From Strigamia acuminata (lineage: Eukaryota > Arthropoda > Chilopoda > Geophilomorpha > Linotaeniidae): a DNA stretch of 64,000 nucleotides. Numbering within the stretch: position 1 is the first letter of the stretch; each line of letters begins with the position of its first letter. The DNA is taken from contig OX442315.1 in the NCBI GenBank assembly GCA_949358305.1, forward strand, positions 34,932,427 through 34,996,426, in the 5' to 3' direction. The position numbers and the translations under genes are program-made. Of this stretch, positions 1-64,000 are shown piece by piece. The notes beneath the pieces are model-generated. The model was not told the origin of the DNA. It worked only from the letters and a program-made list of their open reading frames with translations, and ran no database searches.

Positions 1-274
1 TTCATACTGCGCATCCCATTCTGTACAGATGATTTTCTAATTCCAGTAGCTATTTAGCAGTGTTAAGCCTTATACTTTACATAATAATGTTAAAATAAAG
101 TATGTAAGCAAGAATAAACTCATTAACAAAAGTAATTTACACCACGCTGCCGACATTTTGTTGCTTTACTTCCTTTATGTGCAATAATGTTAATGTTAAT
201 GTGTTTGAATTTGGCATCAAGATACCTGGCGTAAACTGCAGTAACCATCGTTACCCTATTTTAAAAGTAACCTA

Positions 275-833
275 TACTCTGAGCCGATACAACGTTGTCC
301 TAATTCAAGCCATATTACTCCTAAAGGCTCGTTTACATTGTTGATGCGAACTTTCGCGCATGAAAGTTCGTGTGACAACCCTTCGCACGCGAAATTTCAG
401 AGTACACTTGAAGTCTACTTTTTTGCTTCGCTTGGAAAGTTTGCACGCGTTGGCCAATGACAGACGAGATAGCGTATGTCGTCACCAACTTCACAATTGA
501 ATCAAAATGGCAGCACCACGTTGGACAAGTGAAACGAGACTTCACTTCATCACTTCTCTTTGCTTCATTGAGAACATGAGAAGCAAATTTTTTCATGTGA
601 ATTTTTGGGCGCGACCATTTCGCATGCTAAATTTCGCAACAATGTAAACAGCCTTAACTGTGGAAAAGTAGTTGTTTATTTCCAATTAATTTTAATATAA
701 AGAGTGATTAGAATGATAGATTTTATTTATTTGGTAATAAAAAATTTATTTATTTTTGTTCTGGGCTACTTTTTTGTGCCACTACACCAGTGATACGGCT
801 TGAATTAGGACAACGTTGTATCGGCTCAGAGTA
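275..833. mobile_element. TACTC-family MITE copy 1 (TA-flanked, 37-bp arms)
   Basis: The arms match perfectly from TACTCTGAGCCG inward for about 37 bp at both ends, flanked by TA on each side. The right subterminal part carries GTGCCACTACACCAGTGATAC, shared with copies at 13501 and 14899. It has no coding capacity and contains a nested second MITE at 325-654. Confidence 0.75.
325..654. mobile_element. PIF/Harbinger-like MITE nested in copy 1
   Basis: This is a 330-bp element with TIRs AGGCTCGTTTACATTGTTG and AGGCTGTTTACATTGTTG, flanked by 3-bp TAA duplications (322-324, 655-657). A TAA/TTA duplication and GGCTGTTTACA ends fit PIF/Harbinger non-autonomous elements. An in-frame stretch inside it is not a gene. 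Confidence 0.6.
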
Positions 834-932
834 TAGCAGTGCAGCGCATTACTTTTTGTGACTAACGATGCCAAGCCCACTTGCTTATACATTCCTATCT
901 ATCATAGTGTTTTCTTTTTTCTATTTTTCAAG

Positions 933-1112
933 CATCTATCAACGTCTCCTACAGCTGAGCCCCCACATTTCGTGGCTCAAATCCGCGCAGCAATTCGCCA
1001 AATACAACTTCATCCCTACCCTAGCGTGACTGTATTTCCGGGCAACGAACCGCACATCTTTCGCAAGGACCCCGCTGGACATTGGCTCGCACACAAGAAT
1101 CAATTCAACTAG
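933..1112 (+). CDS. Probable last exon of an unidentified plus-strand gene
   Basis: An open stretch of 59 codons plus TAG begins after a strong pyrimidine tract (TTTTTTCTATTTTTCAAG). It reads in phase 0 from HLSTSPTAEPPHFVAQIRA and ends KNQFN. Base composition is more GC-rich than the flanks and the peptide looks like ordinary globular protein. The upstream exons would be beyond the left edge or too short to see, and a MITE ends 100 bp upstream. A second acceptor, CTACAG at 954, is possible. I do not recognise the protein. Confidence 0.45.
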   Translation, partial: HLSTSPTAEPPHFVAQIRAAIRQIQLHPYPSVTVFPGNEPHIFRKDPAGHWLAHKNQFN

Positions 1113-2950
1113 ACGACCTTTTGTTGTTTTACTCGCAAGAAATGACTTTTCAAGTGGGAACGCATTTTCTTTTTATTATTTGAACTATACAAAAAAAAAG
1201 AACACAAGATCGATGATATTAGCTCGCCATTTTTATTATTATTATTATATTTATACACAAAAAATAGACGAGGCTTGTTGATGATCTAACATAGTGACTT
1301 TTCTTTTAAAATGTATCGTTTTATTAATTGTTTGTTTTCAACCGTCGATTCGGCTTTACACTTAGTCGCATCACTTGAAAAATGGTACGAAAAAACATGT
1401 TGTAGAAAAAACTTGATTTTATCAAAAAAATGGGCGAATCAGAAGGAAAAAACGAAATTTAGATTCGCCCAGTTGTCAGATTTTTATTTTATTCAGCCGA
1501 ATCGATGATAAAAGATTGGGGTCAGTATAACACAAGGATGACATAACATAATCAGCTTCGATTGTAAAGGGAGGACTCGGAGGAAATTAAAAAGGAAGTT
1601 ATGGGCTTTGAAGAAAGAAAGAAAGAAGTGCTAGCTTCGCTTCACTGAGTTCATGCGGTCTATCCAATGATGGAAGGCACATTACTAAACCCTGTACAAT
1701 CCCGCTTTAGTCCCCATCTCCATGTTAAACCAATGGGAAATTAATGTTGCATTTTAGTGATTAAAATGGCTAAACGCCAGTTGTTGTGATTTTTCTCTTT
1801 TTTCTTTCATCCTAAGCAATCACTCCTTGTGTTAGATTTTGGCATCATAATAAATGATTGCAGCAATAAATCTAAATGTTGATTAAGTTACAAAGGCGCT
1901 TGAACCCTTTTGGAATTCTTCATCCAGTGAAATCTCATTAAAACAAAGCTGGAGGGGGCTGGGAGAACAACTAAGTTATTGTGAGGAAAAGAATTCCCCT
2001 GGCTATTTTGCTTTTATTAGTCTACAAAAGGACCAGTCTTTTCTGTTTGCCATCTCTGTATGTGTGGCTTCTTTTGGTGGAGTGAAGATACTGGTAGCCC
2101 ATTACTTTAAAACAATAGTAAGTCATCCGCTTCTTGGAATTCTCATTCTGCGGTTGCTGACTTTTCTGATGGGACTAAAGGTGGGGGCATTTATACTTCT
2201 TCTACAGCCCGCTAGTCGAACAGTAGGCACATTCATAGTCATTTAGGTTTGTTTATATTTTTTTAAACCGATCTAACTGTAAAATTTAACATGTATACGC
2301 TTAGAAAAAGATTACAAAAGGTAATCCCCGCTTAAGGTTAGTTCACATATCCTTAGCATAAAACATTAACAATGTAAAATGTCACTAATAATTGAATATT
2401 TTGCTAAGTTATGACGAAAAATATGAATTGTTGTCAACTAACCTTTACGCTGTCATTTCGCTAAGCGCACACACGTTAAACTTGAGTGAGACAAGCGTAA
2501 GAGCGAGATGCGACAGATTTATAATGAAATCGGGTTGTTAGATAAGGATAGCGTTATAGCAAATCAGTATAAACTCTATTCGTCCAGAGAAAGATAACTT
2601 ATTCTTATAGGTCAGCGGGCAAATTACTGCTGGCTTCGTCATGCAAACAGATTAAAGTCCCAACGACTTGCTCGTTTTATGGAAAGATGGCGCTGATCAC
2701 ATTACAGCACTCCAACTAACAATTAATTCACTTTGAGCAGCCACATTTGTTGCTAAGTCGTAATGTCGAGCATTGAGATTGGCCGAGATGATCGCCTGAT
2801 TATTGGCTTTGTATCAACACACTGGGAACGCTGCCAGCCAATGAGAATAAGTGGAGTTTCTGGAGGAATAGAGTATAGTGAACATGATACAAGAGGGTGC
2901 ACTTGCACAACCTTTGGAATAAGTATTTACGGTAATAAATAACGCATTTC
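1113..2950. other. AT-rich sequence, no supported gene
   Basis: There is presumed 3' UTR after the 933-1112 exon, then intergenic DNA with short ATT and GAAA runs. The ORFs here are short and lack protein-like composition or splice support. Confidence 0.5.
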
Positions 2951-2959
2951 TTTTGATTC

Positions 2960-3302
2960 TAAAGCGCCATAGATTGTAAGACACTGTTTATATGGGAAAA
3001 AAGAGCGTTTTACATTCTAAAGGTGCGTTTTTTTTCTATCGCGGTGCATTCACGCACGGTTTTCTCGCTTAGCTTTACAATGGAGCTTCGCTTCGATTCT
3101 GGTACTCGCGTTAGAAATCGCGCGCGATTCATTTTACCGCTTTGTGAAAATGACAAGGCGTGCGATTTTTGTTTCGCGATTTTTAAAATTCACGCGCGAT
3201 TGACGAAATAATCGCACACGAAAACGCACCTATAGATGCTTCGATTGTACGATGCACTGTTTTTAGATATGTTTATATGGGGAAAAAAGTGCGTCTTAGA
3301 AT
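2960..3302. repeat. MITE-like inverted repeat flanked by ~65-bp direct repeats
   Basis: The core, about 3020-3231, has inverted ends AGGTGCGTTTT / AAAACGCACCT and is rich in GCGCG and CGATT motifs. On either side are related stretches containing GTTTATATGG(G)GAAAAAAG (2986-3019 and 3269-3302). I read this as a MITE inside a small duplication. Confidence 0.45.
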
Positions 3303-3884
3303 CGAAGAAATAAGGGTAGTTCCCCAGGGTAATGAAAACAAGGATGAAGAAAAGAAAGATAGGAAATCAACTAGCTTCAGCTGGTATAGGAGAACGAGGC
3401 ACCTGATTAATTTCCAGACATGCATGTTTACAACATACTACAAGAAAAAAAAACAATAGATAACAGTAAATAATAAATTAAAAAATGTCTGGAAAATATG
3501 ATGGCTATGGTGGTTTGTAATGGTATAATGTTTGGAGTCACCTAGAGGCCAAACGTCGCCCATAAATCAAGATGACCGTTCCACTTCCCCCTGAAAATTA
3601 CCTGTCAGCCAACACCACGAAATATTTATCTGGTCCTAAAATGCACTGACTCTGACTCCCAACCGACTCTGCCGGTCCCACTGGAATTCTACTTTGTTTC
3701 AAATTAATTATGCAAAGGCAGTGTATATTGCCAGGAAAAAATGCTTTTGTTCAAAATGCCTACTGATATTTATCTGGCTTAACATGGATATACCCACGTC
3801 TTGCCGAAGTTAGGATATGTTTTGATGGTTTAGAACAGGTTAGATTAGAACACCGCTATTTTTCCCTCGCAATACACGCTTCTT
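3301..3884. other. No recognisable feature
   Basis: This is AT-rich DNA with an ORF of low complexity rich in Lys and Glu at 3277-3459. I see no splice support or family resemblance. Confidence 0.4.
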
Positions 3885-3888
3885 TTAA

Positions 3889-4316
3889 CCCTTGGAGGCA
3901 TAAGGCTATACAGATTTATGGACAAGCTGTTTCTTTAATAGGAAGATTTTTTTCCTATCCATTTTATTTCGCTGAAAATTTGTGTTTTTGTTTATATGGT
4001 GTCAGACTTTGACGCATATGAAATTTGTACGTATTAGTTGTTTATTTAATTATTTATTCTGAATTGAAATTTTCTGCCCCTTAAAACTCCAGCATAACCA
4101 GTTAACAGCCTTTTTGCATTTACTGGTAGTGTTTAAAACCACCACCAGATGGTTCAAACTTCATAATTATTGCCTTAACATATTGCGCCCTCTATAAAAT
4201 TAGTAGAGAACTACAAAAAAACTAAATTGCGCTTTGACCAATGGACCTGAAAATTGTCCATAAATCCGTAATGCCTTATACGAAAACGGCACATTTTACC
4301 CTTACGCCTCCACGGG
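3889..4316. mobile_element. piggyBac-like MITE (TTAA flanks)
   Basis: The ends are CCCTTGGAGGC and GCCTCCACGGG, each flanked by TTAA (3885-3888, 4317-4320). About 40 bp in, both arms also share the GATTTATGGACAA motif. The interior 4045-4212 is related, in reverse orientation, to 13893-14083. There is no coding region. Confidence 0.55.
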
Positions 4317-4781
4317 TTAAGCAAAATTGAGGTTGGGCAAATTTTAGTTAAAATACTATCGATTATATTGATTAAGTGAGTGCACCTTCTAACTTTAAGC
4401 CATATTTAGGGCGGTAGTTATATTTTGCTATCGACAATTCTAGTAGAGTGACCAATGCACTGTAAAAACAGGTTACGTTCCGGTAGCATATGCTATTCTC
4501 CCTGGTGCTTGATTTTATCGATGGTCATAAGACTCCCGCAGAAATAACATCGAACCGAGGTCAAAATTGATCCAGTTTGGTAGAGAAAGGGTCAAAATAA
4601 CCATCAACCAGCTGCTCCACCTGGCTGAGCTGAGCTGAGCTATCCAAAAACAAGAAGGAGCAAATATACCTTATTTTTGGGAACAAACGGAATAGTAAAT
4701 TTCAGTATACAATAGAAATCTTGCGGAGTTTAACGCTCTACGTTTACATAACTAAACTGATCTACCTAGAACGAGCTTAAC

Positions 4782-5348
4782 CAGGGCTGGATTTCCCATT
4801 AGGCATACTAGGCACGGGGCTTCGGTCTTATGACATTTTAGGGATCTTTGAAGTAACAGGGTAAAGAAAATTTGAAAAAAGATTGAGAGACTGAATAATA
4901 CAAATAAAATTTAAAAATTATATTTTAAAAACATAAATTCACCGTATGGGTGGGTTCAAATTGGTTAATAGATTTTATCTTCAATGTTTTAACTTAATGG
5001 CTTCGTTTTCGCTTAAAGTTAAATCAATTTATTTTGCTAGAACGGCCGGAATTTCCCCCTACCTAGAACGGCCAAAACCGGTCATAATGACCCATTGAGA
5101 AAATTTAATAATTTTTAATGACTAAATAATAAATTAACGTGCAATAATCTAAAATATATATTGGTCCGTTACGTAGATGTAACGAACGCCATCTGGTGGG
5201 TGTTAATAAAACTAATGATGTAAATTTTGCGCGGAAAAGCCTGCTGGCATGTATAAATAAACAATGTTCTGTTATTTTGCAATGAGTAACCAATTTGAAC
5301 GCACCTAATGTCTAACTTTTGGGAGGAAAAGTGCAAAATCCGGCCCTG
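4782..5348. mobile_element. hAT-like non-autonomous element
   Basis: The ends are CAGGGCTGGATTT and, reversed, CAGGGCCGGATTT. The flanking 8-mers AGCTTAAC and TGCTTAAC match at 7 of 8 positions. CAGGG-type ends and 8-bp duplications fit hAT MITEs. Inside, the motif CTAGAACGGCC occurs twice (5037-5080). Confidence 0.6.
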
Positions 5349-5356
5349 TGCTTAAC

Positions 5357-5742
5357 TTACCGTGCAAATTCCCCAACAGAAGGCGTAAGTTGTATGTGCA
5401 GAATTGTACAGGAGATCGCCTTCTACGGGAGACTTTACATTCTACGTTATTAGTGAGTGAAAACTGATTTTGCAAGATCCCAATATCATCGATCGTAGTG
5501 GATTGAAACAATACAAACAACGTCCATTACATAGCAACACCAAACTCCCTCGACATTTACAACATCAATGTTGAATTGTTGATAGTCTATTCTTTTCTGT
5601 TCTTCAATTTGATTGGCCAACAACACAGTAGAAGAAACGAGTGAGTCGCTCTCTCTCTGTTTCACAAAGTGCTGCTATTGAGGATGACGAGAAGAGGATG
5701 AGGTGGGAGAAAGTGACATCTTTGATTCTTTTCTTGGTGTTT
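5357..5742. other. 3' flank of the Ras-like gene
   Basis: This stretch lies downstream of the GTPase stop on the minus strand and should include its 3' UTR. No AATAAA is evident close by on that strand. Otherwise nothing recognisable. Confidence 0.4.
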
Positions 5743-6153
5743 TCAAGACACGGTACATTCTTCGTGAGCTGGGGGTGCATCTGCGGTCGAGTTGCGAAGT
5801 TTAGCAGTCTTGCGACTCGACCGTCGGATCAGACTACGACTACGCGGTTTGAACTTTGATGCGCCGACTTCGCTGTGGTCAGAAGCGGTGGCCGTTCCAG
5901 CCACACTATCTCTGCGTTGGCGAGCGGCAACATCGGCGACTCGGTTGTCGGCGTGCAGCGATCCGTAGGCGCTGGACCGTCGTCTCAGGCCGCCGCTATC
6001 CGCTTCGTAGGTGGCGGTGATTTTGGCCAACTGAAGGAAGGCCCGGAAGACGTCGGTCACTCCGGCGCCCGTGCGCGCCGAGCACTCGAGTATTTTAGCT
6101 CTGATGCGAGGCAACTCGCAGTATACCCACTCGGTTACATCTTCTTTGGAAAT
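5743..6153 (-). CDS. Ras-like GTPase exon 3 (G5, tail, CAAX)
   Basis: This exon is 136 codons plus TGA. It opens with ISKEDVTEW after acceptor CGGTAG, carries ECSAR and then the Ser/Arg-rich tail ending CTVS. It is GC-rich compared with the surrounding intron, as expected for coding sequence. It lies 52 kb from exon 2. Confidence 0.9.
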   Translation of the reverse strand: MSKEDVTEWVYCELPRIRAKILECSARTGAGVTDVFRAFLQLAKITATYEADSGGLRRRSSAYGSLHADNRVADVAARQRRDSVAGTATASDHSEVGASKFKPRSRSLIRRSSRKTAKLRNSTADAPPAHEECTVS

Positions 6154-9100
6154 CTACCGAAACAGAAAGAATGCTATTAGCTATTAACAACTATAAAATC
6201 AAAACACTAAACTCCAGACCAATGAAATTACAGACACAAACCAGGAATGACTAATGCGGACTAACCATGTCGCGACTAAATAAGTGCCCAATTTCTCATC
6301 ACATTAAAAAAACCAGTTAAGGTGAGGTTCGCAGGAGAAGGGGGGGCAAGGGGGGGGCGCTGGCCCTCTCCCTTGCTAAGAAAAAACCCAAGAACACGAG
6401 AAAAACCAAGAAACAGCATTAGTCACTCCTGTCCCCAACGCCTACTCAAAACTGCTAATCACTTAGGAGCAATCTGATTGGCTTTTGGCGACCATGTGAC
6501 AACGAAAATCCAATTTGCTGCCACAATGGCTTGACAATCCAAACCCTGGATGCTATTCACTGCTCAACTGAGATGTAATTACCAACTAAAACGTTAAATC
6601 TAGGAAAATTTCTGGCAATATACGGTAGCAGAAATCTAACTTACAAGGAGACCGCAAGAGTGTGTAATCCACAATTGTTAAAATTTTGTTCAAAATAAAG
6701 TATTGTTATTATCTAAACAGTCAATACTTTCTGTATTTAAATGCACCTCTCTCTCACATTGTTACAAACAGTTACAACATACAATTCTTTACTGTGTGTT
6801 ACATAGTGAATTATGAAGTATGAGTAGTTATGATGTCACATGTCACATGTCCAACTGTAATGATAAAATTGGCCTTTTTACTCAAAAAATAAAAAAGTAG
6901 CGTTACAACACACAGCAAAGAGTTCTGTGTTGTAACTGTTTGTAACAATGTGAGAGAGAGGTGCAATTAAATAAAGAAAGTATTGACTGTTTAGATACTA
7001 ACAATACTGTGGATTACACACTCCTGCATTCTCCTTGTTAGAGTAAATATAACTCCAAATAAAGAGCAGTTGTGAAGAATAAGTAGCAATTGCATAGAAC
7101 TTATTGTGTTTTGTGCACATGCTTATTATTTAAATTTGAATGCTAGCAGAAACAACTAATTTATTTGTTTGTGTTGCATTAAACATTACAACAATAAGCA
7201 TCGCTATTTATGAAATGGAGGACGATTAGATACGTTTTTGCCAATTAAAAATTAGCGTCTGATTCATTACAAATTCCATATTTGGTTTGTTTGGATTGTA
7301 TAATTCTTTTAGTGCATTCGCAATTTTTTTACTTATCATAAGTCAAATAAACAAAAGCAAATTTCCATGAGTAAAATATGATTTTAACTGTGAACACATC
7401 CTCATGTTTAAAATAGAACAATCCTGTAGCCAAAATGCAACAAATAAGACGTCATCATGCAGACAAATGGCGGATTGTTCAATAATGGCTAAATGTGTGT
7501 CGTGGTAGCGAGTTGGAATTTGTCTGCGCAAAATCGTTTAATCGCAATAACAGATGGTGTCTGGGTCACATTTGTACGCGATACCATTGATTCGCACAAA
7601 AATGGCAGATGGGAACTTCTGTAACAATCGTTCTTAGTTTAATCAACACTCGACGGCGATGAATTAAACCAAAGCGCAAAAAAACAACAAGTGAACGTAA
7701 TTAACCACAAGTTCTGCATTTTATCTCCATCTATCGGGTAAATACCAAAGCAATGGCTCCACCAAAAGCTCTATAAAGGCGAATTATTAAATTTGGAGTG
7801 CACAATTGTTGTTTGTATCTACACAGAATTCATTTCTGACAAAATTGATCAAATAAATGCTGTATGGATCTGTCAAAACAGAAATTCGCAATATGATTGT
7901 TGGTGACATGTTGCCCAACTTATATCAGTACACAAAATTGGTTTAAAACTAATTGTAGAATATCTAAGTATTGAAACATGTGCAAACACTTGATTTGGAA
8001 TGCAATTGCTTGGTTTAAAATGTGAAGATTGTATTCATAAACAATTGTTTAATTTTTCTAGAATTGTAAATATCTGTTGAAATATTCAATTTCAAAACAA
8101 TACAGCCCATTTTAAACATTAATTAGCTTTTAAAGCAATACAAATAAATTTCCATTTGTGTGGAACAACTGATAAAGCTAAACAAAAGGAATGTGTATGC
8201 TCAGTGAAGGCCATGCAATGTTGCAATTATCTCCTGGGGTAGCATCAAAATTGTATTTTTTGAAAACAATGAAAATTGCAAAGTAATATTTTAAAACTGC
8301 TTGCACTAGTTGTAGTTTCACTATATTAATAAGTAATCACAGTTAATTAATCCTTGCATGAATTAACCTGTCAAAGTCTAGTACTCATACGCTTTCAGAG
8401 TTTAAATATTTTTACAGTCTTAATTTTTCAACAGCACCATTTCAAGCGGAATGTTTTATCCTCATATTATTCAAAGTCTGATAAATTTGTGGTACTCATG
8501 AAATTGTCACCAGAAAGTTTCCGTACTCTTAAACTGTTTGAGTCATTGTTGCTTGTTTTGCAAATGGCTGGCAATGGCAATAAAGCTTTGTCCGACTTTT
8601 CTGACTTAGTTAATTTTAAAATCAGTTTTGGTTTTTTTGCAAATAAAAAAGCTTTTATTTTGTCCGAAATGCAGGCAAAAATATTAATCTACTAACCTTC
8701 AACAAACAACGTGTTCAATTGTATTAGTTGGGTGTCTTTGTTTGCAACCGGCTGTGACCAGTTGCAAATTTTAGATAAAAAACAAGGGAATTCTGTGTAG
8801 ACAAAATTTATTCAGAGTCTGAAACAATTAAATTTTTCCGTGCACCATTGGGGCCGGAATCAATTCGTTTCCACGTGCAAGGGTGATTCAGAGTCTAAAC
8901 AATATTTTTATGAGTACCACCCTTGGCAGGAAACTTAAGACTTTGATTCCTGTTACCATACCAAGGACGGAATGGTGTTATGAGTACTAGGCTGAAGGCA
9001 GTTCTTTTCGAATGAAAATCTTTTGACGAGGCAAAGCATTGAATCATATTTAAATAATTTTTATTTTATAACTCAGAAACATTACCGTAATAGTCCAATT

Positions 9101-12100
9101 ACACTTGTTTACATCATCAAAAACTGCAAAAAGACAAACCAGAGCTTGAAGTGGTTTATGTCTGGTTTTGGTTTTCGTGACCAAATTCAAAATGGCTACC
9201 ACATCTAGATCGTAGACATTAAGATTACAATTCTCAACAGTCTGTTTCAACAACTTCTCCTCTTTAAGCAGGGTTCATTTGCAGTGAAACGTTGTTGCCT
9301 GCTTTGATCTATGTGGAAATTAATAAATAATTTTGGTTTACGTACTCGCAAATTTGGTTTATTAATTTAAACAACAAAGCTTTTCAACCTTGAAGCCATC
9401 ATCAAGCTTTCTAATGGTGATGACTAAATGAAGGAAAAACCGAGAAAAACCATTTTCCAACTTTTTCTGGTGAAAAAATTTTTATCAAAACAAAATTATA
9501 TATATTAATAATATATATAATTTTGTCTTGATAAAACATCTAATGTGAAAATTAGCACCATTTATGTGGAAATTAGTGCAAATAAAAACCCCTTAGAGTG
9601 GCGATCATTTCCACTTAATGCACTTAAACGGTGGTAATTTATCCACAAATGGTGATTATTTACATTTAAATGTTTTATTTATGTGAATTCACAAGTTTGT
9701 ATATTGCATTTTGATATTTTGTAGGTAAACATTTGTTTCTACTCAATTTCTTGAAAATTAATTTAATGCTGAAGGTTAAATGGTCCATTTAACTGGCCAA
9801 GGCTAAACTTCTACTTTACATTTGGTGTAAGCTTAGTTGACAGTTTGAATGAGCAAAGCAATAGATTAATGTGTTGAACACAGTAAAGATGATGAGATAG
9901 ATCACACAATGTGCCATATGGCACACGGTGTGATCAATGCTTGTTGTGGGGAGTGTTTTGGCCTATGTAACTGCCCAATATAGTTGAAGGTAGGCAAGAA
10001 ATATTTTATAGCTGTTGGTTCTTAAAGTGGCAGTTGGTGGCGCTCTGGTCTACCATCCAAAAATAATTCATGAAAGGGAATACATTTTTGATGTCAACTG
10101 TAAATATGAAGGATGTATTTAATTAAAATCACTAGGCTGTCAAAATAATTAATTGATGAATTGATGTAATTTGGTTTGTACATGTACACCGCGGGCGCAT
10201 TCATAAAGTCGTGTTTAACTTGCAGTTGAATTGCTCAATCCATTTTTACTCCGGATTTGTTAACAAAATCATTTACCATGTTAACATGGTAAAAATTGTC
10301 GCCAAAAAAATTCTCAATTTTCTATGTTGTTTTTCTATTTTCTGTAATATTTTATATTTTTCCAGTATTCCCAAGTTAGGACTAGTTTAAGCCTTTTTCA
10401 TGCATGTGCTATTGTTGTAAGAATGCTTTGCTGGTATGATTAAGTGCTTTCTTTATTATAAGTTTTCTTTGTCATCAAATTGTGTATTGTTAATTCAGTA
10501 AAAGACTTGAATTCACACAGCTCAGCATAGGAAAAGGCGACAATTTTTTTGTCCACGATTGTACCTAGTTATGTGGATAAGTAAAAATTCGGATTTTACT
10601 TTTCTGGAAAACTTATCATGTATACGAAACAGTTTTCTAGAAAAGACAGACTTATTCTAAAAACTAAATTCCGGTTGTACGAGATAGATTTTGGACATTT
10701 TGCGCATTGAAAACTGCATGTAAACACCCGTGCATGTAAATGCACACGGTTATACGGATAAATAACATCCCGATTTTAACGTTTCTAGAAAACTGATTAC
10801 GTGTAAACGTGGTAAGTGATATATATTTTTTTATTTACTGAAAAAGTTTAATGCAAACTTTTCAGCGAAACACTACGTACAAAGTGTATATAACTTATAC
10901 ATGTATTTCCAAAGTAAACCCGCCATTCCACTGGCCCTAGTTGTTTGCAGACGCTAAGAGGAAGTTATTGTCAGTTCCTAGCCTGAGAAGTTTAAGAACC
11001 GCTGTTTTAAAGAGTATGAGAAAGAAAGAAAGAAAATAGGGTTTACCAGCCCAAGTAACAAAGGCCATTCACACAGTCTGAGAAAAATTACTCCAAATGG
11101 AAAAACTGGCATTGAAGATAATAGCTTCAAGAAAGACAAAATGAGAAAGAAGCCTTAAAGAGGACCGTAAACTGTTCTTCCGATGCAAGTTTAATTTATC
11201 TAGTAATCAGGATTCACAAAGCCCATCACAGAGAAACCTATCTACGGTAACAATTCACGGTCTCAAAAGTGGCCATTTTGAGATGTCGTCGTCCATAGGC
11301 AATTCACACAATTTTCTATGCTTTTTACACAAAGGGGGAACATGTATCCTCTGAAATATAATCGAGAAGTAACCTGCTAAAGTTGGCACAACATTGCATT
11401 CAGCATAGTCTACGGACAGACCAATACCCAATTTTTAAAATTTCTCCAAATCTATACCTCAGAATTCTCTGAAAATTGGTCAGTGTGTAGACAAGGTCTC
11501 TTCTAACATCCTACAAAAGCACAGACACCTGAGTCTTGAAGGCTTTATAGTCTAAGTAGCACAATAAACGATTTAACATCACATCAATAAAGATAGAAAG
11601 ATGCTACCGTACTGCCTCATTTAAACGCCCGGATTCACTTAGACGCCGGGCCCGTTTTAACGCCGGGTTTCAAATTGGCGCCGGGTAAACCCGCAATAGG
11701 CAATTATGTCTGCATAACGTATGCACACGTTACGTGTGGTACGGTGAAGGCTATAAATTGCCTTCACTGTTTAGTTGCTACATTGTTTCCGTGTTAGCAC
11801 AGTTATGCCTCCAATTAAAAAAAAGCTTTTGTACGACTTTATATTACTTTGTTTTTCGGATTTTTTTTTTAAACAATTTTTCTGGATAAACGCCTGGTTC
11901 ATTTAACCACCTGGTTTCAAATTACCGCCTGGCAGTCGGCCCAAAAAAAATTTAAACGCCCGGGCGTTTAAATGAGGCAGTACGGTATGTTAAATCGATC
12001 ATCTGTTCTACTGGGAGTGTAACACCTCAAATGTCACGCAACCTAAAAATTTCAATTTGCATTGCAAAAGGCCCAAATCTCCAAATCTGAACTTCAGAGT

Positions 12101-15100
12101 TCTCTGAAATTTGTGTCAATCATGTTAGATAAGTGGTCGCTGACTGGAGAGTCCATAATCCATATGGTTTCTGTTATCTATCAGTCTGCATTATGGTTTG
12201 AACAGGTGGTTGCCAAATGGAAGTGTTCTCAGTTTCCCAAAACAGGTGGTCGCCATGACAGGTTTCACTGTTTATTAGATTTTAGAGCCCACTCATTTCG
12301 TTATGGTTATTGTATTACACTTTTGCCCTGCACAGCAGTGAAAAAATTCCCAAATGTTGAAATTTATCGTGTAATTACCATAAAAATATTAATACCGGTA
12401 CTGAATAAATGTCTTACAACAACAATGAAATAATTTTTGCATTTACAAAAATCACAATGTAAGAATTAAAGTAAACAGCCATAAGCATCGTGTAACCATA
12501 TTTCGTGATAAATGTTTAACGTTATTAATTAAAACTCCCAACAAATTGATTTATTTCATACCAATTAGGAATGCAATGAGAAACATATTTATGGTTTAAG
12601 CCTCTCAGGTCCGACCCTAAAATCAATGCTAATCCCTGAGTGATGTGGACATTTGTCCTCAAATCCTGAGAGACCTAAATCTATTGGCTAAAGCCCAGTC
12701 ATAAGTTGTGCTAATGACAATACAGATCTAAAAACAGCATGATCTACTACCTTATTATGGCTTAAGCAGTTGGTAAGTGCTTCAAGCAGAACCACTTTAA
12801 AAGAGGTGCAGAAAGGCTTGTCTTTGTTCTTAGGATTAATGTAATCCTACATTGTTGTAATCAGTTTAAGTAATTTAATTACATTATTGGGTCTTTAATC
12901 CAAACTCTTTGAGACACTCAGCTTTTAAGTTCTACTTGAAAACAAAGTAATCCGAGTATTTGCTTTTACTTTGTAAATACCGCATTTTTTCGAATTAAAG
13001 TTGCCCTAGATAAAAAGTCGCCCTTGGTTATAGATCGTGGCAAAACATTGCATTTGCAATTATAAGTCGCGGCATTTATTCGAATAAACGCATTACACAA
13101 GGGAGTGGGTAAAATTCCAAAGCTTGCTAGTACAAGTTTAAAAATGGAGTCATTTACAAGCTCACTTGACCCGCTTTTGGCTTACTGGCTTAACTGGCAA
13201 ACTCAAGCTAGCTAGGTAGCTAGCCAGAAATTCCCGCCAAAATCTCCTCCAAGAATTTCCTCACGATTCTGATTGGCTGTCAAAGTCACATGACCAAAAC
13301 ACCAGCAAAGTTTGAAGCTGGTAAATCAAACTCAATTTGATCGGAGCGGGTGAGTACAAGCTCGCTTGAAAACAAAGCTTTGAGTAAAAAAGCAAGCTTG
13401 TGTTTGCTCAAGCGGGCGAGTTTTTAGCTGCTTTTTCAAGTAAAAGCACGCTTTTAAATTTTACCCGCTCCCTTCAGGTCGATTGGTTAGTTTGTTGTTA
13501 TACTCGAAACCACCACAACGTTGATGTATTTAGCCTGTTTACGCCAAACTGTGTACTGTGTTCTGCTACGTGGAAAAGTAGTTCTGTTTATTTTCAATGA
13601 GTTTAAGTATAAAAAGTGATTAGATTGATGGATTTTATTTAATTGGTAATAAAATGTTTATTTTATTTGCTAAATAACCTTTTTTCCTTTTTAATCAATC
13701 AATTAATGTAAGTATAGTTTGTTGGTTTCTTTTGGCAGGTAAACAAAGGTTTTGTTTTTTATTGGTTGTTTATTCCTAGTTAGAATACAATTCTGGTGTT
13801 ACGAGCTACTTTTTTTTGTGCCACTACACCAGTGATACAGCTCGACCAATAGGGAAATACATCAACGTTGTGGTGGTTTTGAGTATAGTTCGCAACTAAT
13901 TTTGTAGAGGCCGCAATATGTAAACAATAATAATAAAGAAGTTTGAACCATCTGGTGGTGGTTTAAAACACTACTGGTAAAAGCCAAAAGCTGTTGACTG
14001 AAGCGCTCTTTACTAATGCAACAAAGCCAGCTTATAAGTTGTACTGGAGCTTTAGGGGGCAGAAAATTTCAATTCAGAATAATTAATTAGTCATCAGTTT
14101 TAAATAGGATTTATTAACCGTCTTAACCGCCGGCAATCGGGTACTGCGCGATACTCACTTAATGGCTGCCAATTTCGGCTTGTTTACACCAGAAACAATT
14201 AACCTTTTCTCACCACACACAACTTGGACAATTAATTTGTAACGAAGGTCATTAGTCTTCAAGTTTAAACTTGGCATTGTAGCTTCACTGAGCCGACCTA
14301 AACCATGTTGGCCAAAATTGATCAATTACTAACTCCTAAACCATAATAGCTTAAAGAAAACTTTCAATATTCTACTGTATTACTGGAGCTGCATTCGAAA
14401 AGTCGTTTAGACTAAACTGCGTTTTTAAACTGTTGAGGTTTGTCTCGATTTAACTTTTCAAGAATGACGGCTGAATTACTCTACTATCAGTTATATTGGA
14501 CATGCCCACAACATTTAAGCAGCTGAACATGTTTAAGCAGCAACATATATTTCCATCTGAAGCGAGCAAGGCATATGCCGCCCTTTTGAACAGTAAATAA
14601 ATTTTTTTTTTCTTGTTGGAAAAAAATCGGATTGTGCGCCCAAAGATGCCGCCCCAAGAAATATGCCGCCTGTGGTGACCGCCTCACTCCTCGCGCTGGC
14701 CCTGAGTATTGAGCCTAGTCATTAGCTGGATGGTTGACCTGCTGGGAATGCTAGTTGTTTTTCCATCTCTGTCTGATTTAGGTACTGTTCTTATGGCAAG
14801 AAAACCTGCCAGCTATTTCTAATGAGTTTTCTGTAGTTTTGCCAGTTGTCAGTAGGAACGTAAGATTGGGTCCTCAAGAAAGTCATGATGTAGATGTATA
14901 CTCGAGTTGCACTCAAAAAGGCACCTCACAATGTGTACTCCCATTGGTCGAGCCAGTTTACTACTAACTCCAGACTGTATACTACTACTAGGAGAAGTAA
15001 GCTTAGTTTTGTTTTTTATTTATTGTTGTGATTGTTATGACTAATTTAGTTTATGTTATTTTGATTTTATTTAATAAAAAATGTTATTTCCATCATTAAA

Positions 15101-18100
15101 ACGAAGTTTCACACATTAAAAAATGTCAAACTCATGTTTGTTGTGTTTATTGCTTACATTGTCTGGAAGTTTGAATTTTAGGCCGTTGCCTAGTCAATCG
15201 ATTACAATGTCTGTACATTGTAATGCAATTCTGGTGTTTGGGTCTACTTTTCCGGATCACTACACCAGTAAACTGGCTCGACCAATGGGAGTACACATTG
15301 TGAGGTGCCTTTTTGAGTGCAACTCGAGTATAGATGAGCATATGCTTATTTTGGCCGCCATCTTGGATTTCCGTTAGATCGGAGGTCTAAGTACAATTTT
15401 TCAGCAGTTATTAATTTTTTTGAGTAAACAACAATATTAATCCTCACTTTAATAATTATTAGGACTGAAAAAAATTGAAAAAAAGCAAGAGAAGGAAAAA
15501 CTCAGAAAAAAATACCCATATGCGACATGTAGTAGGGATGATGACCTAGAACTTGATCCGGAATCCCAGATCAAGTTGACAGTTAAACAAACCATTTCGT
15601 CTAAAAATTCGTTTGAGACGAAAATTTAAACGAAAAGTAATTGAATGCGCCTACTGTATAAATAAACCAATTTTCAGAAAGAACATCCCGTATGTTTTAG
15701 AGAAAACTAAATAAAAACACATATATGTCAAAATTGACCCTAGATTAGAGCACTGAGGGTTAATTAGTAGAGCACCCATCCAGAAAACCGAGGGATCTGG
15801 GTTTAACTACCGACTCGTGACTCCTTTAGGGTCTGAGCTCATTCCGTTCTCAACCAACAGAAATGATAACATTTAATATTATTACAGCAGGCTAAAGGCC
15901 ATGTTAATTATACCGGACTGACGTTCCGACACAGATTATACAGATGGCAAGGTTAAAGGGGAATAGCCAAGGTTTTTAAAAACACAAACTTTTGTGTTTT
16001 TCTTACTTATGTAGTTGAAATCTATCTTCAAATCAATTTTTATTAAAAAATTTCAATTCTAAGCTATTAAAATCATTCATTGAAAATGGCAAAAATGGTT
16101 ACTTTCACCGCAACACTTCAATTGGAAAATTTCCGAATTTCACCACTAGAGGTCGTCGTCGTGACGTCATTTGCACCAAGACATAGATTCTTCTAATCTG
16201 TGACAGAGCAGGTGTATTTTTAGCACGTTGTGATCTTCTCGTTTACAATAATGGTTTGTTGTGTTGCGCACGGATGCAGTAATGGACAGAACTCTGGTGC
16301 TTCTTTTCACCGATTTCCAAAAGAAAAGAAAAGATTATCAAATTGGCTTAAGAGAATGAACAGAAGTAATTGGAAACCGACTGCCAGAAGTTTACTTTGT
16401 AGTGTCCATTTTAATGATGACTGTTTTGTTATTTCACCAAATTTAATTCATTCTCTTGGAATAAAATGTGGTCGAATGCAATTAAAAAGGGATGCAATTC
16501 CCACAATTTTTGATAAAAAAGTAGTTGAGAAAAAAAATAAAAGTTTGGCCTATCAAAAACGCAGGAATTTAGAGGTACAGTATAAGTCTAATAAATAGGG
16601 TTGCATCGAATATTTGGTTCGTATATGATTTTTCACCCTAAAATTTGTTTTTTTTATCTTGAAAGTCGTATTATTCCACTACAAAATAATTTTTTTCCAC
16701 CCGAAAATCTTTTTCTTTTTTGAAAATACGGAAAATTGTGCTACTCAACCCGAAATTCCTCTTTCTTCACACAAAAATCTTTTTTTTTTATCCAAAAATC
16801 GTTTTTATTTTCATCGAAAATCGTTTTTTCAAACTAAAAATACGAAAAATCGTGCTACTCAACCCGAAATTCCTTTTTCTCCACCTTTTTTTTACCCTAA
16901 AATCGTTTTTCTTTTCATCGAAAATCGTTTTTTCAACCTAAAAATACGAAAAATCGTGCTACTCAACCCGAAATTCCTCTTTCTCCACCTTTTTTTTACC
17001 CTAAAATCGTTTTTCTTTTCATCGAAAATCGTTTTTTCAACCTAAAAATACGAAAATTCGTGCTACTCAACCCAAAATTCCTCTTTCTCCACCTTTTTTT
17101 TTACCCTAAAATTGTTTTTCTTTTCACCGAAAATCGTTTTTTCAACCTAAAAATAAGAAAAATTTTTCTACTCAACCCGAAATTCCTCTTTCTCCACCCA
17201 AAAATCTTTTTTTTTTATCCAAAAATCGTTTTTCTTTTCATCGAAAATCGTTTTTTCAACCTAAAATACGAAAAATCGTGCTACTCAACCCGAAATTCCT
17301 CTTTCTCCACCTTTTTTTTACTCTAAAATCGTTTTTCTTTTCATCGAAAATCGTTTTTTCAACATAAAAATCGTGGTTTTGTCCCAAACTTTGATTTTCT
17401 AAAAATAATTTTCGGTTATTCAGATTAATTGATATTCGGAGCAACCCTATTAATAAGCAAATTATAAAATTTATTTGTGTAATTAACTTTAAAAATTCTT
17501 GCAGCTTATGAAAGAAGTGACAGCTGGCAAACAGAAAAATGTTGAGACAGTTGAAAATGTTTTACCACTGTTTGCAGAGACAGTTGAAAATATAGAAAAC
17601 AGTTTTATATCAATAAATGTTGAAATTGAAATGGTAATTCATTTATTTACTTGTGCTTCATTTATTATTTTACTTGTAATTATTTTTATTATTTTTTTTT
17701 AGTTTGCTGATAAAAGTTTTCAAACTTGTCCTCTGGTTCAACACAGGGGTACTCAATGTTCTAGACAAATAAACAAATGGAGCAGAGGAGTACAAGTTGG
17801 ATGTTCCACAACCTCAGTAAGCATTGGAATTCAATGCCAGATCGAAGACGATCTTAATTGTGAAAATGAATTTACGAATGGGATTGAAAACTTAAAAGAA
17901 ATGGATGATTATGAGGAAATGGATGATTTTGAGGAAATGGATAACTTAGAAGAATTAATTACTAATAAATCAGACGATGATCCTGATTTTGAACCGGATG
18001 TTTTTGAAGATGCTGATTATGAAATGTGAGTGTGTGTGTGTACATGAAATTTATTGGTTAATTGATTTTAAATGTAATCTAGAAAAGAAGAATTACAAGA

Positions 18101-21100
18101 CAGCTATCTAGTAGGCACTGAACCTAAATTTATAGTGTATGCAAGTGCACTGAGATCCCTGTTAGATGTATGCAGACAATGTTTAGAGAAGTGCGTTGTT
18201 ACTGTTACGAAAAAAAATGGGAGCTTGGTTATGCTAAAACAAATATGTACTTGTGGACACACATGGTCGTGGTCTAGTCAACCAATGCATCATCAAATGC
18301 CATTAGGTGACTTAGAACTGGCTGCTGGCATTTTCTTTTCAGGAAGTAGTCCTGTTAAAGCTCTAAGCATGTTTAAATCTTTAAACGTGTGTTGCATGTC
18401 TCAGCGTACATATTCTCGAATGCAAAGCCATTATTTGCTTCCTGCAACATACAATGTTTGGCGTCGTGAACAAGAAAATCTGTTAAAAGATCTTCACACT
18501 CGTGAATTAGCATTGGGCACTGATGGCCGATGTGATTCACCGGGGCATTCTGCCAAGTATATGCAATATACTTTAATGGACTTAGGTCGTAACAAGGTGA
18601 TTGGGCTCCAACAAATTCAGGTAAATATAATTTGTTTTTGAACCACAAATAAACAACATAGTTTATTTAATTAATTGCATTTTCTCACTGTTTAGTGCAA
18701 TGAAGTTACTAGCTCAAATGCAATGGAATTAGAGGCATTGAAGCGCAGTTTGAATTTCTTTGATGAGAGGGGGATTAAGGTTTGCAGTATCACTACAGAC
18801 CGTCATGTTGGAATAAAAAAATATCTCAGAGAACAACGTTCAGATATTAGACACCAATTTGATGTATTCCACATGGCAAAAGGTAAATGTTTGTCACGGT
18901 AAAAAAAAGTTTTGTGGTTGTAATTACTTTATTTTCAATCAATAATTGATAGGTGTCAAAAAGAAAATTCTTGCAGCAAGTAAAACTAAGCGATTTGCAG
19001 CTCTCAAGAATTGGGCCAAGCCTGCATCAAACCACCTGTACTGGTGTGCAATGACAAGCAATGGAGACCCAGACAGGACTATTGAAAAGTGGAAATCGTT
19101 TTTAAATCACATCACTAATAAACATACTGGTCATGGAAAGAAGTTTAGGAAATGTGATCATGGTGAAATTGAGGCAAGAGAATGGCTTGAACATGGTTTG
19201 TACAAAGTAAAAATCTTGCCTGTCATTTGGTAAAAACTATATTTAAAAATTGTTTAGGATCACGTGAACACAAGAAGCTTGAAGAAATTGTATGTAGCAA
19301 GCTACTTCTTTCTGACATCCCTAAACTATCACCAGACTACCAAACATCAGAAGTGGAATCATTCCACTGCATTATTTGTTTCTTTGCTCCTAAATCACAG
19401 CATTTTTTTTATCATGCAATGATGTGTAGGTAGGTTGTTATTAAAATTTTACACTGAAATTGTTTTATATCTTTTTCCTCAAATACAGATGTCTCTTGGC
19501 AGCCTTGCATTATAATGAGAATGCTAATCGACCCCAAGCAACAACCAAAAATGGAGATCGTCGTTGGTCGTTAACAATCCCTAAATATAAGAAAGATGGA
19601 TCAATTGTAAAGGAAGTAAAAGTTAAATCTACATTCGGTAAGTTTAAATTAATTTATTTCAAATACAATTTTTAAATGATTCTTTACCGGTATAGATTAT
19701 GTGGGACACTTAATGCAGGAAGTACATACATTGCGCCAGAAATTTCCAAGCTACACCAAAGCCACGGTTTTAATTGAGGAATTACCAGAAGCACCTCGAC
19801 CTCTGACACCACATTATTCACAGGAACAAAAGCAGAATGCCATAGTCAACCATAAAACAAGATTTAATAAATAAATAAAAACGAATTATGCTAATAACTA
19901 ATAAAAGAGTTCATTTTTTAAATCAATGCAATTAATACATGACAGAAACATTCAACCATTTATTTAGACTAACTTAATTGCTCTAAATCCTGTATAATTT
20001 TCTGAAGGGAAGGCTTCTCTAATCTTTGTTACGACACACGAAGGCAAAATTCTCCTATTTTTTTTCCCCAGTTTATGGAATATCCATCTCACAAATCGTC
20101 TGTACGCAAGGTAGCGAAATAATCTGTTGGAGTAATAGAACAGGTTATTATACTAAAAATTACACTAAGTAAAATTAAACCTGAAGTTTAATTTACTTCA
20201 GGTGTTAAAACTTTAGGTGTTAGACGGTTTATTTTTGCACAATATTTACTCATGTAACGGTTCATCATCACCAACAGGTCCTTCTTTTTCAATAAATTCA
20301 TAATACGAGGCTTCCAAAACATATATGTTTAAACAATTTGCATCAAAACCAGGATGATCAGTAATACAGTTCCAGGTGTTATTTGGATCTGTTACACGAT
20401 CAACCATTTTTTTGTATGATTTGCAGCATACATTTTCCGTGGAATCAGGCATTGCTGCACATTTACCACATTTACACCTATAAAATTAGGTGTAATAAGG
20501 AATGAATGTAAAATTTATATAATATAATCATATTCATTAAACATACCATATTAATTCCATTTCTTCATGACAACTACTAGTTTGGCAACTGGAGTTATTC
20601 GATTGCACGTGTGTTTGAAGTTGGACATTACTTTCATTAAAATAATTTGTATGTGATCGTGAATTAGTTTTTTTGGTTGAATTAGCCAGAAGTGGCTCAA
20701 AACTGTATGGTACAATCGGAACATTACGGTTAACAGAAAATAAATCACAGGAATCGGAATCGAATGCCTCCATCGTAGCACTACGGTAACACAAACAACA
20801 TCAAAAATGCATGGTGCAAATGACGTCACGGTGACGACCTCTAGTAGTGAAATTCGGAAATTTTCCAATTGAAGTGTTGCGGTGAAAGTAACCATTTTTG
20901 CCATTTTCAATGAATGATTTTAATAGCTTAGAATTGAAATTTTTTAATAAAAATTGATTTGAAGATAGGTTTCAACTACATAAGTAAGAAAAACACAAAA
21001 GTTTGTGTTTTTAAAAACCTTGGCTATTCCCCTTTAAGGTGGTTTCTTTGTTCTTTTTGAAACGTGGTCACGTGACCAGCTGCAGTGGCGCCCTCACACG

Positions 21101-24100
21101 GCTGGTAAGAAACGCTGAAACAAGCTATGTTTTTGATTTTACAAAAAAAAATATCGAGAAACTGGGGCAAGAACAGCATAAAATAATTAAAGTCAGCCAG
21201 TGTCACAATAGGCCACCACACAAAGCAGAAATTAAATTAAATTAAACCTAAAAGGCAATTATTTACAAAATTTAGCCGGCTGTCTAACAGTTTATTCCTA
21301 CTCGCCGCCAGGGAAACCAGCGCATGCGCAGACATCACCACCTGTCACGATTTACTCTAGCCTTTCTATCTGTATAATCTGTGGTTCCGACGACATTAAA
21401 ATTTCAAGTTTCCCATTCCCTTTAAGCTTCCAATTGTGTTGTCTTTTTTCAAATGAAAAGAGGCCATAAGAAGACCTGACTTCAGCTTTAAAATTAGGAT
21501 TGTTAATAGCGCAGTATGTTAGAAGTAGGCCTGTGCAAATTAAAAGGGGGCAGTGTTTAATATCCGGAGCAGCCAAGCTGTGCCAATATTTCAAGCACAA
21601 CTTTTCTTAGCCTTCCTGCGATAATATTCACACTTAGTACCACGGTCACTTAAATGAATGCATTAATTTGACTAGATGACAGCCATAAACACGAAAACAG
21701 AAAAAAAACCTCCCATGCAATGCATAATTTACTCCTGTAAGCAAGATAAAGAGGTTAATTGGTCAAGTGGCATTTATATGTGTAAGACAACATTTTTGCC
21801 ACTTCTGTGTTCTGGCATAGGTTTAGTTGACATCCAACGGCTTTTACTGTGCTTTTCCCAGTTCTCAGTGTGAATGCAAGGTTGGGTCCTCGAGAAAACG
21901 TTTTCCCCACAGATTGTGGCTTGCACGGCTTAAATCCCTGGACAAACACCCTACTTATGGGACTATGACCACACTGTCAAAGAGTATATCAAACAGAAAA
22001 AATATTTCAACAACGGAACTTCTGTGCTTTGTGTCATGATGGGGAACGGCGTTTCCAAGCGTTGCGGCCTGATTCATCCGCTGTTCGAAATAGCAACAAC
22101 AGATCAATACCTTTAATATATGTTAGGGTACACCCACCTTCAATACATTTATGTACCTCTAAACCAAATGAAGGCAATGATTAAGTTCGATGATAAGTAA
22201 AAATGGACAAAACATTTATACGACCTTAAAGCCTAGTACTCATAACACGATTCCGTCCTTGGAATGGTAACAGGAATCAAAGTCTTAAGTTTCCTGCCAA
22301 GGGTGGTACTCATAAAAATATTGTTTAGACTCTGAATCACCCTTGCAAGTGGAAACGAATTGTTTCCGACCCCGATGGTGCACGGAAAAATTTAATTGTT
22401 TCAGACTCTGAATAAATTTTGTCTACCCAGAATTTCCTTGTTTTTTATCTAAAATTTGCAACTGGTCACAGCCGGTTGCAAACAAAGACACCCAACTACT
22501 ACAATTGAACGCGTTGTTTGTTGAAGGTTAGTAAAATTATATTTTTGCCTGCATTTCAGACAAAATAAATGCTTTTTTAATTGCAAACAGACTAAAACTG
22601 ATTTTAAATTTTTTTTAGTCAGAAAAGTCGGACAAAGCTTGATTGCCATTGTCAGCCATTTGCAAAACAAGCAACAATGACTCACACAGTTTAAGAGTAC
22701 GGAAACTTTCTGGTGACAATTTCATGAGTACCACAAATTTATCAGACTGAATAATAAGAGGATAAAACATTCCGCTTGAAATGGTGCTGTTGAAAAATTA
22801 AGTGTAAAAATATTTAGACTCTGAAAGCGTATGAGTACTAGGCTTAAGCTTAGTACTCATAAGATCATCTGCTAACAGAAGCGTACGCCCGCAGACTTTT
22901 CTGTGTGTATAGATTTGACAGAAAAGCCTATCAGAATCATCTGGTAGCAGAACATGTGCCAGTCTGTCACACCGGACTTTTGTTGGCGGAACTGATTGCT
23001 GCCATATTTGAGACCGGTTAAAAAAATTATGACCGGCCACAAATTGTCAAGACCGATCGTTACTTTATGTGCCTTGAAACGAAGATCAGCTTTTCGTTGC
23101 ATCGACACGCCAGAAAGTTAATTTTTTATGTCACAGAACATATCTCACAGACATTCCAAGACTGGAATAAAATTTGTGAGTATCAGTTTTTTCTGTAGGC
23201 AAAATTTCTGTGGGCAGACTGGCTTCCTACGTAGGAAACTGCTTATGAGTACTATGCTTTATCATTGAGACAACAAATCGTACAAACAGTAGATACAAGG
23301 AAGAAATTGCATTTTCCAATGCAATTGGAAACTCTGCCTGCTTTTGACACTTGTTCTATCAACAGTATTAATAAATACTTTGACTGCAGTCTTGGCTTCT
23401 CACAAATCAATGCAGCTACCTCCTTCCCTTAAAGCTCATGGAAAGCAACAGGCATTGCTGTTCTTTTTTAAAATGTCCCTTCCCGTGGAATCTTGCTTTT
23501 ATTATTCATTTATTTTGACTCGAAGCTTCGCAATTGAAGATAAACACTGCTGAAGTATTCAAGCTGTGTGCACACTGCATTAACTCAAGTTGCAGGTTTT
23601 AATTATTCAGCAGAGTTAGAAGTCAAAATTAGCCGCAAATCATGATAACCATTCACAGTGAGTTGACTGGAATGTCGTTCCGGTAGATACAAAATAAATC
23701 CACAAGCGTTCCGGTTGATGCAAAATAATTCAGAAGCGTTCCGGTTGATAAGGAACGAATTTAATAATTTTGCTGATAATAAAAGTTGAGCATGAAAACG
23801 AACAATAATAACCAAAAGTTGTTTAAATCTAAAAATATTTAGTGAAAAACATAGTAAGTGGGAAACTTAATAGAGAGTTTGCGGGATGCATTTTTCCCTT
23901 ACAGTTAAAGACTATACGGTATAAAAATAGTGTAAGGGAAAAATGATAAATTAAGTTTTTGCGGGTTGCACTTTTCCCTTATCACTACACTATTTCAGCC
24001 AACTACTGACAGTTAGTAATTTTGGGCCTAAAGTTTTGATTTAGGGGCCTAAATGTGCAAATTTCTGCATAAAATTCCATTATCATGCCTATAAAGTATG

Positions 24101-27100
24101 TTTTTGGGCCTAAAATTCAATTTTGAGCCTCACTTATCATTCAATCTACGTACCTATGACTGTGATGTGTTTGATCGGGACAACAAAACAATCGCCATTT
24201 GCAATGGGCGGAGCTAACAATATAGTGTTCTCAATTCTGATTGGCTGCGCTATATTTTAATTTAGTGTTGAAAACGATACACTAAAGATTTTTCCCTTAC
24301 AATATGCCACTAAAATAGTGTAACGTAGAGAAAAATAAGGGAAAAATGCATCCCGCAAACTTTCTAATATTTATTTAGTGGTAAATTAAGGGAAAGTAGG
24401 TTTTTTTTTTTTTAATTTGATCTCGTTTAAAATGCGCACTGCCACCAAAAACAATAAATTGGTCGCCATTATTTACTCGCGGTCAATTAATAATTCAAAG
24501 CAATTTTAGGCTGGATGTTCGCACGAGTAGCAAATGGAATGCGCAGGTTGAATTTGGCATTAAGATTCTGGGCACATACTATAATAAGTTGGCCACAGCT
24601 GGGTGTTCTTACGCCCTCTCGCTACCAAAGGCTAGACAAGCAACAAGGAGGGCAACAAACATTAACCATTGTGACCAGAACTCAAACCATTGGGAATTTG
24701 AGACCAACACAACGAATAAAACACTTTTTTCCTTCCACCGTTCATCCCGTGTAGTACTGCACAAGTTACTCATTCAGTTTAGTCGTTGGGGGGTGATTGT
24801 AGCACATGCCACTGCATGAACAACAATGAAATATTCAAATATCACTATTGTATACGAGATCTAACTCCCACTTTCATCTAAGGGGCCGTCCATAAATGAC
24901 GTAACGCCTTAGGAGGGGGAGGGGGTTTCAAACTTTGTTACGGGTTGTTACGACGGGGGAGAGGGGGGGGGGTTTCTATAATGTTACATAACATTATTGA
25001 AAAATTGAAAATTTTACTTTAATTGCTTCAATTTATTATTATTTTCTTTTGATAAAAAAATTTGCGTTACGTAATTTATGGACGGCTCTGAATATTGACT
25101 TTCTATGTCATGCGATGTTATGTCCATATTCACGCTGCTTGGTTGACACTTGTCACACATAGCTGACCAAATCATGCTGGTTTTAATTGTGCCGTATCGT
25201 AGAATGGGGTGAAGTCAATTGGGAGCTCTCAGTATTAATCACATCGTAGATTTCCAAGTTGATAAACAATTATTACTAGCTGGAGTCTTTTAGTCTGGTT
25301 TATCTTCTTTAAACCACTCTGAATGAATATTTTAGGGGTTGCCTCTTGAACAACCAAAGTTGTTTAAAGGCTGTTTAACTGCAATAAATTTAGATATACT
25401 AGAAAGCGTGTTTTAAATCACAGTTTATGTTTATTCAACGAAATCAAAATTGTACTTAAGGTGAAAGACTAGTGGACTTCCCAACAGATTACATCACAAA
25501 TCAAGCATTCTCATTGGCTGTTCAGCAAACAAGCATGTTCATCAGTGTGAATGATTGCCTACTGTTCCAACATGATTGTGCCCCAACTGATTATGCCCCA
25601 ACTGATTATGCTTGCAGTCTAACAATCAACAATCAGACAATGGCTTGATCATCAATCTCCTAATAGTTGGATAAGAAGAGAAGCTGCTGAAACAGGACCA
25701 CCACAATCGCCTTGTGATTTTTTCCAGTAAAGGAATTTATGATTTTTGGCTGGAGACCAGTGATTTTACTGATTTCAGTGATTTTTGATCCATTAAAACC
25801 AAACATGTGAAATTATTACAAAAATTTAAAGATATTTGTGCATTATTTGTGTGTGTGTACTCAAAACAATTAGAATTAAGAGCCAAAAACAAGTAATTCG
25901 TAGATCAATTTGCAAATCTACATGAAACAATCTTTAATAAAAAACAGGTCAATATATATTCTTGCTAAGCACACTATGGCATTTTTACGCTTTGAATGGG
26001 CGCCCACTGACGTCAGAGCACCAATAGCTCCGCTCCTTCGATTTAAGGAAGTGACGTCATTTTGGCCTAGCGACCAAACCTAATATCTCGTTCAACCTAA
26101 CCTACTGAGCTGTTACAACACATTTGCCTTGGCAGACAACGCCATCTGTCAGTCTAATAATAAACTACAAACTACAACGCTTTTCTTACACAACAGCCCA
26201 GTTATTCATTTTAAATGATGGCTGAGAAGAAGAATATTTTTTGCGACTTTATTATTGTTTTGTACAAAAATTGTATACCAAATGTTGTAACTCTTTTCCA
26301 ACATTTTAATCATTTGGGAGAGTCCATCAGTCTTTAAACCAATCTACAGTTTCGATTGACAAAGTAAACATTCTTTCCACTGTTTCTAAAAAAAAACCTA
26401 TAATGGATTAATGTTTATACATTTTTAAACGACCGGTAAATAAATGGTGGTCCACAACATTCTAACTGAATAGTAATGTATGTCTTTAACAGTTTCAACG
26501 ATAGAAACTAAAAGTCATTGAAACAATGATCGTAAGCAATTTTTATTGTTACCCTTAAATTTCCCACACATGATTTCCTATAAACACAATAGCTGGTAGT
26601 TGTGTAAACACAAGTGTGAATTGGAAAAGATTACGATCCATGGGACTCGTGTGTATTTATAAATGTATAAATTTATACATGTTATCAATTCATTTGTTTC
26701 AATAGAAATATTGATTTATTGAAATATTAATACCCTCACATTAACATCCTAGAGTTAGGTCAATTAAGTTGATTTATTGATTGATGTAATTATCTTGATT
26801 ATGAGTAATGCTTGGGAGTTTTTAGGTCAATTTTTTTCTTTAAATAATGAAGCTAAACCATTGAACAATTTAGCTTCTCTTTTGTCAATATTGCTATGCA
26901 ATTGGTTCCTGGTCACACTGCATTTCTATAGAAATCACAGGACAATATGAAATTCAATTTACCAAATGAACAGATAAATCTGGACATGTAATATCCACAT
27001 TGAATCACAGATAATACTTGCATTTAGTTTTTTTGGAAAAGTGCAAAAATTGTTAACAAAAACTATTGAACCTTGAATGTGGATAATTTGATTTAGTTTT

Positions 27101-30100
27101 TGCAAATTGCTTGATTGCAGCTGTAGCAAGAGGGCTCAGCAGAGTAATTTCCTCGACTGTTTCTTCACTTTACAGCCTATTCCAAGTAGTTGTTGGCTTT
27201 CTTTGTTGTGTTGGCTGTTTTTACCAGCGTTAAATTGACGTCTTTGTTCTCAGAAGTAACCATTTGTTGCTCGATTCAAATTATTTCCATGGAACCAGAC
27301 TTTTGACTCAGTTTGTATACTCAACTATTTGATCATAAGCCGAGAAATTTTGCACCATTTTTAGCTTTCAAAACTGTGAGGGGGAGGTGGGGGGGGGGTT
27401 ATAAATGGGTCAATAAAAGAAAATTACTTGCATTTCAGTGATATGACCAAAACGTGATGGAAAAGCCAAAAAGTAACATGACTATACTCTTGTTCGAGTC
27501 AAGAAGGCCCCTAAATCTCATTGGTCGAGCCATTTTACTGGTGTAGTAATCCAAAAAAATAGACCCAAACACCAGAATTGCATTACAATGTACAGACGTA
27601 CAGACCAAATCCCATCCGAATCCTATGAAAGATTCGAATCTCTGACACGCAGATTCTGATTGTCGTACCCCCTGGATGTACCCCACTCGCCACACAGAAT
27701 TATACAAATACAGTATATGACTTATTAAATATAGTAGAAAAGTTCAGACGTCTACTAATGTAACAATCATCAATCGGTACAACATCTGCATTCAGTGAGC
27801 CACTAGGGACCTGCATAAAATCTTTATGCATGTAAAGGGCACCGCAGTCAAAAAAGCTTGAGAACCGCTGTGTTAGGAACAATAGCAGTCGCAATGCGCA
27901 TACAAATCTTAAATATTGTTACGTGGCCAGACTGACTACTGTTTGACCACGTAAATACTTTACTATTAAACTGGGGGTTTGTAATTGCATTAAGTTAAAC
28001 TAGCATTTAACTGTGTTGCTAATAAGAAGGAAATAAAGAGGACTCATTGTATTATTAATAAAATATAACTGTATGTTTATTAAATCATAAATACAATCTG
28101 AAATGAACCAAAGATTAACTTAAAACTAAATCTTATAAAACTATCTTAAATCTAGTAAGCATGAATAACTTTGGTGGGTGAAGAACCTCAAGATGCCGCG
28201 GCAGTACCTGCCCGACAACCTCTCGGAATGAAAGCTCGGAATGAACTGACGTTTCAGTTCTCCTCATCAGCCAAGTAAACTTGGGTGATTCTACTATTAC
28301 TTAATGGGTAAATTAATGAGATCATTCGCTTAAGGCGAACTCTAGTGAGGGTTTACAGCAATAATATACACTACATTCACACTACATTCAATGTGAATGA
28401 AAATGAAAACAATAACAAAATTAAGAAAAACAATATCAACTTCAAATAATAAAAAAATAATGTCTCTGCTCGCTCCAGTACACCTGGGCTCACATCATTG
28501 ACGAATAATACAAAATAAATAATACACAAAAAAAATAATTTCACACAACTCTTAATGTCCGATTAAGGCTGGTTTTCCTCCTTTTCGAATGGGATCAACT
28601 TCTCGTGTAAGATCTCGTACACTATTCGCTGGCGCAAATCGATCGGATGGCCATGGCGCATGTTGTCCCTGTCTTCAATATATCGGCGGGCAAAATATAA
28701 GATAGTGGGCCCGCAGCTGTCGCCGTCAAGCTGTTGCATACGGGGCGGGTCCCACTTCTCATAGCCCCGTGGAAAAACCATTCCAGCCCCGACAATACAA
28801 TTATGCACTCGCTCCCAAGCAGGGCAACTGAAAGTCAGAACCCCACTCGGATCGTAGAGCGTTACCTGTGTTGGAAATTTGGTCCAATCGACCACAAACA
28901 ATTGCCAGTGATCGATTTCCGGTATAGGAAAAATCCAAATTGACTTCCCATAATGGTCATGGGTTTTCTTCATCCATCTCCATGCTTCTGGAAACCGCTC
29001 GGCGTCTAGTATCATTTCGACAAAGTCGACTCTGACTGCCCATACTCGTTCATTAAATTTTGCGAGCATTCGCAAATAATGATCAATCACACTTGGATGA
29101 ACCCAAGCCCTTTCACCTGGCGCAAGGTGTCCAAGAGACGCCATTTCCCTATTGGTTATAATTATGGACGGGTCATCTGACATAGTAATCGCTGTTTCAT
29201 GCTTTGGTCGATAACTAAAAGCTACCGTTGCTTCCAACGCCTCCATCTGTTGATCTCCTTGTAAACGAACGCGATAGAGTATCAGTTGTTTTGGCAAAAT
29301 TACACAAGGGTCTTCTTTATACTCGCGCCGCCCGAGCGCTTTCGCACGCTGGATATTGCGTCTGATCTTGGCCTCATACTGAAGCAATTTATCTGCCGCA
29401 CGAAACCATGCTTCAAAAACCAACCGTCCATCAAGGCCTTTCAGACCTTTTTTCCTCACTTCCTCGGTCATACAGCGCTGCTCGACTCTAAGTTCTCCAA
29501 GACGCTTCTCATTTCGGGTTACTGTCTTCTCAGCCTGCTTCTTGATGACTTGAAGTCCCTTTTTCGTGAATGCGCGCTTTTCCGCTGTATCCGCCATTCT
29601 TCTCCTTTGCTCACAGCGTTTTCGGCGCTCAATCTTGCTAAGTTGTTTCGGCGTCAAGGGCTTGTCATAAACTTTCGGCCGCGCACCGAGTTCTTTACGT
29701 TCGGAGAATGGTCGCTTAAATGTTACCAGTTCGGACAACGGTTTAATGGGAACAGTTGCAATGTCTTCCTCCTCAGCCAAGACATCCAAGTGTTCCAACT
29801 CCGACTGCCTGTCATATAAGTCAAACATCTGGGTCGAAACTCCCGAACACACGGAAATATTGTCGTCTTCGTCTGAGCTGTCTTTTACGTCCATCCGACT
29901 AAATTTTCCCGTCATATCGTCCATTCAAGTCTAATATGTGCAAAAATAAATTAAATTCATTAATTACAATTGATTAATGGCCAATACAATTCATGTTCAC
30001 AATCAATTTGTCTAAATTTCGTTAAACTTTTAACTTTATACAATATTCAAATTATTTCATCTAAACCAATTAAATATTCATAGCTATTTCTATTAAATTT

Positions 30101-33100
30101 CAAAATTAAATGTCAAGTTAACATTTCAAAAATGTGCGAAGTTCTCTTTATTCGCTGGAAAAATGGCGATAGATTCGTTCCGTTCTGTTCACTTTCGGCA
30201 CTTTTATTAATATTATCCAAAACTGGAGAAAAATGTCTCAAAATTGTTCAAATCAACTAGTAAATTCGAGTTATTCTTGGTTCACTGCAAATAACTTGCG
30301 TTCACTTAAAGAAAAGCTAGTAAAATGCAGTGTAATCTTGGCGTGGTTGCGATCTAAGTCGTCGTGACCGGAAATCACTTTCAGCAGGACGTCGCGCATG
30401 CGTATCGGCGCCAACAGCATTTGCGACACCTGGTGATGGTTTCTGCAACCGATTCTTCTTGCTTTCGTCTGGCGACGATTTTAGCAACTGATTTCGCTGT
30501 TCTAACTCAACTTCCTTTTTCACTCGACGTGCCTCAATTTCTTTCGGCCCGTAAATTGCCTTCAATCGCTCTCTTTCAGTTAGAACCGGCGAATCCGACG
30601 TTTTATCTCCGGATTCAAAGAAATTCCTCAACGAAATTTGATCATCATCATCAATAAACCTTTCCTTCGCTCCTACTTTAGGCCTATCTCGCGGATCATC
30701 GTCCTTCTTCACAATTTCCGCATTTTGATCGTCTTTTTGCGAACTTCCTTGCACTTCATCAGAAAATGTTACTTTCTTTGGTGGTAAATCCTGCAGAATA
30801 GTTTCTGGAATTTCCTCTCTCGGCTTGTATGGTTTTAAACGCTCAACATTGACAATACTAGTTTTCTTTCCTGATGAATTCCTCACTTCATAATCGTTTG
30901 GCGCTGTGCGTCTAACTATCTCATATGGTCCAGAAAATGGTGGCAGGAGTTTTTCGCTTAACCCTACTTTCCTATTTGGGGTTTTCAAGTAAACTAGTTC
31001 TCCTGGTTCGAATTCAACCACAATTCTGTCCAAATCAAATCTTCTCTTGCTCCTCTCACTCTGCCATTCTAATCTTTCGTTGGCGATTTTCCGCATCTCC
31101 CGCATAAATCTAGAAGTGCGAAGAGTGAATTCCTTTCGAGGAAGGTTCAAGTTCACATCCACACTCAAATCAACTTCATAACCTTTCAACAAATAATATG
31201 GGGTATATCCAGTTGTTTCATGGACTGCTGAATTATAGGAGAAAATGACAAATGGTAAAAATTCATCCCAATCTGTGTGATCTTTATTAGTATAACATGT
31301 CAACATTTTGGCAAATGTTGCATTAAATCTTTCCGTTAATCCGTTGGTCCTTGGATGGTACCCGGAAGTAGATTTGTGCTGGGATTTAAACAGTGCTGAT
31401 ACTTCATTGATCATTTCGTTCCTGTACTCTGTCCCCTTATCGCTGAGTATCTCGCGTGGACTTCCCTCTTTGAGCATCACCTCGAATACAAGAGTTTTCG
31501 CTGCTTCCAACGCTGTACATGCTGGAGCCGCTCTGGCGATGACTGCACGCGACAAGTAATCAGTGATAACAAAAACATATTTATTTCCACTATTTGAAAC
31601 TGGAAAGCTTCCTAACGTGTCTATACCAATCCTCTCAAACGGTCTTGAAATCGTCGACCAAGGTTGTAATAAACCTTTTTGTGGAGTGGTCATTGACTTA
31701 CTTCCTGCGCAATGTGGACAACTGAGAACGTAATTCCTTACGTCCCTGTATATCCTCGGCCAAAAGAATCTTACTCTAATTCTTTTCCACGTCTTATTTA
31801 GGCCGAGATGAGCACCTACGAGCCCGTCATGCATTTCTTCTAACACTTGCTTACGTAAATGCTGCGGTACTACTAAAAGGTTTCCTTCCATGTTTAGAGA
31901 ATTGTAACTTTTCTTTCTAAACAACGTGTTATCCAGGAGAACGAACTGTTTTAAAGGACGTTTCCTGTTTCTTGGAAGTTGCTCAATGTTCTTCATTGCG
32001 GTGATGATCTCCAAAATTTTCTCGTCCTTACGCTGTTCTACAGGTAAGTTGAGTTTTTCGAGAAGTAGTAAGGGAACAATTTCTTTTTCTTCCTCACCAA
32101 TCTCTTCTTGGATTCGGCTAAGAGCATCTGCGTCCGTGTGCTTCTTGCCTGACTTATGCATCACATCGTAGTCGTAATCTACCAGTTGTAAACTCCACCT
32201 GGCCAACCTACCGTTGGGATTTTTCACCTTATTCAGCCATTGTAACGCAGAATGGTCTGTCACAATTGTAAATTTCCTACCGTAAAGATATGGTCTGTAC
32301 TTGTTAATGCCGAATATTATGGCTAAACATTCTCTTTCCGTAGCTGTGTAATTTTGTTCCGCTGTACTTAACAATCGACTGGCGTAACAAATCACATGTT
32401 CTTGCTTGTTAATACGCTGCTTCAAAATTGCACCAAGCCCATAAGCACTTGCATCCGTAGATACAATGAATGGCTCTGCAAAATTTGGATGTGCCAATAC
32501 TGGTACCGTAACTAAAGCTGTCCGTAAGGCCTTAAACGCTGTTTCCTGTGGTGGTCCCCAATCAAAAGCTTCATCTTTGCGAGTTAAGTTGGCTAAGGGC
32601 TTAGATACGTCCGCAAATCCTGGAATAAACTTTCGATAATACGAACATAAACCCAAAAACCCTCTCAACTGCTTCAAATTTGTTGGTTTTGGAAATTTAG
32701 CTACACTTTCCAAATTACGTGGATCAGGTGACACTCCATCAGAATCAACTATGTGGCCTAAATATTTGATGGTATTAGTACCAAACGTACATTTGCTAAG
32801 TTTAACCTTTAAGTTTGCCAACCGCAGCTTACTGAAGACAGCATCGAGATCCTGAAGATGCTGGTCAAAAGTCTTCGAGAAGATTATAAGGTCGTCAATA
32901 TAAGCTATACAGACCTTGCCAAGAAGATTACCAAGCACCTTGTTCATCAATTTCTGAAACGCAGCTGGGCTATTACATAATCCCATTCCTAGGACGTTAA
33001 ACTCAAAATGTCCGCTTGAAGTGGTAAACGCTGTTTTTTCACGATCTTGTTCATCTATTTCGACTTGATAATATCCTTGAATAAGATCCATCATCGAAAA

Positions 33101-36100
33101 ATACTGGGCCCCTGCCAGTTGGTCCAATGTATCGTCAATTCTGGGCAGTGGGTATACCATTTTCTTTGTGATCGCGTTTAACCTCCTCCAATCGACACAA
33201 AATCTCCATTTACCGTCTCTTTTCTTGATGAGAAGTACTGGTGCACTCCATGGACTTTCTGACTCTCTAATGACTCCCATCTCAAGCAACTTTCTGGTCT
33301 CTTCTGCCTCTACTTCTTTTTCTGCGATTGAACGTCTATAAGGCTGCAAATGTATTGGATCATGGTCCCCCGTATCAATTTTGTGTTTAAATGTTGTTAC
33401 TCTACCTAAGTCTTTGTCTGTGGCTGCAAATCTATCCTGATTCCTTTGAAGTAACTGCTTCATCTGCTCTTGTTGGCTTTTGTTCATCTTATCTTTAGCA
33501 ATCGAGGAGTCAAAGTCAAAGCAATGCACTTGCTTTTCATCTGTCAACTCAACCGCTTTGGTTGAGGAGTCAGTGCAATACACTTGCTTTTCATCCAACA
33601 ACCCAATCTCGATAATGTAATACGCCTTACCAATTGCAGATTTCTCCTTCAGAAAGACTGATTTGTTTGTTGGATTAGCCACACGCAGAACTCCTTTACC
33701 ATACTCAAAATTTGTTAATGTTTTACAACACAAAATTCCAAACCTATCTATTACATTTCCTAGAGGTTCCATAAACATTTCTGTGGTTAATTTTGTATTT
33801 AAATAAACTGGTATAACGCATTCATGCATTGGTGGAATTGAGATATTCTTCATTACTCTGGCAACATAACTCTGGTCCGAAAATGATCTATTTATTGGAA
33901 AAACTGCTTCTTCTACTCCACTATCATTGTTCCGGCCCACAAAGATTTTTTGTAAATCATAATCGACGACAGTTCTCGTTGACCTCATGAATGGATCCCC
34001 CAATAAAAGCTGATGATGAAATCCTGACACTATTAACACTTCCACTCTATAGGTCAGTTTTCCAATTGCAATGTTCATTTTTGTTTTACCCACTGGAACT
34101 ACCAAATCCTTTCCTATCCCACGTAGCCTAATGTTAGGGCTGGGTGAATAATCCAATTGAAGAGCTATTGCAACTTCTTCGCTTAGCAGGTTTCGTTTGG
34201 CTCCAGTGTCCATTACCGCTTTTATTTCCATTTCTTTTACAATTACTGGGATCTCCAACAATGATTCTGATACCTGAACGTCAATTATAATTATCTTACT
34301 CTTCTTCTTTTGTCTTTTCCTTTTCTTTGGGTGGCAACAATTTCTCTGTGGCCGTTCAACTAGTTTTTCGAATTTTGGGCCTTCGTTTGTGCCTGAGGAT
34401 TAGGGTTTCCATCTTGCTGTTCACCTCTTCTCCTCTTTTTATTCCACTTCCAGCTGTTACTTCCACCTCTTTCCTGTTGCTGTTGTTGCTGTTGTTGTTG
34501 CCTGGGTGGATTGTAAAACTCACAGCTGAAATGATGATAACATCCGCATGAACGGTTATTAGAATTATTACTATTGTTAGTATTATAATTATTGTAATTA
34601 GGGTTAAAGCCTTGTCTACTGCCTCTACTTCTACCTCCTTGATTATACTGTCCCCTATTCCTTATTGGCGCATACCACTGATTTTGTATCAGTATCGACT
34701 CTTCATCCAGCAAATCCACTGACTCTGCCTCTAACAATCGCCGCTTTAAATCAGCGACTTCAGCTATTAACTCAGCGTGGGTTGGTTGGGTCCCCACGGT
34801 TCCACTCAGTTTACCTGCTGTTACCGGGATCACCTTCTCATCCACGATTTTTTTAAACGCTGCAAGTAGAACATCTGCTGGGTCTTTTACTTTATGACTT
34901 TCGAATAACTTAATTCTCTCTTCCATATCCGCCAAAGTCTTCGGGAATACAGTAATCAACATCTTTTGCATTTCCGGCTTCAATCCTTGAAAAATATAAT
35001 TAATCTTCAAATTCTCAGGTAATTCTGGTCGCGCATAAGCACATTCGGCCAAGACCTTCTTCATAAATGCATCGGCTTTACCATCTGAATGCCTCATAAA
35101 ATGAAGAGTGTTCAATACATTTTCCTGGCTTTTCCTGAACTTCTTTTCGATTTGTGGCTTCCATTCTGTCCAAGTCCAGGTTGGATTCGTTTTATATTGT
35201 TCCACAAACCATGCCAGTCCGTCAGTCTTAAGGGCTAACGGCAATTGTTTCACTCGTTCATCATCTGATGCTATTGTAGCTTCATAAGCCACAAGCCATT
35301 GGTCAATGTTACCTTTTTCCGTATCATAACAAACAACTTCGCGCTTTTGTATCAAAATACCCTTGAGAAGATCAGTTAAAACTGTTGTTGGATCCGCCAT
35401 CTTGGATACAGTTCCTTTTGATGTGGATTCCTTTAATTTTACTGGCGTTAACAATTCAAATACTGATTGAAAAGACTTTGATTGCGCAAATTTTAATGGG
35501 GTTGCAAAAACAAGTTTATCATCCAATGTGGAAGTATTTTGCTCAACCTCCTTTATTCCAGGTTCCGACTGTGAAGTTGTTTTCCTTTTTCTAACCGCTA
35601 CTTTGGAATCATCCACTGTGCTTACTAATTCTCTTTCTAATTCTTGATTCTTTAAGTCCAGTAGATTATCCACTTGCGCCTGTGATAACTTAACTGGCTG
35701 ATCCACTGTTAAGCCTTTAATTATACCTTCACTTTATTCACAGAACGCTCTTAACAACTCACAACTTTTACTAACCCTGAAATAAACTTATGCACAATTA
35801 ATTATCACAATTAGTCACTAATTCAAAATAAATTTCAATAACAAAAAAAAATTATTATTATTTCCTGAAAAATAATCAAAATTAATCATCAAAATCAACA
35901 TAAACTTCTACATAAACCAAAAAGAAAACATTTCCTATAATTGAATCATTATTAATATAAGTTTTATCATTAAACAAACATTGAATATTCACCACTCTTA
36001 ACCTCCAAAACAACCTCATTTTATTATATAAATTCAACTTGGGTAAATATCTTTAATAAATTCCAATATGTAAATCTTATTAGTGCACTATAATTAAATA

Positions 36101-39100
36101 TTCAACTTCAATTGACTTTAAAAGAAAGTTTTCACAATGAGTCACCTTTCAATCTTATCACTCATGCAAATGAGTTTGCAACTTTTCAAAATTTTATATG
36201 AGTTTCACTTGAATTTTACTGAATTTTAATGCAAATTTGTACGAATTTCAAATGGATCTTCTAATTTTAGCAAATAACTGGCCAATTTCACTTTACTTTT
36301 ACTACTTTTCACTACTTTTAGCCAATTAATGGGTCTCAAATAGAAAGAACCGCAATCTCCACCACTTTGTTACGTGGCCAGACTGACTACTGTTTGACCA
36401 CGTAAATACTTTACTATTAAACTGGGGGTTTGTAATTGCATTAAGTTAAACTAGCATTTAACTGTGTTGCTAATAAGAAGGAAATAAAGAGGACTCATTG
36501 TATTATTAATAAAATATAACTGTATGTTTATTAAATCATAAATACAATCTGAAATGAACCAAAGATTAACTTAAAACTAAATCTTATAAAACTATCTTAA
36601 ATCTAGTAAGCATGAATAACTTTGGTGGGTGAAGAACCTCAAGATGCCGCGGCAGTACCTGCCCGACAACCTCTCGGAATGAAAGCTCGGAATGAACTGA
36701 CGTTTCAGTTCTCCTCATCAGCCAAGTAAACTTGGGTGATTCTACTATTACTTAATGGGTAAATTAATGAGATCATTCGCTTAAGGCGAACTCTAGTGAG
36801 GGTTTACAGCATTAATTCGAATCGTTTAGTTACGGAAGCGAGGTGGCGACAACTGGTTCACAGTGCGCTCGTCAACCTCGTAACAATATCAAAAAGAGTA
36901 AGTCTAACGAATGTTAACCAGAAAACCAGTCTTGTTGCAGTTCCCGTAAAGCCCCGAATTGTGGCAGTTTTTAGACATTAAACGCCCGGTCCAATTAAGT
37001 GCCGGGTGAAAAGCATTGGCCAAAATGAAAAAAATTCATTATAGTGGAAGAATTGGCTAAAATCCCTGTGAAAATAAGGTATTTTTTGAATTTTGGACAC
37101 GTTTATTCTGTTTTGGGGAATTCCTTGGGATTTTAGCCAATTTTTCTCGCTTTTTTGGATTATGCGCCAAGTCAAAATAATCGCCCGAGTTGAAATAGGC
37201 AACTGAGGGGTCGGCACTAGGGTTTCTCCAAATCGGGACTTTTGGTAAAACGGGTATTTCGGTATTCAATATTCAAAAAACCGGTAAACTCTGATTTTTC
37301 GGTAATAAAGTAAATTAAAATAGCTACAATTTAAATATTTTTTTCATTTTAATCGTAATGTTTTAATTGTAATTTTTGTTTATTTTTTTTTAAATATTAT
37401 TTTGAATGGGTTGTAGCAGTTTGATGAATGTGGGGTTGATATGTTATCAGGTGGTGGTTTTATTAGTTGAAATTGAATTTTTTTTTTTAAATTGATAAAT
37501 TGAGAGTTTATAAGATTTTTAAGTTAAGAAATTCGATAAACTCACATTTTTAAGTGAAAAAATCATTTAATAAAAACTGCATTTCAAGCTGTTTGCCATG
37601 ACATTTATTAAGTCTTTTCTTATAAAATATTGCAAGTTGCCAAATGTTTCCCTTGTAAACAGATGTAAAACTAAATCAAAGGCTTTCAGTATTGTAAAAC
37701 AGACATTTTGTGTCATCCGACATGAAATCACTTTCCACTGGAAATTAGAATGTCAATCCTCAGCGGGAATTGAATTTCCATAACACGGAGACCTCAAGTG
37801 TACCACCTTATCACATTTTTTTTCATGGCTGTCATTTATCACTTTGATAATTGCATTATTTTGTCAAACGTAGCTCAATGTAGCAACAAAAAAAAATTTC
37901 TCCTACAAACTGCTTCGAGTTGCTGTTGAGCTACCTACCTTGTTTTTGCAGGGTTTAGACATAAGCCAAACCCTAAATCTTGCCGCAAACCCCAAAATCA
38001 ATATTTTTAAATTACCAACCGCATTTGTTGTATCAACATTGGATTTTGGTTACATTATTGAAATAATGTTTGGTATTCAGTATACTCATCATAAAATTTC
38101 ACCAATGGCTAATTTTTAAGCGCGGTTGAGCGGATTTACCATAAATAAGGAAATGGCGTCCGGGGCTCGTTCATTTTATCGAACCACCAGGTATTGATGG
38201 TTGTTTCAGTGGCATAGCCAGGGGGTTCATGGGTGCATCTATTTGCACCCTCCTTGAAAGGTGTCATAGAAAATTTTTATTTAGGTGCAACTGGTAGTGT
38301 AAATGTCAAGTTAAACGACCCAATTTTCGAGTTTAAAATAAATTTCAGTGTAAATTTCAGTGTAAGTTCAAGCGTAAATAAATTGGCACATGAAAAATAT
38401 GTAAAAATCAGAATAAGGGGTTTCATTAAAAGGATGTACATCATTTTAGCGACACACCATTTTAGCGACCATGTCATTTTAGCGACACAAAAACCTAGGT
38501 TTAATTCCGCAAACCTAACCTTACTGGTTTTTTGATGAAAACCACTTTTTTGAGCCGGCTTGTCGCTAAAACCTAGGTTTTTGTGTCGCGAAAATGACAT
38601 GTTCGCTAAAATGGGACTTTTTGGGTAAAAATCGCTAAAATGAGCGTCGCTAAAATGACTATAACCGTTCATTAAATGAGCGATTAGTTGATTACTTTGA
38701 TTACTTTAGTTAGTCGATTACTTGATGTGTCATGTGACTGGATTCAACCAATTCATAGAATAATCATTTCATCAAATATGAAAAAAACTAAAAATGGCGT
38801 TTTTGGGTCCTAAATTTGCAAGATTTTATACGACGCACTACAAGTGCAGGCTGTTATTAAACGTATGTAACGTTTAATCATTTCAATAAATTTTAAATGG
38901 GCTGAAGTAGGCACTATTGGAACCCTGTCCTTTATCAATAATTGTATCCCTTTGACTGGGCTACAATGCGTGTAGAGACACTTCTAACTGGTAGTGACAT
39001 GCTGCAGTGGAAATGCGCATGCTCATCTCATGTGAAGCGGACCAAATTGTAATTGTACATTTCAAAGCTGTGAGGTGTTCAGCCCCGGTTGTCTTGCCAA

Positions 39101-42100
39101 CAATCGAGTCCAGTACATTAGCTAAAACGACGGGGTGTCACCACTTCAATCATTTGGAGCGAGCCGAGGTCGAAAAGCTTTGTTGCCTTATTTTATTCAA
39201 TTGATTTGCGGATTTATTCGCCTAAAGGGCTGTGTTTGACCAGTACGCTGCTAGACAGAGGTGTAGCAGAGTGTATGGCACACTTGGCATTGGCAAATAC
39301 CTGTGTAAGTGCCCGTCGATGATAGTGTGTCCCCAGAACTGGAATTTATTTTATTTAGCGCCTCAAAAAGTGCCTAAATACTAATAATAAATTGCACTTC
39401 ATTCTTGGGTTTGATTTATTTATTTATTTTATTCATCTCTTTGTGACGATTACCTTCTGGAGATAGCAATTGCTAAACTAAAGTGTGAACTATCTGTGTG
39501 AAAATGTAAAATATGCAAACCTGATGTTTTCTCAAAACATATAACATTTATTCCGGTTTGAACCTTATATAAATACTATGCCTACAAGTGGCTAAAATGA
39601 CGAGAAGTTAAACTATACAGTTGTTTGGCAAAAGCCCTGAAATAATATCATTTGAAGGCTTCAGTCATGCAATAAGAATTTGTAACGGTCTTATTGCTGT
39701 GACGTAAAAGATGTCATCTATGAATGGCTTTGGCTTCTAAATGGTCCGGGGTTTGGTTCTAAAAGGCGTGTAAATGGTTAGGCTGGGTGGGTTATATCCG
39801 AGAGGTGCGGTTGACTTTTCTGTATCGTCACACACATCGCATCGCAGATAATTGTTGTAATCAATAATTACCGCGAGATGTAACAATGTGAGAATAAATA
39901 TTCATATTAATTCTATGGAATTAATCATGATATTTTAGAGTCACAAACTTAACTAAAACTATGAAAATAAGTAAAATATATTAAAATAGCGCCGAGCTAT
40001 TTTTTGCCCCGAGTGCAATCAACATCTAAGTTAGACTTAAATGTTCCGTCAAACCAATAACGAATTGAATCGAAATATCTCGCAGGAAAGGTTATCCATC
40101 GCCGGGAAATTACTCCACTCGGTCCTGGCTGGCGGGAGAGTAACCGGGAAATTACTCCGCGTCGATTACTCTGATAATGCGTCTGTGAAATATAAATACT
40201 CCACTCTAGATTCTACATTACCAATGCGTCTGTGAATTTTACTCCACTCTAGATTCTGCACTCTACAACGGAATGTTGGCATGAAGCTGGAGGGAGTGCG
40301 TCTGTGGGTTGTACCCCACTCTAGATACTACACTTAAATGTGTCTGTGAATTACTCACTCTAGTTACAACATTTCTACAACGGAATGTTGGCATGAAGAG
40401 GCGGGCAGTGTGTCTGTGAGTCTTCTACCCACTCTAGATACTTACACTAAATACAAAGTATTTCTACAACGGATTGTCGGAACGCAGAGAAGTATAATAT
40501 GTGCTCAAGTAATATCAGTATCAAACAAAAACAGAACAAGAGCGAGCTATATCCGTTTTGCAGGGGGATATATACTCGGTGAGGAGAATAGCTGTTCAGT
40601 GATCCAATGGGATCACTGGGCAGTCAAATCCATCCAATCCCAGATCATAGGAAGTGGATACTCAGGACATAGTCTTCTACTAGGTCCACTACAGGAACTG
40701 GATACGCAGGACACATTTTGGATTAAGTCCCTTTGACTATAATCCAAAAGGAGTCCAACTCACAGTGGGTGATGGGGGGTGACTTCACCAGGTGTAGAGT
40801 TTGCACATAATTCAATAGAATTATGTGACAAATAAATCAACTAGTATTTAAACATCCAAAAGTATTTAAAAGTGTATAAAGTTGCAGTGGAATAAAATAT
40901 AAATAGTAATTTATATTTTATTCACTCAAAAATTGTCGAAATTTGAAATTGCCGCTAAAACGTATCAGCGCCATCTATTGACAAAATAAACGTCCTAACT
41001 AACAAGTGTATGACAGTGTAACCGTCACAAGTCCCCCTTAAATATATGTTAATACCTGTATTAACATACTATTTATTCCGAATATCTTGAGGATCAAGAC
41101 CACACTGTCATCTATGGAACTGGAGCTGTAATCCTTGGTAAGTAAAAACCTTTATTTTATATCTTAATAGTATAAATAAAGAGTATTTCTTAATCAAATG
41201 CTTCAAAAAATATTTATTAGGGTTATAAAACTTTCAATTATCAATAATAACTTCCATCTCTCTTTACAGGTGGACTTACAACTGCATCAAGAAAAGGCGA
41301 TAACTTAAACTAACATCAAACTCTTGTACCAAACAAATGATTAATAAAATTTAACAATTATTTTCACAAAACTTAACTTCTCACTGGAAATATAATGATT
41401 TGCAAAATAACACTTTACACGTTAAAATTCAAGTATTAAAATTAGTATTCATTTAAACAAACTCACATTGACTCGTAATCAAATTTTAACAGAATTGTTA
41501 AATTTAAATATTAAAGATCTTTGAATTATTCACAAAAACGGCATAAAATACACCTGAACCTGACTAAATCTTTGTTTCAACTCGGGTCAAGAAATGGAGA
41601 TGGAGAAAATGGACTCGTTACTTCTGGTCTTGCCTTAAAAGGGAAGATATCGGGAAAGTAACGGATCCCGACATCGTTGACGCTTTCTAGTCCAACTCTT
41701 CATCCTCAATAAATCCTTCCATGGATGTAACAACTTCCGAGACGGCTGCGGGTGGAGAATTAAGTTGAATAGCTACCAATTCCGGTACTACATCTGTCTC
41801 AACGTCATGGGCCAGGGGATTCAGGAGCATTCTGTGTTGTTCCTCGGTGAATACTTCCAGGGGATCAGGCCCTCCTAACGGAATGGTGTTAGCGCTGGTT
41901 GGCTCGGAGAAAACCAAGTGATGGTCGGGTAAGCCAGAGTGCCATCCCTCACGAATCAACGGGTGTGCTGCTGCTGAGACCTGCTGTAAAATCTTACACC
42001 AAATAAAAGAGCGAGTTTGAAAAGATTCCGGCCGGGATGGATGAAAAATCCATTGGATCACGGCCAGTGGCACGCTCAAATCTGGAATTCGGTCGTTTGA

Positions 42101-45100
42101 AATCGACACACTAATACGTTTAGCTGCTTCCAATAAAATTGGGAAATAATGTTCCACTTCTGCCTTCGTTTGTTCCGTGAGTGACATGTCTGGTCTCGGC
42201 ATATATGGGTGGACCAGTAAAATAACCGGTTCAGCAGCGTTGTTTACTTCGGGGAGCGGAATAGTCGCTACGATCATGTTGTTAGCCGAAGTTCCCTCTG
42301 GAGAAGCGGCGGCTTGCGGACCAGAATCGGCTGCAACCGGCGGAGAATCAGACGCAGTAACTGACGTTGGTTCGTTCGTTGGGAGGTTTTCCGCCGAGAC
42401 AACCGGAGTTCCATCAATCGCAGGGGTGGGAGTTTCCGGCTCGCGTTGTGGCTCCGTAAATCCTCCTCGTGGAGTCGAGGTGCTGGACATTTGTGCCGGG
42501 TCTACATAAATAGCCTGCTCCGGGCCCTGGTGGATGAGGCCACATTCGCGACACATCGCCCAATTGCGTGCTGTCGGCGTACTTAGCCCCTTGACGATAA
42601 ATGGAAGAATTTCTTCATTCCACATGCTGGATATGGCAACGCGTTTACCACCGTGACAGTTCACGCAGACTACGGCGTGAATGCCGGATAACAAGGACGA
42701 CAACCATCCGCATCCTGCGCACAATGGGCAGAACATCAGCTTCGACTTTGGCATGATGTTAGTCCCCAAGGCGGCAGCTTCCATATCTCGAAATACGTGT
42801 TCTCTTCGCTGCTTCCGGTAACTTGGCAAATTTAGCTCCGATATCGAGCGAGCCTGCGATGTTGGGCGGGTCAGCGCTTCGGATGAAGATGCCAACGTGG
42901 ACTTGGTGGGTCCTTTGGATTTGCCAGTCTTGCCTCGACTAGCGGTATCACGCGGATTTCGTGGTCGGGCAAACTGCCTGCTGGTAGCTGGAGGCGGAGC
43001 TTCTTCAACCGATTCTTCTTCTTGTGAGAAGTCATCTTGGCGCCGTCTCCTCGAGGCAGAACGGGAGTATTGTGACGAGTCGTCAGAAAAATCCCAATTC
43101 GGCGCATCATAGGTTACAACACGCTGACTAGCTTGACGGCCTCTGGAAGGACGCGAGTCGGTCGGGCTAACACCCATGGCGGTCCTAATTCGTGGCGGTA
43201 CGAGATCCGGGTTATCACGGGCCCAGTTGGCAACGAGCTCGGGGTCAGAGGAGGGATTAACAAAGCGATAATCCGTCTCTTCCGACTCTTCTGGATCCCA
43301 ATGCACGTACTGTCGCTTGCTAGCACGACCTCGGCGACTCATTGCATCTTCAAGAAAATATAAATTTTATTTGAGAACATGAATCAACCGTCGGAAATTA
43401 ATTTAATTTCAAATTAAATTAATTGTCGACCAACAACTGGATTAATTTCATAATTAATTCTTAAGTTCCCTTGTTAGTGTGTTTCCTCCATTTGTCGAAT
43501 AATTATTAAGATTAATAATTATTCTCGACTTGGCATATAATTTCATTTTATCGTTTAAAACAATATCGCTGATAAAATATTCAAATTAGTGTTTATTTAA
43601 TGAAATAAACCTAATTTTTGTATCTACACGACATAATAACTAAAAAACATATAAAAATATTAAAAAAAAAATATTTTTGTAAGTGTTTTTTAGCATCCGA
43701 CAATAGTCATTTTACATGGTTTTAATTGTACGAATAATTCCACAATTCGTCCGAGTAAATAATTTACTACCGACATCTGGTGGCGTTTGCCCCTATCATA
43801 CACGTGACTTGTTAACACATGTCTGCTCACCAATTTCCAAGGAACTTAAGAGATATTTTATCTTTCATAAAATAAACACTTACTAACTAGGTGTAGTCCT
43901 AGAAGGGTATACTTGGCTAGTTTAATGTCTAGCTTCACGTATTTGCGAGGGCTGTTCGGTTCCGGCGATGTTGGCCGATAAAAACGTTGTGCGGCGCGTG
44001 CGAATTCTAAGTCCGCCGTAATGAACGCTTAACCAAAATAAATGTTGTCAATTAATGTCAAAATATTATAAATTTTGACAAAATATTGCTTAAATGTTTA
44101 CCGGGAATTCACTTAGTGAGTTCGTGAAAGGCTTACTCGCGATTTTGTCCACGAGATGGTTTCGATAATCAGCGTCGTGTCGATAATTTCTGAATTTGAA
44201 CTGATATTCGTCAAATGAAAAAATCAGTAAAATAAACGATAAGTGTTCAAAATCATCTAGATTTTAACTCACTAAATTTCAGCGAAAATCCGTTAAAGCG
44301 TCGAAGGGTCGAGAATAATCCTTGATTTCAGTCCAGTACAAAACTTGGCGAACAAGTGAGTGATAATCTCAAACCAGGGGTTAAGGGGAGTTTCGAGGAG
44401 TAATTTGATTGGTTTGTAATTACTCATCTCGAAGTTTCTATTAACCCAAAGGGGGAAACACAGTTTCAAGTAAATGTTTACACGTAGATTAATTTAAATA
44501 TAATCGGCCGTGTAAAAATAACTCAAACATTTGTTAAATTTTATCCACATCAAAAAAAAATGTTTTTAATTAATAAAATTTAACAATTCTTCGTGAATAT
44601 GATTGGAAATATTTATTTAAAATAAAATATTTTCAATATATTGTGTCCTAACCCAACTTGACTTGTTTTAGACAATTTACGAGTTGTACAAAATCGGTCA
44701 CGTATTTTGTGTTCGGCTTGGGTCTACGTTTAGACTGTCGAACGGGAGATGGAAATCTTTTCCTCTTTTTGGATGAATTTTGAGGAGTTTCGTCCTCTTT
44801 AGAAGAAATCTGAGAAGTTTCCTCCTCTTTCTCTTCAACTAAATCCTCTGTTTCTATGGACACAGGTTCATTTATTAATTCTGAAGAATTAATAACCTGA
44901 CCTGCCATCCAATCTGGAGTCGGGTGTGATTCGTTGGTACCGACTTTCTGATCTAATGTCCATTCCTCAATCGGGTAACTTGGGATATAAGGCATTAAAT
45001 CCTGTATGTTGATCGCTTTTGCTTTCGTGTTATCAGAAAGCTTACGTAGTGTGTAGGAACCTCCGCCAAGAACAGCCGTAATTTCCCAAGGTCCATCACG

Positions 45101-48100
45101 TTTCTCAGCGAATCCTGCCGAAATCCCTTTATCTTTATTTGATAAAATATGTGTGGCTTTCCACACGAGATCTCCTTTGGCAAATTGACAAATATAATAT
45201 TTGTCTTTATGTAGTCGATCATGCTTTTCGTAATTCGATTGAATTTTCCGATGCATTTCGCTGTGTGCACGTCTAATTACGTCTAAAATGCTGTAGACGT
45301 AGGCTTCGGGATTCTCTTTGTCGAATTTGATGGCGTGTTTAGTAATACGCGGGTCAAATGGCAAAGGAACGATTCTTCCTGTATTAAGAATCATCGGAGA
45401 ACAATTTGTTGCCTCGGACTTAGCGGTGCGCATCGCAAAGGCAAAAGAATTTAAATATTTTGGCCAGTGAGAGTGAATGTCCGAGTATAAAGCTAACATC
45501 ATTTTTAAAGTCCTGTTAGCCCGCTCTGTAATATTAGCGGCAGCGTGATATGGGCTAATGTGAGCAATATCTACGTGATTTTTTCGACAAAAATCATTAA
45601 ATATTGTTGACACGAATTGTTTGCCGTTGTCGGAGATTATCTTTTTTGGATATCCCCAACGGTGGAAAACTTCGCTCATTTTATTAACGATGCATTCACT
45701 TGATGCAGTCGCTAGTGGGAAGACTTCAATCCATTTTGTACAATTATCAATGATTACTAAAATCCATTTTAATTGCGAACGACCGGCTGGTTTTGGTCCC
45801 ATCAGGTCAATGCTTACAGTCTCCCACGGGTTGGTCATGTTGTGAGGTGTATAGCTTGCCCGATGCTTTTGGTGTTGACTAGGTTTGTATTGTTGGCAAT
45901 GAGTGCAACTGCGAACGTAGTTTCGAGTGTCTTTGCTCATTCTAGGCCAGAAATACATCTGTTTTGCTCTATCTAGGGTTTTGCTCATGCCGGCATGTCC
46001 TGTAAGTGGGTGGCCATGGCATGCGAATAATGCACGTCTCACGAGAGAGCGTGGAATTACCGCCTTAAACCCGTTGCCGGAGTCGTTTAACTCTTCCTCA
46101 TCGGTCGGAGCAAAATAAATTAGCATAACACCTTTATTTTCTTCCGGTTCGTCGAGAGTGTAGCCACGAATCGCGTTTAACCAATGTTTATCCGTGACAC
46201 GATTTTTTAATTTTTCGTCTCCTTTTAGGTAAACAAGGATTTTACTACATGCTGGATCTTTAAGCTGCGCTTCGATAATTTCGTCTCGCGTCGGCGGAAC
46301 TACTTTTAGGATATCTGTTAGCGCAGTGTGTACATTTTCGTGATTACAATTGTGGACATCTATATGTCTGCAATTTTCTCTTGTACATCCTTCTTCCTCC
46401 CCCTTTTCTCCAGAATCATGAAATCTAACTGGATTATATGATTCTGAGAAAAAGTCTAAACTAAGGCCAACATTTGTAAGAAAATGTTTGCGCTCAGTTT
46501 CCGTCACTTGTAAAGATGCACACCTGTTTCCATTCCAAGTTGGATAGAAATGGGTGATCTCCTCTGGTTCGATATAATCATAATCCGGAGTGTCTAGTGC
46601 AGACAGTGGAGCGCGTGATAATGCGTCCGCTACTTGGTTCATTGCGCCGCGTCTAAAAATAATTTTAAACGCGCCACATTGTATTTTGACGGCCCAACGA
46701 CCAAACCTTCCGGATGGTTCCGGCGTACTCATCAACCAGCTAAGGGCTTTAGCATCGGACTCGAGAGTGAAAGTCGTGTATTCTATATATGGGCGAAATC
46801 TCTCGATTGCCCATACAACGGCCAAACACTCCAATTCCGGCGTAGAATACCTTACTTCGGCCCCGTGTAACACTCGACTGGCGTACGCGACTGCTTTCGG
46901 GACCATAATTAATTTCTGTTTCTTTTCACAGAATAATTCGACATCTTGGCAGAGTACTGCACCTAAGCCTGAATGAGAAGCATCTGTCAAAATGACAAAA
47001 GGCTTATTCATATCTGGCATGTGGAGAAGGGCTTGGTCCTTGTCACACAAAATATCTTTGATAGTTTCGAATGCAGTTGTTTGTGGATCATCCCACACAA
47101 ACTTTGCTTGATCATGCATAATATTGGTCAATGGACGAGCAATATTTGCGATGTTAGGAATAAATTTTCGGAAAAAATTCGCAAGTCCTACAAATCTTTG
47201 AATGTCTTTAGAGCAAGTCGGTTTGGGGAAATTCCTTACAGCCGAGACTTTGTCAGGGTCTGGAAGAAGAGATCCCTCCGAAATTAAATGGCCTAAAAAT
47301 CGTAATGATGTTCGACCAAATTTTGACTTGTCTTTATTGATAGTTAGATTCGCGGCATCCAACTTCTCAAGTACGTCTTTAATATGTAATAAATGATTTT
47401 CCCATGTGTCGGAAAAAATAATTATATCGTCTAAATAAACCAGAGCATGTTTATATAGAGAGTCACCCAATACGGTAGTCATGAGGTGTTGAAAAGAACT
47501 AGGTGCATTACAAAGACCAAATGGCAATCTCTTGAATTGAAATTTGCCTTTTGGGGTGTAAAAAGCAGTTTTGCTCTTATCCTCCTCCTCCATTTCCATT
47601 TGATGATAACCTTTAGTTAAATCAATGGATGTAAAGTACTTGGCCTGATTAGTATGGTGAATTAATAGGTCAATACTTGGCATTTGAATTGCATCAACTT
47701 CTGTGATCGCATTCAACCAGCGGTAGTCGATACATAATCGATACTTCCCGCCGGGTTTAGCCACTATGACGGGGTGACTTATATAAGGGCCAGTGGCAGG
47801 TTCGATCAACCCATCGGCCTCCAACTCCTCGACCAATTCCGTCATAATCGCCTTCTTGGCCGGATTGTACATTCTATATGGCTGGTGTTTCCAAGTAGCA
47901 CCAGGTTTAAACTTGATGCTGTGCTTGGCCACCTTCGTACAGCCCAGTTGGTCTCGAAATACGTTTTTTAATTGCACAAGAACGTTTACGAGTAACTGTT
48001 TTTCTTCCGCCGAACTGTTGCAGCCTTCGACGAGTTTTTCTGCCCAGTCCGGTGAAGTGGGAGTTCCTTCACCTTGGAGACCCAAAGTCTTAATGCTTGC

Positions 48101-51100
48101 TAAGCAACAGTTAAGTTCAGTGGTCTCGTACGGGGCTGTCCATCCGGGCATGTCATCACAGGTGAACACTGCTCGTCGGGGATTAGGGTTTATCCCCGTT
48201 CTACGCATAAAATTGTGACCCAAAATTAACCCACATACATTCTTGTGTAGAATTATGAAGGTCATAGGTGTAACTCTCCTTTTATCGGCCCATTTGACAC
48301 AAAGACAAACTTGACCGATAGGTCGGTGATCTATTCCGACCGCGCAGACACGCATTCCCCGGGGACATTCTTGTATGAATTCCACCGGAATTTCCGTGTT
48401 TGAGAGGAGTTGTACTCCAATAAAACATTGGGTGGCTCCAGAGTCCATTAGTGCGTTGTAATCCAAACCTCCAATTTGGACATTCATACGCGGATCATCT
48501 TTGCCACCATTAATTAATTTGCTATTGCAAAGTTTGCCAAGCAATACTTTTCGTTCTTTCTTGTTCCATTTTTCAAGTTTAAGAAGTTTTCTTAACTTGA
48601 AAACCTTGGGTACAAGCGGTTTCTTGGGTGCATTCCAGCTTCCACTGAAAATACTCAAATTTTCTAGTTGGTCTGTCATGACTTTTAAATTTTCATCGAC
48701 ACCGCCAGTAGAGCTGCTAGTCTTTCGACAGACAGGTACGGCTTCGTAAGAAATGACCAACGATGGTGGTTTATTCTTCGAATCATCGACATAAGGTACT
48801 GTGAGATGACTAGGCTTATGTCTTAATTTAAATTCATCTTTTCGTAAAAATAAATCATTTGACAATTCCGAGAAAGGAAACAACTCTTTAAGCGGGGGTT
48901 GGGCAACTTGAACAACCCCCTGAATCAGTTTTTTGTCTCGTCGGGAGTGACTGACTCAGTGGCTGCTGGTAAATGCTTAATTAACAGGTCAACCATGTTT
49001 TTCTGGAAGTCAGTAAATTTGGAGTCTAAAGTTTCTGACGTAACCCAATTTTGTTTGGGTCGTTTAAACTCGGGGTTGGGAGCAGAGTGGTTAAATCTTT
49101 TATTTGAATTTAACGAGTCTGTTTTCCCTGCTAATTTTTTGGCAAGGGCGGGACATTCTCTTTTAAAATGTCCAGGCTCGTGACAGAAAAAGCATTTTCC
49201 AGTAGTCTTTTCATACTGGGCGGCAAATAATCGCTCCATTGAACCATCGTCAGTTGAGTCGTCATTTTCCGACTCGTCTTCATTTTCAACTTCATCTTGA
49301 GTTTGCGTTAAACGTAGTGAAGTTTTAGATGGAAAAATCTTAGATTTTTCGTGAAGTTTGGGAGTAGGATGATTCTCTCGATTATCGTACTCCAATTTTG
49401 CTGCAAGTTGAGAACTTTCAAACTTAGAGCGATTTGCTCCTACATATTGTAGAATGTCATCTACTGTAAAGTTACCATACATTCCTTGTGTACATAACGC
49501 CGTGAAACTTTCTTGAGTTAAATTGTCGAATAATTGCGCACGTCCAGTTTTATCACCTGGCGGCACTTCACCTTGTTCTTGCGTATAACGCAGAAGAAAA
49601 CTATAAAGTGACTCGTCGGCTCGTTGTTTTACATTAAGAAGTCGCCTTTCTCTTGTAAGTGGAACGAGGTCGAAACAATCGAGAAAAGAGGCTTCGAAAG
49701 TTCGCCAACTGTTAAAAGTATGGCGTTGCTTATGGAACCAACGTTGTGCATGGCCTAATAGTCGTCCAGGTACAGCAGTGTGTACCATGTCGTCTAAAGG
49801 GATGCCTTTCCCGAGTGCGACAGCTTTGACGATTTCAAGGAATCGCGCAACCTCTGTCTGTTTCCCGTCAAAAATAGGAATCTCGATTCCTTTTCCAAAA
49901 TTCTGACTGGGATTACTCGGGCTTCGGATTTGACCAACTAAACCCTGAATAATTTGTTTTACATTTTCGTCCGACAAATTAGAAGCAGAGTTCGAATTGG
50001 GTGTAGACCGACTTCCTTGGTCTCTGGGTGGCGGATTTGGCTCTCCTTGAAAATTTTGATGTCTATCAGGTGGCGGTGGAGAACGAGAATTATTACGTCG
50101 GTGGAAATTATTGTTATAATTTCCCCCTCCACCAGCGTGAGATTCGTCACTACTCGAGTTAGGATCGGAGTCACGAGGATCACCAGGAGCTCCGGGAAAT
50201 CGTTGATTTCTCGGCGGAGCTCGTCCACCTTGAGAGCGGGAATTTCTATAATTCCTAAAATCTCCATCAGATTGGGTGTGAGATTGAAAATTTTGATAAT
50301 TTTCATTTCTCCCCCTTGGTTGGACCGACAGATTAGTTCGAGGCTGTGGAACTCTGAAAGAATCATTCAAATTCCCAGTGGGAGCGGGTAAAATATTATT
50401 TACAGCCGTCGCACTTGGTAAATTTCGGGAAATTGGCGCAGAAATATTTCCTTGTCCGGAATTTCCCATTCTTTCGGCCGAATTCGATCGCCAAGAACTA
50501 GTTGGTAACTGAATCAAAGGTTGAACAGATAGTGAAGAATTTAACTGCCCATTGTCGTCACGAGCAACATTCATTCGCCATCCAGGCAATTGCTGGTAGC
50601 GATATGTGGCCGGCGAACGAGGGCCAGTTCGATCTACAGAAACACTTTGTTCGTTGGTTACAACTACATCGGGAGTAATTACACGATTTCTCTCGTGATG
50701 ATTATTCGCCGTGTATTGTTGAGCTTCACACAAAGAGGAAAACTGCGTCACTTCCAATTGGTAATGGCGACAGTAAACTTCTAAATCATGTGGGACTGAT
50801 AGTGGATCCGTTCGAGAACTACCTGGGTTGGAAACGTCTCTAGGAACATTTTCTTCCCCCTGGCTTTCTAGATCAGACTCCACAATTCCTCTTGGTGTTT
50901 CACACATACCACCACGTCGTCGTGCTCCACGATTTCCTCGTGTTCCACGAACTCTTACAGGTCTACGGGCCATAATACTCAAAGAAATACACGTACAACA
51001 AGGAAAAATAAGATTTTAACTGAACTAGCGTAAATGTAACACGCTTAATATTAAACTAAGAAATAATTTGAAAAAATACAACCTTAGCTGCTGAAACTGA

Positions 51101-54100
51101 AGTGGCTTCGGAAAAACTGTCCTATTGCGTGGTCAAGAATGGTCCAAACGGGCACTGGTCACAAAGGCACAACTGGATGGTCGCACTGTCGAAAAGCAAG
51201 TGTGGCTGAATATTGGTTGTCAAACTAGCTTCCGGAAAATCTCCTTTGTCAAGACAGTCTGCTGTGATTGGCGATGTTGACAAATTCCTGATAATTTCTA
51301 ATCCGAAATTCTCAACAATGTCACATCTGGATGACCTACTCCGAGCTGCATCGTGAGTGGTTCTCTTTGTCACATTCTTTACTTTGTTAAAGATTAAAAT
51401 AATAATCAAAAACATTGAAAACAGAACAATAGAAACTTGGTCAAGTTTTTAACCAGCAAAATAAAATACTTTAACTTTTATTTTTCAGTCAGCAGGATTT
51501 CTAGTCAAATTCGTTTTTTGATCAAAATTCAAGGTTTCGAAATTTTCCAGAATATAGCTGAATATTCTGGGAAACTCAATAAAATCATAATAGATTTTTC
51601 GTAAGAGATTCGGAATTATAATGAGTTTTTTTCAAAATAATCCAAAAATTCGAATTCAGATATTTCCAAAAGATAATGAGAATTTTTTGAAAACAAATGG
51701 ATATTTCACAGTAAATTTATAGAGAAAAATCGGAAATTTTCTAATTATAATATCTATATAAAATAATCAAGAAAATTCATTTTTTCAATTTTACACTTTG
51801 ATCACAGAGTTCACTTCGATAAAATGCAACCTATCTCGGTGGGACCTCCACGTGTGACGATTACCTTCTGGAGATAGCAATTGCTAAACTAAAGTGTGAA
51901 CTATCTGTGTGAAAATGTAAAATATGCAAACCTGATGTTTTCTCAAAACATATAACATTTATTCCGGTTTGAACCTTATATAAATACTATGCCTACAAGT
52001 GGCTAAAATGACGAGAAGTTAAACTATACAGTTGTTTGGCAAAAGCCCTGAAATAATATCATTTGAAGGCTTCAGTCATGCAATAAGAATTTGTAACGGT
52101 CTTATTGCTGTGACGTAAAAGATGTCATCTATGAATGGCTTTGGCTTCTAAATGGTCCGGGGTTTGGTTCTAAAAGGCGTGTAAATGGTTAGGCTGGGTG
52201 GGTTATATCCGAGAGGTGCGGTTGACTTTTCTGTATCGTCACACACATCGCATCGCAGATAATTGTTGTAATCAATAATTACCGCGAGATGTAACAATGT
52301 GAGAATAAATATTCATATTAATTCTATGGAATTAATCATGATATTTTAGAGTCACAAACTTAACTAAAACTATGAAAATAAGTAAAATATATTAAAATAG
52401 CGCCGAGCTATTTTTTGCCCCGAGTGCAATCAACATCTAAGTTAGACTTAAATGTTCCGTCAAACCAATAACGAATTGAATCGAAATATCTCGCAGGAAA
52501 GGTTATCCATCGCCGGGAAATTACTCCACTCGGTCCTGGCTGGCGGGAGAGTAACCGGGAAATTACTCCGCGTCGATTACTCTGATAATGCGTCTGTGAA
52601 ATATAAATACTCCACTCTAGATTCTACATTACCAATGCGTCTGTGAATTTTACTCCACTCTAGATTCTGCACTCTACAACGGAATGTTGGCATGAAGCTG
52701 GAGGGAGTGCGTCTGTGGGTTGTACCCCACTCTAGATACTACACTTAAATGTGTCTGTGAATTACTCACTCTAGTTACAACATTTCTACAACGGAATGTT
52801 GGCATGAAGAGGCGGGCAGTGTGTCTGTGAGTCTTCTACCCACTCTAGATACTTACACTAAATACAAAGTATTTCTACAACGGATTGTCGGAACGCAGAG
52901 AAGTATAATATGTGCTCAAGTAATATCAGTATCAAACAAAAACAGAACAAGAGCGAGCTATATCCGTTTTGCAGGGGGATATATACTCGGTGAGGAGAAT
53001 AGCTGTTCAGTGATCCAATGGGATCACTGGGCAGTCAAATCCATCCAATCCCAGATCATAGGAAGTGGATACTCAGGACATAGTCTTCTACTAGGTCCAC
53101 TACAGGAACTGGATACGCAGGACACATTTTGGATTAAGTCCCTTTGACTATAATCCAAAAGGAGTCCAACTCACAGTGGGTGATGGGGGGTGACTTCACC
53201 AGGTGTAGAGTTTGCACATAATTCAATAGAATTATGTGACAAATAAATCAACTAGTATTTAAACATCCAAAAGTATTTAAAAGTGTATAAAGTTGCAGTG
53301 GAATAAAATATAAATAGTAATTTATATTTTATTCACTCAAAAATTGTCGAAATTTGAAATTGCCGCTAAAACGTATCAGCGCCATCTATTGACAAAATAA
53401 ACGTCCTAACTAACAAGTGTATGACAGTGTAACCGTCACATCTTGTTCACTTTTGACAGCCTATTGCTGGTGTCTAGGCCTGTGCGATTATTCTTTGAAG
53501 TGAATGCGAATGCGATACTACAGTTTGGCCATTTTTTGCGATATATTGCATCTGCGATGTATTGCTTAGAATAAGCGGTGTAATCACAAGATGGCAAGAT
53601 ATTGCAATATCGCAAAATATCTCAATATCGCAAAATATCGCAATATCGCAAAATATCGCACTATCGCAAAAATTGCAATATCGCAAAATCGCAAAATATC
53701 ACAATATCGTAAAATATTGCAATATATCGCAAAATATCGCAATATCGCAAAATATCGCACAATCGCAAAAATTGCAATATCGCAAAATATCACAATATCG
53801 CAAAATATCGCAATATCGCAACACATCGTAATATTGCAAAACATCGTAATATTGCAAAATATCGCATTATCGCAAAATATCGCAATATCGCAATGTATCG
53901 CAATTTATTTCAACACACCGAATGGCATGGCAAAAGAAAATAATTTTTAATATTTTAAAAAAAAATTATTTATAAACAAATTGAAATTAAAAATGTGAAA
54001 ATAGAATTAAGCAAATGTATTCGCAAGACATTCGGTAAATCGCATACATCGCATATATCGCGAACGACAGCTACTGACTACGTTAACTGCGATATTACAC

Positions 54101-57100
54101 CAAAAAATAATCGCATTGCAGTATATCGCAAATTCGCACAGTCCTACTGGCATCTTTTGCAACCGTCTCTATGCAAAGGTGTTGGTACATCACTGCTGCT
54201 AGATTCCTATCTATTATTGCATAAAACTGTACTTTCTGAGCACGGCTGCCGACATTAACTGAACCAACAACTTGTAACCATCAGAGATTGTTTAAAGTGT
54301 TATGCCAGGTTCACGCTGTGTTGACACTGGCAGGAAGAAATAACAGTACCACAAGAACAAAATGCATTGTGGGAGAGAAATAAAGCAGTAAGAAAGTAAT
54401 GATAGTGATTGCACAAAGAAGCAAGTCAAGAAGTAATAATTACAGCCTACACGATTAACTACAGGACTTCTCATCCATCATTTCTATGTGAAATAATGTT
54501 GTCCCATATAAACATCAAACAGGTGCCATCTATTGTTAAATACTTGTATAATACTTGTATAGCAGACAAGGGTATACAAGTATTATCACCTGTTGATGTC
54601 TGGTGTTTACCCTAGTGGCAAAACACGAAATTACTCACAATTTCAATTGCCAGCACAGAGTGCGAGTCCAGTTCACTATTTCGTGCTGCAACTGTAGTTT
54701 GCTCACGGAATCCTGACCCAAAACCATTACTGCGTTTTGTGCAATCAATGCTAAATAATCTGAATGACTGCTGTTGCCATGGAGGTGATGTCTGAAATCA
54801 AACAAAATTGTGAGTGCCACTTGTTTAAATTTGCATAATGTAGCACTCTAAAACTGGATTACGTACTTATCCCATTTGTGATTTCTAGAGTCTATTCAAC
54901 CAGATTACTCTTTAATTTGATACAAGTACTATTTGGAAGCCCATTAGTACAAGCAGGTGCAAATCGTCATTTGTGAACATGCGCCAAGATAATGGTTGTT
55001 CTCTGAACATCAGCCAAGTTTCTTTCCTACATTGTTACTTGTTTACTTCTCTACTTCCCGTGTGCCACTTTATGAACCTGGAGTTAATCTTTTCCTACTT
55101 TTCAAAGCACAGATAAATACATTTTCAAATCAACAGCTGTCAGGCGTGTATCCAGGAGTGTGGCTTTAAGGCTGCCAACATCCCCTTATTGTATAAAATT
55201 TACCAATCTTATTGAAATGTGTCACGGTACCCTTGTGTTTTGCGCACCACAAACACGCATATGGTTGAGAAATATATTTTGCAATCACTCGATGCATTCC
55301 AAAATGTATAGCATTTTGTGGAATAGAGTTTATTATTATTTGGACATTCAATAATACATTCCATAATATAATGAGGGACCTACGCTTGGGTTCCGATTTT
55401 TCTCACCAGAGCGGCGCAGGAGGGCTACCAGGGCAAACTTGGTCGCCATAGCAAAAGCTATGGAAGAAAAGTCTGTTCCCCTCAAATATTTCCTGAGTAA
55501 TTGCATCTAGGCCAACTTTGATGAAGCGATCATATAGAAAGTTGGGTGAGAGCAATCCAATGATGTCATCAAATTTGACATTGAAGGCCATTTTCAAGGT
55601 CATTCACTTGCTAACTTCTAAACCAATCAGGTTAGAGTAAAATTTTCAATTACAAAGTTGTAGAGCACCATCAAATTAGTACTATCCAACTGATCTTAGT
55701 CATCTGAAGTTAAATGTTTTCTTTTTAGAAAGGAGACCCAATCAACGCTCATTCTGCAAGTGAGCTTAAATCTGGAATCGGATGATTTTTATGTCCAAGG
55801 CTACTAGAGCAAACCGGAAAATATTGTTCCGGTTCGTGATAACTTTTTCTTGCGATTTTGTAACTGCGCGAATTATTTCTTTACATTTCTAAATGGCGTT
55901 CCGGTTCGTGAAATTTTCCATTCCTATCTACATTATAGTCACCAAGAACCTAAGGGGAAAAAAAGGCAAAAATATTTTCAGCTCCCGTCGACGCCTGACA
56001 GCTGGAATATTGTGCAGGTGTGTGAAATTGAAGCTTGTTAATGCAGATTAAGCTTAAATTTAATGTTAAACATAAATCATTTGCTGGGCCACATGGTAAT
56101 CTTCCATCCACAGGTCACGCTCTACCTACCGTTACCTTGGGAACACGAAAAGCAAGAAAAGGGATTCTTTTCTATTTTCTAAATGCCAGGAGAAATTTAC
56201 ACCGGCATTCAACCATCTTTTGTGGAAGGAATTCCTTTCAAACATACCGGTAAGTATTTTCAACTGGATTCCTTTTGACCAGAATCATTATACCATAAGT
56301 TTCGATTGATTTTATCGTTATTCGCATAGTCCACCGGTAGTCAACTGTGATAGAATGCTGCCAGTGTCTTACAAGATGTGCATTCAAGTCAAAAAGAATC
56401 CAAATAAGTTAAACCTCAAAATTGCTCAGAGGATTGAGACTAGAAGCCAATATAAGAAGGAGTGGCAGCTCAATGATACCTTCCAATTGAAAGCTGATGT
56501 AAAGCTGTGATTGGCAGACCAAGTCACAAGTTATAAAAAAAATTGGATTCTGGAAGCAGCTCCAACTAGTGAGTATATTGCACTGTAACCGTTAGAATTC
56601 TAATAAAAAAAACCAGTGAAAATATATATACAAATTAATCTTAAAAATAAATTTTTTTTTTTACCAAATCGTCTATAAATGCCTTTAATCGCTATATTTT
56701 AGCGATTTCCACAGTGGTTGCAAGTTTTGTATAAGGAATTGTTTCAAAGTAAGAAAATAGCAAGTAATACGATTCAAAAATGGGAGAAAATTAATGACGT
56801 AATCACCGATTGACTAATCAGACAAAGGCATGTTACGTGATGTTAATTTTATCCATTTTTTTGCGTCAAACCTAAAAAATTCTATACTTATGTCACCCAC
56901 ATTTTTATGTAAAAATCACTGCCAATTTATTTTTCTAAATAACTTATAAACCTGTCAATTTTAAATGAATTCTAATGACAAAATACATTAATTAAAAAGT
57001 TGGTTTGATTCCAGATGAAGCACAAAAAGAAATATTTCAAAAAAACTGATTATTCTATACTGACGTCGCGCACCTTATATCTCATATTTAAAATGTATGC

Positions 57101-58877: not shown

Positions 58878-60254
58878 TTATCGAGACCGCGCTGACAACG
58901 GAAGCGATGAAGATTTTAATAAATTTTATGCAACCGAGCGGAAACGTTGAGCTGAAATAGAGACCAAGGATGATGTTGTTTTATTTGACCACGTATTTAA
59001 TTGAATCATAGCAAGTAATGTGTGAAACTGATGCAATCACCTGTTGTGATCTTTAGCTTTTGTAAATTTATTTGCCCGTTGCCATGACGACTGTGATGTG
59101 CTTCGGCTCCCTACTTGCTACCTCGCAAGAATCCCGAAAACCAGATACAGTAATAGAAATGTGCAATTTAATTATTCGCCAATGCATCGTTTTTACCCAA
59201 CCATAATTAACATTTTGCTTTTTTTTAGTTTTACGGTTTGATAATTTTCCGTTTTCGCATCACATTTTGTCTATGATACTCGAATTGCATCGACACATCG
59301 ATCGATTTCGCCACCTTCCATCCCACACTTTAAGCTGATTTAAAATCTAACTACACATCGTCCACGACAACATTTTGCACTTCGTTTTTTGATTTAGTAA
59401 AATATAATTGCGAAATATATAAAAAAAAATACATAAAAATCCAGAATAAACGTGTAAAATTATATTTATTCCCCAACATAAAAACACATCAATGCAATGC
59501 AACAAAAAATACACGCAGTCATAAAACGGGCATCGCTAAAAGGTGAAAATGTAGAAATATATCAGGTTTTATAAATTTTTGTTATGGCACCCTCGAACCC
59601 TTGAAAAGGAAAAGTCTACACTCATCGCCATGTCGTGCGAATATCTTGCAAAGCAGCAGATGTATAGGAATGCAAATCTGTATAATTAGAAAGAAACGAG
59701 CCCTCGTCGTCAAGATGCTTCTACGAGGCTTCTAATTTGCCTCAAAGAACTAAAGGATCTCGAGATACTGTTTAAGTGTCGCGATGTGCTGAGTTGGTCT
59801 TTTCGTTTGCAATTGAGTGCACGTCTGTATTTAAGAGTTGAAAAACGAATTTTATTCCCAGAGGAATATAATAGTCTGAGAAATTTTTTTTAATTTTTAA
59901 TTTTTCCTCTTTGAAATTTTAATTTATGAAAACTAAAATCAATTTTTCTATCCTGCGGTTAGAGAAATATTTAATATTTAATATTTACATAGGGCTGCTA
60001 TTGCTGCATTTCTACATTGAAAAAACAAATTTAATATAAAGATTTATAATAGATTTTTAAATTTAATTTATGTTGATTTTATTAGAAATTAGGACAGCCC
60101 CAGTAGCACGGATGACCTATTTAACATTATTGAATCTACGCAGATACAATATTAAACATCTAGATAGATGCGCTGTTTAATCGTTGATTGTGTTACTTTG
60201 GAGAGCACGTAAAAATGCCTTTATCCATTCAACCGACGGATTGTGGTTGTGGCC
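58878..60254. other. Upstream region of the Ras-like gene
   Basis: It should contain the 5' UTR and promoter of the GTPase gene, read toward the left. No TATA box or other element is clear. The rest is AT-rich without a gene. Confidence 0.4.
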
Positions 60255-60330
60255 CAAGAGTGTCCTTTCTCCCATTGGTCGAGCCATTTCACTTGTGTAG
60301 TGCTACACCAGAATTGCATTGATAAAACGA
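60255..60330. mobile_element. TACTC-family MITE fragment (copy 5)
   Basis: Contains CCCATTGGTCGAGCCATTTC, CTACACCAGAATTGCATT and an outer part unlike the other copies. The TACTC terminus is not seen. Confidence 0.45.
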
Positions 60331-60529
60331 CCAATAAACAATTCAGAAACTATTTACTTTCCTGACAAAGCAACCAATAAACTAAAACTAAAATGTATGT
60401 TGAAATGAAAACAACATAAAACTTCATTTTACAATGAAATTAAGAAATGAGAAAGCATTACTTGTTATTTGTAACAATGTGCTATTGCTGTCAAAAATTA
60501 CAGGACACCCATGGTTGGTCTGCTCCTAA

Positions 60530-61642
60530 TGAAGCTGCACTTAATCTGGCGTTGCTGCTCCAGATACTCGATTTTGGTCTTTGTACCCCCTGAAAATTTC
60601 TTCGCATGTCTGTTCAGTATCAGCTTGCTCATGCCTTAGTGCCTCGAGCATGTGAAAGAGCCCAACATGGCTTGTCCCAACTAGAGTGGTAAAACGGTTG
60701 TGCTATGACTCCACTACGTTGGTGGTTTGCGGCTCCCTGGCACAGTTAAGGAGATACAAACTCCACATTTTGGGAGGAAACAGCGGTGGTGTTCGCATGC
60801 CATCGCCACGTAATGTACCCGGAACATAAGTCCCCTACTACCATTCCAATAGTCCGGCTGCATCGAGACTAAACAAAGGTTGCAATAACCCACGAGCCTC
60901 TGGAATCTCTCTCGCAAGCAGCTAATTTCCTAACTAGCAGGCTGAACTCTTTATCTGCCCCATACTTGTCTTTCAGATGCTCATGTTGCACCCTGCAGAA
61001 AACACTTTGTGACAAGTGAAAGAAATAACCGTGTTCGATGACACTTCTTTTGCCGCATTGACGGCGCCAACCTCAAAATCACTTACAAAGAACTCAGGAT
61101 CCAGAGCCATACCGAACAAATTCTGAACTAAGTTTTTTACTTCTTCGAACAGCATGACATGAGGCTTTAGTCTTATTTTCCATTAAACAGTACATAACAG
61201 GCACAACTGATTTGGCATCATCCGGAACATCCACTTAACAGCGCAACGTGTACAATTGCACAAACAGTTTGGGCATTCTCTTTTGCATAAGCTCATATAA
61301 AAATTAGTTAACCTCCAATGTCGATGTGAAAGGTTCCAATGCTTCACAATTCAATTCTTCCAACTTCTTAGGTTTCTTTGGCATTTCCTCACGAAATGAC
61401 CTTTTTATGATTTGTGCCAGGGCTTTTTGGTTTGGCAAATTCTGACGCACCCCCCTATCCTCAGCTCGGACAGTAGCCTGAATGACCTTTATTGGCTTTT
61501 CTGATGTCAACTTCGCCCAATCTTCGAGTGCCTGTGTCTCCCTGACAACATCGGCTCGAGTGGCATCTGGTAATTGGTACTTTGTAATTGGAAATTTTGC
61601 TCTATCTCGACCAGCTAACGAGTTAGCAAATGAAAAGTGCAT
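60530..61642 (-). pseudogene. Decayed MULE transposase
   Basis: Fragments in several minus frames follow the order of a MULE transposase: DRGVRQNLPNQKALAQIIKR and PKKPKKLEELN (61642-61304), MPKLFVQLYTLRC, VVPVMYCLMENKTKAS, EEVKNLVQNLF and DPEFFVSDFEVGAVNAAKEV (about 61250-60973), KYGADKEFSLLVRKLA, then TTNVVES-stop-HNRFTTLVGTSHVGLFHMLE and LRHEQADTEQTCEEIF (to about 60530). The acidic VSDFEVGA segment is the usual catalytic Asp region. Frameshifts and an internal stop show that it is dead. The N-terminal zinc finger (often FLYWCH) was not found. Confidence 0.7.
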
Positions 61643-62627
61643 TGTTGCATGTCTGGCATGAAATTTGATTACACCATTGGATTCGTCATCCCTACTTTGC
61701 TATAGGCTAGTCTGCTTGGTTTTTTAAAAAAGCATATACTTATTCTGGAAATTGACTGGGGCGTCTTAAACGAAACACCATGTATGTGATGTCCTAATGT
61801 GACATCGCTAAAACGTTATAGCATTTGGTCGCTAAGACGTGCCGTTGCTAAGAAGTGTCATCGCTATAACATGTCTGCTAGATGCCAAACTAATGTTCTG
61901 TCGACCTAACAGGCTAATATTAACTTATCCACAATTTTGGATCCCAGATATCTGAAAACTGGAAGTTGGCATACACTATACAATATTTGGGTTTTACTAA
62001 AACCTAAAACACGAGGGGAATATTATTGCTCTTACGGTTAGGAACGGTGAGATGAGGTTGGGCTCTATCTCTGACTAATGTTTGAATTAAAAGCATGTTT
62101 CAGGTTTTCAGATATCCGGGCTACAAAATTATGTCAACCACATTTTACAAAGTTTTTTCTTGCGCATGCGCAATACCAAAGAAATGCCCATCTAAACAGA
62201 TTTTCCCCAGGAAATTGAAATAAATTGATGTCCCATTTGCAAAACCTTTTACAATTTCTACTAGAAGCAAATTACATCAATCATTTACATATAGATGTGC
62301 CAGTGCGAACAGCGAACAACACATGAAGACACAACACCATAACAATGAATGATGTTAATAGGCCAAGCGACAGCTTTGGTCTGCATTTAAACCCCAAAAC
62401 AAGCCCATAAAACCAAAGCTGCACTAAAGAGATTTTCCAAATTAACTCGCCATCTTAATTCCTATTTCCAGCCGCTAGATAGCGCCATGCATCATCCTTT
62501 GTCAAACGCCACGTCCGCCATCTTTTGCATACACAATTTCCTTTATTCATCGGTATTCATTGGCGAACTAACTAATCAATGGGCCCCAGCAAAAAAATGG
62601 GGCCCTTATAAAGTTTTTCAGGAACCT
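61643..62627. other. Intergenic DNA, nothing clear
   Basis: ACATCGCTAAAACG / TCGCTAAGACG units at 61803-61880 resemble the CATTTTAGCGAC element at 38441. No gene is supported. Confidence 0.35.
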
Positions 62628-63030
62628 TGAGAAATTTTGAGAAATTTTGAGAAATTTTGTGAAATTTTGAGAAATTTTGTGAAATTTTGAGAAACTTTGT
62701 AAAATTTTGAGAAATTGAGAAATTTTATGCAAAATTCAAGAAAATTTGACAAATTTTATGCAAAATTCAAGAAAATTTGACAAATTTTATGCAAAATTCA
62801 AGAAAATTTGACAAATTTTATGCAAAATTCAAGAAAATTTGACAAATTTAATTCAAAATTCAAGAAAATTTGACAAATTTCATGCAAAATTAACGAAAAT
62901 TTGACAAATTTCATGCAAAATTCACGAAAATTTGACAAATTTTATGCAAAATTCAAGAAAATTTGACAAATTTCATTCAAAATTCAAGAAAATTTGACAA
63001 ATTATACGCAAAATTGAAGAAAATTTATGC
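62628..63030. repeat. Two joined tandem repeats: 10-bp and 32-bp units
   Basis: Positions 62628-62718 repeat GAGAAATTTT / GTGAAATTTT every 10 bp. Positions 62720-63030 repeat a 32-bp unit containing ATGCAAAATTCAAGAAAATT about ten times. Confidence 0.8.
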
Positions 63031-63040
63031 AAAAATTCAA

Positions 63041-63796
63041 AAAAAAAAGAGTAAACATTTAAAAACCCCCCAAAAAAAAATTTAAAATTTTCTATTTCTA
63101 ATGTTTTCCAGGCCCCACTTGATGCAAGTCCCAGCTCCACAGCGCACCACCACGCTTGCCCGCAAAACAAAGGAAAACGAGCCTCATTTGTCAGCTGAAA
63201 CCAGTTGATTTCCCATCCCTCGATCCAACGTAGCAGCTGAATTGTTACTTTCCACATCCAATGATGTCATAAACGACCCTGGGGATTTGTTACCTTAGCA
63301 ACTAAACGTCATTTCAACCAACACTCATTGCACTGCTTTCACCGCACCAAACGCATTTCCATCTACCCCAGCACAAAAACTTCTGCACAATCTTATCAGA
63401 TCGCCACAACAATGCCGAATTAATTTACAAACACACAAGATCAAAGTTCATTGAACAATTCACATCCTGGCACTCTTCCAAACCTATTTCCATCCAACAA
63501 TTCATTTCTCCCATCACAATTAACCCATTGCAATTGATTGACATGACAACTCATTTTTCACTGGCACAAACCATCAAATTCAATTGTCACACACCAGGTT
63601 GCATTCTCCCCATCTAAATTTTACCCCATCTAGTGCCAATAAAAAAAAAGATTTTTTTTGAATAATTTTTCTCTCATTACGGATGCAATTTTGCAAACTG
63701 TGTCACATCTGCAACACTGTGACGCAAATTATGAATGTGGGGATTGTTATCTCTTACCTGGGTATCTTTTTTTGTGTTTTTCTCACAGGTGAGCAG
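63041..63796. other. Intergenic DNA
   Basis: A/C-rich on plus, with no recognised gene or repeat until the GC-rich block at 63790. Confidence 0.35.
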
Positions 63797-63940
63797 GTGC
63801 GGTGGACTGGGGTTTGCATCCGCGCAATTTATCCGCTCCGTTTCGTTTTGCCATCGAGGCTGTTGCGACCATCGCGGTTGGCAAAGGTGTTCCGTTCTCT
63901 GTCCCCGATCAGCCGGCGTCTCGGTTGCTTTATGGGCCCC
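63797..63940 (+). other. Possible internal exon of a plus-strand gene
   Basis: A GC-rich block lies between an acceptor (CTCACAGGTGAGCAG) and a consensus donor CC|GTAAGT. In one frame it reads AVDWGLHPRNLSAPFRF and continues to VPDQPASRLLYGP without stops. An upstream acceptor at 63788 with another frame is also possible. I do not recognise the protein, and the coding frame is not certain. Confidence 0.35.
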
Positions 63941-64000
63941 GTAAGTGTCACGTGATTTTTCGTTGGCATGGCAACACCGACGCGTCGTATCTCGATTTTT

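What the first reader, a model, noticed from the sequence alone, without database searches (positions are those of the whole stretch)
28563..29924. Gypsy retrotransposon with a Ulp1/SENP-type protease in place of env
The sequence shows an intact 453-codon ORF between pol and the 3' LTR with His339-Trp, Asp358, Gln398 and Cys404 in the order and spacing of C48 deSUMOylating proteases. Ulp1 domains are known from some DNA transposons (for example certain MULEs), and adenain-like relatives occur in Maverick elements. I know of no well-described Ty3/Gypsy element carrying one. A young element with an intact copy suggests a function, perhaps stripping SUMO or ubiquitin-like marks from Gag, integrase or host silencing factors.
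Basis: partly seen in the sequence, partly recalled or inferred. Interest (0 to 1): 0.88.

Follow-up and report, generated by a model that had tools for sequence, protein, structure and literature searches.

The report
Retrotransposon carrying a SUMO-protease-like gene
A family of jumping genes, probably in an arthropod, carries a conserved third gene that looks like a SUMO-removing protease where related elements carry a virus coat gene, and many copies have lost that gene.

Summary
Window 28563-29924 (minus strand) is an open 453-codon ORF between Ty3/Gypsy pol and the 3' LTR. It is a C48 (Ulp1/SENP) protease by sequence (SENP1, E 1.3e-8; profile 2.1e-11) and predicted fold (SENP1/SENP2, TM-score to target 0.71-0.76). 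The same genome holds at least 95 matching stretches (39-100% identity), 81 without internal stop. The H-W, D, Q and C residues are invariant in 36 of 36 loci with an open ORF3. ORF3 is under strong purifying selection (dN/dS 0.03-0.17, 36 pairs). Subfamilies agree between ORF3 and the pol end, save that C and E merge in pol; inside subfamilies the two are mosaic. Of 97 listed RT copies, 62 show no ORF3 downstream; 21 of 22 examined lost it by deletion, in 7-8 classes. ORF3 thus seems dispensable in cis yet maintained long-term, like a trans-acting accessory. My best guess, untested: a deSUMOylase that blunts SUMO-dependent host silencing. This copy's 3' LTR is truncated. Eight open-access searches with capped listings showed no Gypsy precedent.

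The parts
36886..36889 (-). target-site duplication ATAT, 5' side
   Evidence: 5' flank ...GATAT|TGTTACG
36368..36885 (-). 5' LTR, 518 bp, TGTTAC...GTAACA
36350..36364 (-). putative tRNA primer-binding site (TGG... just after the LTR); tRNA not identified
   Evidence: read from sequence; inference
34360..35733 (-). gag-like ORF by position, 457 codons stop to stop; overlaps pol in the -1 frame; Pfam found no gag or CCHC domain in it
30317..34399 (-). pol: aspartic protease, RT, RNase H, integrase, 1360 codons, open
29931..29933 (-). putative 3' splice site (T-rich tract then TAG) 6 nt before the ORF3 ATG; a T-rich tract with AG is also seen before ORF3 in members of subfamilies C, E and F, less so in G
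   Evidence: inference, no transcript data
28563..29924 (-). ORF3, 453 codons, C48 (Ulp1/SENP-type) cysteine protease with an N-terminal basic helical region
28590..29177 (-). C48 catalytic domain of ORF3 (about residues 250-445): H339, W340, D358, Q398, C404, W274
27917..28360 (-). 3' LTR, truncated at its start; 444 of 444 bases identical to the 5' LTR
27913..27916 (-). target-site duplication ATAT, 3' side

Best explanation
ORF3 is a cysteine isopeptidase of the SENP/Ulp1 kind, captured (most simply once) by the ancestor of a Ty3/Gypsy lineage and kept as an accessory gene downstream of pol, perhaps expressed from a spliced message. It most likely removes SUMO (or a close relative) from host proteins in the nucleus, and so weakens the SUMO-dependent transcriptional silencing (piRNA/H3K9me3 route) that represses the element. 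Because the enzyme would act in trans, any sister copy in the cell benefits. That would explain why ORF3-less deletion copies arise again and again and still multiply, while ORF3 stays under strong purifying selection in the lineages that carry it. Shown: C48 sequence and predicted fold, invariant catalytic residues, conservation together with pol, purifying selection, repeated loss, mosaicism. Inferred: catalytic activity, SUMO as substrate, nuclear site, anti-silencing role, trans action, splicing, single capture.
For: SENP1 by phmmer 1.3e-8 and by profile 2.1e-11. Foldseek: first 24 rows all SENP1/2/3/5 or yeast Ulp1, E from 1.1e-7 to 2.5e-5, on a model of pLDDT 77, pTM 0.75. H339, W340, D358, Q398, C404, G405 invariant in 36 of 36 loci with an open ORF3 of at least 380 aa. 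ORF3 dN/dS 0.03-0.17 in 36 A-type pairs. Pol upstream on the same strand in 39 of 42 fetched loci. 62 of 97 listed RT copies have no listed ORF3 match downstream; of 22 examined, 21 are ORF3 deletions in 7-8 classes across four subfamilies, and all 22 lie in open pol frames of 1309 codons or more without a stop. No hydrophobic segment. [quoted passage not shown] Plant VANDAL transposons encode anti-silencing VANC proteins (PMC5735166 and PMC10398659, start of abstracts in the listing; that they act in trans is recalled).
Against: No activity, expression or localisation data. Pfam C48 stays below its cut-off on the window ORF, and the genome-wide C48 search missed it. Sequence and fold do not separate SUMO from NEDD8 or ubiquitin as substrate: the NEDD8 protease and a ubiquitin-bound XopD entry also match, more weakly. 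Fast divergence and repeated loss fit other accessory roles too. Gag was not examined outside the window. No splice donor passed my threshold. The host is only inferred to be an arthropod.
Confidence: 0.45

Rival explanations
1. ORF3 removes SUMO or ubiquitin from the element's own Gag or integrase (or from host factors in the particle), stabilising them or aiding assembly or nuclear entry.
For: Same enzyme evidence. ORF3 keeps its place behind pol (39 of 42 loci; 35 RT copies with ORF3 2.0-2.4 kb downstream).
Against: Copies with open pol and no ORF3 have multiplied, so it seems not needed in cis; help in trans is not excluded.
Confidence: 0.25
2. ORF3 is a processing protease that cuts the element's own polyprotein, as adenain does in adenoviruses and possibly in Maverick elements (recalled).
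For: Same order of catalytic residues as clan CE proteases (recalled). Poxvirus I7L and ASFV pS273R appear as weak fold matches.
Against: Pol already has an aspartic protease. The first 24 fold rows are SENP/Ulp1; no adenain is among the 50 rows shown of 215; viral processing proteases come only at E 0.027 and above. ORF3-less copies have multiplied.
Confidence: 0.1
3. ORF3 serves horizontal or cell-to-cell spread (an env-like or infectivity accessory), which would explain retention between lineages and loss during intracellular amplification, as proposed for env in endogenous retroviruses (recalled).
For: Position of env; loss pattern; rapid protein divergence next to RT.
Against: A simple hydropathy scan shows no signal-peptide-like or membrane segment (highest 19-residue mean 0.69 in the window ORF, 0.72-1.22 in three relatives); the fold is that of a soluble enzyme.
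Confidence: 0.1
4. ORF3 is a passenger: a captured host SENP fragment with no benefit, kept open only because copies are young.
For: Repeated deletion without visible cost.
Against: dN/dS 0.03-0.17 with dS up to 0.68; saturated synonymous divergence in 10 of 14 wider pairs, yet an invariant catalytic set; 81 of 95 matches without a stop.
Confidence: 0.03

Closest known systems
Ty3/Gypsy LTR retrotransposons (Metaviridae)
   Same: LTRs, TSD of 4 bp, gag-like ORF, pol in the order PR-RT-RH-IN; best PDB match Ty3-G
   Different: A C48 protease ORF where other lineages have nothing or env
Bdelloid rotifer LTR retrotransposons with enzymatic ORF3 (GDSL esterase, DEDDy exonuclease), PMC5408684 (abstract and passages)
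   Same: Enzyme captured as ORF3 downstream of pol, where env is expected
   Different: Enzyme type; the word Ulp1 does not occur in that paper (count 0 in the listing)
Ginger1 DNA transposons, PMC2836005 (passages)
   Same: Gypsy-like integrase and a Ulp1 (or OTU) domain in one element
   Different: DNA transposons; the domain is part of the transposase; no RT or LTR
NeSL and Utopia non-LTR retrotransposons, PMC4640811 (passages)
   Same: Retroelement-encoded Ulp1-like cysteine protease
   Different: Non-LTR; N-terminal domain of the RT protein; reported from nematodes
Mutator-like DNA transposons with Ulp1 (mentioned in PMC2836005; a likely example in this genome, L006-L008)
   Same: Transposon-encoded C48 protease
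   Different: DNA transposon; its ORF scores only 6.2 bits with the ORF3 profile
Cellular SENP1/SENP2/Ulp1
   Same: Predicted fold, H-D-Q-C order and spacing, H-W pair
   Different: SCG instead of DCG at the nucleophile, its own N-terminal region, 16-25% identity in the SENP1/SENP2/Ulp1 fold matches

Membership tests
Peptidase family C48 (Ulp1/SENP) | Catalytic H-D-Q-C in this order with an H-W pair and Q-to-C spacing of 6 | tested here: met
   36 of 36 loci with an open ORF3 of at least 380 aa
Peptidase family C48 (Ulp1/SENP) | Pfam PF02902 above curated cut-off | tested here: not met
   window ORF 14.4 bits against 20.7; 13 of 17 A1 members match at E<=1, best 3.1e-4; not among the 29 matches of the genome-wide family search. 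A cut-off is a detection threshold and not a trait of the family; I rest membership on the PDB profile and the fold
Peptidase family C48 (Ulp1/SENP) | Sequence-profile match to solved C48 enzymes | tested here: met
   17 of 17 PDB hits at E<=1 are SENP, Ulp1 or XopD, best 2.1e-11
Peptidase family C48 (Ulp1/SENP) | SENP/Ulp1 fold | tested here: met
   Foldseek E 1.1e-7 at best; TM-score to target 0.71-0.77 for the listed human SENP1, SENP2 and SENP5 chains and 0.71-0.74 for yeast Ulp1; the model used the 17-row family alignment
Peptidase family C48 (Ulp1/SENP) | Cleaves SUMO or another ubiquitin-like protein after Gly-Gly | not testable with these tools
   -
Ty3/Gypsy LTR retrotransposon | LTRs with TG..CA ends, TSD, PR-RT-RH-IN order, closest to Ty3 | tested here: met
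   the 3' LTR of this copy is truncated
Errantivirus / env-bearing Gypsy | Envelope glycoprotein with signal peptide and membrane anchor in ORF3 | tested here: not met
   no hydrophobic segment by hydropathy scan; C48 fold
Adenain-type (C5) processing protease as in Maverick | Closest fold or sequence match to adenain | tested here: not met
   no adenain among the 17 sequence hits or the 50 fold rows shown of 215
Ginger / MULE Ulp1 module | Domain fused to a DNA transposase with TIRs | tested here: not met
   separate ORF inside an LTR element

The most novel reading that the evidence does not exclude
An animal Ty3/Gypsy lineage encodes its own SUMO protease as a diffusible antagonist of SUMO-dependent transposon silencing. 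The enzyme is a public good: ORF3-bearing copies pay for it, and copies that delete it exploit it. ORF3 diverges fast and is reshuffled between pol backbones because it tracks a moving host target.
Probability: 0.3. Interest if true: 0.88.

Novelty: new variant of a known kind. Interest (0 to 1): 0.74.

Why it matters
SUMO takes part in piRNA-guided transposon silencing in Drosophila (PMC7272611, passages), yet I know of no animal transposon that encodes an antagonist of it (recall, not a search). A Gypsy family with a conserved SENP-like enzyme, together with natural ORF3-less sister copies in one genome, gives a ready-made comparison for testing whether a retrotransposon fights silencing through SUMO. 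It would add LTR retrotransposons to the mobile elements (MULE, Ginger, NeSL/Utopia) that carry Ulp1-type proteases, which hints at a common use.

Tried and rejected
Rejected: chance ORF; isolated capture in one copy; env; host gene sitting between unrelated LTRs (39 of 42 loci have pol upstream on the same strand); close kinship with the genome's own Mutator-like Ulp1 (6.2 bits with the ORF3 profile) or with the other C48 loci held, L001-L005 (best 13.4 bits, L002; these are exon-sized pieces, so the donor gene is unknown). Led nowhere: protein database searches found no homologue at the E-values asked, single or profile; viral contigs none; NCBIfam none; splice-donor scoring in the element gave no site above my threshold, so the splicing idea rests on the acceptor alone. 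The first LTR boundary that I took (450 bp) was wrong and was corrected after reading sister copies. No genome of another eukaryote is held here, so the spread beyond this species is unknown. Papers PMC7007863, PMC3358877 and 10.1093/molbev/msk015 are not held.

Full report
WHAT IS THERE. The ORF at 28563-29924 (minus strand, 453 codons, ATG to stop) is real and in the stated place. Shuffled versions of the region never exceeded 277 codons in 1000 trials. Upstream lie pol (30317-34399: aspartic protease, RT, RNase H, integrase) and a gag-like ORF (34360-35733), which overlaps pol in the -1 frame and has no Pfam gag domain. Pol's best solved relative is Ty3-G Gag-Pol (5.6e-119). Two of the six contig ends that I read (one end each of C1 and C4) carry (TTAGG)n, the arthropod-type telomere repeat (established knowledge), so the host is probably an arthropod; no name is available.

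ELEMENT BOUNDARIES. A first pass gave 450-bp LTRs. Sister copies show a purine tract followed by TGTTACG at the start of their 3' LTRs. The window's 5' LTR starts at 36885 with the same letters and ends at 36368, with target-site duplication ATAT on both sides. The window's own 3' LTR lacks about its first 74 bp, and the polypurine tract in front is missing too (about 355 bp in all by comparison with sister copies). The spacer between pol and ORF3 is 392 nt here against 551-571 nt in the 11 other A-type loci measured. The shared LTR part is 444 of 444 identical. The copy is thus young but damaged at its 3' end, while the gag-like ORF, pol and ORF3 are open.

WHAT ORF3 IS. Pfam C48 on this ORF scores below the curated cut-off (14.4 against 20.7 bits), and a genome-wide C48 family search listed 29 matches without it. 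phmmer finds human SENP1 at 1.3e-8 over residues 248-444. A profile of 17 diverse family members finds SENP1 at 2.1e-11, and all 17 PDB hits at E<=1 are SENP, Ulp1 or XopD. AlphaFold2 on the same 17-row alignment gave pLDDT 77.1 and pTM 0.75. Foldseek's best two rows are SENP2 and SENP1 (E 1.1e-7, TM-score to target 0.74 and 0.73); the first 24 rows are all SENP1, 2, 3, 5 or yeast Ulp1. SENP7, XopD and the NEDD8 protease follow, and pox- and ASFV-type processing proteases come only at E 0.027 and above (50 rows shown of 215). Trp274, which the alignment places on a tryptophan of SENP1 (the SUMO-tunnel tryptophan, as recalled), is present in 36 of 37 rows, with a gap in one. The N-terminal 240 residues are rich in R and K in their later part and mostly helical, begin with M[DE]xM[TA]xKF-like letters in the aligned members, and match no Pfam family convincingly. 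The highest 19-residue hydropathy is 0.69 in the window ORF and 0.72-1.22 in three relatives, so no membrane segment is apparent.

THE FAMILY IN THE SAME GENOME. A search with the ORF3 protein returned 95 matching stretches, a lower bound because 93 of 456 candidates were scored; five elements give two pieces each. 81 of the 95 have no stop inside and identities run from 39 to 100%. Of 42 loci fetched with ORF3 (L015 is the window itself; L031 and L043 are one element), 39 show pol upstream on the same strand; L029, L034 and L053 show no pol match in the stretch held. 36 of 42 have an open ORF3 of at least 380 aa from a Met. In these 36, H339, W340, D358, Q398, S403, C404, G405 and P406 are invariant (37 rows, the window counted twice).

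SELECTION. In nine A-type copies (of 12 A-type loci with an open ORF3; L016, L017 and L023 left out as near-duplicates) all 36 pairs have ORF3 dN/dS of 0.03-0.17 with dS up to 0.68. The adjacent pol end in 28 pairs has 0.15-0.41 (own NG86 script). In 14 further pairs within and between other subfamilies, ORF3 synonymous sites are saturated in 10; the other four give 0.07-0.15. ORF3 protein diverges much more than RT in the same elements, for example RT 89% with ORF3 42%.

ORIGIN AND MOSAICISM. I named subfamilies A, C, E, F and G from the ORF3 identities. In a quick ORF3 tree of 30 of 37 rows (those with a usable pol end; L015 and L024 also left out) each is one clade, E with support 87 only. 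In the pol-end tree A, F and G are again single clades; C and E together form one, with L040 of E beside C; L032 and L051 are weak rows there. ORF3 therefore seems to have been gained once and carried along with the pol end; no lineage that never had ORF3 was examined. Within subfamilies the two disagree: ORF3 dS exceeds pol-end dS in 24 of 28 A-type pairs and is lower in 4, and identity along pairs changes in blocks. This is the mark of recombination between copies.

REPEATED LOSS. The RT search listed the best 97 of 3987 candidates. Of these 97, 35 have a listed ORF3 match within 7 kb downstream and 62 do not (14 and 25 at RT identity of 97% or more; 1 and 21 at 90-91%; 20 and 16 at 89%). 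Since both lists are capped, I fetched the 3' part of 22 of the 62 (10, 3 and 9 in these bands). In 21 of 22 ORF3 is removed by an internal deletion of 1.1-1.5 kb. Seven classes of breakpoints are clear, or eight if L077 is counted apart: four in A, one or two in C, one in E (seven loci), one in F. Several junctions share short matching letters; one locus (L073) is unresolved. All 22 lie in open pol frames of 1309-1360 codons with no stop listed; of all 97, 73 lie in frames of 1300 or more, 4 of them with a stop listed. Classes shared by up to seven loci show that copies multiplied after losing ORF3. Gag was not examined in these copies.

HOW IT MOST LIKELY WORKS. A gene kept functional for a long time in the lineage, yet dispensable in cis and repeatedly discarded by successful copies, behaves like a trans-acting accessory. 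[quoted passage not shown] Plant VANDAL transposons encode anti-silencing VANC proteins (PMC5735166, PMC10398659, start of abstracts in the listing). I therefore favour deSUMOylation of host silencing factors. Protection of Gag or integrase from SUMO or ubiquitin is the main rival. A T-rich tract and AG just before the ATG in members of several subfamilies suggest a spliced ORF3 message, but no donor passed my threshold.

WHAT IS KNOWN. Ulp1 domains in mobile elements: Ginger1 and Mutator-like DNA transposons (PMC2836005, passages) and NeSL/Utopia non-LTR elements (PMC4640811, passages). Enzymatic ORF3s in LTR elements: GDSL esterase and DEDDy exonuclease in bdelloid rotifers (PMC5408684, abstract and passages). 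For a Ulp1/SENP ORF in a Gypsy element, eight full-text searches of the open-licence library showed none that I could recognise from titles and abstract starts; most listings were capped and most papers in them were not opened. PMC6338049 and PMC7264820 (additional ORFs in plant LTR elements) do not contain 'Ulp1' or 'SUMO' in their held main text. Repbase and subscription journals were not searchable, so novelty is provisional.

VERDICT. The finding is real and stronger than stated: a conserved, selected, SENP-like protease gene of a Ty3/Gypsy lineage. The function is an inference.

Noticed in passing
window 39442-53440 (minus strand): A second LTR retrotransposon with 1588-bp LTRs that are 100% identical (39442-41029, 51853-53440), gag, a 1435-codon pol and an extra 559-codon ORF (41687-43366) after pol with no Pfam, NCBIfam or PDB match; by eye it holds several CxxC pairs. 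A genome search for it did not complete.
   Followed up: partly
window 53547-53929: Array of short repeats (TATCGCAA type) beside the 5' end of the second element.
   Followed up: no
L006, L007, L008 (G000 C1, C4, C6): A DNA-transposon-like ORF (1075 codons) with a C48 domain and, by eye, SWIM- and PHD-like motifs (Mutator-like), listed in six places with the same score.
   Followed up: partly
G000 C9:1619458-1626644, C3:3400180-3407378, C3:3644466-3651067: RT copies spaced 6.6-7.2 kb apart on one strand, suggesting tandem ORF3-less elements sharing LTRs.
   Followed up: no
L029, G000 C1:63298883-63301400: ORF3 copy in two pieces separated by about 1.1 kb.
   Followed up: no
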